Of a DNA stretch of 64,000 bases, positions 1 to 64,000 are shown piece after piece. The first letter of the stretch is position 1, and each line of letters begins with the position of its first letter. Source of the stretch: Hymenobacter siberiensis (GTDB lineage Bacteria; Bacteroidota; Bacteroidia; Cytophagales; Hymenobacteraceae); assembly GCF_018967845.1 (NCBI RefSeq), contig NZ_JAHLZZ010000001.1:1116001-1180000 (forward strand), read 5' to 3'. The notes below the pieces were generated by a model. That model did no database searches. It was given only the letters and a program-made list of their open reading frames with translations, and was not told the DNA's origin. A program made the translations under genes and the position numbers.

Positions 1-147
1 GTCTTTCGAGCAGCCGGCCAGCACCAAGGCCGAAGCCCCGGCCGTAGCACCGGCATACATGAAGAACGAACGCCGCTTGATGGGAGTGTATAGCGGCTGA
101 GCGAACGAAGTGTCGTCGGAGCCGCGGGGCTGGAGGTTGTCAGACAT
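1..147 (-). CDS. N-terminal fragment of a lipoprotein-like exported protein
   Basis: Only the first 49 codons are in the window; the gene runs off the left edge. The ATG is at 145-147 on the minus strand. Residues 1-24 are polar and end in a basic KRR stretch, residues 28-44 are hydrophobic and small-residue rich, and Cys46 sits in an LAGC lipobox, so the product is probably an inner-membrane or exported lipoprotein with a Tat-like leader. Ferritin-like proteins of Hymenobacter often begin this way, but the catalytic part is outside the window, so no function is assigned. It is divergent from the BatD-like gene, with a gene-free gap of about 260 bases between them. Confidence 0.6.
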   Translation of the reverse strand, partial: MSDNLQPRGSDDTSFAQPLYTPIKRRSFFMYAGATAGASALVLAGCSKD

Positions 148-410
148 GAGCGTGGATTAATTGGGTGAAAATTGAAACCAGCGGAGAGGGCAATACAATC
201 CCGGACGGTGCCAAAAGCCCGTCTGCGAGAAGAAAACCGCTACCGTGAGGTGATTTGTGACCAGATACGGCAATTGCCGGGGTAAAGGATTGATTTGGCC
301 CGCATTTTTTGCAGTGAGGCCGGGATTAGCTTACAAATGCCGAGTATGATTTTGGTCGGAATGGCTGAATTCGGCGCTTTCCGCTACTTTTAGGGGGTGA
401 TAATGCGCTA

Positions 411-1946
411 GTGACTATGGGAGGACTTTTTTGGGCATTGGGGCTGCTGCCGGGGCTACTACTGGCCGGACCGGGCCAGGCCCCGCCCAAACTGAGTCCG
501 GCCCCGCCGGCCGCCCAGCCTCGGCCCCCGGCCACCCTGCCGGCCGATGTAGAGCTATTACCTGGGCCAGCCACGCTGCCCGTCACGGGGGTGTTCACGC
601 TGGCTTTCCGGCTGCGCGGCGGTGCGCTCGACAAATACTCAGAGTTTCCGGAGCTGGAGAGTTTCAAGAAAAGCGGCAAAACCAGCACCACCACCACGCG
701 CATTGTGCAGGGCCGGCGGTTTTCCGACCTCACCATTACCCAGCGCTACGTGCCCTACGGCGAGGGCGAAATCATTATCAAGCCCTTCCAACTCACGGTG
801 AATGGGGTGGTGTTGCGTAGCAAAGGGGCCACTGTGCGCGTGGTGCCGGCCGCTCCGCCCAACCCCGGCGCCATCACCAAGCCTGCTAACCCCAGCGCGC
901 CGCTGCAAGCCGTGGCCGACCTGGACAAGATGTTTGGCAAGCCCAAGCCGGTGCTCTACGAAGAGCGGGCCGACCATGCCTTCCTGGCCGTGGTGGCCGA
1001 CCGGCCGCGCGTGTTTGTGGGCGAGGGCGTGCGCGTGGGGCTGTATTTCTACCTCAAGCCCGAAGACCAGGCCCTGCTGGCTTTCCACGATTTTAACGAC
1101 CAGCTGCCGCCCCTGCTCCACGAGCTGCACCAGCCCACCGCCTGGCAGGAGCCCGGCCCCGAACCCAGCGTGACCCCCGATACCGTGCGCCACCTGGGCC
1201 AGAAATACCTGCGCTTCCGGCTGGCCGAAAACCTGTATTATCCCCTCACAGACCAGCCCCTGCGCTTCCCGGCCCTGGCCCTGACGATGGTGAAGTTCAA
1301 GCTTCTGAAAAAGCCAGAGCCCGGCCAGGACAACCGCCTGGCGGGCTACAAAACCTATACTTCGCCCGGCATAGTAGTGGCCGTGCAGCCGCTGCCCTTG
1401 GCGGCCCCGGGCGGCCCGTTGGCCGTTGGCCGCTTCACGCTCCAGGAGGCTATCAGCCGGACGAAGTTCCGGGTGGGCGAGTCATTCACTTACACCTTTG
1501 GCGTGGCGGGGCCGGGTAATTTGTCGGCGGTGCTGGCCCCGGTGGTGGCACCCTGGCCGGGCCTGGACGTGTACGGCCCCGACGTGCGCGAGGAGCCCGC
1601 GCCGGGCGGCGGCCGCAAGCTGTTTCGGTACCGGCTGGTAGCCCGGCGGCCCGGTGTGCTGCCCCTCGATAGTCTGTTGCAGTTGGTCGTATTCAACCCC
1701 GCTGTGGCGCGCTACGAGGTGTTGCGCCCCGGCCTGCGGCCGTTGGTACAGGGCGTGGTAGCCACCGTCGAGCCCCTGGCCCGGCCCGAGGACGACCCTT
1801 TCTATGGCCCGGCACTGGCCGGGGCCGATACCACCATGCAGTCGCTGGACGTGTACCGCGACGTGCGCCGCTACGCCGACTGGCTGCTCATCGGGCTGGC
1901 GGGCGTGGCCGCCTTCGGCTGGTGGCGGGCGGGGCGGCGGGCGTAG
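411..1946 (+). CDS. batD: BatD-family protein
   Basis: The 511-residue product has an N-terminal signal peptide (hydrophobic residues about 4-20), a long beta-rich extracytoplasmic region starting with a BatD-like domain (PVTGVFTLAFRLRGG, then an aromatic-poor Ig-like stretch), and a single C-terminal membrane segment at about 490-506 followed by a basic tail. This is the architecture of BatD proteins of the Bacteroides aerotolerance operon, which are thought to sit in the envelope; their biochemical role is not established. BatA, B, C and E genes are not adjacent, which is unusual. Translation can start at GTG 411 or at ATG 417, and neither has a clear ribosome site. The family call rests on overall pattern rather than a catalytic motif. 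Confidence 0.65.
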   Translation: MTMGGLFWALGLLPGLLLAGPGQAPPKLSPAPPAAQPRPPATLPADVELLPGPATLPVTGVFTLAFRLRGGALDKYSEFPELESFKKSGKTSTTTTRIVQGRRFSDLTITQRYVPYGEGEIIIKPFQLTVNGVVLRSKGATVRVVPAAPPNPGAITKPANPSAPLQAVADLDKMFGKPKPVLYEERADHAFLAVVADRPRVFVGEGVRVGLYFYLKPEDQALLAFHDFNDQLPPLLHELHQPTAWQEPGPEPSVTPDTVRHLGQKYLRFRLAENLYYPLTDQPLRFPALALTMVKFKLLKKPEPGQDNRLAGYKTYTSPGIVVAVQPLPLAAPGGPLAVGRFTLQEAISRTKFRVGESFTYTFGVAGPGNLSAVLAPVVAPWPGLDVYGPDVREEPAPGGGRKLFRYRLVARRPGVLPLDSLLQLVVFNPAVARYEVLRPGLRPLVQGVVATVEPLARPEDDPFYGPALAGADTTMQSLDVYRDVRRYADWLLIGLAGVAAFGWWRAGRRA

Positions 1947-1970
1947 TTTTGCGAGGACTTGTGGCTGTCC

Positions 1971-2097
1971 GCCTGTCATCCTGAGCTCGCGAATGACCTT
2001 ATCACCGCTTCGCTGTTTGAGTATGCGGCAAGCTGTTCCGGCCTGATTAGGTCCTTGGCTACGCCGACCTTCGGTTAGCAAGCTCAGGATGACAGGC
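1971..2097. repeat. Inverted repeat between the BatD-like gene and aroC
   Basis: Perfect 17-bp arms at 1971-1987 (gcctgtcatcctgagct) and 2081-2097, separated by about 93 bases that are themselves partly self-complementary. The arm contains the CATCCTGAG core that recurs, with variation, in other intergenic hairpins of this window. It may fold in the transcript downstream of the BatD-like gene. Confidence 0.7.
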
Positions 2098-2134
2098 ACC
2101 AAGTACTAAGCACCAAAAACCAAGCACCCAAAAA

Positions 2135-3214
2135 ATGTCCAATACTTTCGGCTCCCTCTTTCGCATCACCACATTTGGCGAGTCGCACGGGGCGGGCATC
2201 GGCGTCATCATCGATGGCTGCCCGGCGGGCGTGGCCGTCGATGCCACCCATATTCAGGCCGCGCTCGACCGGCGACGGCCCGGCCAGTCCGACCTCACCA
2301 CGCCGCGCAAGGAGGCTGATACAGTGCATATTCAGTCGGGCCTGTTCGAGGGCGTGACCACCGGCACGCCCATCAGCCTGTTCATTCCCAACGCCGACCA
2401 GCGCTCCGACGACTACTCGCACATTGCGCACGCCTACCGCGCCAGCCATGCCGACTACACTTACGACGCCAAGTACGGCCGCCGCGACTATCGCGGCGGA
2501 GGCCGCAGCTCGGCCCGCGAAACGGCCGCCCGCGTGGCCGCCGGCGCGGTAGCCGCCCGCCTGCTGGCCCATTTCGGCATCGATACCGTAGCTTACGTTT
2601 CGGCCGTGGGCGAGGTAGAAGTGCCCGTGGGCTACGAGCTGCTCGATTTAAGCCTTATCGACAGCAACCTGGTGCGCTGCCCGCACCCCGAAACGGCCGT
2701 TCTCATGGAAGCTCGTATCCGGGCTGCACAGGCCGCGCACGACACCGTGGGCGGCGTGATTACGGGCGTGGCGCGCCACGTTCCCGCCGGCCTCGGCGAG
2801 CCGGTATTTGACAAGCTGCCCGCCCTGTTGGGCCAGGCCATGCTCAGCATCAATGCCGTGAAGGGTTTCGAGTTCGGCTCGGGTTTCGAGGGCACCAAGC
2901 TGCCGGGCTCCGAGCACAACGACGAGTTTTACACCGACGCCCTAGGGGCCGTGCGCACCCGCACCAACCACAGCGGCGGCAGCCAGGGCGGCATTTCCAA
3001 CGGCCAGGATATTTATTTCCGTGTGGCGTTTAAGCCCGTGGCCACGCTGCTCCAGCCCCAGCAAACCATCAATGATAAGGGCGAGGCTGTTACGCTGGTG
3101 GGCCGGGGCCGCCACGACCCCTGCGTGCTGCCCCGTGCCGTGCCCATTGTGGAAGCCATGACCCAGCTGGTGCTGGCCGATTTGCTGCTGCGGGCGCGGG
3201 CCAACCGGCTGTAA
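2135..3214 (+). CDS. aroC: Chorismate synthase
   Basis: Converts 5-enolpyruvylshikimate-3-phosphate to chorismate, the last common step of aromatic amino acid synthesis, using reduced FMN. The 359 residues match the usual length. Three family signatures are visible: [18 protein letters not shown] near residue 15, [16 protein letters not shown] near residue 125, and a C-terminal [18 protein letters not shown] block. The start ATG 2135 follows an A-rich tract. No other shikimate gene is adjacent, so it is probably transcribed alone; inverted repeats flank it on both sides. Confidence 0.97.
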
Positions 3215-3287
3215 CGTGGACGCTGCGAGTCCGCGAGTGGGCGATAGTTAAACGTCCTCTTCCATGCGCGGACTCGCAGCGTCCACG
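3215..3287. repeat. Perfect 21-bp inverted repeat after aroC
   Basis: Arms at 3215-3235 (cgtggacgctgcgagtccgcg) and 3267-3287 are perfect complements around a 31-base loop. It starts immediately after the aroC stop codon, so it would form a strong 3' hairpin in the aroC transcript. No U-tract follows, so it is either a processing or stability structure or a small repeat element. Confidence 0.8.
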
Positions 3288-3340
3288 GTGCCTAAAATCG
3301 TGTACGTACATTTGCAACCTCCGTCACCCCGTTGTGGTTG

Positions 3341-3348
3341 TAACTTTG
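3341..3348 (+). promoter_or_regulatory. Candidate -7 element for the NifU-type gene
   Basis: TAACTTTG matches the Bacteroidetes TAnnTTTG -7 consensus and lies about 50 bases before the start codon. A second match, TACATTTG, is at 3307-3314. Neither has a well-placed upstream TTG, so the call is tentative. Confidence 0.35.
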
Positions 3349-3396
3349 CAGCTGCCGCCACGGCGGCGCTTTCCCCTGATTTTAAGCCCCGAAACC

Positions 3397-3999
3397 ATGT
3401 CTGCTGTTTCCATTTATGCCGAAGCCTCTCCCAACCCGGAGAGCATGAAGTTCGTCCTCAACCAAAACCTGCTGGTGGATGGCGTGAGCGTGGATTACCC
3501 CAATCTCGAAGCCGCCACCAACTCGCCGCTGGCGCAGGAGCTGTTTGGCTTCGACTACGTGGGCCGCGTGTTCATCGCCCAGAACTTCGTCACCGTCACC
3601 AAATCCCAGCCCGAGCTGGCCTGGACCCAGCTCATTCCCGAGCTGCGCCAGTTCCTGAAAAGCTACGTGGAGGCCGGCGGCCCCATTTTCCTCGTCGACC
3701 CCGCCGCCGAGCAGAAAGCAGCTCAGGCCGCCGTTGCTGGCGACCCCACCCAGCAGGACGGTCAGATTGCCCAGAAAGTCATCGACCTGCTCGATAACTA
3801 CGTGCGCCCCGCCGTGGAGCAGGACGGTGGCAACATCACCTTCAAAAGCTACCACGAAGGCATCGTGACTGTGAACCTGCAAGGCTCGTGCTCCGGCTGC
3901 CCCTCGGCCACCGTCACCCTGAAATCCGGCATTGAGAACCTGCTCAAGCGCATGGTGCCCGAAGTGCAAAGCGTAGTAGCCGAAGGCATTACGGTGTAA
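3397..3999 (+). CDS. NifU/Nfu-type iron-sulfur cluster scaffold protein
   Basis: The 200-residue protein has an Nfu N-terminal domain (about 1-95, beginning with SPNPESMKF, typical of this domain) and a C-terminal NifU domain (about 125-200) with the cluster-binding CxxC pair at Cys165 and Cys168 in GSCSGCPS. Such proteins hold and pass on Fe-S clusters in the cytoplasm. I chose ATG 3397 because SAVSIYAEASPNPE is the normal family start; the open frame extends upstream to 3334, but that part covers the candidate promoter. A strong bidirectional terminator follows at 4029-4066. Confidence 0.92.
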   Translation: MSAVSIYAEASPNPESMKFVLNQNLLVDGVSVDYPNLEAATNSPLAQELFGFDYVGRVFIAQNFVTVTKSQPELAWTQLIPELRQFLKSYVEAGGPIFLVDPAAEQKAAQAAVAGDPTQQDGQIAQKVIDLLDNYVRPAVEQDGGNITFKSYHEGIVTVNLQGSCSGCPSATVTLKSGIENLLKRMVPEVQSVVAEGITV

Positions 4000-4028
4000 T
4001 CTGCGTTATCCGGCTCAATATCAGCCAG

Positions 4029-4066
4029 AAAAAGCCCCGACGTCCGCAAGGTCGCCGGGGCTTTTT
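4029..4066. terminator. Bidirectional intrinsic terminator
   Basis: An 11-bp stem (4029-4039 aaaaagccccg with 4056-4066 cggggcttttt) is bounded by A- and T-tracts on the two sides, so it can stop transcripts from either strand. It lies 30 bases after the NifU-type gene. Confidence 0.85.
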
Positions 4067-4164
4067 CGTTTGTATCGACCGTGGCGAACAAACACACGGC
4101 TGGCCCACCTCATCAGCCGCAAAGCGGCGATACGTTGGTAGTAGTAAGCTGAAAACAGCGCAGA

Positions 4165-4215
4165 GCCGCAAAGCGGCGGCACTCGCCCACGACAGTGGTG
4201 CCGCTACTTTGCGGC
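4165..4215. repeat. Imperfect inverted repeat
   Basis: Arms 4165-4182 and 4198-4215 pair at 16 of 18 positions (gccgcaaagcggcggcac against its complement). The arm word is repeated as single copies nearby, which suggests local duplication of a short element. Confidence 0.6.
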
Positions 4216-4301
4216 TTAACATCCGCCAACAACATGTCGACTACCAAGGTGTCGCTGCTTTGCGGCTAATGAAACGGCTCAACCGCGTGTCCGGCAGGCA
4301 C

Positions 4302-4330
4302 AAAAAAAGGCTGCCCGAAGGCAGCCTTTT
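4302..4330 (-). terminator. Intrinsic terminator for secDF
   Basis: A perfect 7-bp GC-rich stem (ggctgcc 4309-4315, loop cgaa, ggcagcc 4320-4326) has A7 on the left and T4 on the right. Read leftward it gives a hairpin followed by U7, which fits the end of the secDF transcript. Confidence 0.85.
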
Positions 4331-4357
4331 CTCAATAGGGTCAATCGAAATAATCAG

Positions 4358-4396
4358 CCACGAAATCCGAGGAATCCGTTTAATCCGCGGTTCAGA
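4358..4396. repeat. Solo copy of the GGATT-periodic repeat end
   Basis: On the minus strand this reads TCTGAACCGCGGATT, then two further GGATT words spaced nine bases apart, ending in TTTCGTGGCTGATT. It matches the arms that bracket the GxxExxY gene at 12.9-13.5 kb, especially the right arm. It directly abuts the secDF stop codon at 4397-4399, and no GxxExxY gene is beside it. Confidence 0.75.
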
Positions 4397-7384
4397 CTAA
4401 ACCGTGGTGGTGCTCAGCTTGGGGGCGTCGCCCGAGAGGTTGCTCACGTCCTCACCGGCGGCGAGGCGCTCACGCTCCTCTTTCTTGCCGTAGGTGTCGA
4501 GGATAATCGGGGTGGCGATGAACAGCGACGAGTACGTGCCGAAAATCACGCCGATAATCATGGCGAAAGAGAACGAGCGCAGCGTTTCGCCACCGAAGAT
4601 GTACATCACGAGTACCACCAGGAATACCGTGGTGAATGTAATCATCGTCCGCGAGAAGGTCGAGTTCAGGGCCGGGTTCACCACCTGGGCGAAGGTCAGC
4701 TTGGGGTTTTCGCGCAGGTACTCGCGGATACGGTCGTAAATCACCACCGTGTCGTTCATCGAGAAGCCGATAACCGTGAGCACGGCGGCCACGAAAATCT
4801 GGTCCATCTCGTAGTTCGCCCCGAAGAGGCGGGCAATCGGGAAGGCCGCGATAACCAGCAGCGCATCGTGGAACAGGGCCACTACGGCTGCCATCGAGTA
4901 CTGCCACTTATCGAAGCGGAACAGTACGTACACGAAGATGCCCAGCAGCGTGAGGCCCAGCGAGAGCACCGAGGTGCGCTTGATGTCGTCGGCAATGGTC
5001 GCGCCCACTTTCGAGGTCGACTTGATGGCCGGGGCATCGGCGCTGTACTGCTGCAGGCCCTGGTTGAGGGCGGCCGTTACCTTGGCATCGGCGGCGGCGC
5101 TTTCATCCTCGGCCAGGTAGCCGGTGGTGATGCGCAGGCGGTCGGGCGAGCCGTACTGCTTCACTTCGAGGCCGGCATCCTGGAACGCGGGGCGGATTTT
5201 ATCGGCCACGTCGGAAGCCACCATCGTTTTGTTGAAGTCGACTACGTAGGCGCGGCCCCCTTTGAAGTCCACGCCCAGGTTCGGGCCACCCTGCACGTAC
5301 ATCAGGCCGAAGCCGATGATAATGAATACGGCCGAGAATGTGTAGGCAATTTTGCGCTTGCCCACGATGTCGAAATTCAGGTTTTTGAACAGGTTGCGCG
5401 AAATCGAGGTGCTGAACGTCATCGGGTGGTTCTCGTTGCCCTTCACCATCCACTCGATGATGAGGCGCGACACGAACACGGCCGACAGGAACGAGGTAAG
5501 CACACCAATGCCGAGCGTGATGGCGAAGCTCTGCACCGGACCCGTGCCGAAGAAGCCGAGAATCACAGCAATCAGCATAGTCGTCACGTTCGAGTCAAAG
5601 ATGGCCGAGAAGGCCCGCGAGTAGCCTTTGTTGATGGCATCGGTGAGGCCGAGGCCGTGGTCCAATTCCTCTCGAATCCGCTCAAAAATCAGTACGTTGG
5701 CATCTACCGAAGTGCCCATCACCAGAATCAGACCGGCGATGCCGGGCAGGGTGAGGGCCGTGCCGAACTGCGCCAGCACGCCCAGAATCAGGAAGATGTT
5801 GAAGAGCAGGGCGATGTCGGCTACCACGCCGGCGCGGCCGTAGTAGAGGGCCATGAAAATCATGATAATCACCACGCCGGCCAGCGACGAGTACAGGCCC
5901 TGGTTGATGGCTTCCTTGCCGAGCGACGGACCTACCACGGCCTCTTCCACGATGCGCGTGGGGGCGGGCAGCTTACCGGCCTTGAGCTGGTTGGCAAGGT
6001 CCTGGGTATCTTCGATGGTGAAGCTGCCGGTGATGCTGGTACCGCCGCCCGAAATCTCGCTCTGCACCACGGGGGCCGAGCACACGTAGTCATCCAGCAC
6101 CATGGCTACCTGCTTGCCGATATTGGCGGCGGTCATCTTCTGCCACTTACGGGCGCCCGAGGGCGTCATGCTCATCAGCACTTCGGGCTGGCCGTTCTGG
6201 CCGATGTCGGAGCGGGCATCGCTCACTACCTCGCCACCCAGGGGAGGCACGCCATCGCGGGTTTTGCGCACCGGAATCAGCTCCAGGTACTCCTGCTTGT
6301 CGATGGTGGTGGGCTTCAGGCTCCAGAGCAGGGCCAGGGTGGGGGGCAGGGTAGCCTTGGCTTCGGGCGAACGCAGGATGGTGTTCATGGCCGAGGTATC
6401 GCGCAGATTCACGCCCAGGCGGCCGGGCATGGTGAAGAGCTTGGCCAGCGCCCCGGCCTTATTGGCGGTGGTCGACGAATCAGCGGCTGTTTTGCCGGAT
6501 TTCTTGGCGAGCTGGGCGGCCAGTGAGGTCGAGTCGCCGGCGGTGGCGGTAGCCGTGGTGTCGGCGAAAGCCGTGGCGGTGGCGGGGCCGGCTTTGGCAG
6601 CGGCGTCCCGGGCTTGCAGCTGCTTGTCGAGGGCTACCAGGTAGGGGCCTACTTCGTTTTGGTTCCATACTTCCCAGAACTCCAGCTTGGCCTGGCCTTG
6701 CAGCAGTTTGCGTACACGGTCGGGGTTGTCTACGCCGGGCAGCTCGATTTGCAGGCGGCCAGTGCCTTTCACCCGCTGAATGGTGGGCTGATTCACGCCG
6801 AACTTATCGACGCGGGTACGCAGGATGTTGAACGAACGGTCGATGGCTTCTTCTACTTCCTTATCAATCGCGCCAATCACCTTCTCGTTCGAGGAGTTGA
6901 TGTCGATGTTGCGGCTCTTGTTGGTGGTGTTGGCAAAAATGCGGGCCAGCGGCTGGCCGGGTGCGTTCTGCTGGTAAGCCTGGGCAAACAGCGCCGTGAA
7001 GGGCGTGCCCGAGTTGGTTTTCTGGGCTTGCTGTGCCTGCTCCAACGCTTTGTTGAAGGCGGGGTCCTTGCTGTTGCCACTCATGGCGCGCACAATTTCC
7101 ACCGGCGAAACTTCCAGCGTTACGTGCATGCCGCCTTTCAGGTCAAGGCCGAGGCCGAGCTCGCTCTGGCGCACCTCGCGGTAGGTGAAGGGGCCGAATA
7201 CGGGTGCCCGCCACACCGAGTCGAGGTAGTGCTGGCGCTGGCCTTCGTCGAGTTTGCCGTCGTGGGTGGCGTAGGCCACGGCCTTCTGCTGCACCCCACG
7301 CGAGATGTAGGTGAAGAACAGGAAGTACGCGCACAACGCCGTGACGACGAGTGTGAGCGCGATGATTAATCCTTTGTTACGCAT
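4397..7384 (-). CDS. secDF: Protein translocase subunit SecDF (fused)
   Basis: SecDF uses the proton motive force to help proteins leave the SecYEG channel on the periplasmic side. The 995-residue product joins SecD (about 1-630) and SecF (about 660-960), the fused form usual in Bacteroidetes. The SecD signature GLDLKGGMHV lies near residue 80 and the SecF counterpart GVDFKGG near residue 703; two sets of hydrophobic segments follow the RND-like pattern. The periplasmic P1 region is enlarged by an Ala/Thr-rich insert at roughly 255-300. The chosen start gives MRNKGLIIALTLVV, a normal first membrane segment; the open frame continues upstream into inverted-repeat DNA. It ends at a solo repeat copy and an intrinsic terminator. 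Confidence 0.96.
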   Translation of the reverse strand: MRNKGLIIALTLVVTALCAYFLFFTYISRGVQQKAVAYATHDGKLDEGQRQHYLDSVWRAPVFGPFTYREVRQSELGLGLDLKGGMHVTLEVSPVEIVRAMSGNSKDPAFNKALEQAQQAQKTNSGTPFTALFAQAYQQNAPGQPLARIFANTTNKSRNIDINSSNEKVIGAIDKEVEEAIDRSFNILRTRVDKFGVNQPTIQRVKGTGRLQIELPGVDNPDRVRKLLQGQAKLEFWEVWNQNEVGPYLVALDKQLQARDAAAKAGPATATAFADTTATATAGDSTSLAAQLAKKSGKTAADSSTTANKAGALAKLFTMPGRLGVNLRDTSAMNTILRSPEAKATLPPTLALLWSLKPTTIDKQEYLELIPVRKTRDGVPPLGGEVVSDARSDIGQNGQPEVLMSMTPSGARKWQKMTAANIGKQVAMVLDDYVCSAPVVQSEISGGGTSITGSFTIEDTQDLANQLKAGKLPAPTRIVEEAVVGPSLGKEAINQGLYSSLAGVVIIMIFMALYYGRAGVVADIALLFNIFLILGVLAQFGTALTLPGIAGLILVMGTSVDANVLIFERIREELDHGLGLTDAINKGYSRAFSAIFDSNVTTMLIAVILGFFGTGPVQSFAITLGIGVLTSFLSAVFVSRLIIEWMVKGNENHPMTFSTSISRNLFKNLNFDIVGKRKIAYTFSAVFIIIGFGLMYVQGGPNLGVDFKGGRAYVVDFNKTMVASDVADKIRPAFQDAGLEVKQYGSPDRLRITTGYLAEDESAAADAKVTAALNQGLQQYSADAPAIKSTSKVGATIADDIKRTSVLSLGLTLLGIFVYVLFRFDKWQYSMAAVVALFHDALLVIAAFPIARLFGANYEMDQIFVAAVLTVIGFSMNDTVVIYDRIREYLRENPKLTFAQVVNPALNSTFSRTMITFTTVFLVVLVMYIFGGETLRSFSFAMIIGVIFGTYSSLFIATPIILDTYGKKEERERLAAGEDVSNLSGDAPKLSTTTV

Positions 7385-7401
7385 TATCTTAGGAGGGTTG
7401 A

Positions 7402-7541
7402 GTTTTGAATGTTGAGGGTTGAATTCCCAGAGTTGAAATCGGAGAGTAAGCGAAGCGAAAAAGAAAAGGGTTGAATGTTGCCTGAGCTCTCCGCCCTGCG
7501 ACGAAAACTCATTCAATATTTAACCCTCAAAATTCAACACT
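7402..7541. repeat. Inverted repeat of GGGTTGAA/TTCAACCC words
   Basis: Arms at 7402-7420 and 7523-7541 pair at about 16 of 19 positions (gttttgaatgttgagggtt against its complement); further GTTGAA words lie between. It fills the gap between secDF and the upstream membrane protein gene and resembles the low-complexity inverted repeat at 8.5 kb. Confidence 0.6.
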
Positions 7542-7544
7542 TCA

Positions 7545-7922
7545 TTAGGGTGCCTGCGGGGACAGGGCCACGGCCAGCAGCCGCGCCCGGAAAATCTCGC
7601 CGGCCCGTACGCCCGCCCGGGGGCGCGGCACGGCCAGAGCGCGGCGCAGGGCCGGCAGCCAGGTAGTGGCCATGGTGGGCAGCGGGAGCCAGGCATCGGC
7701 CAGCGGGGCCACGAAATGCTTGAGCGAAGCCGTAGCTTCAAACTGCACCTTCTGCTTCACCACCGTGGCCTTGGGCGGGGCGGCGAGGTGGTTTTGGTCC
7801 GTGCCCTGGGGCAGGCGCAGCACGCTCACGGCCCGCTGGTTCAGGCCCAGCACCAGCAGCACCGTGGCAGCAAGCCATGCGAAGCGGAGCGAAAACCAAA
7901 AACGAGCAATCAGTTGGGACAT
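7545..7922 (-). CDS. Hypothetical membrane-anchored protein
   Basis: The 125-residue product begins MSQLIARFWFSLRFAWL and has one hydrophobic segment at about 10-30; the rest is polar with a conserved-looking KVQFEATASLKHFVAPL stretch, probably extracytoplasmic. No family is recognised. I chose the ATG at 7922 because it puts a basic residue before the membrane segment; the frame opens ten codons earlier. It lies upstream of secDF on the same strand but is separated from it by an inverted repeat. Confidence 0.5.
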   Translation of the reverse strand: MSQLIARFWFSLRFAWLAATVLLVLGLNQRAVSVLRLPQGTDQNHLAAPPKATVVKQKVQFEATASLKHFVAPLADAWLPLPTMATTWLPALRRALAVPRPRAGVRAGEIFRARLLAVALSPQAP

Positions 7923-8009
7923 GGCGGCAAACGGGGTCTGCAAAGATACCAATTTGACGCGAACGGGCGCAAATGATTATGTAGCCCGCCAGCCGGGCCG
8001 TAAAGCCCG

Positions 8010-8471
8010 CTACTTCAGCGCATCAAACGAATACTGCGCGTCGGCCCAAAATGTGTCCAGCGCCATAAGCCGGGGCTTAAAGAACGAAATCAGCGCCGGC
8101 CAGTCGTCGCGGTTGAACAGGTTCACGCCGGGCAGGTCGTAATAGATGCGACTCAGCGGCTGGCCATGGGCATCGGTGGTATCGGGGGCCCAGGTCCAGG
8201 TTTCGCCCAGGGTTTCGTGCAATAGGGTCTTCAACTCCAGAAACTGCTCCCAGAACAGCTCGCGGATGCCCGCGTCGGGGTGCGTGAGCTCGATGGCGAT
8301 GCTGGCCCGCGCCTTATCAGCCTGCATCCGAAAATACACGTTCTTAACGCCCGTCTTGTAGTTTATCCAGTTGGTCGTGTCGCCTTCGGCCGAAGGCACT
8401 GGGGCCATGTACTGCCCAAACGCCGTCCAGAAGGCCTGGCGCAATCGGGTGATTTCTGCTTTGCTATACAT
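8010..8471 (-). CDS. DUF4268 domain protein
   Basis: The 153-residue cytoplasmic protein is nearly all one DUF4268 domain: an N-terminal helix (SKAEITRLRQAFWTAFGQYM), a central GVKNVYFRMQADKARASI strand pair and a W-rich C-terminal half. Proteins of this group are common in Bacteroidetes and their function is unknown; some are fused to restriction-like nuclease domains, but no nuclease motif is visible here. The start ATG at 8469-8471 is followed upstream by an inverted repeat, so it probably has its own promoter or is read through from the upstream gene. Confidence 0.75.
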   Translation of the reverse strand: MYSKAEITRLRQAFWTAFGQYMAPVPSAEGDTTNWINYKTGVKNVYFRMQADKARASIAIELTHPDAGIRELFWEQFLELKTLLHETLGETWTWAPDTTDAHGQPLSRIYYDLPGVNLFNRDDWPALISFFKPRLMALDTFWADAQYSFDALK

Positions 8472-8497
8472 TGGGGGAGTTAAGAGTTAGAAGTTAA

Positions 8498-8563
8498 GAG
8501 TTAAGAGTTGTCAGGAAGTGTGTTTATGTCAGTTCCTAACTCTCAACGCTCAACTCTTAACTC
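8498..8563. repeat. Inverted repeat of AACTCTTAACTC words
   Basis: Perfect 13-bp arms at 8498-8510 and 8551-8563, with additional TTAAGAGTT copies to the left. The right arm overlaps the last codons of the lipoprotein gene whose stop is at 8562-8564, so the repeat contributes to the coding end. Confidence 0.65.
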
Positions 8564-8951
8564 ACAATGGGGTAGCCCACCAGCCGGCTTCGTTGTTTTG
8601 AATAGCCACACCGCCCGCGTTCTGGTAATACTCCGACACGCACTCCCGGAAGCCGGGGTTGTACGTGCTGGCAAAGCACACGGCATGGTCGGCGGTGGGC
8701 AGCGGGCCGGTGTGCACGGCAAACATGCTGCCGCGCTCGGCCTTGGTAATGATGAGATAGGTGGTGTCGCTCAGCTTACTGGTCGATGCGTCAAAGGCCT
8801 GGTCGTATTCCTTGTCGGGCGTCACGGGTACGCGCAAAGCCTTGTTTCCTGCCGGGTGTTGCAGCACGCCGGACTGGCCATTTTTGTCACAGCTGGTCAG
8901 CCCCACCAATCCCGCCACCGCCAGCACCACTAGTTGAAAAGAACCCTTCAT
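8562..8951 (-). CDS. Hypothetical lipoprotein
   Basis: The 129-residue product has a lipoprotein signal (MKGSFQLVVLAVAGLVGLTSC) with lipobox LTSC and Cys21, followed by a short acidic linker and a compact domain with two further cysteines at about 92 and 103 that could pair. It is probably anchored in the outer or inner membrane. No family is recognised. Confidence 0.65.
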   Translation of the reverse strand: MKGSFQLVVLAVAGLVGLTSCDKNGQSGVLQHPAGNKALRVPVTPDKEYDQAFDASTSKLSDTTYLIITKAERGSMFAVHTGPLPTADHAVCFASTYNPGFRECVSEYYQNAGGVAIQNNEAGWWATPL

Positions 8952-9177
8952 CGTTGCAAGAATAGCGTGTAAAAGAGAATTATACGGAACATTCTACCCT
9001 TGAGCCAACCCCGACCGGTGCGCCTTCAGGAATGATTGTGTTTCGATTTTGGTCCAATATAATCCATTTTAACTGCTAATTACCTGAAAGCCGCAAAAAG
9101 CGCTGGCCGGCTTAGCCAGCTGTATTGCGTAGCAATAGCCTTCTACGGCAGTCTGTCCGTTGCTAAAGACCTTATTA

Positions 9178-9798
9178 TCAGGCGTTCACCTTGGTGCGCA
9201 GGAAGCCCACCAGCACCTCCAGGCCGCGCTCGAAGTGGCGGTTGTTGGGAATAACGATATCGGCGTAATGCTTGTAGGGCGCGATAAACTGTTCGTAGGT
9301 GGGCGCTACGTGGTGCGTGTAGCGGTAGAGCACGTCGGCCAGGTCGTAGCCCCGCTCGTCGCGGTCGCGGATGATGCGGCGGTGCAGCTTCACATGCTCC
9401 TGGGCATCGATGTACACTTTCAGGTTGAGGAGCTTGGCGATTTCCTCGAAGTGAAACACAAAAATGCCCTCTACTACCACAATGGGGGCGGGCCGGAACA
9501 CCAGCTCCTGCGGCGTCACGGAGGCGTTATTGAAGGTATACTCCTTGCGACGCACCTCGTGGCCCTGGCTGATGCTGAGCACATCGGCCGCGTAAGCAGT
9601 GGCATCGATGCTGGCCGGCAGGTCGAAATTTTCAACCCCCATGTCGTCGCGCAGCTGTTTTTCGCGCGGGTGGTAATAATTGTCCTGCGAGATGAGGCAA
9701 ATCTGTTCCTCCGGGAATGCTTCCAGCAGCCGGCGCAGGAAGGTAGTTTTGCCAGAAGCGCTGCCGCCGGTAATGCCAATTAAGTAGGGGGTCTGCAT
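9178..9798 (-). CDS. udk: Uridine kinase
   Basis: Phosphorylates uridine and cytidine in the pyrimidine salvage pathway. The 206-residue product has the P-loop GGSASGKT at about residues 9-16, the QDNYYHPR substrate segment, and the RRIIRDRDERGYD lid region typical of uridine kinases; length is normal. I prefer the ATG at 9798 (MQTPYLIGITGG); a TTG three codons upstream lies inside the TACCTTTG candidate promoter. Confidence 0.95.
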   Translation of the reverse strand: MQTPYLIGITGGSASGKTTFLRRLLEAFPEEQICLISQDNYYHPREKQLRDDMGVENFDLPASIDATAYAADVLSISQGHEVRRKEYTFNNASVTPQELVFRPAPIVVVEGIFVFHFEEIAKLLNLKVYIDAQEHVKLHRRIIRDRDERGYDLADVLYRYTHHVAPTYEQFIAPYKHYADIVIPNNRHFERGLEVLVGFLRTKVNA

Positions 9799-9804
9799 AG
9801 CTGG

Positions 9805-9812
9805 CAAAGGTA
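9805..9812 (-). promoter_or_regulatory. Candidate -7 element very close to the udk start
   Basis: On the minus strand this reads TACCTTTG, matching TAnnTTTG. It ends 6 bases before the ATG at 9798, so if used it would give a leaderless or nearly leaderless udk mRNA. No convincing -33 element is visible. Confidence 0.3.
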
Positions 9813-9852
9813 GCAGTTGAGATGGAGAATATGGGGTAGGGGAGGAGGGATA

Positions 9853-9895
9853 AGCCGAACGTCATGCAGCGCGCAGCGAAGCATGACGTTCGGCT
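9853..9895. repeat. Perfect 15-bp hairpin between udk and rdgB
   Basis: Arms 9853-9867 (agccgaacgtcatgc) and 9881-9895 are exact complements around a 13-base GC-rich loop containing GCGCAGCGAA. It is a short member of the GTCATGC...GCATGAC hairpin family seen throughout the window and lies directly after the rdgB coding end. Confidence 0.75.
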
Positions 9896-9904
9896 CTATT
9901 GTTC

Positions 9905-10486
9905 CTACGCCTCATTCAAAAACGCCACCAGCCCGGCCACGGCCCGCGCCCGGTGGCTGATGCGGTTCTTCTCAGCCCCGCTCATTTCGGCAAACGTGCG
10001 GCCGTCGCCCTCGATGGGCGCAAACACGGGGTCGTAGCCGAAGCCGCCGGTGCCCCGCTGGTCTTCCGTAATACGGCCGGCTACTTCGCCCGCGAACTCG
10101 TGCATCGTGCCATCGGCCCCGGCCAGCGCCACCACCGTGCGGAAGCGGGCCGAGCGGTCGGGCTGGCCGGCCAGCTCCTGCAGGAGCTTGGCCACGTTGT
10201 CTTCGGCCAGGCGCTGGGGGCCGGCATAGCGGGCCGAGTACACGCCCGGCGCGCCGCCCAGGGCAATTACTTCCAGCCCGGTATCGTCGGCGAAGCAGGC
10301 CATGCCGTAGTGCTGGCGCACGTATTCGGCTTTCTGGCGGGCGTTGCCTTCCAGGGTGTCCTGGGTTTCGGGCAGTTCTTCGTGGCAGCCGATGTCGGCC
10401 AGGCTCAGCAGCTCCAGGCTGGCCGGCAGCAGCGGGCGGATTTCATCGAGCTTGTGGGCATTGTTGGAAGCGAAGCAGAGGCGCAT
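9905..10486 (-). CDS. rdgB: Non-canonical purine NTP pyrophosphatase
   Basis: RdgB/HAM1 hydrolyses ITP, dITP and XTP to monophosphates so that deaminated purines are not built into DNA and RNA. The 193-residue product begins with the family motif MRLCFASNNAHKLDEI, has the catalytic acidic segment CFADDTGLEV and the GYDPVF loop near residue 150, and ends with the SHRARA segment. Length is normal. It is flanked by hairpins on both sides and is probably monocistronic. Confidence 0.96.
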   Translation of the reverse strand: MRLCFASNNAHKLDEIRPLLPASLELLSLADIGCHEELPETQDTLEGNARQKAEYVRQHYGMACFADDTGLEVIALGGAPGVYSARYAGPQRLAEDNVAKLLQELAGQPDRSARFRTVVALAGADGTMHEFAGEVAGRITEDQRGTGGFGYDPVFAPIEGDGRTFAEMSGAEKNRISHRARAVAGLVAFLNEA

Positions 10487-10519
10487 GGATAAGGCGGGAT
10501 TGTTGATGAGGCCACAAAA

Positions 10520-10625
10520 GAACGTTATGCAGAGCGCAGCGAAGCATCTTTACCGCAATAGTAAATCCTGTCAATTGGATTACTGGCGGCGGGCAAGATG
10601 CTTCGCTGCGCTCTGCATGACGTTC
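10520..10625. repeat. Long hairpin element, 31-bp arms
   Basis: Arms 10520-10550 and 10595-10625 pair with one mismatch; the arm contains GCAGAGCGCAGCGAAGCAT. The 44-base spacer is unrelated. It belongs to the same family as the elements at 31.9 and 33.2 kb and looks like a small non-coding repeat element. Confidence 0.75.
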
Positions 10626-10655
10626 TGTAAAATGAAACGCGCCTGATGTTTCCCC

Positions 10656-11114
10656 CTACCGGAACATCGACTTGATAGTGCCCCAGGAGCGCTGCACGGC
10701 GCTGGGCGTGCCGGCCAGCCCGGTGAGGTAGCTCTGGTCGGCCCCGGGGCCGCGCACGGTGAGGCGATAAGTATAGGGGCCATTGCCGGCCGAAGGCGCG
10801 GGCGTGGTGCCGCCGGTGGTGCGGTACACGTTGGCATCGAGGTACTGGTAGTGGCGCATGCCGGTAACGGCGGTGGTATTCACTACGGTGTAGCTGGTTT
10901 CGGTGGCTCCCTTGCGGGCCAGCTCGAAGCCGGTGACATCGGTTTCTGTGTTCACCTCCCAGTCGACCTGCACCATGGCGCCGGAATAGGCCGCCGTGAA
11001 CACCGTGAGCGTGGCCGCATACACCACCGCCACGCTCCACAGTACCAGTAGCAGGGCTACGGGGCCGGAACGGCGCAACAGATGGCGAACGAGTACAGAT
11101 TTCAGCACACGCAA
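10656..11114 (-). CDS. Hypothetical protein with N-terminal membrane segment and Fn3-like fold
   Basis: The 152-residue product has a basic N-terminus, a membrane or signal segment at about 17-34 (PVALLLVLWSVAVVYAA) and a beta-rich C-terminal domain resembling a single fibronectin type III or T9SS-associated module (VDWEVNTETDVTGFELAR). That pattern is common in Bacteroidetes surface proteins. The start is uncertain: the first in-frame choices are TTG 11114 and GTG 11108. No homologue of known role is recognised. Confidence 0.55.
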   Translation of the reverse strand: MRVLKSVLVRHLLRRSGPVALLLVLWSVAVVYAATLTVFTAAYSGAMVQVDWEVNTETDVTGFELARKGATETSYTVVNTTAVTGMRHYQYLDANVYRTTGGTTPAPSAGNGPYTYRLTVRGPGADQSYLTGLAGTPSAVQRSWGTIKSMFR

Positions 11115-11227
11115 CGGGCCGGCCCCGAGTGTAGGTCGAATTCAAATGTACAACCTTTTCAGAAAGCCAACAAGCTCAGCCGCACGGGGTGGCGAGGGCC
11201 GTTGCGGCGAAAATATTGGACGCAGAG

Positions 11228-11258
11228 TTGGGTATTTCCGAGCTAAGCCGTACTTTTG
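11228..11258 (+). promoter_or_regulatory. Bacteroidetes-type promoter of the L31 gene
   Basis: TTG at 11228-11230 is followed after 20 bases by TACTTTTG at 11251-11258, a good match to the TTG/TAnnTTTG promoter of this phylum. Transcription would start near 11265, giving a 5' leader of about 45 bases. Confidence 0.6.
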
Positions 11259-11310
11259 CAGTCCCTTCCGCAAAATCGGCCGGGTTCAACTGGTAAAATA
11301 GGCCCTCGAT

Positions 11311-11580
11311 ATGAAAAAAGACACGCACCCCGAGTATCAGGAAGTAGTATTTCAGGACTCTTCTTCCGATTTCAAGTTCATCACGCGCTCGACGATGAAG
11401 CCGACCGACACCATTGTAATGGAAGACGGCAAAACGTACCCGCTGGTGAAAATCGAAGTTAGCTCCGCTTCGCACCCCTTCTACACCGGCAAAAACATGT
11501 TCATTGATACGGCCGGACGCGTGGAGAAATTCCGCAGCCGCTACGCCAAGAAAGAGCAGGCCAGCGCCAATAAAGAATAG
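11311..11580 (+). CDS. rpmE2: 50S ribosomal protein L31, type B
   Basis: An 89-residue ribosomal protein of the large subunit. It is the type B form: the zinc-binding cysteines of type A are absent, and the segments [16 protein letters not shown] and [21 protein letters not shown] are diagnostic. It has its own promoter and is followed by a strong terminator. Type B L31 often serves under zinc limitation in bacteria with both forms; in Bacteroidetes it is commonly the only copy, so a zinc role should not be assumed. Confidence 0.96.
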
Positions 11581-11592
11581 CTGCTTTTTAGC

Positions 11593-11745
11593 TTTTAGCC
11601 AATGGCTGATAGCTGTTAGCTTTTTAAAAACTCCTTTCGGGAATACCGAAAGGAGTTTTTTATTGGCCCTTTGCCAAGTCGCCTGCCGTAAATTTGGGTC
11701 TATTTCAAAAGAAGCTAACAGCTAACGGCTATTAGTTAATAGCTT
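11593..11745. repeat. Inverted repeat of AGCTGTTAGC words around the terminator
   Basis: The stretch at 11595-11620 and its partner at 11714-11743 contain complementary AGCTGTTAGC / GCTAACAGCT words plus diverged copies. They enclose the terminator at 11626-11660 and an intervening 50 bases. It is another low-complexity intergenic repeat, similar in style to those at 7.4 and 8.5 kb. Confidence 0.55.
11626..11660. terminator. Bidirectional intrinsic terminator after rpmE2
   Basis: A perfect 15-bp stem, aaaaactcctttcgg (11626-11640) with its complement at 11646-11660, closes a GAATA loop and is followed by a T-tract in both directions. Confidence 0.9.
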
Positions 11746-11752
11746 AAGAAAA

Positions 11753-12952
11753 ATGCACGTTCTCCTCTTCGACGACCCGGCCATTCGGCCGCACCTGCTG
11801 CCCTTCACCTTCACGCGGCCCGTGGCGGCGCTGCGTTGCGGCATTCTCACGCTGGCCGAAAAGTGGCAGCACCGGCTGGGGGTTGATGCCGTGGGCTACC
11901 TCACGCAGCCTTACCTACAGGCCAAGTATCCGGCCGGCGAGGTGAGCGGCCCGGCTCTTATCATCAACGGCGCGGTGTGCCCCGACGACCTGCTGACCAA
12001 GCAGGTGCAGGCCCTGCAGCCCGGCCAGGCCCTGTATTGCGACGAGCTGCTGGTGGCCGCGCACGTTGCCGATGCCTCGCTGGTGGCCGAACTCATTCAG
12101 GACGGCATCCCCGAAACCCGGCAGGTAGCTGAGCCCGTGACGGTGATTGACCGGCCGTGGCAGCTGTTTCTGCGCAACGGCGTGGAAATCCGCCGCGACT
12201 TCGCGCTCCTCACCAAGGGCCGCACCTCGCAGCCCGTGAACGACGCGCATACCATTGTGTATGGCGCCGAAAATATCTTCATTGAAGAAGGTGTGAAGAT
12301 TCGCGCCGCGATTCTTAATGCCGAGGACGGCCCGATTTACCTGGGTAAGAACTCGCAGGTGCACGAGGGGGCCATCATCAAAGGCCCGCTGGCGCTGTGC
12401 GAGGGCTCGCATATCAACGCCGGCGCTAAAATGCGCGGCGACAATACCGTGGGCCCGTTCTCGAAAGTGGGCGGCGAAGTGGGCAACAGCATCCTGATGG
12501 GCTACTCCAATAAGGGCCACGACGGCTACCTCGGCAACTCCGTCATCGGCGAGTGGTGCAACCTTGGGGCTGACACCAATACCTCGAACCTCAAGAACAA
12601 CTACGCGCCCGTCAAAATCTGGAGCCACGCCGCCAAGCGCTTCGTGGATACCGGCCAGACCTTCTGCGGCCTGATGATGGGTGACCACAGCAAGTGTGGC
12701 ATCAACACCATGTTCAACACCGGCACGGTGGTGGGCGTGGGGGCCAATATTTTCGGGGCCGGCTTCCCGCGCACCTTCATCCCGAGCTTCAGCTGGGGCG
12801 GCGCGGCGGGCTTCGAAACCTTCAAGCTGCCGAAGGTGAACGAAGTGGCTGAGCGGGTGATGGCCCGACGTGGCCTGCCGTATGATGCAGTGGAGCAGGG
12901 AATTATGGCTAAGGTGTTTGAAGACACCAAAGCCGACCGAAACGATGTCTGA
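11753..12952 (+). CDS. Alternative bacterial GlmU: putative sugar-phosphate nucleotidyltransferase/acetyltransferase
   Basis: The 399-residue product starts with VLLFDDPAIRPHLLPFTFTRPVA, the signature of the alternative GlmU family of Bacteroidetes, and continues into a left-handed beta helix (about 180-390) made of hexapeptide-like repeats such as GAIIKGPLALCEGSHINAG. By family knowledge it would form GlcNAc-1-P and UDP-GlcNAc for cell-wall synthesis; the reaction is not proved by the sequence. Its TGA stop lies inside the left arm of the GGATT-periodic repeat that starts the GxxExxY cassette. Confidence 0.85.
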   Translation: MHVLLFDDPAIRPHLLPFTFTRPVAALRCGILTLAEKWQHRLGVDAVGYLTQPYLQAKYPAGEVSGPALIINGAVCPDDLLTKQVQALQPGQALYCDELLVAAHVADASLVAELIQDGIPETRQVAEPVTVIDRPWQLFLRNGVEIRRDFALLTKGRTSQPVNDAHTIVYGAENIFIEEGVKIRAAILNAEDGPIYLGKNSQVHEGAIIKGPLALCEGSHINAGAKMRGDNTVGPFSKVGGEVGNSILMGYSNKGHDGYLGNSVIGEWCNLGADTNTSNLKNNYAPVKIWSHAAKRFVDTGQTFCGLMMGDHSKCGINTMFNTGTVVGVGANIFGAGFPRTFIPSFSWGGAAGFETFKLPKVNEVAERVMARRGLPYDAVEQGIMAKVFEDTKADRNDV

Positions 12953-12997
12953 ACCGCGGATTTATCGGATTCGTCGGATTCGTCGGATTTTGTGGGC
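12948..12997. repeat. Left inverted-repeat arm of the GxxExxY cassette
   Basis: Reads TCTGAACCGCGGATT followed by three more GGATT words at nine-base spacing, ending in TTTTGTGGG. Compared with the right arm it has one extra nine-base CGTCGGATT unit. It overlaps the stop codon of the upstream glmU-like gene. Confidence 0.8.
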
Positions 12998-13045
12998 GAA
13001 GCGGTAGTTCCTACAGTCAGTTGCCGTGCATTTCTCTTTTCTGCC

Positions 13046-13441
13046 ATGCTCCTTCAGAATAAATATCAGGCGATAACTGGGTTGGTTATCGGTTGTGCGA
13101 TGGAAGTACATAAAACATTGGGAAGCGGATTCCAAGAGGTTATCTACCAGCGCAGCTTGGCAGTTGAGATGGAAAAGGCCGGGTTGGTTTTCGGTCGGGA
13201 AGTAGAGATGCCTCTTTTTTATAAGGGCGTGGACGTAGGCTCGCGCCGGGTCGACTTTCTGGTTGCAGTGCTGGTTGAGTTAAAAGCGCTGCACGAAATC
13301 ACGCCAACGCACCACGCCCAAATCATCAACTACCTCGAAGCCTATCAATTGGAAGTCGGTCTGCTCATCAACTTTGGCGAACGCAGTCTTCGCTTCAAAC
13401 GATTCATCAAAGCCCCACGCCCCTTGCGCCCAAACGTATAA
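13046..13441 (+). CDS. GxxExxY protein (PD-(D/E)XK nuclease fold)
   Basis: The 131-residue product carries the name-giving motif in GSGFQEVIYQ (about residues 26-35) and a nuclease-like core: Asp in SRRVDFLV (about residue 72) followed by VELKA, an ExK pair. Terminal features GLLINFGERSLRFKR are also standard for the family. Function is unknown; the fold suggests a nuclease or a relic of one. I chose ATG 13046 because LLQNKYQAITGLVIG is the usual family start. The gene lies alone between inverted repeat arms, wedged between glmU and holB, and has lower G+C than its neighbours, which fits an inserted cassette. Confidence 0.9.
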   Translation: MLLQNKYQAITGLVIGCAMEVHKTLGSGFQEVIYQRSLAVEMEKAGLVFGREVEMPLFYKGVDVGSRRVDFLVAVLVELKALHEITPTHHAQIINYLEAYQLEVGLLINFGERSLRFKRFIKAPRPLRPNV

Positions 13442-13480
13442 AAGCTTTCTTCAAACCTCGCCAACCAGAAGTACAATCGG

Positions 13481-13520
13481 CCACAAAATCCGACCAATCC
13501 GATAAATCCGCGGTTCAGAT
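13481..13520. repeat. Right inverted-repeat arm of the GxxExxY cassette
   Basis: The reverse complement reads TCTGAACCGCGGATTTATCGGATT and so on to TTTTGTGGCCGATT, matching the left arm perfectly over its first 24 bases. The arm ends within the first bases of the holB start codon (ATG at 13519), so the repeat forms the immediate upstream region of holB. Confidence 0.8.
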
Positions 13521-14655
13521 GACCTTCGCTGATATTCCCAACCAGTCCGCCGTTAAAGCCCTACTGCGCCAATCCGTGGCGCGGCAGCACGTGGCGCACG
13601 CCCAGCTTTTCCGGGGGCAGGAGGGCGGCGCGGCGCTGGCCCTAGCCCTCGCCTACGCCCAGTTCCTGAACTGCGAAGCCCGTGCCCCCGACGCCGACGA
13701 CAGTTGCGGCCACTGCCCGGCCTGCACCAAAACGGCCAAGCTCGCCCACCCTGATTTGAACTTCATCGTGCCCGTGACCACCACTAAGTCGGTGGCCAAG
13801 GACGCGGTGAGCAGTAAGTTCATGGGCGAGTGGCGAGCATTCGTGCTCGACAATCCCTACCAGGGCCTCAACGACTGGATGCAGCACATCGGGGCCGAAA
13901 ACAAGCAGGGCAACATCAGCAAGGACGAGGCCGTGCAGATTTTGAAGCTGGTGAGCCTGAAAGCGTTCGAGGCCCGCTTCAAAATAGTAATTCTCTGGCT
14001 GCCCGAACTCATGCACCCCGCCGCCGCCAACGCCGTGCTGAAATTGCTGGAGGAGCCGCCGCCCGCTACCATTTTCCTGCTGGTGAGCCATGCGCCCGAG
14101 CAGCTCATGCCCACCATCATCAGCCGGGTGCAGCCGGTGGTGGTGCGCCCGTTTTCGGAGGATGACATCACCGATTTCCTGCACGAGCACTACCAGGTGC
14201 CCGAAGTGAAAGCCCGCCAGGTCGCCCAGCTGGCCGAAGGCAGCCTGGGCGCGGCCATCGCCAGCCGCGACGCCAACGCTGACCACGACTACTTCGAGTT
14301 TTTTAGCGGCTGGATGCGCCTGTGCTTCAGCTACGGCAACAAGGCTGGCGAAATTCTGAAGAAGAGCGAGGAATTTCAGAAGCTGGGCCGCGAAAACCAG
14401 AAGGAGCTGCTTAGCTATTCGCTGGGGCTGGTGCGCAAAGTGCTGCTGTTCGGCATTGACCCAAAATTCGTGCCCCACCTGGCCACCGGTGAGCAGCAAT
14501 TTGTGACCGGCTTCGCCAAATTTGTGACGCCCCGCAACGCCGATTTATTAACCAGAGAGCTGACCGATGCCCACTACCACATCGAGCGCAACGCCAACGC
14601 CAAAATGGTGTTTGTGGATAGCTCGCTGCGGCTGGGCGGCTTTTTAAGAGTTTGA
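13519..14655 (+). CDS. holB: DNA polymerase III subunit delta prime
   Basis: Part of the clamp-loader complex that places the sliding clamp on DNA. The 378-residue product has the AAA+ layout of delta prime: a degenerate P-loop (GQEGGAALALA in place of GxxGxGK), a zinc-binding cluster around residues 53-75 (Cys in NCEAR, SCGHCPAC), a Walker B-like segment ending LPELMHPAAANAVLKLLEE, and the sensor 1 motif SHAPEQLMPTIISR. Loss of the ATP-binding lysine is normal for delta prime. Its ATG touches the right arm of the upstream repeat, so that repeat may have replaced the original leader. Confidence 0.93.
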   Translation: MTFADIPNQSAVKALLRQSVARQHVAHAQLFRGQEGGAALALALAYAQFLNCEARAPDADDSCGHCPACTKTAKLAHPDLNFIVPVTTTKSVAKDAVSSKFMGEWRAFVLDNPYQGLNDWMQHIGAENKQGNISKDEAVQILKLVSLKAFEARFKIVILWLPELMHPAAANAVLKLLEEPPPATIFLLVSHAPEQLMPTIISRVQPVVVRPFSEDDITDFLHEHYQVPEVKARQVAQLAEGSLGAAIASRDANADHDYFEFFSGWMRLCFSYGNKAGEILKKSEEFQKLGRENQKELLSYSLGLVRKVLLFGIDPKFVPHLATGEQQFVTGFAKFVTPRNADLLTRELTDAHYHIERNANAKMVFVDSSLRLGGFLRV

Positions 14656-14668
14656 GCAAATTGAAAAC

Positions 14669-14706
14669 AGCACGTCATGCTTCGGCTGCCCTCAGCATGA
14701 CGTGCT
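14669..14706. repeat. Perfect 13-bp hairpin between holB and hemC
   Basis: Arms 14669-14681 (agcacgtcatgct) and 14694-14706 are exact complements with a 12-base loop. It is a short GTCATGC family hairpin and may end or stabilise the holB transcript. Confidence 0.7.
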
Positions 14707-14724
14707 AACGACCCCAAACAAACC

Positions 14725-15651
14725 ATGACCATCCGCCTCGCCACCCGCGCCAGCCGCCTCGCCCTCTGGCAGACCGAGCACGTTGCCCAACTGCTGCAAA
14801 AAGCCGGTTTCGAAACCGAAATCGTGCCCATGCAAACCACCGGCGATGCCGTGCAGGACCGCAGCCTGGCCAAAATCGGCTCCAAAGGCGTATTCACCGA
14901 AGAACTGGAGGCCAGCCTTCTGCGCCACGAAACCCACCTCGCCGTGCACTCGGCCAAAGACGTGCAAAGCAGCATCCCGCGCGAGCTGGAGCTGCTGGCC
15001 TTCCTGGAGCGCGAAAAAGTGAATGACGTGGTGCTCAGCTTCGACGAGAACTTTTCCCTCGACAAGCCGGGCATTGTGCTGGGTACCAGCAGCACCCGCC
15101 GCAAGGCCCAGCTGCGCCGCTTCTACCCCAATGTCACCACCGCCGAAGCCCGGGGCAACCTCCAAACCCGCCTGCGCAAGCTCGAAGAAGGCCAGTTTGA
15201 TGCCCTGGTGCTGGCCTACGCCGGCGTGCACCGCATGGGCTACGAGCACCTGGTGCGCCACACGCTGCCCGCCCACCAGTTTGTGCCCGCCACCGGCCAG
15301 GGCAGCATCGCCATCGAGTGCGCCGCCGACCTGGACGAAGCCCTGAAAGCCCGCCTAAAAGCTGCCCTCGACCACGCCGCCACCCATGCCTGCCTGCTGG
15401 CCGAGCGCGCCTTTCTGCACACCATGGAAGGCGGGTGCAGCATCCCGTCCTTCGCCCTGGCCACGCTCGACGGCGACCGGCTGCGGCTGCATGGCGGCCT
15501 CATCAGCCTCGGCGGCGAGGAGTACGTGGAGGAAATCCAGACCGTCGAAACTACCGCTGAAGCCCTGGCGCTGGGCACCTCGGTGGCCGATGCCGTGCTG
15601 GGGCGCGGGGGGCGCGAAATTCTGGCCAGCATCCGCGAACACCGCGGCTAG
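14725..15651 (+). CDS. hemC: Porphobilinogen deaminase (hydroxymethylbilane synthase)
   Basis: Joins four porphobilinogen molecules into hydroxymethylbilane in haem synthesis. The 308-residue product begins with IRLATRASRLALWQ, has the catalytic region VHSAKDVQSS (Asp84 region), the phosphate-binding GTSSTRRKAQLRRFYP, and the dipyrromethane cofactor Cys238 in EGGCSIPSFA. Length is normal. It follows holB after a short hairpin and is not next to other hem genes. Confidence 0.97.
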   Translation: MTIRLATRASRLALWQTEHVAQLLQKAGFETEIVPMQTTGDAVQDRSLAKIGSKGVFTEELEASLLRHETHLAVHSAKDVQSSIPRELELLAFLEREKVNDVVLSFDENFSLDKPGIVLGTSSTRRKAQLRRFYPNVTTAEARGNLQTRLRKLEEGQFDALVLAYAGVHRMGYEHLVRHTLPAHQFVPATGQGSIAIECAADLDEALKARLKAALDHAATHACLLAERAFLHTMEGGCSIPSFALATLDGDRLRLHGGLISLGGEEYVEEIQTVETTAEALALGTSVADAVLGRGGREILASIREHRG

Positions 15652-15741
15652 GGGCTGTTTGGTGCGGCCCGGGCGCTTGGTCGGGGCCTGCAAATCCACG
15701 TAGTTTTGGGGCATTAACCCCGTATTTCTGATTTTTATTTT

Positions 15742-16395
15742 ATGAAATCCTTTCTTTTCTCCTGGGCTAGTACGCTGTTTCTGGCCCTGTTGTGGCTGAC
15801 TTCTCCCTCCTTCGCGGCTGACAAGCCGGCCAAGCCCGCCAGGCATAAAAACAAGGATGAAGTCGTAACCATCACCACGGCTCAGGGGACTATTCGCCTG
15901 GTTTTGTTCGATGACACGCCTCTGCACAAAGCCAATTTTCTGAAGAAAGCCAAGAGCGGATTTTACAACGGCACCAGCTTTCACCGCGTTATCGACGGCT
16001 TCATGATTCAGGGCGGCGATGCCAATTCCAAAGATGCCGACCCCAGCAACGACGGCCTGGGCCAGCCCAACGAAGGCACTGTTCCCGCCGAGCTCGCGCC
16101 TGGCCACAAGCACAACTACGGTTCCCTGGCTGCGGCCCGCATGGGTGGCCCGGCCGGTACGCCCAGCAGCATCACGCAATTTTACTTGGTTGAGAACCAC
16201 GACGGTGTCCATTTTCTCGATGGCCAGTACACCGTTTTCGGCCAGGTAATTCAGGGTCTCAGCGTAATTGATAAAATTGCAAAGCTCCCCAAAGATGGCC
16301 GCGACCACCCCCTGGCCGACGCCAAAATGACCATGAAAGTGGAGAAGATGCGACGTAAGAAAATCACGAAAGAATACGGCTATACCTATCCGTAA
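15742..16395 (+). CDS. Secreted cyclophilin-type peptidyl-prolyl isomerase
   Basis: Catalyses cis-trans isomerisation of prolyl bonds, here probably in the periplasm. A signal peptide occupies residues 1-26 (ending PSFAA), followed by a lysine-rich linker and a cyclophilin domain (about 35-205) with FHRVIDGFMIQGGD and the QFYLVENHDGVHFLDGQYTV core. The active-site Arg in FHRVI is present; the Trp of human cyclophilin A is replaced, as in many bacterial enzymes. The C-terminal tail is basic. Confidence 0.93.
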   Translation: MKSFLFSWASTLFLALLWLTSPSFAADKPAKPARHKNKDEVVTITTAQGTIRLVLFDDTPLHKANFLKKAKSGFYNGTSFHRVIDGFMIQGGDANSKDADPSNDGLGQPNEGTVPAELAPGHKHNYGSLAAARMGGPAGTPSSITQFYLVENHDGVHFLDGQYTVFGQVIQGLSVIDKIAKLPKDGRDHPLADAKMTMKVEKMRRKKITKEYGYTYP

Positions 16396-16469
16396 AGCAC
16401 TGAGGTATCGTGCTGATTATCAGCATAGGTGAGGGTATTAGGTAATAACTGATTGCAATGGCGTACCGC

Positions 16470-17381
16470 ATGAAAATCCTTCTCACGGGCTCCAACGGCC
16501 TGCTCGGGCAGAAGCTCGTGGCCTTACTGCGGCAGCAGCCCGACGTAGCCCTCGTCGCCACATCGCGGGGCCCCAACAAGTTGGCCGGCTTATACCCGGA
16601 CGTTCGTTTCATAGAATTGGATGTGAGCGATGCCGCTCAGGTGCAACAGGTGCTGGCCCGGGAGCAGCCCACCCACCTCATCCACACCGCCGCCATGACC
16701 AACGTGGACGAGTGCGAGCTCAACCGCGAAGCCTGCTGGCAGCACAACGTCACGGCCGTGGAGCACCTGGTGCAGGCCTGCGCCCGGCAGCAAATTCACC
16801 TCACGCACCTCAGCACCGATTTTATTTTCAGTGGCGAAGCCGGCCCCCTGGCCGAAGATGCCGTTCCGGGGCCGGTCAATTTCTACGGCGAAAGCAAGCT
16901 GGCCGCCGAGCAGGCCGTGCAGGCCAGCCTGGGCCCCTGGGCCATTGCCCGCACCGTACTGGTATATGGTGTGGCGCACGATTATGGTCGTACCAACCTG
17001 GTAATCTGGGTGCGCGACTCCCTGCGCGCCGGCAAACCCATCAAAGTAGTGGCCGACCAGTGGCGCACGCCCACCCTGGCCGAAGACCTGGCCCAGGGCT
17101 GCTGGCTGCTGGCTCGGCAGACTGCCCAGGGCATCTACCACATCAGCGGCGAAGAAATGCTCACGCCCCACGCCATGGCCCTGCGCGTAGCCGCGCATTT
17201 CGGCCTCGATGCGGGCCTGATTGAACGAGTAGACGCCAGCACCTTCACGCAGCCCGCCCGGCGGCCGGCCCGTACCGGCTTCCTCATCGCCAAAGCCCGG
17301 CACGACCTCGGCTACCGCCCCCACACCTTCGCCGAAGGCATTGCCCTGGTTAGCGCCCAAAACGAAACGGCCGCCAGCTAG
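16470..17381 (+). CDS. RmlD-like sugar-nucleotide reductase (SDR family)
   Basis: The 303-residue product has the NAD(P)-binding TGSNGLLGQK at 6-15, the catalytic pattern S...YGESK (Ser in STDFIFSG, Tyr and Lys in FYGESKLAAE) and the substrate-domain organisation of dTDP-4-dehydrorhamnose reductases. It probably acts on a nucleotide sugar for surface polysaccharide, but no rml or glycosyltransferase genes are nearby, so the substrate is open. I chose ATG 16470; another ATG lies 4 codons upstream. Confidence 0.85.
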   Translation: MKILLTGSNGLLGQKLVALLRQQPDVALVATSRGPNKLAGLYPDVRFIELDVSDAAQVQQVLAREQPTHLIHTAAMTNVDECELNREACWQHNVTAVEHLVQACARQQIHLTHLSTDFIFSGEAGPLAEDAVPGPVNFYGESKLAAEQAVQASLGPWAIARTVLVYGVAHDYGRTNLVIWVRDSLRAGKPIKVVADQWRTPTLAEDLAQGCWLLARQTAQGIYHISGEEMLTPHAMALRVAAHFGLDAGLIERVDASTFTQPARRPARTGFLIAKARHDLGYRPHTFAEGIALVSAQNETAAS

Positions 17382-17429
17382 CAGCACCTGGCATCGGGCG
17401 GGGCATTGTTTGCCGCACACCGGACAAAA

Positions 17430-17456
17430 AAAACCCGCCGGGGTAGACGGCGGGTT
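17430..17456 (-). terminator. Intrinsic terminator, leftward
   Basis: The 9-bp stem aacccgccg (17432-17440) with 17448-17456 is preceded by A8 on the plus strand, so only leftward transcripts would end in a hairpin plus U-run. It is the first such structure downstream of the leftward peptide-transport operon, though about 700 bases away. Confidence 0.65.
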
Positions 17457-17915
17457 GAAGCTCAACTGGGGTAGCCGGTGAGCGGTAGATACTGGATTAT
17501 GGGTAGCATATTATACCAGATTCGGGAAGGGTAGTTGAGGGCTGGAAATCGAGAAACAGGAAAGGTAGAACAGCAGTGGAAGCACAGGCTACGCCTGTGG
17601 CCATACCCCAACAAGAAGCCCTCCTACCAAAACGGCCGTGCGGCCCAGCAAAGCAGCTTCGCCCAAAGCTCGGGGTACTGCCATTCCGTCGGGAGTGACG
17701 AAATCGAGGCCCGTTGAGGTTGGGCGAGCGGTTTCTTTCGGGGCTTTTGGCCGGCGAGGAGTGCTCAATGACGGGTATATGAGTAGGTACATAAGAATAT
17801 AGATAAGACGTCGGTAGATAAAGATGCGCTACCTGGGGAAAGCAGCGAGGGCTTAGGTTAAAATCAATACAATGTTACGGCGGCTCTTATTCCCATAAAA
17901 GGACATTGTGCTATT

Positions 17916-17926
17916 AATTGTGACAT
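17916..17926 (+). promoter_or_regulatory. AATTGTGACAT site 1
   Basis: First of four exact copies of an 11-mer in a 5-kb stretch. It is preceded by TATT and lies in AT-rich intergenic DNA. The role is unknown: operator or recombination end are both possible. Confidence 0.45.
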
Positions 17927-18090
17927 TGAAAAATTCGGATAATGTGGTGGCTTCTGATAATTTATAGTGGATAAAATCATATTAAACGAAACGTATATAA
18001 AATGTATTTTCGTCAAACAAATGATTTTCAGATGAATAGTCGTAATCGGTGCTCGATGTAAAAGGCCCTTAGCTCTCTGAAAAAAGAACC

Positions 18091-18101
18091 AATTGTGACA
18101 T
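18091..18101 (+). promoter_or_regulatory. AATTGTGACAT site 2
   Basis: Second exact copy, 62 bases beyond the end of the OppC-like gene and in the same orientation as the others. The extended word AATTGTGACATCG is shared with site 4. Confidence 0.45.
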
Positions 18102-18162
18102 CGGATTAATATCCTCGTTCTGCTTAATTATTAAATGACCGCCCCTTTTTATACGCCGGGAA

Positions 18163-19161
18163 TTAAGCCCTTGATGTGGATATCCGGCTTAAGGTATTTA
18201 AGCTCAATATGCTCAGGGTGAGCAATAAAGATGGGAAAAGCAGGGCCCACCAGGCACTGGGCTCATCGCGCACGGTGGCGAGCAGCCGGCCCCAGCTGGC
18301 TACCTCCGGGGGCAGGCCAATACCCAGAAACGACAGGGTGCTTTCCAGGCCCAGCAGCCCCGCAACGCTCAGCGGCAAGGCGGTGCGGAGCGGGTGCAGG
18401 GCATGGGGCAGCGCGTGCCGAAACCATATCTGCCGTTCCGGGAGGCCGGCCGCCCGTGCTGCTTCTATAAACGGCAGCTGGCGCACGCGCAGCATTTGGG
18501 CCCGCACCAAACGGGCCATTGGCGGCCACGCGGTCAGAACCATTACCGCCAGCAGGCCGGGGGCCGAAAGCCCGATACTCGCCACCACGGCCACCACCAC
18601 AATCAGGCGCGGGATGGTGTCGAGGGCCGTGGCTGTGCCTACCACCAGGGCATCGACCGGGAGTGGCCAGGTAGGGAGCGGGCGGTTTTGTAAGCGCGCC
18701 AGCCACGCCAACAGTGCGCCGATAAGCATCAGCCCCAACCCGAGCGTGGGCAACGGTAGCTGCAAAACCCACCACGTGCCGCCCGTGCCCACCAGCCAGT
18801 AGGTCAGGGGCACCCGGGCAGAATTTTCCCAAAAGCCGGCGGCGGCCCCGGCCAGGCCCCCCACCAGTGCCGCCAGCAGGGCGGCCGGCAGCGTGAGCAG
18901 CACGGCCGTGCGGGCACCATATACCAGAATGCTCAGCACATCGCGCCCCTGAGGGTCGGTGCCCAGCCAGTGCCGGGCGGCGCTGAATGGTGGCACGGCC
19001 ATGTTGGCCAAATCGGGCAGGCCCGGCGGGTAGGGCAGGGGCAGCAGGGGCGCTGCTGCCGCCACCAGCACCAGCAAAACCAACCAGCCCAATGCCAGCC
19101 GCTGCCACCAGGTGAAGCGGAAGGCGGTCAGGACTGCCAACGGATGCGGGGGTCGGCCCAT
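18163..19161 (-). CDS. Oligopeptide/dipeptide ABC transporter permease (OppC/DppC-like)
   Basis: Second membrane subunit of a peptide importer. The 332-residue product has a DppC-type N-terminus with the LGTDPQGRDVLSILVYGA segment near residue 70, about six membrane helices, and the ATPase-contact EAA loop EAARAAGLPERQIWF near residue 235. A stretch of unusual length between helices 2 and 3 includes a GGTWWVLQLPLP insert. I chose the ATG at 19161, which overlaps the upstream permease end by 34 bases, typical of translational coupling. No ATPase gene follows, so ATPases must be encoded elsewhere. Confidence 0.88.
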   Translation of the reverse strand: MGRPPHPLAVLTAFRFTWWQRLALGWLVLLVLVAAAAPLLPLPYPPGLPDLANMAVPPFSAARHWLGTDPQGRDVLSILVYGARTAVLLTLPAALLAALVGGLAGAAAGFWENSARVPLTYWLVGTGGTWWVLQLPLPTLGLGLMLIGALLAWLARLQNRPLPTWPLPVDALVVGTATALDTIPRLIVVVAVVASIGLSAPGLLAVMVLTAWPPMARLVRAQMLRVRQLPFIEAARAAGLPERQIWFRHALPHALHPLRTALPLSVAGLLGLESTLSFLGIGLPPEVASWGRLLATVRDEPSAWWALLFPSLLLTLSILSLNTLSRISTSRA

Positions 19162-20198
19162 AAATAACACAAGTCGGCGAGGAGCAGGGCCAGCAGGCGA
19201 ACTGCACCGGTGAGCAGCACGCCGCCAATCAGCACGGGATAGTCGCGGGCGGCGGAGGCCTCCGCCAGCAGGCGGCCCATACCCGGCAGGGCAAACACGA
19301 CCTCTACCACCACAGCCCCAGCCACCAGGGCGGGCAGGAACTCGGCGATTTGGGCCAGGGTGGGGAGCAAGGCATTGCGCAGGGCATGGTGCCGCACCAC
19401 GGCCGCTGCCGACAAGCCTTTGGCGCGGGCCGTGGTGGCGTAGGCGGTGCCCAGCTCCTGCTGCAGGGCTGCGGTGAGCTGAAGCGTGAGCTCGGGCACG
19501 GCCGTAATAACCAGCGCTGATACGGGCAGAATTAAATGCAGGAAACCATCGGTCAGCTGCTGGGTGGTGCTCGTGTTCAGTTCATTGGGGCTGCCGAGGC
19601 CATACGTGGGCAGCCAGTCCAGCACATCGGGATTGGCAAATACCAGCAGCAGCACCAAGGCCACTACGAACAGCGGCAGCCCGTGCACGGCCACCAGCAC
19701 CGCCCGCAGGGGGCGCTGCCACCATGGGGCCGTGGCTAGGCGCTGCGCCAGGGCCAGCGCGCTCAGCACCGCGAGCAAGGCCGCCGTGCCCGTGAGCGGC
19801 AGCGTGAAAGCCAGGGCGTGGCGCAGGCGGCCGGCCACGCCCTGGCCCGTCCGAAACGAGGTGCCCCAATCGCCGTGCGCCAGCCCCCGCAGCCACTGGT
19901 GGTACTGGTTGCGGCCGCCATGCCAATGCCAGGGCCGCACCCCGGCGGGCGAAGCCGGCCCGCGGCTCACGTAAAAAACGGGTAAATCGAGGCCAAATCG
20001 CCGGCGCAGGGCCTGCTGAGCAGCCTGCTGGCGCTCGGGTAGCAGGGCCGCGCCTGAGCCCGCTTGGCTGGTGGCATCGGGCAGCGACAGGCGCAGGGCC
20101 GTGTCGAGGTCGTGGCGGCTCAGCAGGAATACGCCCGATGCCAATGCCCAGATTGCCAGGAAAGTGCGGGCTAGTCGCCAGAAAATAAAGCCGGCCAT
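19128..20198 (-). CDS. Oligopeptide/dipeptide ABC transporter permease (OppB/DppB-like)
   Basis: First membrane subunit of the same importer. The 356-residue product starts with FIFWRLARTFLAIWALASG, has about six helices, the large periplasmic segment after helix 1 with the GDWGTSFRTGQGV signature, and the EAA-type loop ATTARAKGLSAAAVVRHHA near residue 255. It begins 3 bases after the substrate-binding protein stop codon and overlaps the next permease, so the three genes form one operon. Confidence 0.88.
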   Translation of the reverse strand: MAGFIFWRLARTFLAIWALASGVFLLSRHDLDTALRLSLPDATSQAGSGAALLPERQQAAQQALRRRFGLDLPVFYVSRGPASPAGVRPWHWHGGRNQYHQWLRGLAHGDWGTSFRTGQGVAGRLRHALAFTLPLTGTAALLAVLSALALAQRLATAPWWQRPLRAVLVAVHGLPLFVVALVLLLVFANPDVLDWLPTYGLGSPNELNTSTTQQLTDGFLHLILPVSALVITAVPELTLQLTAALQQELGTAYATTARAKGLSAAAVVRHHALRNALLPTLAQIAEFLPALVAGAVVVEVVFALPGMGRLLAEASAARDYPVLIGGVLLTGAVRLLALLLADLCYLWADPRIRWQS

Positions 20199-20201
20199 GC
20201 A

Positions 20202-21971
20202 CTACGGAGCAGGAGTAGCCCGGGCCGTGCGCACGATGGTAGTGGCCAGGTAGCCCGGCTTGAGGCTGCCCACGTTCAGCCCGCTCAGGCGTTTATCGGC
20301 CACCGTGCGGCTGGGGAGGAAAAACAGCGGCACTATCGGCATCTCCTGCTGCATCAGGGCTTGGAACTGGCGCAGAAGCCGTTGCCGGGAGGCGTTGCTG
20401 CTGGCGGTGGCAATGGCTTCGATGAGGTGGTTGCTGGCCGGGGTGCTGAACCGCGTGAAATTGCCCACCCCAATGCCCTGCGAATGCAAAAAAGACGTGA
20501 AGTTGAACATAAACGGATTGCCTTTCAGCACCTGGGCATACATGTCGAAATCGCCGACGCGCAGGGCCTCCGAAAAAGACCCCGCTTCGGTGGGCAGCAG
20601 CGAAACCGGGATATCGAGCGGGGCCGTAGCTGCCTGAAACTGCAGCGCGATGGTGGTAAGCAAGGGGTCGCCGGCGCGGTAGCGCATGGTTAGGCGCAGC
20701 TGCTGGCGCGTGCCACCGGGGCCCGGCCGGAACCAGCCGGCCGTGGGCGCGGCCGCCCGCCGCCAGCCGCTCTGGCGCAATAAGGCCGCTGCCTGAATGG
20801 GGTCGAAGGGGATGAGGGACAGCGCACGATTGTAGTTCGCCGTGTCGGAGGGACTGATGAAGCCCACGGTGCGCTGGCCGGCCCCCAGCTGGGTGGCTTT
20901 CATCAGGCGGCCGGCATCAAAGCATCGGCTCAGGGCCCGGCGGGTAGCGGCATCGGCCAGGGCCGGGTGGCTGGTATTGAAGCCCGCCGTCACCACATTG
21001 TAGGAGTCCGTGGTGTAAAACTGCAGTGCTGCCCGCGTGGCCGGGGCGGTGCGCAGGCGCTCAAACTCGCGGGCCGGCATTTGCGGAAATACATCCAGCT
21101 CGCCGCGTCGCAGGGCGAGAATGGCCGTGGCCACATCCGGAATAATGACGTATTCCAGCTGCTGTGGCTTGGCCCGGAGCATCAGGGGCGTGGGGTGCAG
21201 CTGGTCGGCCCACCAGTGGGACTTGCGCCGCAAATACAGGAAACGGTCTTTTTCCCAGCTCACCAGCTCGTATGGCCCGCAGCCGGGCAGTTGCCCCGGC
21301 GAGTGGCCGGCATAGCCTTGCTGGTATTGGCGGGCCAGGGCTTGCAGGGCCGTATCGGCGGGGGCAGTTGGCGCGCGGTGTTGCAGCTCGGCCAGGGTGA
21401 AGCGGCTGAGGCGGCCGGCGGGGTCCAGCGTGGCGGCCGGCAGGATATAAAAATCACCGGTGGCCTTTACGTATTCCGGAGTCTGCCCCCGGCACACAAT
21501 GGTGAACCGGCGCGGGGTGGCCGAGTCCGTAATTACCGCTTTAATAAAGTGGTATTGGTTCCTGACTACTTCATTGGGCAGGCCCGGGCAAAACATGAGC
21601 TTGACGGTGAAAGCTACGTCGCTCCCCAGTATGGGGCGGCCGTCGTCCCACGCGGCCACCGGCCGCAGCTCATAAGTGATGTGCATCAGCGAGTCGCCAA
21701 CCAGCCGGACTTCCGGCAATGCGGCGGCCAAAGCTGGCACGTACTGGTGGTTTGTTACTTCGGCCTGTATCAGGCTGAGATGAAGCAGGTTGTTTACCTC
21801 AATGGCGGCCTGGTTGGTGAGGGCCATCGGGTTAATGGTTTCGGGGTCGTGGACCCATCTTATTCGGATGGCTTCATGCGAGCTGCCTTTTGAGGAGCAG
21901 CTACAAGCCAGCAGCGAGCTGAAGATAAGCCAAAGCAGAACTCCTGAGGGATTTTTCTTTGGAACGAGCAT
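20202..21971 (-). CDS. Peptide/solute-binding lipoprotein of the ABC importer
   Basis: The 589-residue product has a lipoprotein leader ending in LLAC with Cys23 as the likely lipidated residue, then a family 5 solute-binding domain: IRWVHDPETINPMALTN near residue 35, and WDDGRPILGSDVAFTVKLM near residue 110. It would present peptides or similar solutes to the two permeases encoded downstream. It is the first gene of the leftward operon and begins about 60 bases from the glycine-repeat gene, which is read in the same direction. Confidence 0.9.
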   Translation of the reverse strand: MLVPKKNPSGVLLWLIFSSLLACSCSSKGSSHEAIRIRWVHDPETINPMALTNQAAIEVNNLLHLSLIQAEVTNHQYVPALAAALPEVRLVGDSLMHITYELRPVAAWDDGRPILGSDVAFTVKLMFCPGLPNEVVRNQYHFIKAVITDSATPRRFTIVCRGQTPEYVKATGDFYILPAATLDPAGRLSRFTLAELQHRAPTAPADTALQALARQYQQGYAGHSPGQLPGCGPYELVSWEKDRFLYLRRKSHWWADQLHPTPLMLRAKPQQLEYVIIPDVATAILALRRGELDVFPQMPAREFERLRTAPATRAALQFYTTDSYNVVTAGFNTSHPALADAATRRALSRCFDAGRLMKATQLGAGQRTVGFISPSDTANYNRALSLIPFDPIQAAALLRQSGWRRAAAPTAGWFRPGPGGTRQQLRLTMRYRAGDPLLTTIALQFQAATAPLDIPVSLLPTEAGSFSEALRVGDFDMYAQVLKGNPFMFNFTSFLHSQGIGVGNFTRFSTPASNHLIEAIATASSNASRQRLLRQFQALMQQEMPIVPLFFLPSRTVADKRLSGLNVGSLKPGYLATTIVRTARATPAP

Positions 21972-22032
21972 CGAATATTACATATTTCACCAAGGTGAAT
22001 AGGCAATATAAGGATGAAATTGTGCCGCCCGT

Positions 22033-22440
22033 TTAGGCGATGTCGCCGCCCCAGCCGCCCGTGCCGCCGTCGAGGACGATATCACCACCCCAGCCGCCCG
22101 TGCCGCCATCCTTGGTAATGGCAACATTGCCGCCCCAACCGCCGGTGCCGCCGTCCTTAAGCACAGCAACATCGCCACCCCAGCCACCGGTGCCGCCATC
22201 AAGAGCAATGTCGCCGCCCCAGCCGCCCGTGCCACCGTCTTTAATCATGGCGATGTCACCGCCCCAGCCGCCGATGCCGCCATCAAGAGCAACATCGCCG
22301 CCCCAGCCGCCCGTGCCGCCTGGCAAAATTGAGGTCACAATAGCCGGGGCTGTCGAAGCCTGTTTGGCAACGTTTGACTGTGCGCCAACAGAAGAAAAGC
22401 TGGCAACTTGAAAGAGGGCGATGGCGAGGAGGTTCAGCAC
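22033..22440 (-). CDS. Secreted glycine/tryptophan repeat protein
   Basis: The 135-residue product has a signal peptide (about 1-20, ending SSVGAQ), a short linker, and then seven near-identical repeats of GGTGGWGGD(I/V)A to the C-terminus. Repeat lengths alternate between 13 and 15 residues; the longer ones end in a lysine (AMIK, AVLK, AITK) just before the next DGG. Each repeat also fits GGxGxDx, reminiscent of RTX calcium-binding turns. The start is GTG 22440, because the frame is closed by TAA 15 bases upstream. It lies directly upstream of the peptide-importer operon. The function is unknown; a structural surface protein, calcium-binding roll and multi-copy peptide precursor are all possible. 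The plus-strand proline-rich frame here is only its mirror. Confidence 0.75.
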   Translation of the reverse strand: MLNLLAIALFQVASFSSVGAQSNVAKQASTAPAIVTSILPGGTGGWGGDVALDGGIGGWGGDIAMIKDGGTGGWGGDIALDGGTGGWGGDVAVLKDGGTGGWGGNVAITKDGGTGGWGGDIVLDGGTGGWGGDIA

Positions 22441-22808
22441 GATATGGAGGAGTTAGAAGGTGCGTCAGGTGATTGATTGACACAAATTTGTGGCCTCCAT
22501 GGGGCCTAAAAAAGGACTATATTGGGCTAGAACTGACTAAAATTATATTGATAAATTAAATAAATAAAAAAAGTTTTTTTCTGAAAAAGCTATTGGATAC
22601 AGGCAGTCACACAATTTTTATTTGAACTTTTGGGAAAAAAAAGCCAAATTGTGACATCATCGCTCAAAAACACCCCATTGCGTCACAATACAAAGGTGAT
22701 TGTTGTGTTGGTATTAAAAAAGGAAAGTATACTGGTTTTTAAGACATCGGTTTTAAGAGGAAAAATTTTATAAAAAGTCTGATTTATGGCTTGTAAGGCA
22801 CCTTTTCT
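22441..22808. promoter_or_regulatory. AT-rich divergent promoter region
   Basis: This gap between the leftward glycine-repeat gene and the rightward helical-repeat gene is strongly AT-rich. It holds a perfect palindrome cacaaatttgtg (22481-22492), an AATTGTGACAT site (22647-22657) and a related inverted GTCACAAT word at 22683-22690. It probably contains promoters for both directions, but no clean TAnnTTTG element is seen. Confidence 0.5.
22647..22657 (+). promoter_or_regulatory. AATTGTGACAT site 3
   Basis: Third exact copy, in the divergent gap. A degenerate inverted copy (GTCACAAT) follows about 26 bases downstream, so the pair could be an operator. Confidence 0.45.
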
Positions 22809-24329
22809 ATGAATGAAATTGCGAATTTGGCGCGAATTGTGACATCGCGTAGTTTGTCTTCTCTGCCAATCCTGGATTTGCGGAACAATCAGGCGAACAA
22901 AGAGAACCAGTTCGTGGAATCCCTGAATAAGTCGCCGGAAGCCACCCAATTACAGATGGTGAAAGCCTTATATGGCAAGACTACGCTGGCCAATGTGCGG
23001 GCCCTGCACAAGCTGCAGTCGCGGGTGCGCAGCAAGCTGCTCAACCAGCTGTACTTCCTGGACCACTCCGACCCCCGGTTGCTGGTGTCGCGGCGCTACG
23101 AGCTGGAATGCCTGGACCTGCTGCACAAGGTGAGTATTCTGTATGCCGAGCGCGAGTACAAGCTGTCGGAACGGCTGCTGCAGCGCTGCCTGCGGCTGGC
23201 CGAAGCCGGCGAGTTTACGCAATACGTGGTGATGTGCGCCCGCATGCTGCGCAACCTGCACGCCGAGCGGCAGCAAACTATCCTTTATAAGAAAGCAGCT
23301 AAGGTATTTCAGCGCGCGCAGCAGGTATTGGTCTGGGAGGACGAGGCCGAGCAGCTGCACACCGAAACCCAGCTGGCCCTGAGCGGAACCGTGGCAACCC
23401 GCCGGGCCGTGCTGGCCGTGCTGCCCGACCGCATTGCCCAGCTCGATGCCCTGCACCGCCGGGCCCGCAGCTTCACTACCTATAACATTGTGTACCGGGC
23501 CCGGCTGGCCTACGAGGAGCTGCAAGGCAACTATCAGGAGATGATTCGGGTGACGGCGCTGGCCTCGCGGCGGCTGCGGGCGGGCAAGCTGAACGACCGG
23601 CGCTTTGATATTCGCTTCAACCACTTTGTGAGCGTGTATGCCTACCTGCGCAGCCGGCAGTCGGTGCAGGGCCTGCGGCTGGCCGAGGAGTACAACCGGG
23701 ATTTTCACCCGTCGTCCAGCAACTGGTTTTATTTTCAGGAGCACTACGTGTTGCTGGCTTTGCACGCCCAGCAATACGAGCGAGCGCAGCAGCTGATGGG
23801 CATTATCGCCAAGAACCCGGCCTATTCCATTCAGCGGGATACGGCCTTGCAGCGGTGGGACTTATATCGGTCGTACGTCGATTTTGTGGTGCCGCCCGCT
23901 CGCAATAACACGGCCCGCCAGCGGCAGCTGGCCCAATGGGTGCTGATGCTGCCCGAATACAGCCGCGACAAGCGAGGCCACAACGTGGCCATTCTGGTGC
24001 TCCAGCTGCTGCACTTCCTGCGCGAGCGCAACCTGGAAGCCGTGATGCAACGCCTGGAACGCCTGCGCAAGTACCAGCAGCGCCATTTGTACGAAGCCAA
24101 TACGCTGCGGAGCCGCCTGTTTCTGCGTCTGCTGCCGATTATCGTGGAAAAGAATTTCGATGCCGACCGCATTGCCGAGCGCGGCAAAGCCCTGCTCCAG
24201 CAGCTGCGCGACACGCAGCCACCCGGGGAGGCCTTTGCCGAGGTCGAAATCATCCCGTATGAGCATTTGTGGGAGCTGGTGCTGGACTTGCTGCGCGAAG
24301 GCCCGCCGGTACCAAACGAAGCGCCGTAG
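22809..24329 (+). CDS. Cytoplasmic helical-repeat protein of unknown function
   Basis: The 506-residue product has no signal peptide or membrane segment and is built from predicted amphipathic helices, TPR-like in spacing (for example YELECLDLLHKVSILYAERE). It is a distant paralogue of the protein at 60487-62031: both open with a short charged region and a segment rich in L..VR..L.....LL..L (LANVRALHKLQSRVRSKLL here). The fourth AATTGTGACAT site lies in codons 9-13, so either the start is further downstream or the site overlaps the coding region. No DNA-binding motif is recognised. Helical-repeat proteins of this type may act as regulatory or scaffolding factors; that is an inference. Confidence 0.65.
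   Translation: MNEIANLARIVTSRSLSSLPILDLRNNQANKENQFVESLNKSPEATQLQMVKALYGKTTLANVRALHKLQSRVRSKLLNQLYFLDHSDPRLLVSRRYELECLDLLHKVSILYAEREYKLSERLLQRCLRLAEAGEFTQYVVMCARMLRNLHAERQQTILYKKAAKVFQRAQQVLVWEDEAEQLHTETQLALSGTVATRRAVLAVLPDRIAQLDALHRRARSFTTYNIVYRARLAYEELQGNYQEMIRVTALASRRLRAGKLNDRRFDIRFNHFVSVYAYLRSRQSVQGLRLAEEYNRDFHPSSSNWFYFQEHYVLLALHAQQYERAQQLMGIIAKNPAYSIQRDTALQRWDLYRSYVDFVVPPARNNTARQRQLAQWVLMLPEYSRDKRGHNVAILVLQLLHFLRERNLEAVMQRLERLRKYQQRHLYEANTLRSRLFLRLLPIIVEKNFDADRIAERGKALLQQLRDTQPPGEAFAEVEIIPYEHLWELVLDLLREGPPVPNEAP
22835..22845 (+). promoter_or_regulatory. AATTGTGACAT site 4
   Basis: Fourth exact copy, inside the first codons of the helical-repeat gene as annotated. It shares the longer word AATTGTGACATCG with site 2. 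Confidence 0.45.
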
Positions 24330-24372
24330 CACGAGCGGCAGCATTGATTCAGAATACAGCTTCTAAGCGCTT

Positions 24373-24485
24373 GTCATCCTTCGCTCCGCTCAGGATGACG
24401 TTCTATTAGTTATACTCGTCACGAAGTGGATTGCGAAAAACGAAGTAGGGTACGACCCCGCACTCTACTTCGGGACGAGTATAAC
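24373..24485. repeat. Two hairpins after the helical-repeat gene
   Basis: The first, 24373-24399, has 8-bp arms (gtcatcct/aggatgac) with CGCTCC in the loop. The second has 12-bp arms at 24409-24420 (gttatactcgtc) and 24474-24485, with ACGAAGT/ACTTCG words extending inward. They occupy most of the gap between two convergent genes. Confidence 0.65.
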
Positions 24486-24526
24486 ACGGTATCAGCACCG
24501 CCAGGGAGTTGTATCTGCCCCTCAGC

Positions 24527-25150
24527 TTAGGGCTCAACTACGATTTCGCGCGAAACGCAGTGGCTGGCCACGCAGTCCTGCGAGCCGTAGCCGCGCATGC
24601 TGAAGCGCACCGAGTACGTGCCGGGGCGGCGGAAGCTGTGCTGCGCCGTGCGGCCCTGCATAATGGTGCCATCGCGAAAATCCCAGACATATTGCACGTT
24701 GCGGCAGGTGATGAGCTGGGCCTCGGGCGAATCGAAGGACACGGGCTGGCCCACGCGCACGCGGGTGGTGGTGGTAGTGAAATCGATGATATTCTGCTGC
24801 ACGAGGTTGACGGGGATGTACTTCTGGCCACGTCGGATTTCGCCGGTTTTGTCCACGATGACGTCGAGCTCGACCACGTAGTTCTTGCGCTCCTTGTAGC
24901 AGTAGCTCACCGTGGGGCCGGTGAGGGTGGTACCATCGCCCATGTGCCATTGGTAGGTGAAGGGGCCGGCGGGCTCGTCGATTGATGGGCGGCCGTCGAG
25001 GTCTACGCACAGCATGCGGGGCAGCGGCGGGCCGCAACTTATGCTGGTGGTATCGCCGGCCTGCTGGGCCTGGGCGGCAAAGCCCACCAACATGAGCAGG
25101 GCGGCCAGCAGTGAGGCTTTGGCGGAAATAACGGCTAATGAAAAGCGCAT
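24527..25150 (-). CDS. Secreted PKD-domain protein
   Basis: The 207-residue product has a signal peptide (about 1-29, ending AAQAQ) and two PKD-like Ig domains: YQWHMGDGTTLTGP (about 66-79) and YVWDFRDGTIMQGR (about 156-169), each followed by the expected strand. Four cysteines in the C-terminal domain could form disulfides. PKD domains usually mediate protein or sugar contact on the surface; no enzyme domain is present. It lies downstream of the LytTR regulator on the same strand. Confidence 0.8.
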   Translation of the reverse strand: MRFSLAVISAKASLLAALLMLVGFAAQAQQAGDTTSISCGPPLPRMLCVDLDGRPSIDEPAGPFTYQWHMGDGTTLTGPTVSYCYKERKNYVVELDVIVDKTGEIRRGQKYIPVNLVQQNIIDFTTTTTRVRVGQPVSFDSPEAQLITCRNVQYVWDFRDGTIMQGRTAQHSFRRPGTYSVRFSMRGYGSQDCVASHCVSREIVVEP

Positions 25151-25183
25151 ATCAGAGAAGTAGACAGGGGGAAAGCGCGGTGG

Positions 25184-25909
25184 CTAGAATTTGTTCAGGC
25201 GCTGCATGACCTCGCGCAGGTAGGTCTGGCCCACGGGAATGTGCTTGGCTTCCACAATGACCGAGTTGTCCTCAAGGGCCTGAATGCGGTTGAAATTGAC
25301 AATGAATGAGCGGTGTACGCGCACGAAGCGGTTGCTGGGAAACTTCTCTTCCACGGCCTTCATGGTGCTGTACACGATGAGCTTGCTCTGGCCCATGACG
25401 ATGTGCACGTAGTCGCCGAGGGCTTCCACGTAGCGTACTTCGTCGAAGCCCACGCGCACGAGCTTGTTGTCGACTTTCACGAAGGTGAAATCGGCGTCGG
25501 CGTCGGGCACCTCGATGGCATCGGGAGTGTTGGTAGCGCGGCGCTCGGCCATTTCCAGGGCTTTTTGGGAGGCTTGCAGGAAGCGGGCGTAGCTCACGGG
25601 CTTCACCAGGTAGTCGACCACGGCGTGCTCAAAAGCCTGCACCGCGTAGTCTTTGCTGCTGGTGATGAGCACGACCAGCGGCGGGTGCTGGAGCATGCCC
25701 AGGAGCTCGATGCCGGAAAGCAGCGGCATTTCCACGTCGAGGAAGAGCAGGTCGACGGGGGCGGTACGCAGGGCTTCGGCGGCTTCGATGGGGTTGGTGA
25801 AGCTGCCGGTGGCCGTCAGAAATGGCGTGTTGTTGATGCAATTGAGCACTACCTGAACTGAGAGCGGGTCGTCATCAACCACTAAGCAACGCAGATTAGA
25901 AACAGCCAT
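25184..25909 (-). CDS. LytTR-family response regulator
   Basis: The 241-residue product has an N-terminal receiver domain (about 5-125; acidic DDD at 12-14, phosphorylation Asp58 in LLFLDVEMP, conserved Lys in YLVKPVSY) and a C-terminal LytTR DNA-binding domain (about 140-240, with VRYVEALGDYVHIV and FVRVHRSFIVNFNRI). It probably regulates transcription after phosphorylation by the hybrid kinase encoded immediately upstream, 56 bases away. I chose ATG 25909; a longer frame starts with TTG at the kinase stop codon and is less likely. Confidence 0.94.
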   Translation of the reverse strand: MAVSNLRCLVVDDDPLSVQVVLNCINNTPFLTATGSFTNPIEAAEALRTAPVDLLFLDVEMPLLSGIELLGMLQHPPLVVLITSSKDYAVQAFEHAVVDYLVKPVSYARFLQASQKALEMAERRATNTPDAIEVPDADADFTFVKVDNKLVRVGFDEVRYVEALGDYVHIVMGQSKLIVYSTMKAVEEKFPSNRFVRVHRSFIVNFNRIQALEDNSVIVEAKHIPVGQTYLREVMQRLNKF

Positions 25910-25965
25910 ATACAAGCAAAATTGAGGGGATTTTGGTAACGAATGTAGGGCGTACCGGTCAATTT

Positions 25966-29595
<3,630 letters not shown>

Positions 29596-29749
29596 ATAGA
29601 GAAAGCGGAGAAGTAGTTTCAAGCGGAAAATGCTACCTGCCGGATTGGGCAGCGGTTTAGACGCTGCAAGGTAGAACGGGCCATTTGGCGGCGAACCGGC
29701 TTTCCGATTATCGAAGGGCAGAACCCGATGAACACGGCGTTTTGCCCGA

Positions 29750-29815
29750 CTGTAGCGCGGACTTTTAGTCCGCGTATGGCAGCTCTCATACGCGGACTAA
29801 AAGTCCGCGCTACAG
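29750..29815. repeat. Perfect 29-bp hairpin with internal palindromes
   Basis: Arms 29750-29778 and 29787-29815 are exact complements around an 8-base loop, and each arm contains its own palindrome gcggacttttagtccgc. It ends one base before the stop codon of the PorE-like gene. A close relative lies at 57331-57420. Confidence 0.85.
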
Positions 29816-29816
29816 C

Positions 29817-31877
29817 CTACTTGGCCGTCACCTTGAATTCGGTACGGCGGTTGAGCTGGCGGTTGCCTTTGCTGGTATTGGGCACTTCGGGTTTGCTTTC
29901 GCCGTAGCCCACGGCCGTGAGGCGGCTGGCAGCGATGCCGTGCTGCGTGAGGTAGGTGACCACAGCCTGGGCGCGGCGCTGGCTCAGGTCCTGGTTTAGG
30001 GCAGCTTCGCCCACATCGTCGGTGTGGCCGGCCATTTCCAGTTTCAGGGCGGGCGTTTCCGTCAGGAGCTTTTGCAGGCGTTCCAGCTCGGCGGTGCTTT
30101 CGGGGCGCAGAGTCGCCTTGCCGGTATCGAAGAAAATGTTGCGCAGAACGATGGTGGTGCCAATTTCGACCTTCTTGAGCGGAATGTCCTTCACCACTTC
30201 GGCAAAGGCCGCGCCGGCGGGCAGGTCGAAGTTTTCGGAGTGAAACAGGTAGCCGTCCTGCCGCACCACGATGCCGTAATTGGTGCCCGAGGGCAGGCTC
30301 ACGAGGTAGCGGCCCGAGGTGGTGTTGCTGCGGAAATTGGCAATGGTCTGGCCGCTGGTGTTGTCAATCAGGTCGATGGCAGCATCCACGGGCTGGTGCG
30401 TGGCTTCGTCGGTCACGGTGCCTTTCAGAATCGTGACCTGGGCCGTGGCCACCGCTACGGCCGGCGCCAGCACCATTTGCTTGATGGGCGCGAGGCGCGA
30501 GGCCAGTAATTGGTCTTCTTCGCTCAATAAAGGCTGTTTTTCGGGACCCAGAAAGGTGATGCGGTAAATGTCCTTCGCGCCGAGGCCGCCGGGCCGCTCG
30601 CTGCTATAGTAGCCGTGCCGCCCCGAGGCCGAAGTCACGAAAAAAACGTCGTCGTCGGGCGTATTAATCGGCCAGCCCAGGTTTTCGGGCGTGCTCCACT
30701 TGCTATTCTCAAATACTGATTTAAAGATGTCGTAGCCGCCCATTGAGTTGTGGCCTTCGGAGGAAAAGTACAGTGTTTTGCCATCAGGGGCCATAAATGC
30801 GCCCTCTTCTCCATACGCCGTATTGATGGCCGGACCCAGGCTCACGGGCGTGTTTTTGCCATCGAGGTCCACCTTATAAATGTCGGAGCTGCCCGCGCCG
30901 CCGGGCCGGTCGCTCACGAAATAGAGGTAGCGGCCATCGGGCGAGTAGCTGGCCGAGGTTTCGTGGGCGTTGGTGTTGATGCGGCTGTTGAGGCGGTGGG
31001 GCTTGTCCCAGGTGCTGCCGCTGAGGGTGGTTTCGAGCAAATCGCCGCCGTTGGTGCCCACGTACACCAGCATGCGCTGGCCGTCGGGGGCCAGGCCCAC
31101 GGTGGCGTTGTGGTCGTCGGTGTTTACGGGCGCGCCCAGGTTGGTGGCGCGGCTCCAGGCCTTGCCTTTCCAGGTCGACTGGTAAATGTCTTCGAAAAAG
31201 TCGTTGCCCTCCGGGTCTTTCTTGCCGCCCGTCGAGCCCTCCCGGCGCGAGGTGATGAGGATGGTCGACTCGTCGGCCGATACCACCGGGCCGTAGTCGG
31301 AGGCCGGCGAATTCAGCTCCGGCCCCGCGTTGTCGATGAACACGCGGGTGGGGTGGGCCATCAATTGCTGGCCGTTGCGGCACTCCTGCATGCGGCGCTG
31401 CAAGTCGTTGGGCGTGATGGTGCCGGCGTCGCCGTTGCGGGTGTTGCTGGCCACGGGCGGGGCCAGCTGGTATTCGGCCATGGCCTCGCGCCACTTGGCG
31501 CTCAGGTGCAGGGCTCGGGCCAGCAGGTAGTGGGTGCGGGCATCGGCGGTGGCATCAAGCTTAGCGGCCTTTTGCAGGTAGGGCAGGGCGGCGGTTTTGG
31601 TGGCCGAATTCAGGTAGCAGTCTCCGATTTTAACGTTCAGGGCCGCATTGTTGGGGTTGAACAGTTGGGCCGCCAGGAAGTGCGGCAGGGCCTGGGCGTA
31701 GCGCGGCGGGTCGGCGCGGTAGTCGTCGTCGCCGGCTTTTAGCTTGCGGTTGGCTTCGCGCAGGCCGTCCTTTTCGTTGCCAAAATTGTCTTTGGTAAAG
31801 GCAATGCTTTGGGCTGCGGCGGGCAGGGCCGCGCCGGCGAGGAAAAGGAGGAATAGCAGGCGAATAGGAAAGGACAT
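29817..31877 (-). CDS. PorE-like OmpA-family outer-membrane protein
   Basis: The 686-residue product has a signal peptide (1-22), an N-terminal TPR-like region (about 35-165), PD40/WD40-like propeller repeats (about 200-430; SPDGRYLYFVSDRPGG and MAPDGKTLYFSSEGH), a carboxypeptidase-regulatory-like domain (about 475-560) and a C-terminal OmpA peptidoglycan-binding domain (about 570-686; GHTDDVGEAALNQDLSQRRA). This exact order is that of PorE of the type IX secretion system, which links the secretion machinery to peptidoglycan. Many paralogues with this order exist in Bacteroidetes, so identity with PorE itself is uncertain. Confidence 0.85.
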   Translation of the reverse strand: MSFPIRLLFLLFLAGAALPAAAQSIAFTKDNFGNEKDGLREANRKLKAGDDDYRADPPRYAQALPHFLAAQLFNPNNAALNVKIGDCYLNSATKTAALPYLQKAAKLDATADARTHYLLARALHLSAKWREAMAEYQLAPPVASNTRNGDAGTITPNDLQRRMQECRNGQQLMAHPTRVFIDNAGPELNSPASDYGPVVSADESTILITSRREGSTGGKKDPEGNDFFEDIYQSTWKGKAWSRATNLGAPVNTDDHNATVGLAPDGQRMLVYVGTNGGDLLETTLSGSTWDKPHRLNSRINTNAHETSASYSPDGRYLYFVSDRPGGAGSSDIYKVDLDGKNTPVSLGPAINTAYGEEGAFMAPDGKTLYFSSEGHNSMGGYDIFKSVFENSKWSTPENLGWPINTPDDDVFFVTSASGRHGYYSSERPGGLGAKDIYRITFLGPEKQPLLSEEDQLLASRLAPIKQMVLAPAVAVATAQVTILKGTVTDEATHQPVDAAIDLIDNTSGQTIANFRSNTTSGRYLVSLPSGTNYGIVVRQDGYLFHSENFDLPAGAAFAEVVKDIPLKKVEIGTTIVLRNIFFDTGKATLRPESTAELERLQKLLTETPALKLEMAGHTDDVGEAALNQDLSQRRAQAVVTYLTQHGIAASRLTAVGYGESKPEVPNTSKGNRQLNRRTEFKVTAK

Positions 31878-31903
31878 AGCAGATAATTAGGAATAAGTGT
31901 GGC

Positions 31904-32000
31904 CGTCGTGTCGAGCGCAGCCGAGACATCTCGCTCGAAGCCGTTGAATCGATTGGATTGCTATTGCACGCGAGATGTCTCGGCTGCGCTCGACATGACG
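31904..32000. repeat. Long hairpin element, 31-bp arms
   Basis: Arms 31904-31934 and 31970-32000 pair with one mismatch and contain GTCGAGCGCAGCCGAGACAT. It belongs to the family seen at 10.5 and 33.2 kb, and lies between two genes of the same strand. Confidence 0.75.
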
Positions 32001-32031
32001 TTCTGATTGTTAGCTCCGTGCTCGTTTTTCT

Positions 32032-33105
32032 CTACTCCGCCGCTTCGCCCGCGCAGCCGGCGGCGGCCGCGTAGTTATTGCCCACCGCAATGCCCAGCTC
32101 GGCGGCTTTGCGCCAGTCCTGGCAGGCCTCGTCGGCCTGGCGGAGCATTTCGCGGGCGTGGCCCCGGTTGAGATAGGCCTCGGCGTAGTCGGGCTTCAGC
32201 TTGAGGGCAGCGCTGGCATCGGCGGCGGCATCGGCGTATTTCTCCAGCTTGAGGTGGGCGGCGGCGCGGTTGTTCCAGGCGTAGGCGTACTTCGGGTCGA
32301 TTTGTAGGGCCTGACTGAAATCGGCAATGGCGCCGGCATAGTCCTTGCTCTCGAAACGGGCACTACCCCGGTTGTTATAGGCGAGGGCGTCGTCGGTTTT
32401 CCTGGCCAGGTAGGCGTCGTAATCTTTCAGGGCCTGGGGCAGCTGGCCGGTGTGGCGCTCGGCGGTGGCGCGGTTCAGCAAGGCCGCGAGCAGCTCGGGC
32501 TGCAAGGTCAGGGCCTGGGTATAATCCAGCGCCGCAGCGGCATAGTTGCCGAGTTTCTGCTGGGTGCTGGCGCGGTCGTGGTAAGCATAGGCCAGCTTGG
32601 GGTCGGCCTTGATGGCCCCGTCGAAATCGTCGCGGGCGGCCTGGTAGTCGCCTTTCTCAAAGCGTAGCACGGCGCGGTTGTACCAGGCCGGCGCGTAATC
32701 GGCCTTGGCCTTCACGGCTTCGGAATAGTCGGTTTCGGCTTCGCTGCGCTGGTTTTGGGCCTCGTGGGTACGGCCCCGGCCGAAGTAGCCGGCGTAGTTG
32801 CCGGGCTCCAGCTTCAGGGCCTGGTCGTAGTCGGCCAGGGCCTGCGGGTACTCTTTCAGCTCGTAGCGGGTGGCGGCGCGGTTGGTATAGGCGGCCGCAA
32901 AATCGGGCTTGGCCGCAATGGCCTGGTCGAAGCTGGCCAGCGCCGCCGGGTAGCGCTGCTCGCTGAAGCTGGCCAGGCCGCTGTTATAGGCTTTTTCGGC
33001 CAGCTGCGGGCCGGGCAGGGTGCTGGCCCGCACGGTATCGACCTGTGCCCGCACGGCGAGCGGCGCGCCCAGCAACACGAATAAAAACAGACTTTTTTGT
33101 ATCAT
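32032..33105 (-). CDS. Exported TPR-repeat protein
   Basis: The 357-residue product has a signal peptide (1-20, ending AVRAQ) and about nine 34-residue TPR units from residue 35 to 335 (typical unit ALADYDQALKLEPGNYAGYF). The last part holds two cysteines (near 324 and 350). It is probably periplasmic and mediates protein-protein contacts. It lies upstream of the PorE-like gene on the same strand, separated by a hairpin element, so co-function is possible but not shown. Confidence 0.85.
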   Translation of the reverse strand: MIQKSLFLFVLLGAPLAVRAQVDTVRASTLPGPQLAEKAYNSGLASFSEQRYPAALASFDQAIAAKPDFAAAYTNRAATRYELKEYPQALADYDQALKLEPGNYAGYFGRGRTHEAQNQRSEAETDYSEAVKAKADYAPAWYNRAVLRFEKGDYQAARDDFDGAIKADPKLAYAYHDRASTQQKLGNYAAAALDYTQALTLQPELLAALLNRATAERHTGQLPQALKDYDAYLARKTDDALAYNNRGSARFESKDYAGAIADFSQALQIDPKYAYAWNNRAAAHLKLEKYADAAADASAALKLKPDYAEAYLNRGHAREMLRQADEACQDWRKAAELGIAVGNNYAAAAGCAGEAAE

Positions 33106-33181
33106 AGCCAGATGCCGGGGCGAATGGAAAGCTTGGGTATCGAAGATATTGGATTTTCGGGGTTTGGGCTAATAAAAGAGA

Positions 33182-33284
33182 CCGTCATGCCGAGCGCAGC
33201 CGAGGCATCTGGCGTGGGGTAGTAAATCCTAAGGTCAGGATTACTACCCCACGCCAGATGCCTCGGCTGCGCTCGGCATGACGG
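33182..33284. repeat. Long hairpin element, perfect 44-bp arms
   Basis: Arms 33182-33225 and 33241-33284 are exact complements, the longest perfect hairpin in the window, with a 15-base loop. The arm includes CCGAGCGCAGCCGAGGCATC. It lies between the TPR gene and the acetamidase gene, both leftward. Confidence 0.85.
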
Positions 33285-33313
33285 CCAAATTCCGCTGACG
33301 TTCGCCAGAATGC

Positions 33314-34360
33314 CTAGTTCTTCTTCGCTGCCTTCACCTTCCCAAAAATGCTCTTCGGCAAAATCATGTGGGCCCCGCGCGTGCCGTCCACTACCTGCGT
33401 CACGTCGAGGTCGCCTGCCACGCTGCATAGCATGTAGGCATCGTCGCGGGTGAGGTGCTTTTCGGTGACTAGGAAGGTAATCATTTCGCGCACCGCGTCT
33501 TTGGCGGCGAGGGTTAAATCCTCGTTCAGGCCCATGCTGATGTAGGCGGTAGGCGTTTCGGCGCGGGGTAGGGTGAGGTGCATGTCCTTGCGCACAATGA
33601 ACTGCAGCGTGCCAGTGAGCGAGGTTTCGAGCCCCGTAATATCAACTTCGCCGTTGCCCTGCCCGGCGTGGCCATCGCCCACAAAAAACAGCGCGCCCGC
33701 CGCGTGCACCGGCAGATACAGCGTGGTGCCGGCCACCAGCTCCTTGTTATCGAGGTTGCCGCCGTGGATGCCGGGCGGCGCGCTGTTGATGCGGCCCGCT
33801 GCGGCCGGCGGGGCCACGCCCATGCTGCCAAAAAACGGCCGCAGCGGCACATCAATGCCCGGCAGGAAATGCGCCACCATCTGCTTCGCGTCGAGCGGGA
33901 TAATGCGCATTTTGGCGTAGCCGAAATCCTCCGGAATGAAGCCACTTTTGGGCCCAAAAGCATTGTAGGCGTAGGGAATGGCCAGGTCGACGCGCTGAAT
34001 GCGTACTTCCAGGACGTCGCCCGGCTCGGCGCCTTCCACGAAGATGGGGCCGGTGAGGATGTGCCCGCCCGGTCCTTTGTTGGTTACGTGCTCGGTGATG
34101 TCGCGCAGGTTGGGCTCGACCTGCGCGGCGGGCAGGCCCGCGCCTTCCAGCCGCGATGGCGTGGAGGTAATGAGCGTGTGCACCCGCACCGTTTCGCCGG
34201 ATTTGATGCGCAGCACCGGCGGCGCGGCGGCATCATAATAGCCCCAGGCGGCGGTGGCCGGCGTGATGGGCAACTCGTGCGAGGCGGCTTTCTGGGCGTG
34301 GGCGCGGGGTGACAGGCCTAGCAGCGCGGCCAGGACGAAAAACGGGAGACAAGCTTTCAT
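33314..34360 (-). CDS. Secreted acetamidase/formamidase family protein
   Basis: The 348-residue product has a signal peptide (1-21, ending RAHAQ) and one FmdA/AmdA-type domain. Family marks are GPIFVEGAEPGDVLEVRI near residue 120, the GGNLDNKEL metal/active-site segment near residue 205 and FFVGDGHAGQGNGEV near 235. Known members hydrolyse formamide or acetamide to ammonia and the acid in the cytoplasm; the signal peptide here indicates a periplasmic enzyme. I chose the ATG at 34360 because it opens the signal peptide; the frame extends 78 codons upstream without coding character. Substrate is unknown. Confidence 0.88.
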   Translation of the reverse strand: MKACLPFFVLAALLGLSPRAHAQKAASHELPITPATAAWGYYDAAAPPVLRIKSGETVRVHTLITSTPSRLEGAGLPAAQVEPNLRDITEHVTNKGPGGHILTGPIFVEGAEPGDVLEVRIQRVDLAIPYAYNAFGPKSGFIPEDFGYAKMRIIPLDAKQMVAHFLPGIDVPLRPFFGSMGVAPPAAAGRINSAPPGIHGGNLDNKELVAGTTLYLPVHAAGALFFVGDGHAGQGNGEVDITGLETSLTGTLQFIVRKDMHLTLPRAETPTAYISMGLNEDLTLAAKDAVREMITFLVTEKHLTRDDAYMLCSVAGDLDVTQVVDGTRGAHMILPKSIFGKVKAAKKN

Positions 34361-34783
34361 GCCGGTAAGTTCGCTCCGGGGGCGCGGTTGTTCAACCGGA
34401 TGCCTGGGCGGCAGGTCGGGCGGGTGGTGGGCACGGGCCAGCCGTTGGGTGAAGTCGTCCGTTTCCGCATCGCCAAAAAACAGGCCTATGAGCTTAGAAT
34501 GAGGTTTGATAAGCCATTTAACTATTTTTTTAAATAAAAAGCGCCCATGAAAAAATTTCGTTTTGCCAACCCGTAGTTTTGAGTGCTTCGGCAAATTTAG
34601 GGCAGAGGCCCGTCCGAATGCAATGCGCTACGGTAGCGCTTGCCCAAGCAACGTCAGGACCGCAACGGCTGCCGGTGCGCCGCTCCCACCCGAGATTTGC
34701 AGAAGCATTGCGCCAATTGCGTCAGCCAACTGTTTCAGCAGACCGACGCAATTGTGCTGAAGCACGTAATTTCCGCTACCACC
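34361..34783. promoter_or_regulatory. Divergent intergenic region with a long thiF-side leader
   Basis: No gene is supported. It contains TAGTTTTG at 34574-34581, a -7-like element for rightward transcription, followed by a leader of about 200 bases. In the leader a 10-bp inverted repeat, caattgcgtc (34707-34716) with gacgcaattg (34744-34753), could form a hairpin upstream of the ThiF-rhodanese gene. It does not match a riboswitch I know. Confidence 0.45.
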
Positions 34784-35887
34784 ATGACCCCAGCCGCCGC
34801 CCCGCTTTCCGCCGCCGAAACCAACCGCTACAGTCGACACCTGCTGCTGCCCGAAATAGGCCCGGCCGGCCAGCAGAAGCTCAAAGCCGCCCGCGTGCTG
34901 GTGGTGGGCTGCGGCGGCCTGGGCTGTCCCGTGCTCCAATACCTGGCCGCCGCCGGCGTGGGCACGCTCGGCCTGCTCGATTTTGATACCGTGGACGACA
35001 GCAATCTGCAACGCCAGGTCCTCTACGCCACCGCCGACGTGGGCCGCCCCAAGGCCGTAGCCGCCGCCGAAAAGCTGCGCGCCCAAAACCCTTTTATTGT
35101 GTTGCAGCCGCACCAGGTGGTGCTTTCGGCGGCTAATGCGCTGGCGCTGTTTGCCGAATACGACGTGGTGGTAGACTGCTCCGATAATTTCGCCACCCGC
35201 TACCTCGTCAGCGATGCGTGCGTGGTGCTGGGCAAGCCGCTGGTGTTCGGGGCCATCTTCAAGTTTGAGGGACAGGTTTCGGTATTCAATTACCAAAACG
35301 GCCCCACCTACCGCTGCCTGCACCCGGTGCCGCCTGCCCCCGGCGACGCCCCCAACTGCGCCGAAATTGGGGTGCTGGGCGTGTTGCCCGGCCTTATCGG
35401 CACCATGCAGGCGAATGAGGCCCTGAAAATCATCCTCGAAATAGGGGAGGTGCTGAGTGGCCGCCTGCTGCTGGTGGATGCCCTGAGCATGCGCTTCCAG
35501 ACCATCCGCTTCCAGCCCGTGGCGGCCAATCAGCAGCTCACCGCGCTGGCCCCGGACTACGCGGCTTTTTGTGGCGAAGCGCCCCTCGACGCCGCCCCGG
35601 CCCGCGCCCCCGAAATATCGGCCGATGAGCTGAAGGACTGGCAGGCCAGCGGCTGGCCGCTGCAGCTGCTGGACGTGCGCGAGCCGCATGAGCACGCCCG
35701 CCGCAGCATTGGCGGGCAGCTGGTGCCGCTGGGGCAATTGGCAGCGCAATTGGCTGGCTTTGAGTCCGACGTGCCCGTGGTGGTGCACTGCGCCAGCGGC
35801 GTGCGTAGCCAAAAAGCTGCGCAGCTGCTGCTGGCCAATGGCTTTGCCGAAGTGTACTCGCTGCGCAACGGCCTGGCCGACTATTAA
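34784..35887 (+). CDS. ThiF/MoeB-type adenylyltransferase fused to rhodanese
   Basis: The 368-residue product joins an E1-like ThiF/MoeB domain (about 1-255) with a rhodanese domain (about 270-368). The nucleotide site shows VVGCGGLGCPVLQYLAAAGVG and the conserved DFDTVDDSNLQRQ; the sulfur-carrying Cys336 lies in VVHCASGVRS. Such proteins adenylate the C-terminus of a ubiquitin-like sulfur carrier (ThiS, MoaD or similar) and supply sulfur to it. The usual structural zinc CxxC pairs of MoeB are absent. No carrier or cofactor gene is adjacent, so the pathway (thiamine, molybdopterin or other) is open. The start is ATG 34784. Confidence 0.93.
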   Translation: MTPAAAPLSAAETNRYSRHLLLPEIGPAGQQKLKAARVLVVGCGGLGCPVLQYLAAAGVGTLGLLDFDTVDDSNLQRQVLYATADVGRPKAVAAAEKLRAQNPFIVLQPHQVVLSAANALALFAEYDVVVDCSDNFATRYLVSDACVVLGKPLVFGAIFKFEGQVSVFNYQNGPTYRCLHPVPPAPGDAPNCAEIGVLGVLPGLIGTMQANEALKIILEIGEVLSGRLLLVDALSMRFQTIRFQPVAANQQLTALAPDYAAFCGEAPLDAAPARAPEISADELKDWQASGWPLQLLDVREPHEHARRSIGGQLVPLGQLAAQLAGFESDVPVVVHCASGVRSQKAAQLLLANGFAEVYSLRNGLADY

Positions 35888-35920
35888 GTAGCTGCTGTTA
35901 CGCGGCAGTAATCGTCTGCT

Positions 35921-35951
35921 CCGGTCGGACCGCCCTAGGCGGTCGGACCGG
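35921..35951. repeat. Hairpin between thiF-type and HD genes
   Basis: The 14-bp arms ccggtcggaccgcc (35921-35934) and 35938-35951 pair with one mismatch around a 3-base loop. It lies between two convergent genes and may terminate one of them, but no U-tract follows. Confidence 0.65.
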
Positions 35952-35974
35952 TGGTATCGCCTGATAACGCTTCC

Positions 35975-36586
35975 TTAAGCACCGTCCTGCTGCGGGCCGG
36001 GCCAGGCCGCCAGGCGCGCCCGGATGTGCGCGAGCCGGGCCTGCTTGGGCGTGCTGCGCCGGGCCAGGGCCGTGGCCGTCCAATACCGATGGCCCGTGAG
36101 GAACTGCTCCTGCAGCTGAAACCAGGCAAATTCGTCGGCGATAAGCTGGCGGACCGTCAGCTCGCGGAAAAGGCTGGTGGAGATGGGCACGAAATCGGGC
36201 CGGCCGAGGTAGTCGAGGTCGGCATCGCAGAGGATTTGGGCCAGGTGGCAGCGGGGGGCCTGCGGGTACTGGGTGGCGATAATCAGGGCACATATCAGCT
36301 CAATCTGGCCCGGCGAGTAGCCGAAGTCCGGCAGCGTGGCACGGCCCATCTCGCAGCCCCGGGTTTCGTGGCCCGCGTACGTGTGCAGGAAGCCCGCATC
36401 GTGGTACAGGGCCGCCGTGCGGAGCAGCGCCAGGGTTTCGGCATCGGTTACGCCTTCGGCGGCGGCCAGCGTCTGGGCCGCCTGCGCCACGTCGAGGGTA
36501 TGGGCCAGGCTGTGGTAGTAGAGGGTGGGGGCCAGGCCCCGGCGCAGCTCGCGCACAATAAACGCTTCGGCAGAGGAGGCTTGCAT
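35975..36586 (-). CDS. HD-domain phosphohydrolase
   Basis: The 203-residue product has the metal-binding HD pattern: YHSLAH near 24-29, YHDAGF near 60-65 with the HD doublet, further His in GHETRG, and the closing Asp in DADLDYLGR. HD proteins hydrolyse phosphate esters such as nucleotides or cyclic nucleotides; the substrate is not indicated. Length is typical of small stand-alone HD proteins. It is the last gene before the AT-rich region upstream of the kinase array, but is transcribed away from it. Confidence 0.85.
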   Translation of the reverse strand: MQASSAEAFIVRELRRGLAPTLYYHSLAHTLDVAQAAQTLAAAEGVTDAETLALLRTAALYHDAGFLHTYAGHETRGCEMGRATLPDFGYSPGQIELICALIIATQYPQAPRCHLAQILCDADLDYLGRPDFVPISTSLFRELTVRQLIADEFAWFQLQEQFLTGHRYWTATALARRSTPKQARLAHIRARLAAWPGPQQDGA

Positions 36587-37127
36587 AGGGAAGGGGCGAA
36601 TGCGGTGAGGGGATGAAACGAGGCGGAGCAGGCCGGTTGAAAAAGCAGGGGCAAGTCAAAACCGGGCCCAATGGCGGCTACTAATGCACTACTGCTGAGA
36701 AATTAAGAAGCTGCAATAAATTTAGATATGATTTATTACAAGGCAAAATTATTCGCTACCTTGATTAGGTATCGAATTTGGCCCGCTAGTTATGAAGGAG
36801 AAAATTAATTTCGTCAAACAGGTTTTTAGCAAGTAATATATTGAAAATGAAGATAATATACTGACTTAATGATGTCTGTTAAAAGCGGAGTGGCGTAATT
36901 AATTCATCTTTGTGCGACCAACGCGGGCCGGCACACCGTCGGGCCCTGTTTGTGTTGTCCGCCCCGGCGGTCTGGCCGTAATTTTCGCCCAGTTCCCACT
37001 CGCTTCTGCCCCTGATGATGTCCTGCCAATCCTATTGCTTTTCGTTCCGGCTACCGTGGCCGCGACCAGCAATACAGTACGGACAGGGCACGCGTTTCCC
37101 CGTCGCCGTCAAGCCCCAGCTTTGTAT
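36587..37127. other. Intergenic region upstream of the kinase array
   Basis: No gene is supported. From about 36690 to 36910 it is strongly AT-rich, with several TAATAT-like words, and it ends in TTCATCTTTG near 36901-36910, a weak -7-like element for rightward transcription. The word TTTCGTCAAACA (36809-36820) also occurs in the AT-rich part of 17.8-18.1 kb. The open frame from 36912 to 37127 in front of the first kinase has no coding support. Confidence 0.5.
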
Positions 37128-39365
37128 ATGAGATGGATTCTTACGGTGTTGATTTTCTGGGTGATGTGTGGGCCGGCGGTTGGCCGGCAGCACTACTGGG
37201 AGGCCGATTATGATTCGCTGACCCGTGCCTTGCCGCAACAGGCTTCTGACATGGCCCGCCTGCGGGTGGTGCAGCACCTGATAGACCTGCACCCCACCAA
37301 CGTACAGGCCCTGCCGCTGCTCGACCAGCTGCTGCGTCTGAACCAGAAACTGCAGCTGCTGGAGGCGGCCCCTTACCGGCACCTGCGGAACGGCCTGGTG
37401 CTGTGGCAGCAAGGTGGCGCCGATGCGGCCGCCCTGGATACCATGAAGGTAGCCGTGACGGAATTCGACCGCCTGGGCCGGCCCATTCCGTGGCTGCTGA
37501 TTGATTTGGTGACGCTCTACAACCGGCTGAGCCGCATGGATTCCCGCCAGCGCTACTACGAGAAAAAGCTGGCCTACTACCGGGTGCACAACGCCACCGA
37601 GAACATCGCCGCCTGCTACGTGTCGCAGGGCGGCTACTACCGGCGCATGGGCGACTACAATCGCACCCTAAACAGCGTGCTGCGCGCCGCCGACCTGGTG
37701 CGCACCTACGACCGGCTGCTCTACGTGCGTGAGCTGCTGGTGACCGGGGCCGTGTACGCCGACTGGGGCAACCGCGCCAAGGCCGTGCAGTACCTGGGCC
37801 AGGCCCTGCGCCTGCCGGAGTTTCGGCGCATCCAGGGCCTGGAGCGGGTATTTACCTTTCTGGCGCTGTCGCGCCTCTACGCCGAGGGCAACCACCCCAA
37901 TACCGCCCTGCGCATGGTGGATTCGGTGCTGGCCACCCACAGCGGCGATGCCGCCGAGCGCAAGCTCAGCCAGGCCTATGCGCTGGTGCAAAAGGGGCGG
38001 GTGCTGCTGCAAATGCAGCGGGTAGCGTCGGCGGGCCAGCTCCTGCAGCAGGCGCAGCAGCTCGACGATTCGCTGCACATCCCCATGTCGGGCAGGCCCG
38101 GCGAGTTTGAGCTGGATGCCGCCTGGGCTCGGTATTACACGGCCCGGCACGACGATGCCCGCGCCGAAAAGCACTGGCTACAGGCTTATCGCAAGGCCAC
38201 GGCCGGCCGCGTTGAGCGCCTGCGGCCCGAATACCTGAAGCAGCTCATTGCCTTCTACGACGACCGCAACCGGCCGGCCGAGGCGCAGCGCTACTCCCAC
38301 GCCTACATCGCCCTCACCGATACCCTCAATGCGGCCCAGAACACTTTTCATGTGGCGCAGTACGAAAGCGAGCGGCTGGAGCAAACCCAGAACGCCCGAA
38401 TTACCAGCCTGAAACAGGACCAGGCGGTGCAGGCCATGCGCCTGCGCCTGGGCCAGTGGCTGCTGCTGGGCGCCCTGCTCACGGTGCTGCTGGTGTCGGC
38501 CCTGGGCGTGTTTATCTATCGCCAGCTGCAGGTGAACCGGCGCACCCTGGACCAGCTGCGCCAAACGCAGAGCCAGCTGGTGCAGGCCGAGAAAATGGCT
38601 TTCCTGGGCGAGCTCACGGCCGGCATTGCCCACGAGCTGCAAAACCCGCTCAACTTCATGAAAAACTTCGCCGAAGTCAGCACCGACCTCGTCGACGGCA
38701 TGAACCCGCAGCACAATGGCCACGTGCCGGTGCTGGAAACCGAGATTCTGGCCGGCCTGAAGCAAAACCTCCAGCAAATCAGCCAGCACGGGCAGCGGGC
38801 ATCGTCCATTATTAAGGACATGCTGGAGCACTCGCGCTCCGGCACCGGCGAGTGCGTGCCCGGCGACCTAAACGCGCTGGCCGCCGATTCGCTGGCGCTG
38901 GCTTACCAGGGCCTGCGCACCACCGACAAAGACTTTTACGCCACCCTGAGCAAGGAGCTCGACCCCAGCCTGGAGCAGGTAGTGATGGTGACGCAGGATA
39001 TGGGCCGCGTGCTGCTGAACCTGTGCACCAACGCCCTGCACGCCGTGCGCCAGCGCCAGCGCGACCTGGCGCAGCCGGGAGCCGGCGGGCCGGCCAACTA
39101 CCAGCCCACCGTGACGGTGCGCACCCGCCGCGCTGCCGGTAGCCCGGTGGTGGAAATCCTGATTTCTGACAACGGCACGGGAATGTCGGAGCAGGTGCGG
39201 GAAAAAATCTTCCAGCCCTTCTTCACCACCAAGCCGCCCGGCGAGGGCACCGGCCTGGGCTTGTCGCTGAGCTACGACATCGTGACCAAGGGCCACGGCG
39301 GTACCCTCACCGTAGAAACCCGCGAGGGCGAAGGCACCGAATTCCTCATCACCCTGCCCGCCTGA
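37128..39365 (+). CDS. TPR-sensor histidine kinase, first of seven
   Basis: The 745-residue protein has a signal peptide (1-20), a periplasmic helical sensor (about 22-435, TPR-like, built on repeated [14 protein letters not shown] helices), one membrane helix near 443-465 ([21 protein letters not shown]), a coiled-coil linker and a kinase core. The phospho-acceptor is His502 in [13 protein letters not shown]; the N-box, DNGTGMSE and [19 protein letters not shown] complete the ATPase. The signal is unknown. I chose ATG 37128 as it gives a normal signal peptide. The gene is followed by the next kinase after 3 bases, so they are co-transcribed. No receiver domain is attached. Confidence 0.93.
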
Positions 39366-39368
39366 GCT

Positions 39369-41552
39369 GTGGAGAAGCCAGCCAACCAGACGGGCCGCCG
39401 CGCCACCACCAGCTGGGCCATGGGCCTGCGCCGCGCGGCGCTGGATTGGGGCCTGCGCGCGGCCGTGGCCATTGGCGTGCTGCTGAGCACCCCCCCTTCT
39501 GTGCACGCCCAAAACCCCGCCACCGACCGCCTCCGGGCCAAGGTGCAGGCTAATATCCAACCCGATGCCTCTCGCGTCAACAGCCTCAACGCCCTGGCCC
39601 TGGAGCTGCGCAACAACGCACCCGACGAGTCGGCCAGCCTGTTTGAGGAGGCGCGCCAGCTGGCGCAGCTGCTGGGCTACACCGCCGGCGCGGCCGAGGC
39701 CGAGCTGGGCCTTGGGTTTTACCACCGCCACCGCAGCGAGTTCCCTTTGGCCGAGAGCTTTTCGGAGCAGGCCCGGCGCGATTTTGAGCGGGTGGGCGAC
39801 CGCATCGGGCAAACCCGCAGCCTCTACAACCAGTCGAACGTGTACTCGGAACAGGGCCTGTACGCCAAATCCTTGCAGGCCAACCTGCGTGGCCTGGCCC
39901 TGGCCGAGGCAGTCCACAGTCCCAAATGGCTGGCCTTTCTCAACACCCAGTTGGGCATTACCAGTACCTATCTGAGCGAGTACGAGAATGCCCGGCGCTA
40001 CCTCATGCAGGGCCTGCGCTGGGCCCGGCGCTCGGGCGACCAGCCCGGCATCGGCCATGCCTATTCCGGGCTGGGCAACCTCTACCGCACCCAGGGACAG
40101 TGGGCCACCGCCCAGTACAACTACGAGCAGGATGCCAAGATATTCCGGCAGCTGAAGGACGAGGGCGGGCTGTTGTTCGAGGGAATTAACGTTGCTGATA
40201 TGGAAGAGCGGCAGGGCCATTACCCCGAAGCGTTTGCCAACGCCCGCCGCAGCTTGCGGCTCGCCCTGCGCCTGCGCGCCGTGGGCGAAGTGCCCCGGGC
40301 AGAGCTGGTGCTGGCCCGTACTTTTCTACACATCGGCCGCCCGGATAGCGCCATTTTTTACGCCCTGCGCACCTTGCAGGCCACGCGCCGCAGTGGGGCC
40401 CGGCAATATAGCCGCGACGCCAGCCAGATACTGGCGCAGGCCTCGGCCCGGCGCGGTAATTTTGCGGCCGCCTACCGCTACGAAAAGTTGTTTGGCGCCT
40501 ATCGCGACACCCTCAACAGCAGCGACCTGCAGCGCCAGGCCGCCGTGCTGGAATACCGCGCCGAGCTGGCCAAGAAGCAAGCCCAGATTGGCCGGCTCAC
40601 TAGCAACAGCTGGCTCATTCAATCCCAGAACCGCCAGCAGGGCTGGCTGCTGCTGGCCGCCCTGCTGGGCCTGGGGGCCGTGGGCACCCTAAGCGCCGTG
40701 CTCTGGCGCAACAATCGCGAAAAGCAGCGGGCCTACGCCCTGCTCAAGCACCAGCAGGACGAGCTGCACGCCGCCCAGAGCCAGCTGGTAGCGGCCGAGA
40801 AATGGGCTTTTGTGGGCGAGCTTTCGGCCGGCATTGCCCACGAGCTGCAGAACCCGTTGGCGTTCATGAAAAACTTTGCCGATGTGAGCGTGGGCCTGCT
40901 CGACCACAGCCCCGCCGCGCAGCCCGCCGGCCTGGAACAGGAAATTATGGCTGGCCTGAAGCAGAACCTGCTCAAAATCAGCCAGCAGGGCCAGCGGGCT
41001 TCCGCCATCATCACCGATATGCTGGCTCATGCCCGCACCGGCGCGGGGCCGCGCGTGCCCACCGAGCTCAATGCCCTGGTGGCCGAGGCGCTGGCGCTGG
41101 CCTACCAGGGCCTGCGCGTGCAGGACGCCACCTTCCATGCCACGCTGGTGCAGGACTTTACCCCCAATCTGGGGCTGGTAGCCGTGGTGCCCTCCGACCT
41201 CACCCGCGTGCTGGTAAACCTGTGCACCAATGCCCTGCACGCCGTGCGCCAGCAGGCCGAAGCAGCCGAAGTGGCCTACCAGCCCACCGTGACGGTGGGG
41301 ACGCGCCAGACCGCCGCCGGCACCGTCGAAATTACCGTGCATGACAACGGTACGGGAATGCCGGCGCAGGTGCGGGAAAAAATCTTTCAGCCCTTCTTCA
41401 CCACCAAGCCGATGGGCGAGGGCACAGGCCTGGGCCTGTCGCTCAGCCACGAGATTGTGACCAAGGGCCACGGCGGCACCCTGGCCGTGGAAAGCGAAGA
41501 GGGCAAAGGCACCGAATTCATCATCAGTCTGCCAACTGGCGGCAAAGCTTAA
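39369..41552 (+). CDS. TPR-sensor histidine kinase, second of seven
   Basis: The 727-residue protein resembles its neighbour: signal peptide, TPR region (about 50-400, with IGHAYSGLGNLYRTQGQWAT), membrane helix near 420-440, then the kinase core with His491 in [13 protein letters not shown]. Note Ala-Phe where the other six have Asn-Phe. The ATPase has DNGTGMPA and [22 protein letters not shown] 39369 starts 3 bases after the previous stop; ATG 39420, eighteenth codon, would give a cleaner signal peptide. A gap of 138 bases follows, with a CAACTTTG word that may be a promoter for the next genes. Confidence 0.92.
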   Translation: MEKPANQTGRRATTSWAMGLRRAALDWGLRAAVAIGVLLSTPPSVHAQNPATDRLRAKVQANIQPDASRVNSLNALALELRNNAPDESASLFEEARQLAQLLGYTAGAAEAELGLGFYHRHRSEFPLAESFSEQARRDFERVGDRIGQTRSLYNQSNVYSEQGLYAKSLQANLRGLALAEAVHSPKWLAFLNTQLGITSTYLSEYENARRYLMQGLRWARRSGDQPGIGHAYSGLGNLYRTQGQWATAQYNYEQDAKIFRQLKDEGGLLFEGINVADMEERQGHYPEAFANARRSLRLALRLRAVGEVPRAELVLARTFLHIGRPDSAIFYALRTLQATRRSGARQYSRDASQILAQASARRGNFAAAYRYEKLFGAYRDTLNSSDLQRQAAVLEYRAELAKKQAQIGRLTSNSWLIQSQNRQQGWLLLAALLGLGAVGTLSAVLWRNNREKQRAYALLKHQQDELHAAQSQLVAAEKWAFVGELSAGIAHELQNPLAFMKNFADVSVGLLDHSPAAQPAGLEQEIMAGLKQNLLKISQQGQRASAIITDMLAHARTGAGPRVPTELNALVAEALALAYQGLRVQDATFHATLVQDFTPNLGLVAVVPSDLTRVLVNLCTNALHAVRQQAEAAEVAYQPTVTVGTRQTAAGTVEITVHDNGTGMPAQVREKIFQPFFTTKPMGEGTGLGLSLSHEIVTKGHGGTLAVESEEGKGTEFIISLPTGGKA

Positions 41553-41690
41553 CGGCGGGGGTAGTAGATTTCAGCCGTTTGGGCGGGCCCGAAACCGGGC
41601 CCGGGAAAAATTCAGCCGCACTACCCAACTTTGCGGTGGCCCGCGCGCCGTTTCTCTGCTCTACTTTCTTGCTTCTGCGCTTCTTCCCCT

Positions 41691-43073
41691 ATGGCTCACT
41701 CGGCTGGTTACGGCGACCTTTTTTACCTGGCTCCGATGGCGTATGGCATCATGCGCGGCCTGAGCCGGTTTCTGGACCTGCCGCAGCGGCTGCCCCGCTG
41801 GCACCGGGCGCTGAATTATATCTGGGTGCCGGCGGCGGCGTTTGTGTTCATTTCGGTGGCGCTCAGGCTCAAATCGCCGGTGCTGGGCGATGTGTACTGG
41901 CTGCTGGTATTGTTTGCCCTGCTGGGCGTGCTGCTGGCCGTGCGGCACTACCGCCCGGCGCGTACGCTGCTGTTTGCCACGGCCCCGTTTGTGGTCTACA
42001 AAGTGCTCGAAATCATTATTGAAGATTCCAACGGTAAGATTCCCAAGAGCTTCGATGCCTTCCTTGGTACAACGCAGGGCTTTGTCATCATCTGGCTGAT
42101 TACGTTTGTTTTCATTGCCCGCAGCCAGAAAAAGCAGCTCGAAAAAGAGCGGGTGCTGCGCGAAGAGGAAGAAAAAGCCAAGCGCCTCATCGAAGCTCAG
42201 AACGTGGAGCTGGAGCGCCTGGTGGCCGAGCGCACCGCCGCCCTCACGCAGCAGGCCCAGGAGCTGAGCGGGGCCCTCGTGGAGCTGCGCACCACGCAGG
42301 CCCAGCTCATTCAGGCCGAGAAAATGGCGAGCCTGGGGGAGCTCACGGCGGGCATTGCCCACGAGATTCAGAACCCGTTGAATTTCGTCAACAACTTTGC
42401 CGAGGTCAGCGCCGAGCTGGTGGAGGAGCTGGAAGAAGAGCAAACCCGCTCCGTACGCGACCTGGAGCTGGAAGCCGAGCTGCTGGGCGACCTCAAGCAG
42501 AACCTGGTCAAAATCAACCAGCACGGGCAGCGGGCGGCCGGTATCGTGCGGGGCATGCTCGAGCACAGCCGGGCCAGCACCGGCGAGCGCGCGCCGACCG
42601 ACCTCAACCAGCTCGCCGACGAGTACCTGCGCCTGGCCTACCACGGGCTTCGGGCTAAAGACAAGACGTTCAACGCCACGCTGGAAACCGACTTTGCGCC
42701 GGCCCTGCCCCTGGTCGATGCCGTGAGTGGCGACCTGGGCCGGGTGCTGCTGAACCTGTTCACCAACGCCTTCTACGCCGTGCGCCAGCGCCAGCAGGCG
42801 GGCGAGGCGGGCTACGCGCCCACCGTCGGCGTGGGCACCGCGCGCGCGAACGGCCACGTCGAAATCCGGGTGACGGACAACGGTTCGGGCATGCCGCCCG
42901 AGGTGCAGCAGAAAATCTTCCAGCCTTTTTTCACCACCAAGCCCACGGGCGAGGGCACGGGCCTGGGGCTTTCGCTCAGCCACGATATCGTAGTGCAAGG
43001 CCACGGCGGCACGCTCACCGTCGAGAGCCAGCCCGGCCAGGGCACCACCTTCACCATTTCCTTACCCGCTTAG
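41691..43073 (+). CDS. Membrane-sensor histidine kinase, third of seven
   Basis: The 460-residue protein differs from the other six in its sensor: there is no TPR region but about four membrane helices in the first 150 residues, with a short loop EIIIEDSNGKIPKSFDAF, then a coiled coil (about 153-205) and the kinase core with His224 in AGIAHEIQNPLNF. The ATPase shows NLFTNAFYAVRQR, DNGSGMPPE and [19 protein letters not shown]. The start ATG 41691 begins MAHSAGYGDLFYLAP. The last 576 bases are part of the 776-bp repeat shared with the fifth kinase. The stop codon is 2 bases before the next start. Confidence 0.93.
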   Translation: MAHSAGYGDLFYLAPMAYGIMRGLSRFLDLPQRLPRWHRALNYIWVPAAAFVFISVALRLKSPVLGDVYWLLVLFALLGVLLAVRHYRPARTLLFATAPFVVYKVLEIIIEDSNGKIPKSFDAFLGTTQGFVIIWLITFVFIARSQKKQLEKERVLREEEEKAKRLIEAQNVELERLVAERTAALTQQAQELSGALVELRTTQAQLIQAEKMASLGELTAGIAHEIQNPLNFVNNFAEVSAELVEELEEEQTRSVRDLELEAELLGDLKQNLVKINQHGQRAAGIVRGMLEHSRASTGERAPTDLNQLADEYLRLAYHGLRAKDKTFNATLETDFAPALPLVDAVSGDLGRVLLNLFTNAFYAVRQRQQAGEAGYAPTVGVGTARANGHVEIRVTDNGSGMPPEVQQKIFQPFFTTKPTGEGTGLGLSLSHDIVVQGHGGTLTVESQPGQGTTFTISLPA

Positions 43074-43273
43074 CCGTGTCCTCTTTTCCCCCACGCCCGC
43101 CGGCCCGCCGGTGCTGGCTGCCGCTGGTGTTCCTCCTGCTGCTCAGCGGCCCGCTGGCCGCCCAGTCCAGCCGCCGCTACTGGGAGGCCAACCCGGACTC
43201 GCTGCGCCGGGTGCTGGCCACCCAGCACGCCGACACGGCCCGCCTGCGCACGCTGCTGCACCTCTACGATACT
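42498..43273 (+). repeat. 776-bp direct repeat, copy 1
   Basis: Base-for-base identical by eye to 47161-47936. It covers the kinase-core end of the third kinase, the junction, and the first 198 bases of the fourth. Both copies stop at the same point, where a single base differs (GATACTT versus GATACTC). Confidence 0.85.
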
Positions 43274-45472
43274 TCGAGCCTCCTGTTGGTGGGCCTCTTT
43301 AACGTGCCTTTAGGCCCACAATTAGGGGAGTTGGTGCAGCTCACGCGCCGGCAGCAGCGTCCTGATGCCCCCGCCTTCCGCCTGAGCTATGCTGCGGTGC
43401 GGCTCGCCCAGGCGGAGCCCGCGCGCGCCCTCGACAGCATGCGGGCGGCGGTCGAAGTGTTCGACCGCGTGGGGCGGCCCATTCCGTTCGTACTCGCAGC
43501 GGTGGCGTCTTATTTCCGACGGCTCAAGCAGCGGGCGGCGCAAACAGCCTATTTCGAAGCCAAGCTGGTACGGTACCAAGCCCGCGGTGCCCGGGAAAAC
43601 ACTTCCCGCAGCTACCATGCGCTGGGCGGCCCTTTCTTGGAACAGGGAGATTACAACCGGGCCATCAGCCACTACCTGCGCGCGGCGGACTTGGCCGTCA
43701 CCTACGACCGGTGGTTTCAAGAAAGTGAGTTGAAAGTGGTCGGCTACTGCTACGCCGAATGGGGCAACTCGGCCAAGGCCCTGTACTATCTGCGCAAGTC
43801 GCTGGCTGCACACCGCTCCTTGCTGGCTGCACACCCCTCCCGGTACGACCGGCTCACCTCCTCCCTGGCGTTCACTTACCGGGGCATGGCCCAGGCCTAT
43901 CGCCAGTTGCACGACTACCCCGCTGCCCTGCGCTACGCCCGGCTCTCGGGGGCGAATAGCCCCGCTGACACCCTCCGCGACATGGCCAGTTTCGTGCTTC
44001 CGATGCGCGCCTATGGGCTGGTGGCCGAAAGCGCGGTGCTGCTCGACATAGGCCGCGTAGCCGAGGCCAGACCCCTGCTGGTGCGGGCGCAGCACTTGGC
44101 CGATTCGCTCAAGATGGGCCTCTTTTCCTCCAACGGCTACTTTGAGCTCGATGCCACCTGGGCGCGCTACTACGTCGCCCGTAACGAGCCGGTCCGCGCC
44201 GAAACCGATTGGCTCACGGCCTACCGCAAGGCCCGCGAAGCCAAGCTGGTGCCCCTGCGGCTGTCCTACCTGCGCGCGCTGGCCGACTTCTACGCCCAGC
44301 GTGGGCAAACCGAACCCGCCGGCCGTTACGCCCGCCTCGGCTTGGCCCTGAGCGACTCGCTCAGCACCCAGCAAGGCGCCTTTCACGTGGCCGGCTACGA
44401 AGCCGAGCGTGCCGAGCAGGCCCAGCAGCAGCGCATCGCCGCCTTGCGCTTGGCCCAGGTGCAGGACGCCGCCCGCGCCCGCCGCCAGCGCCTGCTGCTG
44501 GGGGCCACGCTGGCGGTGCTGGCGTTGCTGGCGGGCCTGGGCTTCGTCCTCTGGCGCGCCAACCGCCAAAAGCAGTTCGCCAACGAGCAGCTCAACGAGC
44601 TCAACGCGGCCGTCACCCATCAGAAACAAGGCCTGCAGACCCAGCGCGACCAGCTCGACGCCTCCCTGACGGAGCTGCGCACCACGCAGGCCCAGCTCAT
44701 TCAGAAAGAGAAGATGGCGAGTTTGGGCGAGCTCACGGCGGGCATCGCCCACGAGATTCAGAACCCGTTGAACTTCGTCAACAACTTCTCGGAGGTGAGC
44801 ACGGAGCTGTGCCAGGAGGCGCAGGCGCTGCTGGCCACGGAGGAGTGGACGCCCGCGGACAAGGCCGAACTGACCGACTTACTCACCGACCTGGGGCAGA
44901 ACCAGGCGAAAATCACCCAGCACGGCCAGCGGGCGGCCAGCATCGTCAAGGGCATGTTGGAGCACTCCAGTTCCGCCGCTGGCGAGCGCGAGCCCACCGA
45001 CTTGAACCGCCTCTGCGACGAGTACCTGCGCCTGGCCTACCAGGGCCTGCGGGCCAAGGACAAATCCTTCAACGCTGCCCTCAGCACCGACTTCTTGGCC
45101 GACTTGCCGCGGGTCACGCTAGTGGGCGCCGACGTGGGGCGAGTGTTGCTGAACCTGTTCACCAACGCCTTTTACGCCGTGCGCCAGCGCCAGCAGCAGG
45201 GCGAGCCTGGCTACCAGCCCCAGGTCGGCGTGCGCACCGTGCTGCTCAATCAGCAGGTCCAGATTCAGGTGACGGATAACGGCACGGGCATGAGCGAAGC
45301 CATCCAAAGCAAGATTTTCCAGCCTTTTTTCACCACCAAGCCCACGGGCGAGGGCACGGGCCTGGGGCTTTCGCTCAGCCACGATATCGTAGTGCAAGGC
45401 CACGGCGGCAGCCTCACCGTCGAGAGCCAGCCCGGCCAGGGCACCACCTTCACCATTTCCTTACCCGCTTAG
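43076..45472 (+). CDS. TPR-sensor histidine kinase, fourth of seven
   Basis: The 798-residue protein has a signal peptide (MSSFPPRPPARRCW, then LVFLLLLSGPLAAQ), a long helical sensor (about 30-470), membrane helix near 478-500 (LLLGATLAVLALLAGLGFVLW), a coiled coil and the kinase core with His559 in AGIAHEIQNPLNF. The start is GTG at 43076, two bases after the previous stop. Sensor residues 1-215 and 330-545 are nearly identical to those of the sixth kinase, while the part between is diverged. In the core, FSEVSTELCQEAQALLATEEW is unlike the other members, so the dimer helix was exchanged or diverged separately. Confidence 0.92.
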   Translation: MSSFPPRPPARRCWLPLVFLLLLSGPLAAQSSRRYWEANPDSLRRVLATQHADTARLRTLLHLYDTSSLLLVGLFNVPLGPQLGELVQLTRRQQRPDAPAFRLSYAAVRLAQAEPARALDSMRAAVEVFDRVGRPIPFVLAAVASYFRRLKQRAAQTAYFEAKLVRYQARGARENTSRSYHALGGPFLEQGDYNRAISHYLRAADLAVTYDRWFQESELKVVGYCYAEWGNSAKALYYLRKSLAAHRSLLAAHPSRYDRLTSSLAFTYRGMAQAYRQLHDYPAALRYARLSGANSPADTLRDMASFVLPMRAYGLVAESAVLLDIGRVAEARPLLVRAQHLADSLKMGLFSSNGYFELDATWARYYVARNEPVRAETDWLTAYRKAREAKLVPLRLSYLRALADFYAQRGQTEPAGRYARLGLALSDSLSTQQGAFHVAGYEAERAEQAQQQRIAALRLAQVQDAARARRQRLLLGATLAVLALLAGLGFVLWRANRQKQFANEQLNELNAAVTHQKQGLQTQRDQLDASLTELRTTQAQLIQKEKMASLGELTAGIAHEIQNPLNFVNNFSEVSTELCQEAQALLATEEWTPADKAELTDLLTDLGQNQAKITQHGQRAASIVKGMLEHSSSAAGEREPTDLNRLCDEYLRLAYQGLRAKDKSFNAALSTDFLADLPRVTLVGADVGRVLLNLFTNAFYAVRQRQQQGEPGYQPQVGVRTVLLNQQVQIQVTDNGTGMSEAIQSKIFQPFFTTKPTGEGTGLGLSLSHDIVVQGHGGSLTVESQPGQGTTFTISLPA

Positions 45473-45620
45473 CCGTGTCCTCTTTTCCCCCACGCCCGCC
45501 GGCCCGCCGGTGCTGGCTGCCGCTGGTGTTCCTCCTGCTGCTCAGCGGCCCGCTGGCCGCCCAGTCCAGCCGCCGCTACTGGGAGGCCGACCCGGACTCG
45601 CTGCGCCGGGTGCTGGCCAC
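45317..45620 (+). repeat. Partial third copy of the repeat at the fourth/fifth kinase junction
   Basis: This 300-base block matches the middle of the 776-bp repeat with a few substitutions (for example GGCAGCCTC instead of GGCACGCTC, and GGCCGACCC instead of GGCCAACCC), and includes the same TAG-CC-GTG junction. It diverges at both ends. Confidence 0.75.
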
Positions 45621-47736
45621 CCAACGCACCGATACGGCCCGCCTGCGCACGCTGATGCATTTGGTGGATACTGGAGAGGGTAATATCGCTCACCTCGCCG
45701 AGTTGAGCGCCTTATCGGGCCGCCTGCACCGGCCCGAGCACCGGGCCTACCGCCTGCTGCTGCACGGCAAACAGCTCGCTGCACGCCGAGCGGTTGTTCC
45801 CGCCCTCGATAGCCTGCAGGCGGCCATTGCCGCGCTCGACCGCTTGCACCGGCCGGTGCCGTGGCAGCTGATTTCCATCCGCTTCCTGTTCAACGCCGCG
45901 GGCCAGCCGCAAGCCAAGCGGGCCTATTACGAAAGTCAGCTGGCTACCTACCGCCGGCGGGGCGATGCCGTCAGCATGACGGCCTGCTACCATGGCCTGG
46001 CCGGCTACTACAACTCGCTGGGCAACTACAACCAGGCCATTGGCTATTACCTGCAAGCGGCCGAAGGGTACCGAGCTTTTAGTAGGGGCACTTCCCGCGA
46101 TGAGTTCGCGGCGGCTGGCCAGTTGTATGCCGAGTGGGGCAACCTGGACAAGGCGCTGTATTATCTGCGGCAGTCCCTGGCGGGGCAAGGCAACCCGGAC
46201 GATAGCTACCGGAACCTGCAGATGGCCGCGGTGCAGCTGCAAGTGCATAATTATCCGGCCGCGCTGCACGCCATCGACCGGGCCCTGGCGGCCGCAGCCC
46301 GTGATACCACCAACGATGCTACGTTAAAACCCATTGCACTGGTGCTAAAAAGCGCGGTGCTGCTGGCGCAGCGGCGCCCGCGCGAAGCCGGACCGCTGCT
46401 GCGCACGGCCCAGTACCTGGCCGACTCGCTCCAGTTGCCTTTCCGCAGCGGCTACGGCACTTTGGAGCTGGAGGCGACTTGGGCGCGGTATTACGAGGCC
46501 CTGGGCGACAACGCCCGCGCCGAAAGCTACTGGCTGGCTGCTTCCCGCACGGTCCGGCAGGGCGGTTTCGCCTCGGGGCGCCTGGCCTATCTGCACGAGC
46601 TGGCCCGCTTCTACCAGCAGCACCGCCGGCCGGCCGTGGCGGCCACCTACGCGCTGGCGGCCCTGGGCCTGGCCGACACCCTGCGGGCGGCCGAAGGTGC
46701 CCTGAATGTAACGCGCTACGAAACCGACCAGGCTCAACAAACCCAGCAGGCGCGCATCGCGGGCCTGCGCCTGGCCCAGGTGCAGGACGCGGCCCGGGCG
46801 CGGCGCCAGCGCCTGCTGCTGGGCGCCGCGCTGGCCGTGCTGGCCCTGCTGGCCGGCCTGGGCTTCGTGTTGTGGCGCGGCAATCGCCGCCAGCAGCAAG
46901 CCAACGCGCAGCTGGAAGCCCAGCGCGACGAAACCGCGCAGGCGCTGAAGAATTTGCAGACCACGCAAACCCAGCTCATTCAGGCCGAGAAAATGGCCAG
47001 CCTGGGGGAGCTCACGGCGGGCATTGCCCACGAGATTCAGAACCCGTTGAACTTCGTCAACAACTTTGCCGAGGTCAGCGCCGAGCTGCTAACGGAGCTG
47101 AAAGAAGCCCAGGCCGCAGGCGACTTTGAAGAAGTCATGGCATTGGCTGACGACCTGACCCAGAACCTGGTCAAAATCAACCAGCACGGGCAGCGGGCGG
47201 CCGGTATCGTGCGGGGCATGCTCGAGCACAGCCGGGCCAGCACCGGCGAGCGCGCGCCGACCGACCTCAACCAGCTCGCCGACGAGTACCTGCGCCTGGC
47301 CTACCACGGGCTTCGGGCTAAAGACAAGACGTTCAACGCCACGCTGGAAACCGACTTTGCGCCGGCCCTGCCCCTGGTCGATGCCGTGAGTGGCGACCTG
47401 GGCCGGGTGCTGCTGAACCTGTTCACCAACGCCTTCTACGCCGTGCGCCAGCGCCAGCAGGCGGGCGAGGCGGGCTACGCGCCCACCGTCGGCGTGGGCA
47501 CCGCGCGCGCGAACGGCCACGTCGAAATCCGGGTGACGGACAACGGTTCGGGCATGCCGCCCGAGGTGCAGCAGAAAATCTTCCAGCCTTTTTTCACCAC
47601 CAAGCCCACGGGCGAGGGCACGGGCCTGGGGCTTTCGCTCAGCCACGATATCGTAGTGCAAGGCCACGGCGGCACGCTCACCGTCGAGAGCCAGCCCGGC
47701 CAGGGCACCACCTTCACCATTTCCTTACCCGCTTAG
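45475..47736 (+). CDS. TPR-sensor histidine kinase, fifth of seven
   Basis: The 753-residue protein shares the first 49 residues almost unchanged with its neighbours, then has a distinct sensor (about 60-430, with QAIGYYLQAAEGYRAFSRG). A membrane helix near 438-460 leads to a coiled coil and the kinase core with His519 in AGIAHEIQNPLNF. Its C-terminal 192 residues are encoded by the 776-bp repeat and are identical to those of the third kinase. Start is GTG 45475, stop TAG two bases before the next GTG. Confidence 0.92.
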   Translation: MSSFPPRPPARRCWLPLVFLLLLSGPLAAQSSRRYWEADPDSLRRVLATQRTDTARLRTLMHLVDTGEGNIAHLAELSALSGRLHRPEHRAYRLLLHGKQLAARRAVVPALDSLQAAIAALDRLHRPVPWQLISIRFLFNAAGQPQAKRAYYESQLATYRRRGDAVSMTACYHGLAGYYNSLGNYNQAIGYYLQAAEGYRAFSRGTSRDEFAAAGQLYAEWGNLDKALYYLRQSLAGQGNPDDSYRNLQMAAVQLQVHNYPAALHAIDRALAAAARDTTNDATLKPIALVLKSAVLLAQRRPREAGPLLRTAQYLADSLQLPFRSGYGTLELEATWARYYEALGDNARAESYWLAASRTVRQGGFASGRLAYLHELARFYQQHRRPAVAATYALAALGLADTLRAAEGALNVTRYETDQAQQTQQARIAGLRLAQVQDAARARRQRLLLGAALAVLALLAGLGFVLWRGNRRQQQANAQLEAQRDETAQALKNLQTTQTQLIQAEKMASLGELTAGIAHEIQNPLNFVNNFAEVSAELLTELKEAQAAGDFEEVMALADDLTQNLVKINQHGQRAAGIVRGMLEHSRASTGERAPTDLNQLADEYLRLAYHGLRAKDKTFNATLETDFAPALPLVDAVSGDLGRVLLNLFTNAFYAVRQRQQAGEAGYAPTVGVGTARANGHVEIRVTDNGSGMPPEVQQKIFQPFFTTKPTGEGTGLGLSLSHDIVVQGHGGTLTVESQPGQGTTFTISLPA

Positions 47737-47936
47737 CCGTGTCCTCTTTTCCCCCACGCCCGCCGGCCCGCCGGTGCTGGCTGCCGCTGGTGTTCCTCCT
47801 GCTGCTCAGCGGCCCGCTGGCCGCCCAGTCCAGCCGCCGCTACTGGGAGGCCAACCCGGACTCGCTGCGCCGGGTGCTGGCCACCCAGCACGCCGACACG
47901 GCCCGCCTGCGCACGCTGCTGCACCTCTACGATACT
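47161..47936 (+). repeat. 776-bp direct repeat, copy 2
   Basis: Identical by eye to 42498-43273, spanning the kinase core of the fifth kinase, the junction and the start of the sixth. Copies are 4.66 kb apart in the same orientation. Confidence 0.85.
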
Positions 47937-50108
47937 CCGAGCCTCCTCTTTAACGTGTCTTTAGGCCCACAATTAGGGGAGTTGGTGCAGCTCACGCGCC
48001 GGCAGCAGCGTCCTGATGCCCCCGCCTTCCGCCTGAGCTATGCTGCGGCGCGGCTCGCCCAGGCGGAGCCCGCGCGCGCCCTCGACAGCCTGCGGGCGGC
48101 GGTCGAAGTGTTCGACCGCGTGGGGCGGCCCATTCCGTTCGTACTCGCAGCGGTGGCGTCTTATTTCCGACGGCTCAAGCAGCGGGCGGCGCAAATAGCC
48201 TATTTCGAAGCCAAGCTGGCACGGTACCAAGCCCGCGGTGCCCGGGAAAACACTTCCCACAGCTACCATGCGCTGGGCGGCCCTTTCTTGGAACAGGGAG
48301 ATTACAACCGGGCCATCAGCCACTACCTGCGCGCGGCGGACTTGGCCGTCACCTACGACCGGTCGTTTCAAGAAAATGAGCTTCAAGTAGTGGGCAGCTG
48401 CTACGCCGAGTGGGGCAACCCGACCAAGGCCCTGTACTTCCTGCGCCAGTCGTTGGCCGTGGATGCAACCTTGCCCCGGCGCAATGGCTTCGACTGGAAG
48501 AGCTACACGTACTGGGCCATGGCCCAGGCCTACCGCCAGCTGCGCAACTATCCCGCAGCCCTGCGCTATGCCAACCTGTCCTTAGCTGGTGTCCCCACCG
48601 ACACCACCCGCAGCTATGCGGCTTACGTTCCAGCTGTTCAGGCATGCGGCTTGGTGGTCAAAAGCGCGGTGCTGCTCGATATGAGACGCGTGGCCGAAGC
48701 CGGGCCCTTGCTGGTGCGGGCGCAGCACTTGGCCGACTCGCTCAAGATGGGCCTCACTTCCTCCAACGGCTACTTTGAGCTCGATGCCACCTGGGCGCGC
48801 TACTACGTCGCCCGTAACGAGCCGGTCCGCGCCGAAACCGATTGGCTCACGGCCTACCGCAAGGCCCGCGAAGCCAAGCTGGTGCCCCTGCGGCTGTCCT
48901 ACCTGCGCGCGCTGGCCGACTTCTACGCCCAGCGTGGGCAAACCGAACCCGCCGGCCGCTACGGCCGCCTCGGCTTGGCCCTGAGCGACTCGCTCAGCAC
49001 CCAGCAAGGCGCCTTTCACGTGGCCGGCTACGAAGCCGAGCGTGCCGAGCAGGCCCAGCAGCAGCGCATCGCCGCCTTGCGCTTGGCCCAGGTGCAGGAC
49101 GCCGCCCGCGCCCGCCGCCAGCGCCTGCTGCTGGGGGCCACGCTGGCGGTGCTGGCGTTGCTGGCGGGCCTGGGCTTCGTCCTCTGGCGCGCCAACCGCC
49201 AAAAGCAGTTCGCCAACGAGCAGCTCAACGAGCTCAACGCGGCCGTCACCCATCAGAAACAAGGCCTGCAGACCCAGCGCGACCAGCTCGACGCCTCCCT
49301 GACGGAGCTGCGCACCACGCAGGCCCAGCTCATTCAGGCCGAGAAGATGGCGAGTTTGGGCGAGCTCACGGCGGGCATTGCCCACGAGATTCAGAACCCG
49401 TTGAACTTCGTTAATAACTTTGCCGAGGTCAGCGCCGAGCTCATCACCGAGCTGGAAGAAGAGCAACAGAAACCCGACCGCGACCTGGAGCTGGAAGCCG
49501 AGCTGCTGACCGACCTCAAGCAGAACCTGCTCAAAATCAGCCAGCACGGCGGGCGGGCGGCCAGCATTGTGCGGGGCATGCTGGAGCACTCGCGCACCAG
49601 CTCCGGCGAGCGCACGCCCACCAACCTCAACCAGCTGGCCGACGAGTACCTGCGCCTGGCCTACCACGGCCTGCGCGCCAAAGACAAAACCTTCAACGCC
49701 ACGCTCAAGCCCGATTTCGACCCCGTCCTGCCGCCTGTCGAGGTTATTGCCCAGGACCTGGGCCGGGTGCTGCTCAACCTGCTCAGCAACGCGTTTTATG
49801 CCGTGCGCCAGCGCCAGCAGCGCGGCGTGGCCGGCTACGCGCCCACCGTGGGCATCAGCACCCGGCGGGTGGGTGAGAAGGTGGAAATCCGGGTGCGCGA
49901 CAACGGCCAGGGCATTCCCGAGGCCGTGCGGGCCAAAATATTTCAGCCTTTTTTCACCACCAAGCCCACCGGCGAGGGCACGGGCCTGGGCCTGTCGCTG
50001 AGCTATGATATTGTGACGCAGGGCCACGGCGGCACGCTCTCCGTGACGTCGGAGGAAGGCAGTTTTACCGAGTTTCTGATTAGCTTGCCTATTAATCAAA
50101 CAGGCTGA
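47739..50108 (+). CDS. TPR-sensor histidine kinase, sixth of seven
   Basis: The 789-residue protein is a near copy of the fourth kinase through residue 215 and again from about 320 to 535, with a private stretch between. The core has His549 in AGIAHEIQNPLNF, then FAEVSAELITELEEEQQKPD; the ATPase has DNGQGIPEA and [19 protein letters not shown], and the C-terminus is its own (SEEGSFTEFLISLPINQTG). Start is GTG 47739. A 200-base gap follows with no clear promoter. Confidence 0.92.
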   Translation: MSSFPPRPPARRCWLPLVFLLLLSGPLAAQSSRRYWEANPDSLRRVLATQHADTARLRTLLHLYDTPSLLFNVSLGPQLGELVQLTRRQQRPDAPAFRLSYAAARLAQAEPARALDSLRAAVEVFDRVGRPIPFVLAAVASYFRRLKQRAAQIAYFEAKLARYQARGARENTSHSYHALGGPFLEQGDYNRAISHYLRAADLAVTYDRSFQENELQVVGSCYAEWGNPTKALYFLRQSLAVDATLPRRNGFDWKSYTYWAMAQAYRQLRNYPAALRYANLSLAGVPTDTTRSYAAYVPAVQACGLVVKSAVLLDMRRVAEAGPLLVRAQHLADSLKMGLTSSNGYFELDATWARYYVARNEPVRAETDWLTAYRKAREAKLVPLRLSYLRALADFYAQRGQTEPAGRYGRLGLALSDSLSTQQGAFHVAGYEAERAEQAQQQRIAALRLAQVQDAARARRQRLLLGATLAVLALLAGLGFVLWRANRQKQFANEQLNELNAAVTHQKQGLQTQRDQLDASLTELRTTQAQLIQAEKMASLGELTAGIAHEIQNPLNFVNNFAEVSAELITELEEEQQKPDRDLELEAELLTDLKQNLLKISQHGGRAASIVRGMLEHSRTSSGERTPTNLNQLADEYLRLAYHGLRAKDKTFNATLKPDFDPVLPPVEVIAQDLGRVLLNLLSNAFYAVRQRQQRGVAGYAPTVGISTRRVGEKVEIRVRDNGQGIPEAVRAKIFQPFFTTKPTGEGTGLGLSLSYDIVTQGHGGTLSVTSEEGSFTEFLISLPINQTG

Positions 50109-50309
50109 TTACTGGCAATGCCTCCGGCCCGGCCTTGCTCGGCACACCAGCCGCTGTGCTGCTCTCTTTTCTGGTTCTACCACAGGATTTCACTGCTAAG
50201 CTACTGAACCATTGGCTGTATTTGGCGGTTTGGGCGGGGCTTTGGCCGGTGGCTTGGTGAATAAGCGCCGGCGGTATCAGTCACTTTTTTTCCCCTTAGA
50301 ACCAATTCG

Positions 50310-52304
50310 TTGATTTCTATTATTTCCCGGATTTCAGCTTTCCGTAGGCTTGGCTGGCTGGGCATCTGGTTGGCTGTGCTGGTAGCCGGCCCAAAGCCGG
50401 TGGTGGCCGGAATCCCGTCGCCGGGAGTGGCCGTAGACAGCCTGCGCCACCTGCTGACGCTGCCCCAGACCGACTTCAACCGCGTGACGCTGCTCTGCCA
50501 AATCAGCGACCAGCTCTGGACCCAGCACACCGACTCGGCCGCCGTGTACGCCAACAAGGCCTTGGCTCTGGCCCGCCGCATCCATTACCGGCAGGGCGAG
50601 GGCGCGGCCCTCAACCGCCTGGGGGCCGCCCTGCGCGAGAGCAACCTGGCGCGCTCGCTGGAGGTGTTTCAGCAGTCCTTGCACATTGCCGAAACCACCC
50701 ACGACCAGGGCCTGATTGCCCAGAACCTGCGCAGCATCGGCATAATCTACGTGTACTTGCGCGACAAGCGCCAAGGCCTGGCCTACTACTTCCGGGCCCT
50801 GAAAATTGGCGAGCAGCTGCACGACGAGTACCGCACGGTGATTGAGCTGAGCAACATTGGCCTGGCGTATGACTTGTTCGGCCAGCTCGATTCGGCCCGG
50901 ATTTTTCAGGAACGCGCCTACGCCCTGGCCCGCCGCCTGCACACCCCCACCAACTACATTCTGTACGGCCTGGGCAACGTGGCCCGCAAGAACGGCCAGG
51001 TGGCGCAGGCCCGCACGTACTACCGCCAAAGCATCGCCGAGTCGAAGAAGGTACACCACCTGCGCAGCCTCAATTTCGCCTACGTGGGCCTGGCCGAGCT
51101 GTACCAGCAAACCGGGCAGCCCGATTCCAGTATTTACTACGCCCGGCTGGGCTGCCAGGCGGCCCAGAACAATGGTTTTCTGCGCGGCGTGCTCAACGCC
51201 TGCACGCTGCTTACCAAGGATTTTAAACAGCGCGGCCGCCCCGACAGCGCCCTCAAGTACCAGAGCCTCATGCTGGTGATGAAGGACACGCTGTTTGGCC
51301 AGGAGAAGGTGATGCGCCTGCAAAGCCTCAACTACCGCGAGCAGCAGCGCACGCAGGAAGTGGCCGCCAGCCATGCCGCGCTGCGGGCCCGCTACCGCAC
51401 TGCCGCGCTAGTGGCCGGGCTGGTGGGCCTGCTGGTGCTGGCCGTGATTCTGGCCCGGCACGGCCGCCAGCAGCGGCGCGTCCGCATGGCGCTGGAGCAG
51501 TCGCTGGCCGAGCTCAAAACGGCCCAGGACCAGCTGGTGCAGCGCGAGAAAATGGCCTTTCTGGGCGAGCTCACGGCTGGCATTGCCCACGAGCTGCAAA
51601 ACCCGCTCAACTTCGTGAAAAACTTCGCCGAAGTAAGTGCCGAGCTGGTAGACGAAATCAACGGCGCCCCCCACAACTCCGCCCGCGACATCACCCTGGA
51701 ACGCGAAATTCTGGATGGCCTGAAGCTGAACCTGCAGCAAATCAGCCAGCACGGGCAGCGGGCCACGTCCATCATCAAGGGCATGCTGGAGCACTCCCGC
51801 ACCGGCAGCGGCCAGCGCGAGCCCACCAACCTCAACTCCCTCATCGAGGAAAGCCTGTGCCTGGCCTACCAGGGCCTGCGCACGAAGGATAAAGATTTTA
51901 ACGCCGAGTTTATCACCCGGCTCGACCCCGCCCTGCCGCCAATGTCGGTGGTGACGCAGGACCTGATTCGGGTTCTCATTAACCTGTTTACCAACGCCTT
52001 TCATGCCATGCAGCAGCGCCAGCGCCGCCACTCTGGGCCCGGGTACCAGCCGGCCCTCACGGTGAGTAGCCGGGTGGTGGCGGAACAGGTCGAAATCAGC
52101 ATTCGCGACAATGGCACGGGCATGTCTGACAAGGTGAAAGCCAAAATATTCCAGCCGTTTTTCACCACCAAGCCCGTGGGCGAGGGCACGGGCCTGGGCC
52201 TGTCCATGAGCCACGAAATAGTGACTAAGGGCCACGGCGGCACCCTCACCTTAGAAACCCGCGAGGGCGAGGGCACCGAATTCCTCATCCGCCTGCCGGC
52301 CTAA
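50310..52304 (+). CDS. TPR-sensor histidine kinase, seventh of seven
   Basis: The 664-residue protein has a signal peptide and a clearly canonical TPR sensor (about 60-355; GIIYVYLRDKRQGLAYYFRA and GLAYDLFGQLDSARIFQERA). A membrane helix near 368-385 precedes a coiled coil and the kinase core with His427 in [22 protein letters not shown] and [19 protein letters not shown]. The start is TTG 50310 (MISIISRISAFRR) because no in-frame ATG precedes the first TPR; this needs care. The core is closest to the first kinase. It ends 51 bases before the stand-alone receiver. Confidence 0.9.
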   Translation: MISIISRISAFRRLGWLGIWLAVLVAGPKPVVAGIPSPGVAVDSLRHLLTLPQTDFNRVTLLCQISDQLWTQHTDSAAVYANKALALARRIHYRQGEGAALNRLGAALRESNLARSLEVFQQSLHIAETTHDQGLIAQNLRSIGIIYVYLRDKRQGLAYYFRALKIGEQLHDEYRTVIELSNIGLAYDLFGQLDSARIFQERAYALARRLHTPTNYILYGLGNVARKNGQVAQARTYYRQSIAESKKVHHLRSLNFAYVGLAELYQQTGQPDSSIYYARLGCQAAQNNGFLRGVLNACTLLTKDFKQRGRPDSALKYQSLMLVMKDTLFGQEKVMRLQSLNYREQQRTQEVAASHAALRARYRTAALVAGLVGLLVLAVILARHGRQQRRVRMALEQSLAELKTAQDQLVQREKMAFLGELTAGIAHELQNPLNFVKNFAEVSAELVDEINGAPHNSARDITLEREILDGLKLNLQQISQHGQRATSIIKGMLEHSRTGSGQREPTNLNSLIEESLCLAYQGLRTKDKDFNAEFITRLDPALPPMSVVTQDLIRVLINLFTNAFHAMQQRQRRHSGPGYQPALTVSSRVVAEQVEISIRDNGTGMSDKVKAKIFQPFFTTKPVGEGTGLGLSMSHEIVTKGHGGTLTLETREGEGTEFLIRLPA

Positions 52305-52355
52305 GCCGGTCCGCGCCCTACCTTTGGCCCCGACTACTTTTCCAGCCTCCGCCCC

Positions 52356-52733
52356 ATGCAAATTCTGGTTGTTGATGATGAAACCGATGTGCGCGACCTG
52401 TTTTTGCAGCGCTTTCGCCGCGAAATCCGCAACGGCGAGATGAGCTTCAGCTTCGCTTTTTCGGGCGAGGAAGCCCTGACGTATCTGCGCGCCCACCAAT
52501 CCGAGGTGCTCATCATTCTCTCCGACATCAACATGCCCGGCATGAGCGGCCTCGACCTGCTCGGCCACGTCAAGGAGGAGTTTGAGATGCCGCCCACCAC
52601 CATGATAATGATTACGGCCTACGGTGACAATGCCAGCTACCAGCAGGCCATGAGCCTGGGGGCCAACGATTTTCTGACCAAGCCCGTCGATTTTGCCGTG
52701 CTCAAGGAAAAGCTTCAGCACCTGCTGCCCTAA
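52356..52733 (+). CDS. Stand-alone response regulator receiver (CheY-like)
   Basis: The 125-residue protein is a single receiver domain with acidic residues Asp7 and Asp8 in LVVDDE, phosphorylation site Asp57 in ILSDINMPG, the conserved Thr/Ser region MITAYGD and Lys in TKPVDF. It has no output domain, so it would act by protein contact or as a phosphate shuttle. It follows the kinase array, with a TACCTTTG word at 52319-52326 just upstream. It is a close relative of the receiver in the cyclase encoded 86 bases downstream. Confidence 0.95.
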   Translation: MQILVVDDETDVRDLFLQRFRREIRNGEMSFSFAFSGEEALTYLRAHQSEVLIILSDINMPGMSGLDLLGHVKEEFEMPPTTMIMITAYGDNASYQQAMSLGANDFLTKPVDFAVLKEKLQHLLP

Positions 52734-52782
52734 GCCAACATAGAAAGGGGAGCGGTAATCTAAGTGCCATCCTTTTCCGACG

Positions 52783-52790
52783 TATTTTTG
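52783..52790 (+). promoter_or_regulatory. Candidate -7 element for the cyclase gene
   Basis: TATTTTTG matches TAnnTTTG and lies 29 bases before the cyclase ATG. No convincing -33 element, so tentative. Confidence 0.35.
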
Positions 52791-52819
52791 TCCAACTATT
52801 CGGCCTTCTGCCAATCCTT

Positions 52820-53866
52820 ATGAAAACCAAGATTCTGGTGGTCGATGACGAAGCCGACCTCGAACTGCTTATCAAGCAGAAGTTTCGGCGCAAAATCCGG
52901 GAGAGTACCTACGAGTTTGTCTTCGCCACCAACGGCCAGGAAGCCCTCGACCGCATCCTCGAAAACCCGGATACCGATGTCATTCTCTCCGACATCAACA
53001 TGCCGGTGATGGATGGCCTCACCCTGCTCACCCACACCCACACCGAGTACCCGGCCATGAAAACGGTCATCGTATCGGCCTACGGCGACATGGGCAACCT
53101 GCGCATCGCCATGAACCGGGGCGCGTTCGATTTCGTGGTGAAACCCGTCGATTTTGCCGACCTGGAACTCACCATCGAAAAAACCGCCGAGCAGGTGCGC
53201 CAACTGCGCGACACGCTCCGCGCCATCCAGGAAAACAACATCCTGAAGATGTACGTCGATGAAACCGTGCTCAATTTCATGACGCGGCCCGACTTCGAAA
53301 ACCGCCTCCTGGCCTCCGAAACTGTGGAAGCCACCGTGGTTTTTCTCGATATCTGCGGCTTTACCTCGCTGGCCGAAAAGCTGCCGCCCACCGACGTGGT
53401 GAGCCTGCTCAACACGTATTTTGACTTGGTAGTGAAGGAGTTCATTTCCCAGGGCGGCCACGTCGATAAGTTCATGGGCGATGCCGTGATGGCCGTGTTC
53501 CGGGGCGAGCACCACCTCGACCGCGCCATCGATGCGGCTCTCTCGGCCCGCACCGCGCTCCAGCAGAGCCAGGCCCCGCTGCCCCCCGGCTTCGACTACC
53601 GCCCCAAAGTGAGCATCGGCGTGAACACCGGCGAAGTCGTATCCGGCAACATCGGCTCCGCCTCCCTCAAACGCCTGGATTACACTGTGATTGGCGACGT
53701 CGTGAATATGTCGCAGCGCTTGCAGTCGGCCGCCAAAGCCGGCCAGGTTATCATCAGCGAAGCCGTGTATTTTAAGGTGAAAGGGTCCTTTCACTGCCAG
53801 TATGTTGATGAGGTAGTACTCAAGAACAAGGCGTTGCCGGTAAAGATTTACGAAGTAATGGAGTAG
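52820..53866 (+). CDS. Receiver-adenylate cyclase (class III)
   Basis: The 348-residue protein has a receiver domain (about 4-125, Asp58 in ILSDINMPV, Lys109 in VVKPVDF), a short helix, and a class III cyclase domain (about 168-320). The catalytic residues are in place: metal-binding Asp177 (VFLDICGF) and Asp221 (DKFMGDAVMAVF), Lys217 and Asp293 that select adenine, and Asn296 and Arg300 for the transition state (IGDVVNMSQR). It is therefore expected to make cAMP when its receiver is phosphorylated. It follows the kinase array and the lone receiver, and is convergent with a gene for a cyclic-nucleotide-binding protein. Confidence 0.95.
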   Translation: MKTKILVVDDEADLELLIKQKFRRKIRESTYEFVFATNGQEALDRILENPDTDVILSDINMPVMDGLTLLTHTHTEYPAMKTVIVSAYGDMGNLRIAMNRGAFDFVVKPVDFADLELTIEKTAEQVRQLRDTLRAIQENNILKMYVDETVLNFMTRPDFENRLLASETVEATVVFLDICGFTSLAEKLPPTDVVSLLNTYFDLVVKEFISQGGHVDKFMGDAVMAVFRGEHHLDRAIDAALSARTALQQSQAPLPPGFDYRPKVSIGVNTGEVVSGNIGSASLKRLDYTVIGDVVNMSQRLQSAAKAGQVIISEAVYFKVKGSFHCQYVDEVVLKNKALPVKIYEVME

Positions 53867-53886
53867 GGAATAGCGCTAATCAGAGC

Positions 53887-53918
53887 ACGTCATGCTGAGC
53901 GCAGCCGAAGCATGACGT
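53887..53918. repeat. Short GTCATGC family hairpin
   Basis: 9-bp arms acgtcatgc (53887-53895) and gcatgacgt (53910-53918) with loop TGAGCGCAGCCGAA. It lies between the convergent cyclase and cNMP-binding genes, so it may end one or both transcripts. Confidence 0.7.
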
Positions 53919-53949
53919 TGTTTTATACCCTAAAACCCAACTCAGACCT

Positions 53950-56900
53950 CTACCCCGCCAGCTCGCGCATTTTCTCGTTCTGCGCCCTGATGCGCTGGCA
54001 CAGCATGCGCAGGATATTGCGCAGCACCTCGCCGCGCTCCTCCATCAGGTCGTAGAAATCTTCCTGGTCGATGCGGAAGGCCAGTACTTCGCTCAGGGCC
54101 GCCGCCGTGGCTGAGCGCGGCTCCGCATCAAGCAGGGCCAGCTCGCCAAAAAAGTCGCCCGGCCCGAAGGTGGCCAGCTGCTGCGGGCCGTTGAAAATGC
54201 CCACCTGCCCATCGTGCAGGATGAACAGCGAGGTACCGATGTCGCCTTTGGCAAAAATCTCCTCGCCTTCCCGAAAGGTTACCTCCTTCATAATGGGCAC
54301 GATACTACTGAGCACGTTTTCGGGCGTGGTGGCAAATAGGGCGGTGCTTTTCAGCACCACCACCCGCTCCAGGGCAGAAATGCGAGCGTCGGAAGTGGCG
54401 TGGGCGTGGCTCATTTCGAGGGGAAGATGAAGTTCGGAGAGGGGCACGCCACGGTGGGCAGCCAGCGCCCGGACCGCTACTCCGGCGCTTTCGCGTAACA
54501 GCAGGTAGGGCGAGGCGCAGTAGGGCCGCAGCAGGGCGGTCGCGTCGGTTTCGAGGGGCTGCCAGTGGCGCAGGGCCTGGCTTAGCGTCCAGGATGTGAA
54601 GGCGGTGTGGCCGTGGCGCAGCAGCAGCGTGGGCAGTGGCTCGGGCGTGGGCGGCGGCGCGTAGTGGTGCACGTGCGGCGGTGGGGCCACGGCGCTGCCG
54701 GCGGCGGCGCCCATTGGCACCAGGGTGTGATGATGAGCGGCCGGAGTCGGTACCGCCGTGAGTCCGGCAAACAGCCGCGCCTTCTCGGCCACGGGCGAGT
54801 CGTCGAGCAGCGCCTGCAAGCCCTGGTATACAGGTCGGGGGATGAGGTTGTCGAGGATTTCAAGGGCATTGGCCTGGCGCTCGCGGGCGGCGTGGGCCAC
54901 GTTGCGCTGGGCCGTGGCTACCAGTTCGGCATCGTAGAGCAGGGCCAGCAGGCCAAACACACGCTGGTGCAAGAGGGTCAATTCGTAGTCGACGGTTGCG
55001 GCCAGGGCCGGGCGGCCGTCGGCCACCACGCCTTGCAGCAGCTGCGCGGCCAGGCTGAATTCCTCGCGCAGCAGGTGCTCGAAGGTGGGCCGCTCGGCGG
55101 TGCGGGCCGGGAAGCGGCGCAGCGCCCGCAGCGCCAGCCCGCGCGAAAACAGGTGCGGGTGCCGGGCCAGCTCCAGCAGCACGGCGCGGCTGGCGGTGGT
55201 ATCGAGGCGTTCGAGCACGGTGGCCAGGCGCTGCGGGTGGGCGGGCTCGGCCTCCTGCAGTAGCACCTGGCGCAGCAGCGGCACCACGGCCGGGCCCAGG
55301 GCCACAAGGCTGTCGGCGGCCCCGGCCCAGCGGTGCTTATCATCGAGGGCGGCGAGCAGGTGGTGGGCCAGTTCGAGATGACCCACGGTACCGATGGCGC
55401 GGAGCGCGGCTTGAGCTACCTCCGGCTCGGAGCTGGCGAGGTGGCGCTCAATCAATTGCTGCTGAACATCCAGCGGGTAGAAACGTAGTAGTGCCAGTGC
55501 CGCCTGGTGCGCGCCGGGATGCGTATCGGTCAGCAGGGCCCGCAAACTTTTGCGGGCAGCCACGTTGCCCGTTTCCAGTGTCAGGCATCCCTGAATAGCA
55601 CCCTGCCGGGCAGCCAAATCAATCCCGGTCAAAAGCATATTCTGAACTGCTCTAACTGAATCGGGTGGGGTAGCAGTGGCTAATTCGCGGGCGGCTAATT
55701 CGCGTATTGCCGGAACCGGGTCGTGCTGGGCTAATCCTGCCAAAGTGTTGAGTGGCAGCGGCTGTGCCTCGGGGGTGGCCAGCAGGGCCAGCCGGACGCG
55801 CTCGTCGGGATGTTCGAGCAGGCGCGGGGCATGGGCGGGCAGCGACCCTGGCTCGTGCTTTCGTAGCCAGGCCACGGCATTCAGCACCTCGGTGGGGTGG
55901 GGGCTGAGCAGGTGGGCCAGCACGACGTGGCGGGCGGCATCGGGCAGGGCCAGCTCGGCGGTTTCGGTAAAGCGGCGGCCCAGGCCCTCCTTCAATTCGG
56001 CCAGATAATTCAGGTAGGTGCGGCGCAAAAACAGCAGCGCCAGCCCTAATAATGCGCCCATCCACACCAGGGGCAGGCCGCCATCGAGCAGGCCCGACGA
56101 ACGCAGGCCGAAGAACAGCCCGCCCGTGAGGGCCATGCCCAGCGGCTCATAAAAACCTTTGGCCAGCGTGTGCGCCGCCAGCCGTTGCGGCGGGGCCAGC
56201 GGCTGAAACAGCACCAGAAACACGGGGTCGAACACGGTGCGCCGCAGCACTTCCAGCAACAAGTACAGCCCGCAATAGAAGGCCAGCTGCCCGGTTTGCG
56301 AGTAGCCGCTAGCCACCTTGAAACCGCCGAACACGGCCAGCGCCACCAGCGCTACCACTGGCAGCAGCCGCAAGGACCATTGCACGCCGTAGCGCTCCAG
56401 CGCCTGCCGGCTCACCAGCAGCTTGAAGAACGTGGCGGCTAAGTACGTGGCCGCCAGTATCCAGCCCACCGACTGCATCACGTCCTCGGCCTCGTGAAAC
56501 TTGTGCTTCACGTTCAGGAAAAACATGTACTCCACGCCCGTAATCACGGCCGCGATGGCCACCAGGCTCAGGCACATGGCCAGCACCAGCTGGCTGCCGC
56601 CAAATAGCTGCTGCACCAGCTTCTTTGGTGGCTGGGCCACGGCCCGCACCGGCCGCGCCGTGGCTTCTACTACGTGCGACTTGAGGGTGGCCCGCAGCGT
56701 GAACAAGGCCCCCAGATAGGCCATAAATGCCACGCCCAGCAGCACCGGCAACTGGGCATCGCCGTGGATAAGCGCCGCCAGGATAGCCCCCAGGGCCTTG
56801 GCCGGCATATCGCCCGAGCTGATGATGCTGAACAGGCGCTTGCTCTGCCGCACATCAAACACCACCGCCGACACGCCCCAGAACTCCAGGTTAGTGAGCA

Positions 56901-57273
56901 GATAGATAACCCGGTAGCCCGCCATAATGGCCACTGCCGCCGCCACCGAATGGCCCAGCACAACCAGTACGCCCAGCACGCCCGTGAGGGCTACCACGGC
57001 TAGCAGCACGCGCACGACCAGCATTTTCAGCAGCAGGTGGTGCTCAAAATGCGTGTAGATTTTTCCCACGGCCATCATGGCCAGGGCGCCCATGATGTAG
57101 CCCAGCGGCAGGCTGTGCTCGGGGTTGTGCTCCAGCAGCAGCACATTGGCCGCCACGTACACCAGCACCGAGCCGATGCCGAGTAGAAAATTGTGCAGCA
57201 AAAACAGCCCCACGGTGCGGGTTTCGCTGGCTTTGATGCCGAAGAGACGTTGCAGAGAGGTAGCCGGAATCAT
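53950..57273 (-). CDS. Transporter-like membrane protein with HEAT repeats and cyclic-nucleotide-binding domain
   Basis: The 1107-residue protein has an N-terminal half with about 12 membrane helices in the pattern of the NTT/major-facilitator group (about 12-425), a long soluble helical-repeat region of HEAT type (about 440-930) and a C-terminal cNMP-binding domain (about 965-1090). The phosphate-binding cassette is intact: FGELALLDAEPRSATAA with the conserved Glu and Arg. The ligand is probably cAMP, in view of the convergent receiver-cyclase gene. I chose ATG 57273 (MIPATSLQRLFGIKASETR); the frame extends upstream over repeat DNA. What it carries, and whether it transports at all, is unknown. 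Confidence 0.88.
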   Translation of the reverse strand: MIPATSLQRLFGIKASETRTVGLFLLHNFLLGIGSVLVYVAANVLLLEHNPEHSLPLGYIMGALAMMAVGKIYTHFEHHLLLKMLVVRVLLAVVALTGVLGVLVVLGHSVAAAVAIMAGYRVIYLLTNLEFWGVSAVVFDVRQSKRLFSIISSGDMPAKALGAILAALIHGDAQLPVLLGVAFMAYLGALFTLRATLKSHVVEATARPVRAVAQPPKKLVQQLFGGSQLVLAMCLSLVAIAAVITGVEYMFFLNVKHKFHEAEDVMQSVGWILAATYLAATFFKLLVSRQALERYGVQWSLRLLPVVALVALAVFGGFKVASGYSQTGQLAFYCGLYLLLEVLRRTVFDPVFLVLFQPLAPPQRLAAHTLAKGFYEPLGMALTGGLFFGLRSSGLLDGGLPLVWMGALLGLALLFLRRTYLNYLAELKEGLGRRFTETAELALPDAARHVVLAHLLSPHPTEVLNAVAWLRKHEPGSLPAHAPRLLEHPDERVRLALLATPEAQPLPLNTLAGLAQHDPVPAIRELAARELATATPPDSVRAVQNMLLTGIDLAARQGAIQGCLTLETGNVAARKSLRALLTDTHPGAHQAALALLRFYPLDVQQQLIERHLASSEPEVAQAALRAIGTVGHLELAHHLLAALDDKHRWAGAADSLVALGPAVVPLLRQVLLQEAEPAHPQRLATVLERLDTTASRAVLLELARHPHLFSRGLALRALRRFPARTAERPTFEHLLREEFSLAAQLLQGVVADGRPALAATVDYELTLLHQRVFGLLALLYDAELVATAQRNVAHAARERQANALEILDNLIPRPVYQGLQALLDDSPVAEKARLFAGLTAVPTPAAHHHTLVPMGAAAGSAVAPPPHVHHYAPPPTPEPLPTLLLRHGHTAFTSWTLSQALRHWQPLETDATALLRPYCASPYLLLRESAGVAVRALAAHRGVPLSELHLPLEMSHAHATSDARISALERVVVLKSTALFATTPENVLSSIVPIMKEVTFREGEEIFAKGDIGTSLFILHDGQVGIFNGPQQLATFGPGDFFGELALLDAEPRSATAAALSEVLAFRIDQEDFYDLMEERGEVLRNILRMLCQRIRAQNEKMRELAG

Positions 57274-57330
57274 GCGCGGAGGCAGCCGGCCCCACCGGGC
57301 ACGGCTCCGGCCAAAGATAGGGCTAAGGCA

Positions 57331-57420
57331 TGTAGCGTGGACTAAAAGTCCGCGTATGGTCAAGCCGTGCGTGGCAAGGAGCTTCCCAGGCAACGCGCGG
57401 ACTAAAAGTCCGCGCTACAG
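57331..57420. repeat. Paired GGACTAAAAGTCC palindromes
   Basis: Two palindromic words, gtggactaaaagtccgcg (57338-57355) and cgcgcggactaaaagtccgcg (57394-57414), form an outer inverted repeat through TGTAGCG/CGCTACA ends. The right end supplies the TAG stop of the DUF4833 gene. It is related to the perfect hairpin at 29750-29815. Confidence 0.75.
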
Positions 57421-57951
57421 CATTATCCGCTCGGCTGCCGGCTCGCGGGTCGCGGTATTTATTCCTTTGAACTCGATGTACTTCACATTCGGCACCCAGA
57501 ACGTGCCGCCCTCGATGCGCAGAAATACGCGCTCCAGCTGCAGCTGTTTGCCGCCGATGGTGGTGTACACGTGGAAGGCCTTATCCGTCGGCGACTTCAG
57601 AAGGAAGAACCGGACCTTATTGTAGGCCGCAAATTTCAGCTCGTATTTATCGGCCGCCAGCTTTTCGGCCGTGAGGCCGTAGGCAAACTTGCGTTGGATG
57701 AAGTTCAGGTCCTTGCGCTCGCCGTGCTCATCGTAGCGCAGCCAGAACACGTTCACGGGCTCGTCCTCGATGAGGTGGCCGGCGCGGTCCACGTTCAACT
57801 GGTAGATAACGGTATTGGTATTCGGGTCGCGCTGGAGGTAGAAGAGTTGGTTGGGCACGCCGCTGGGCACCGGGAAGATGACGGTTGGCTTCGGCGCGGG
57901 CGGCAGGGCGAAGAGCAGGTTGAAAAACAGCAGGAGGGTCGTTGCCGACAT
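57415..57951 (-). CDS. DUF4833 domain protein
   Basis: The 178-residue product has a signal peptide (about 1-17) and a single DUF4833 domain: FPVPSGVPNQLFYLQRDPN near residue 26, then NTVIYQLN and NVFWLRYDEHGE. It is probably periplasmic. Function is not known. The TAG stop lies in the repeat at 57331-57420. No operon partner is adjacent on this strand. Confidence 0.85.
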   Translation of the reverse strand: MSATTLLLFFNLLFALPPAPKPTVIFPVPSGVPNQLFYLQRDPNTNTVIYQLNVDRAGHLIEDEPVNVFWLRYDEHGERKDLNFIQRKFAYGLTAEKLAADKYELKFAAYNKVRFFLLKSPTDKAFHVYTTIGGKQLQLERVFLRIEGGTFWVPNVKYIEFKGINTATREPAAERIML

Positions 57952-58488
57952 TGTTTTGGGGATTCAATGAGGCGGCAAAGGTACGATTGAGGCCAACGGC
58001 TCATCTTACCTCCCCAGCGCCTCTATTAAAAAACGGGGCCGACTGATTCCTCCGGCCGGTATGGTGACCCTGAGAGCAAACGAGGCACGGCTGAGGGCGG
58101 CGATACCCGCTAATTTCGCCCACTGGCGCACAGCACCTTCCGACGCGGCTTGGATGGAGCACGGCCGGTGCAAGGCCAATTGCAAACAGGTGGGCCTTGG
58201 CATGCAGGCGCCGTTGCATGTCGCTGACTACCGGACGTGGGGAGTCAGCAAAATAAAATAAATCCGTGATACCGTTAAATGCTTGCTTTGTTTAGCAGTC
58301 TGTGAATTGTGTAACATGTGCCATTATCAATGGAAGTATCTTTGAGACACAATATGAAGATATTGCTACTACTTCTATCTGTGAAAACATTGCGCTTAGT
58401 GTAACACACGCCGCTGGACTGGAAGCTTTTAGGGATAAAGAGCAATTAAAAGGTTGCAGCGGCATTACTCCTACTTCGCAATCAGTTA
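57952..58488. other. Intergenic region, possibly with a small gene
   Basis: Mostly gene-free. It holds a weak 66-codon frame listed separately and, after 58262, AT-rich DNA with a TATCTTTG word at 58337-58344 (-7-like, 145 bases before the AraC-type gene). The word AATTGTGTAACAT (58304-58316) resembles the island motif but has two extra bases. Confidence 0.5.
58061..58261 (+). CDS. Possible small protein, 66 residues
   Basis: An ATG-initiated frame (MVTLRANEARLRAA) with balanced composition and a Cys-rich centre (GRCKANCKQVG). It has no promoter or recognised family, and the surrounding DNA shows no operon. It may be a real small gene or chance; listed for completeness. Confidence 0.25.
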   Translation: MVTLRANEARLRAAIPANFAHWRTAPSDAAWMEHGRCKANCKQVGLGMQAPLHVADYRTWGVSKIK

Positions 58489-59064
58489 ATGAGAATTCAT
58501 ATCAAGTTCATGGTCAGTCCGCGCTGCATCGTGATGGTGGAAGCGGCATTGGGAGCGTTGGGCCTGTCCGGAAGTGTAGTGGTTCTGGGGCAAGCGGAAA
58601 TCCCAACACGCATAACCCTGGACCAGCACTGTGAGCTAAAAGCCTCACTGGCAGCCCTGGGGCTGGAACTGATGGACGACGAGCGGGCCACACTGATTGA
58701 AAGGATAGAAGCAGTCATCGTCGAAATGGTGGACGGCGACGATGATACCGTGCGCGAAACAAAGAATTCCGCCTACATCAGCAGCAGGTTGAATTACAAT
58801 TACACCTATCTCGCCAATACGTTCGCCATTGCGACGGGTAGCACCATTGAGCGGTTTATAATTTACCGCAAAATCCAGCGCATAAAGGAATTATTACGCT
58901 ACGACAAACTCACGCTGACGCAGATATCCTACAAATTGAACTACAGCAGCGTAGCCCATTTATGTAAGCAGTTTAAGAAAGCTACTGGCTTGACAACCAG
59001 TGGATTTATGCGGATTGTTTCCCTGGTATTCGTAGCATTGGAAAGTATTTGGATTGCTAATTGA
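58489..59064 (+). CDS. Small AraC-type transcriptional regulator
   Basis: The 191-residue protein belongs to the short AraC-like group of Bacteroidetes that starts RIHIKFMVSPRC. The first 85 residues form a small alpha/beta domain with ELMDDERATLIERI; the rest is an AraC helix-turn-helix domain (about 95-175) with YTYLANTFAIATGSTIERF and LTQISYKLNYSSVAHLCKQF. The last 20 residues (IVSLVFVALESIWIAN) are hydrophobic and unlike the basic tail normal for this group, so the 3' end may have been altered by a frameshift. Candidate target genes are not evident; the ice-binding-like gene is next. Confidence 0.88.
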   Translation: MRIHIKFMVSPRCIVMVEAALGALGLSGSVVVLGQAEIPTRITLDQHCELKASLAALGLELMDDERATLIERIEAVIVEMVDGDDDTVRETKNSAYISSRLNYNYTYLANTFAIATGSTIERFIIYRKIQRIKELLRYDKLTLTQISYKLNYSSVAHLCKQFKKATGLTTSGFMRIVSLVFVALESIWIAN

Positions 59065-59142
59065 TTTTCGCAATTGCTCAGCACCATGCAAAAAAGCGCT
59101 TTTGCCATGGGTATAATTAATTTACGTACTACTTGAGCATCC

Positions 59143-60441
59143 ATGCGAAGACTACTTCTACTAGCTGCACTGCTCATAGCGGGCTGTTTTTCTGCAAACA
59201 TCGTTTTGGCCCAAACAATCAATATGCGCAGCGCGGCTGGCTATTGCCTGTTCACCCGCACCGGTGCTATGGGCGATAACAACTCCACTACCCAATCAAT
59301 CATTACCGGCCGGCTTGGTACGCACACCGGCGGATATACTGGCTTTAACCCGGTCTATAATGCTCCGGTAGGAATCCAGCCCGCTCAGCACGAATTAGAT
59401 GCCGCCACCTTGCTCCAGGTAGCCGACGATATAGATGCGGCCGTTGCCCAGATAGAAGCGTATGTTGATAGCCCGGTGGCTCTGCCAAGCACGATGGGAG
59501 GACTGGTTATTACGCCGGGCGTATACAATATACCCAGTGCGGTATCCTTATCCGGCGACGTGATTCTCGATGGCCTAGGGCAGATTAATCCGCTGTTTAT
59601 TTTTAAGGTGGGCGGGGCGTTCACGACTACTTCTCCCTACCGGGTTTTGCTGATAAACGGTGCCACGCTGGACAATGTGTACTGGCGCATGGCCGGGGCC
59701 GTATCCTTCGCCGGTGGTATTTCGATTTTCAGGGGTACCGTAATTGCCACGCCGGCCGGGGCCATCAGCTTTGCAGACGGAGCGACGTTGCTGGGCAAAG
59801 CGCTATCGAAGGCAGGGGCCATCAATCTGGACAATAACCAGGTCAGCAATACCGAGCTGCCTTATGTTGGCCCCTTGCCGGTAGAGCTCACGCGCTTTGT
59901 GGCGGAGCGGCAGGGCGTTGCCGCGCAGCTGAGCTGGGCCACCGCGTCGGAAAAAAATAACGACTACTTCGCCGTGGAGCGCAGCGCCGATGGCCGCACG
60001 TTCGCCGAGGTGGGGCGAGTGGCAGGCCATGGTACCAGCACCTTCCCCTACGCCTACCAGTGGACCGATGCGCACCTGGGCCAGTATGCCCCGGCAGTGT
60101 ACTACCGGCTGAAGCAAGTGGATAGCAACGGGGCGGTTATCTACTCACCCGTTCGCACGGTGGCTGGTGTACCAGCCACGGGCTCGCCACTGCAGTTACG
60201 GGCATATCCAAATCCGGCCTGGAACGGTTTCAGTGTGCAGCTGGATGTGGCCCTGGCCGGCCCCGCGATACTGCAGCTGAACGATTGCCGCGGCCACATG
60301 GTGGCGCAACGCCAACTCGTGCTGGTGCCGGGCAGCACCACGCTGGTACTGAACGAGGCCGCCAGTCTGCGCCCGGGTATTTATCTGGTGCAGCTCCGGC
60401 AAGGTGCTCTGCATCAGGCGTTGCGCCTGGTGCAGGAGTAG
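59143..60441 (+). CDS. Ice-binding-like protein with T9SS sorting domain
   Basis: The 432-residue product has a signal peptide (1-24), a DUF3494 ice-binding-like domain (about 28-240) with the beta-helix pattern VITPGVYNIPSAVSLSGDV and AGAISFADGATLLGKALSKA, a short beta-sandwich (about 250-340) and a C-terminal type IX sorting domain (about 350-432; RAYPNPAWNGFSVQL and GIYLVQLRQG). It would be sent to the cell surface by T9SS. The fold is related to polar ice-binding proteins, but many non-polar bacteria have it, so ice binding is not proved. Confidence 0.9.
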   Translation: MRRLLLLAALLIAGCFSANIVLAQTINMRSAAGYCLFTRTGAMGDNNSTTQSIITGRLGTHTGGYTGFNPVYNAPVGIQPAQHELDAATLLQVADDIDAAVAQIEAYVDSPVALPSTMGGLVITPGVYNIPSAVSLSGDVILDGLGQINPLFIFKVGGAFTTTSPYRVLLINGATLDNVYWRMAGAVSFAGGISIFRGTVIATPAGAISFADGATLLGKALSKAGAINLDNNQVSNTELPYVGPLPVELTRFVAERQGVAAQLSWATASEKNNDYFAVERSADGRTFAEVGRVAGHGTSTFPYAYQWTDAHLGQYAPAVYYRLKQVDSNGAVIYSPVRTVAGVPATGSPLQLRAYPNPAWNGFSVQLDVALAGPAILQLNDCRGHMVAQRQLVLVPGSTTLVLNEAASLRPGIYLVQLRQGALHQALRLVQE

Positions 60442-60486
60442 CGGTCGCGCCCGGCAGGGACAGGGGCGGCTTGCGCCAGCAGGAGG

Positions 60487-62031
60487 TTATTTCATACCCC
60501 TAAATTTCCGGCGCATCACCTCCTGCACCGGCACGCCCTCAATCTTGCTGTCGAGCCACGACACGATGTCGAGGTACAGAAACGGCCGGCTCTCGTAGGG
60601 CGTGGCGGCGATGACGATGAGCTTATCGCGCAGCCGGATAAACGCCTCGCGCACCTGATGCGGCGCAATGCTGCCCACGGTGCGCAGAAACCGAAAAATC
60701 TCGACCTGCATGGGCTGCTGGTCGTCCATCTTGCCCAGAAAGTGGTACACCGAGCGAATCTGGTAGTCCAGGCTGGCATCGTCGCCGGCCTCGTAGTGGG
60801 CAATCAGGTTCAGGATGCGGGCGAAGCATTGCAGGTCCTCGCGCAGACTCAGTTCCTTGTGCTGGATAATCAGGTTCAGGTATTCAATGGCCTTCCCGAA
60901 CTCGCCGCTGCCGAAATACAGGCTCGCGATTTTGTAGTACAGCACCAGCGTGCGGTGCAGGTCGAGCTGCGGCTTGTAGCGCTCCAGCTGCTCCAGCAGG
61001 TCGGGGATAATAGTCAGGCCCTCGGTGAGGCGGCCTTCGAGGAAGTAGGCGTTGATGCGGTTGGTGTAGAGGTACTGGAAGAGCAGGATTTCGGTGTTGG
61101 GGCTGCTACGGCGGGTCTGGTTGGCCGAAAACTCTTCGAGGGTATTCAATACCTGCTTGAATTTGCTGTAGTACAACATGTTATACAGTGAGGCCAGCAA
61201 ATTGTGTAATCCCTTGATATAGAGCATGGTTTGCAGCTCTTTCATGTGCGGCGCGGCCTCAAACAGGTCCACCCACTTCTGGGCGTAGCGGTAGCCGGCC
61301 CGAAAATCCTGGTCGAGCGTGTGGTACCACACGTGGGCTTGGTAGAAGTAGAGCTTCTCGAAAAAGCCACCCTCGCTGTGCACCTGCGGCGGCAGATTAT
61401 CCCGGAAAAATGCGGTGATGTGCTCGTGGTCGGCCCGGTTGCGGGCGTGCCCGGCTTTCAGGTACAGCCCATACAGCCGCAGCGAGGCATTGCTGAGCGC
61501 ATGCTGATTGGCCAGGTGGGCCACGGTGTCGGTGGCTTCGGCGGTGAGGGTATCGGCCCGGTCCTTCAGGCTGCGGGTGATGTACTGGCTTTCAATCAGC
61601 TTCTCAAAATCGAGAGCCAGCAGCACAATGTGCGGCATTTCGGCCTGGCGCGCGCCCTGCTTCACCTTTTCCAGCATGCGCAGGGCCTGCTGATAGAAGC
61701 CCTTGTTGTAGAGTACGCGGGCGTAGTCGAGCTGCTCGTGGAGCTGAATATCGGGGTTCTGGCCGGCGTGGTACACGCGCAGACTGGCCAGAATCTGGCG
61801 GTAGAGGTTGGCCTTGAGATTGGCCAGCTGCACGCGCTTCAGGCTGGGAACCTGGGCGAGCACGGCGGCGTCGTCGGCCGTATCCAGCGCGTCGAGGGCA
61901 TCGAAAAGCAGCAGGAATTTGAGGTCCTCGCTAGCCCCCGCCCGGTTGGTAAACAGCCGGAAATGGCGCTTTTCGGTCCGCGTCAGGGACTTAATTAACT
62001 GAAATACGGGCTCCTGGCTTTTGGTAGGCAT
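60487..62031 (-). CDS. Cytoplasmic helical-repeat protein, paralogue of the island protein
   Basis: The 514-residue product has no signal peptide. It begins MPTKSQEPVFQLIKSLTRTEKRHFRLF, then SLKRVQLANLKANLYRQILASLRVY, and continues as amphipathic helical pairs of TPR-like spacing. The domain order and the LANL...LL.SL segment align with the protein at 22809-24329. No known function. It is convergent with the ice-binding-like gene and divergent from leuA. Confidence 0.7.
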   Translation of the reverse strand: MPTKSQEPVFQLIKSLTRTEKRHFRLFTNRAGASEDLKFLLLFDALDALDTADDAAVLAQVPSLKRVQLANLKANLYRQILASLRVYHAGQNPDIQLHEQLDYARVLYNKGFYQQALRMLEKVKQGARQAEMPHIVLLALDFEKLIESQYITRSLKDRADTLTAEATDTVAHLANQHALSNASLRLYGLYLKAGHARNRADHEHITAFFRDNLPPQVHSEGGFFEKLYFYQAHVWYHTLDQDFRAGYRYAQKWVDLFEAAPHMKELQTMLYIKGLHNLLASLYNMLYYSKFKQVLNTLEEFSANQTRRSSPNTEILLFQYLYTNRINAYFLEGRLTEGLTIIPDLLEQLERYKPQLDLHRTLVLYYKIASLYFGSGEFGKAIEYLNLIIQHKELSLREDLQCFARILNLIAHYEAGDDASLDYQIRSVYHFLGKMDDQQPMQVEIFRFLRTVGSIAPHQVREAFIRLRDKLIVIAATPYESRPFLYLDIVSWLDSKIEGVPVQEVMRRKFRGMK

Positions 62032-62196
62032 TGTATGGAATGAGAAAGCAAGTAGCTGATAGATAAATGGTTGTTTGATGAAATCCGGCTTTTGGAAATA
62101 GTATAATTTCCGAAAACAGGATTTTGCAGCGCGAGCGTAGGGCGGTTCTTGCCGACCTATTCACCACTACAGCCTTTCGTTTCGGGCTATTATCGT

Positions 62197-63363
62197 ATGC
62201 CAACCCAGCAAATCCAGATATTCGATACCACGCTCCGCGACGGCGAACAGGTGCCGGGCTGCAAGCTAAACCGCGACGAGAAGCTTCTCATTGCCCGGCA
62301 GCTCGAACAGCTCGGCGTCGACGTCATCGAGGCCGGTTTCCCGGTGTCCAGCCCCGGCGATTTTGCCTCCGTGCAGGCCATCGCCGCCCAGACCCGCGAA
62401 GCCACCGTCTGCGGCCTGTCGCGGGCCGTCGAAAACGATATTCGCGTGGCCGCCGAGGCCCTGCGCCCGGCCCGCTACCCGCGCATCCACACCGGTATCG
62501 GCACGTCCGATGTGCACATTCAGCACAAGCTCTGCACCACGCGAGAGGACGTGCTGGCCCGCGCCATTGCGGCCGTGAAGCTGGCCAAAAGCTTCGTGGA
62601 AGACGTGGAATTCTACGCCGAAGATGCCGGCCGCACCGACAACGAGTTTCTGGCCCGCGTGTGCGAGGCCGCCATCCGGGCCGGGGCCACCGTCCTCAAC
62701 ATCCCCGACACCACCGGCTACTGCCTTCCCCAGGAATACGGCGCGAAAATCAAATTCCTCCACGAGAACGTGACGGGCATCCACAACGTGCGCCTCTCCA
62801 CGCACTGCCACAACGACCTGGGCCTGGCCACCGCCAACTCCATTGCCGGCGTGATGAACGGCGCCCGCCAGATTGAATGCACGATAAATGGCGTGGGCGA
62901 GCGTGCCGGCAACACGGCCCTGGAGGAAGTAGTGATGATTCTGCGCCAGCACCCCTCCCTCAACCTGCACACCAACATCAACACCCGCCTGCTGGCCGAA
63001 ACCTCGGCCATGGTTTCGCACCTCATGACCATGCCCGTGCAGCCCAACAAGGCCATTGTGGGCGCCAATGCCTTCTCGCACAGCAGCGGTATCCACCAGG
63101 ACGGCATCATCAAGCACCGCGAAACCTACGAAATCATCGACCCCCGGGAAGTCGGCGTGGCCGATTCGTCCATCGTGCTCACCGCCCGCTCCGGCCGCGC
63201 CGCCCTGGCCTACCGCCTCCAGAAGCTGGGTTACGATTTCGAAAAAGTTGCTTTGAACAAAGCTTACATCCGCTTCATGGAGCTGGCCGACCGTCAGCGC
63301 GAGGTGGTGGATAATGACCTGCATATGCTGGTCGAACAGGAAAAACTCGTTACTGCTGACTGA
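62197..63363 (+). CDS. leuA: 2-isopropylmalate synthase (LeuA family)
   Basis: Condenses acetyl-CoA with 2-oxoisovalerate in the first committed step of leucine synthesis. The 388-residue product has the HMGL-like TIM barrel: [17 protein letters not shown] near residue 8, the metal and substrate site [15 protein letters not shown] near residue 203, and [16 protein letters not shown] near residue 230. It lacks the C-terminal regulatory domain of E. coli LeuA, as is common in Bacteroidetes, so leucine feedback may be absent or different. Homocitrate synthase is an alternative, but the neighbouring leuC supports LeuA. I chose ATG 62197. Confidence 0.9.
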
Positions 63364-63364
63364 T

Positions 63365-63538
63365 ATGACTATCTCCGAAACCCCTTACATCAGCCTCACG
63401 CCTGCCACCGAAAACCACCAACCCGAACAACCGGCAGCGCACTCCCAGCGCTGCGCCGATTGGATTAGCTACGCCGCCGCCATGAGTCAGCAAGTAGCAC
63501 CCACTACCGCCGATTTCACTGAATCCACTACTCGTTAA
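63365..63538 (+). CDS. Small hypothetical protein between leuA and leuC
   Basis: A 57-codon frame ([16 protein letters not shown]) starts 1 base after the leuA stop and ends 28 bases before the leuC start, so it is inside the leu operon. It has no hydrophobic segment, signal or known family, and is not leucine-rich, so it is not a classical leader peptide. Its tight fit supports translation; function unknown. Confidence 0.45.
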
Positions 63539-63566
63539 GCCTCTTTTTTCCTTCCTCCCCCAACCA

Positions 63567-64000
63567 ATGGCCAAGTCCTTGTTCGATAAAATCTGGGATG
63601 CGCACGTAGTGAAAACTGCGTCCGGCGGCCTGGACATCGTGTATATCGACCGCCACCTCATCCACGAGGTGACCAGCCCGCAGGCATTTGACGAGCTCGA
63701 TGCCCGCGACCTGCCGCTGTTCCGCCCGGCGCGCATCCTCGCTACGGCCGACCACAACGTGCCCACCCGCAACCAGCACCTGCCCATCGAGGAGCCGCTG
63801 AGCCGCTCGCAGGTAGACAAGCTGACTGCGAATTGCGCCAAGTACGGCGTGGAATTGTACGGCCTGGGCCACGCCCGGCAGGGCATCGTGCACGTCATCG
63901 GGCCGGAGCTGGGGCTCACGCTGCCTGGCACCACCATCGTGTGCGGCGACAGTCACACGTCCACCCACGGCGCATTCGGCGCGGTGGCCTTCGGCATCGG
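63567..64000 (+). CDS. leuC: 3-isopropylmalate dehydratase large subunit, 5' part
   Basis: The first 144 codons of leuC are present; the gene continues past the window. The product begins [15 protein letters not shown] and shows [19 protein letters not shown], the [15 protein letters not shown] segment and the [17 protein letters not shown] active-site region near residue 130-144. With LeuD it isomerises 2- to 3-isopropylmalate using a 4Fe-4S cluster; the cluster cysteines lie beyond the window. It follows leuA and the small gene and is probably in the same operon. Confidence 0.95.

Follow-up and report, generated by a model that had tools for sequence, protein, structure and literature searches.

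A second-messenger cyclase under the control of phosphorylation is usually pictured with a single kinase, and in CyaC the kinase, the receivers and the cyclase are all part of one chain. The kinases of the GacS/RetS network are large hybrids that are not known to form one tandem array, and their output is not known to be a cyclase. In this network of Pseudomonas, a single pathway is under the joint control of several sensor kinases (excerpt of PMC5992135). In the Spo0 phosphorelay, the orphan kinases KinA-KinE, which have near-identical predicted specificity residues, feed Spo0F; these kinases are dispersed, the HPt-like Spo0B comes next and the output is the transcription factor Spo0A (excerpt of PMC6136694).

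The locus described here consists of nine open reading frames at 37128-53866 on the plus strand of the window, a stretch of 64,000 nucleotides of Hymenobacter siberiensis DNA: seven histidine kinases (HK1-HK7), a stand-alone receiver (REC) and a receiver joined to a class III cyclase (REC-CYC). As in the GacS/RetS network, several sensor kinases would jointly control one pathway. With Spo0 the locus shares several orphan kinases, matching predicted specificity residues and one single-domain receiver, whereas here the kinases stand in tandem, no phosphotransferase (a Spo0B-like step) was found among the nine gene products in Pfam, and the output is a cyclase. The CyaC-type adenylate cyclases of cyanobacteria (structures 1WC0-1WC6) likewise combine a receiver and a class III cyclase under a histidine kinase, but here kinase and cyclase are encoded apart, and the inputs number up to seven. 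Residues 121-346 of REC-CYC (linker and cyclase) align with the photoactivated adenylyl cyclase OaPAC (E 1.2e-28), in which the input is a BLUF light sensor instead of a receiver. The same receiver subfamily (57-66% identity over the receiver) is found in loci of Binatia, Nitrospira and Ignavibacteria bins, together with a kinase of the same family; unlike in REC-CYC, the output domain there is a SpoIIE phosphatase (three of three tested). No description of this locus or of this candidate Hymenobacter cAMP pathway was found in the literature searched. We regard the locus as a multi-kinase network with a predicted cAMP output, in which the seven kinases are probably alternative inputs to a shared REC and REC-CYC and the cyclase is predicted to raise cAMP when its receiver is phosphorylated. 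It would represent a conserved Bacteroidota module with a single cyclase for up to about ten kinases. New here are the mosaic structure of HK3-HK6, the re-joined sensors, the range of 0 to 8 kinases and a candidate cNMP-binding effector.

The original prediction of seven plus-strand kinases lacking a receiver, followed by a CheY-like receiver and a receiver-cyclase, was borne out by Pfam: HisKA and HATPase_c are present in all seven kinases and a receiver in none, REC contains Response_reg alone, and REC-CYC contains Response_reg and Guanylate_cyc. The HisKA domain of HK4 scores 25.7 bits against a curated cut-off of 26.9, with AGIAHE and all kinase motifs present. The sensors had been described as six of TPR type and one multi-pass; TPR_12 exceeds the Pfam cut-off in HK2 (39369..41552, possible start ATG 39420; 70.7 bits) and in HK7 (50310..52304, adjoining REC), and stays below it in HK1, HK4, HK5 (by 0.3 bits) and HK6. 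HK1 (37128..39365, start ATG 37128, GTG 36912 being possible) has a helical sensor with sub-threshold TPR and one membrane span before the core. HK4 (43076..45472) has a helical sensor, which in the predicted structure would be all-helical with paired helices, and all of the 50 matches listed in a Foldseek search of the whole model against the PDB concern the kinase part. Its signal peptide is common to HK5 (47,736 being the last position of this TPR-type kinase and 45,475 its first) and HK6 (47739..50108). HK3 (41631..43073) is multi-pass by hydropathy; from its likely start, ATG 41691, it comprises 460 residues, the usual length among relatives. Its 7TMR-DISM score (PF07695) is 17.2 bits against a cut-off of 29, the relative L160 reaching 22.7 bits, and a kinase of the HK3 type is the lone kinase in most single-kinase loci of Hymenobacter. 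Signal peptide and membrane span suggest that the inputs may be envelope signals.

Apart from HK1-HK7, no kinase of this genome scores highly in a search for their family: the array cores score 465-521 bits (482 for the HK1 core), followed by one gene broken into two reading frames (233 and 96 bits), one kinase of 230 bits with Asp-Arg replacing the phospho-acceptor His-Glu, and all remaining kinases at 73 bits or less. REC (52356..52733) and REC-CYC (52820..53866) form the only close receiver pair (88 bits between REC and REC-CYC; 51 bits for the next receiver), and REC-CYC is the only class III cyclase of the genome. Specificity residues were read at positions that we take to be those of PMC6136694 (an excerpt). 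They are predicted to be NFNFEV in six of the seven array kinases and AFNFDV in HK2, EDVLQRD in REC and EDLLQKD in REC-CYC; none of the 13 readable non-array kinases of this genome matches, and NFNF[E/D]V is found in 172 of 184 readable kinases of Hymenobacter loci. The catalytic residues of both receivers and the cyclase are complete, as had been claimed, and are also conserved in relatives. REC, a CheY-like receiver, and REC-CYC each have the phosphorylatable Asp, the acidic pair, Thr/Ser and Lys, and the phospho-acceptor Asp is present in 98/98 REC and 98/98 REC-CYC of Hymenobacter. REC-CYC has Asp58 as phospho-acceptor, Asp177 and Asp221 for metal binding, Lys217 and Thr289 for the substrate, and Asn296 and Arg300; its PF00211 domain with two metal Asp, Asn and Arg corresponds to a class III adenylate cyclase, and the cyclase residues are retained in 98/98 Hymenobacter REC-CYC. 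Lys217 and Thr289 presumably select ATP (Lys and Thr/Asp), and cAMP is the predicted product.

Gene order that was not conserved had been named as a finding that would speak against the wiring; this objection does not apply, REC adjoining REC-CYC in all 98 Hymenobacter loci (G108, with its REC-CYC match in two pieces, was left out of this set). Among 28 loci of 27 other Bacteroidota genomes, REC lies beside REC-CYC in 21 and does not adjoin it in seven, and upstream lies a family kinase in 22 and two or more of them in 12. The number of seven kinases is not conserved: 0 to 8 lie upstream across Hymenobacter, as counted by a procedure that takes fragments as kinases in L108, L116, L138 and L162 and stops at a split gene, giving 2 for G072, where reading the region gave 8 (one cut by the region edge, one split). 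No kinase lies directly upstream of REC in 8 of 91 complete Hymenobacter loci; in one of these eight, a family kinase is encoded about 4.5 kb downstream. At site L244 of G068, a kinase occurs with REC and no cyclase. Outside Hymenobacter, the kinase family (E <= 1e-70) is present in 27/27 genomes with REC-CYC and in 0/19 without (a named subset of 365 genomes without a match, minus one Hymenobacter). Within Hymenobacter, 20 genomes with REC-CYC, chosen from 99 and mostly few-contig assemblies, were compared with 20 of the 21 without; REC (E <= 1e-16) was found in 20/20 of the former and 3/20 of the latter, two of these three being partial. All these co-occurrence counts overstate independence, since linked genes can be lost together and the compared genomes are related.

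HK3-HK6 are recombination mosaics with long stretches of identical DNA in common. The catalytic halves of HK3 and HK5 are identical in DNA, with a shared stretch of 636 nt, so that HK5 combines an HK3-type core with a signal peptide of the HK4/HK6 type; the sensor of HK6 is near-identical to that of HK4 save for residues about 201-350, and its core differs. In a second genome of the species, the array comprises eight kinases, with sensors joined to different kinase cores, and the REC-CYC protein is 100% identical; the differences between the two arrays could partly stem from misassembled repeats (4 and 3 contigs). Because inputs are recombined within the species at a constant output, the locus provides a natural experiment on the gain and swapping of inputs. 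Concerted evolution of the array throughout the genus was considered and rejected: in a best-hit comparison (185 kinases extracted, G072 excluded), both sensor and core were closest to another genome in 124 of 137 kinases, and the closest relative was within the same genome for the core only in nine, for the sensor only in three and for both in one. Conversion is thus local, confined to HK3-HK6 and a few others, most kinases being positional orthologues.

The proposed convergence of the kinases on REC and REC-CYC is well supported by the conserved order, the co-occurrence, the closed families in this genome and the matching predicted specificity residues. Family kinases away from the locus also speak for it: in genomes with REC-CYC, 22/23 of them keep NFNF[E/D]V, and 10/11 of their regions are without an adjoining REC. 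Within Hymenobacter, however, the family also occurs in the absence of REC-CYC: 18 of the 20 genomes without it keep one to seven family kinases (E <= 1e-50), and the kinase family can therefore exist without this output. This persistence, together with orphan family kinases far from REC-CYC in other genomes, would fit kinases that work through receivers encoded elsewhere and lie beside REC-CYC incidentally. We deem this very improbable, given that this genome encodes no third family receiver, that order and co-occurrence are conserved in other families of the phylum, and that the specificity residues differ in the kinases that persist without REC-CYC: NFNF[E/D]V was found in none of nine loci checked (SFKFEV in five, GFKFEV, TFNFEV and NFNFEG in one each, one unreadable), which may mean other partners. 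A reading in which the main signal leaves through REC, by its binding to a motor, a kinase or some other protein, and REC-CYC is a side branch whose cAMP reports REC phosphorylation, is similarly hard to credit; the two are equally conserved and always adjoin each other in Hymenobacter, and the G068 site pairs REC with a kinase alone, but REC has no output domain and REC-CYC occurs without an adjoining REC in the seven non-Hymenobacter loci.

It is also rather unlikely that only the conserved kinases (HK3, HK7, perhaps HK1 and HK2) drive REC-CYC, HK4-HK6 being recent duplicates that are silent, redundant or decaying. HK4-HK6 are indeed a species-specific expansion between HK3 and HK7, whereas relatives carry orthologues of HK1, HK2, HK3 and HK7 in equivalent places, and among the second genome's counterparts of HK4-HK6 one is broken into two reading frames. 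The pN/pS values of the sensors, mostly 0.5-1.2, are expected from relaxed constraint as well; against decay, the HK4-HK6 cores retain all motifs and NFNFEV, and core pN/pS between the copies is 0.16-0.21, indicative of purifying selection. For the TPR-type sensors, the values are 0.00 (HK5 versus b6, two synonymous changes), 0.34-0.35, and then 0.50-1.19, and residues 43-200 of HK4/HK6 contain no synonymous and seven non-synonymous changes. Positive selection on the sensors was not adopted, as the numbers are small and relaxed constraint reads equally well. The multi-pass sensor of HK3 has a pN/pS of 0.07, and cores range from 0 to 0.21, one core pair being without any change.

If the seven kinases are alternative inputs to the shared receivers, signalling could proceed in the following manner: Each dimer would have its balance of kinase and phosphatase activity set by its own sensor, which is periplasmic and helical or, in HK3, multi-pass. 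Both Asp58 of REC-CYC and Asp57 of REC would then receive the phosphoryl group of the AGIAHE histidine. In REC-CYC, the receiver may control the cyclase dimer via helix 112-138, much as the input domains of photoactivated cyclases do, and cAMP would reach the membrane-HEAT-cNMP-binding protein encoded by the convergent gene, along with further cNMP-binding proteins in the cell. REC would most simply be a competing acceptor, buffering or draining phosphate via the shared kinases; this is the least certain step. The array itself is labile; in the interval from HK3 to HK7, tandem copies undergo duplication and recombination, so that sensors are re-joined to cores with the same predicted partner residues. 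As a tentative extension, the cores may be sockets on one cAMP switch, recombination swapping periplasmic sensors and altering the number of inputs; near-identical dimerisation domains may even allow mixed-sensor dimers that integrate signals before phosphotransfer. Strains of one species would then differ in the signals that they turn into cAMP, the output remaining fixed.

Downstream of REC-CYC, a hairpin followed by a T-rich stretch (53885..53926, plus strand), recognized by eye and by folding, precedes the convergent gene and is likely a terminator; it is absent from a terminator consensus scan, which allows loops of up to 8. The promoter scan made here used the sigma-70 consensus, from which Bacteroidota promoters differ. 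The next gene (53950..57393, minus strand) encodes the membrane-HEAT-cNMP-binding protein, a candidate cAMP effector by virtue of its PF00027 domain (cNMP_binding; 77.5 bits, above the Pfam cut-off). Its membrane part has about nine hydropathy peaks and matches no Pfam family; one meaningless match was obtained in NCBIfam, and a label as nucleotide transporter was discarded, with no Pfam match at E <= 10 and none among PDB sequences at E <= 1. The protein is missing (E <= 1e-20) in 25/27 non-Hymenobacter genomes with REC-CYC and hence is not part of the core. Within Hymenobacter, it is present in 20/20 genomes with REC-CYC and in 1/20 without.

The nine genes of the array (37128-53866) all lie on the plus strand and encode the domains described at first reading: seven tandem histidine kinases (HK1-HK7), a stand-alone receiver (REC, 52356-52733) and a receiver fused to a class III cyclase (REC-CYC, 52820-53866). 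Their spacing is tight, with gaps of 2-3 nt between HK1 and HK2, assuming a GTG start for HK2, and between HK3, HK4, HK5 and HK6; 201 nt precede HK7, 51 nt REC and 86 nt REC-CYC, and a hairpin with a T-rich tail lies 3' of the latter. In their own genome, the array kinases are a closed set: a search with their seven catalytic cores returned seven matches of 465-521 bits, all in the array. Next came a gene that is divided between two frames (233 and 96 bits) and a kinase of 230 bits whose phospho-acceptor His-Glu is replaced; all other matches scored at most 73 bits. REC-CYC retrieved itself, REC (88 bits) and receivers of at most 51 bits; PF00211 identified one cyclase, and PF00027 eight cNMP-binding places, seven of them above the cut-off. 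The 230-bit kinase (L227 4311-5156; C1:215825-216640), outside the array, carries Asp-Arg instead of His-Glu and is likely a pseudokinase; a second outside family core, at C1:833941-834734, is spread over two reading frames and looks broken.

Predicted partner residues were compared at the six kinase and seven receiver specificity positions given for Spo0 proteins in PMC6136694. Six of the seven array kinases carry NFNFEV and HK2 AFNFDV. NFNF[E/D]V recurs in 172 of 184 readable kinases of Hymenobacter loci (two more being unreadable) and in 46/57 kinases of loci outside the genus. On the receiver side, REC-CYC has EDLLQKD or EDLLQRD in 98/98 Hymenobacter loci, and REC has EDVLQR in 95/98. The positions were worked out via KinA, EnvZ and Spo0F numbering. 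None of the 13 other readable kinases of the genome shares the array-type residues, a comparison drawing on 23 loci, among them two pieces of the split family gene, and the two other readable receivers differ from REC and REC-CYC.

At E <= 1e-60, REC-CYC is present in 99/120 Hymenobacter genomes and in 30/395 genomes sampled across the phylum. In the Hymenobacter set (98 loci, 97 retrieved plus the window), REC always adjoins REC-CYC, and the convergent membrane-cNMP gene (53950-57393, minus strand) is its neighbour in 81. For the 91 loci that no edge cuts short, an automatic tally, which halts at split genes and takes fragments for kinases at four loci, gave no upstream kinase in 8, one in 41, two in 16, three in 8, four in 9, five in 4, six in 3 and seven in 2. 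Since the kinase of single-kinase loci is mostly of the short multi-pass type, HK3 looks like the founding input. Outside the genus (28 loci, 27 genomes), REC lies directly upstream of REC-CYC in 21/28 loci; an upstream family kinase occurs in 22/28 and at least two in 12/28. G236 reaches eight over ~36 kb and G229 ten over ~62 kb upstream of REC-CYC. There, the kinase family (E <= 1e-70) occurs in 27/27 genomes with REC-CYC versus 0/19 without. In bins of other phyla (L069, L072, L078), the same receiver subfamily is fused to a SpoIIE phosphatase.

The kinases HK3-HK6 are mosaic. HK3 and HK5 share 636 identical bases, extending past the stop codon into the following gene, and the first ~40 codons are common to HK4, HK5 and HK6. 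The HK4 and HK6 sensors are 98-100% identical in DNA apart from residues ~201-350, for which the windows read gave 56-77%; their cores differ. In G072, which counts as conspecific and whose REC-CYC protein is identical, the array holds eight kinases: an HK6-type sensor precedes a core that matches HK4 exactly over its last 174 codons, an HK4-type sensor (99%) precedes the HK6 core, the gene here being broken into two reading frames, and an additional HK5-like kinase accompanies an almost unchanged HK5. Within one species, sensors have thus become attached to different cores; assembly errors in repeats may account for part of the difference between the two genomes.

Preceded by a signal peptide and followed by a membrane span, the sensor regions are predicted to be periplasmic. 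All seven cores carry HE[I/L]QN, a motif that is taken to permit both kinase and phosphatase action in kinases of this type. The REC-CYC model (mean pLDDT 80.9, pTM 0.52) starts with the receiver, continues through a helix (112-138) and a segment of low confidence (139-164), and ends in the cyclase; in fold it most resembles Pseudomonas CyaB and OaPAC, and alignment with photoactivated cyclases begins at residue 121. The cyclase residues fit ATP as substrate. REC, standing alone without a phosphotransferase, would best be read as a competing acceptor. The convergent protein is a candidate cAMP effector: it shows ~nine peaks of hydropathy and HEAT repeats, and a cNMP-binding domain lies at its C terminus. 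It is found (E <= 1e-40) in 20/20 Hymenobacter genomes with REC-CYC versus 1/20 without; the exception, G114, matches REC in part and carries seven members of the kinase family. Extra copies often lie a few kb from family kinases away from REC-CYC (e.g. G062, G068, G081, G085, G109). Outside the genus it occurs (E <= 1e-20) in 2/27 genomes with REC-CYC, both of one family, and is thus a lineage-specific addition.

Within Hymenobacter, the kinase family is not exclusive to genomes with REC-CYC: 18/20 genomes without it retain 1-7 members (E <= 1e-50), and 17/20 are missing REC. One kinase locus was inspected in each of nine such genomes; eight have no stand-alone REC beside the kinase, the ninth has a receiver-kinase-receiver protein there, and NFNF[E/D]V occurs in none. 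In genomes with REC-CYC, this motif is retained by 22/23 family kinases encoded outside the locus, and no REC adjoins the kinase in 10/11 such regions (two of which, L237 and L238, adjoin each other). The simplest reading of this small sample is that orphan kinases elsewhere also report to the single REC/REC-CYC pair, and that kinases whose genomes lack the pair have changed partner; those with altered residues could alternatively form a separate old subfamily. One Hymenobacter genome, G068 (regions L237-L244), has 27 family kinases (E <= 1e-50) for one REC-CYC, including clusters with no adjoining receiver. L249 (G042) contains a kinase of HK1 type, the HD-like gene that here lies upstream of the array and a membrane-cNMP gene fragment, but neither REC nor REC-CYC, and looks like a collapsed array. 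In L251 (G038, without REC-CYC), a family kinase has as its neighbour a protein in which a kinase-like domain lies between two receiver domains.

Multi-kinase convergence, as proposed for the array, is already known from the Spo0 and Gac systems, and phosphorylation-linked cyclases from CyaC. The literature search found no description of a tandem recombining kinase array together with a stand-alone receiver and a receiver-cyclase. For 44,008 surveyed two-component genes, PMC3018481 gives cluster counts that cover one to four genes only and sum to the total, and does not state whether larger clusters were sought. Elsewhere in the genome (C2, 147721 bases; L229 and L230), two receiver-cNMP-binding domain fusions each adjoin a histidine kinase; phosphorylation and cAMP signals may converge there.
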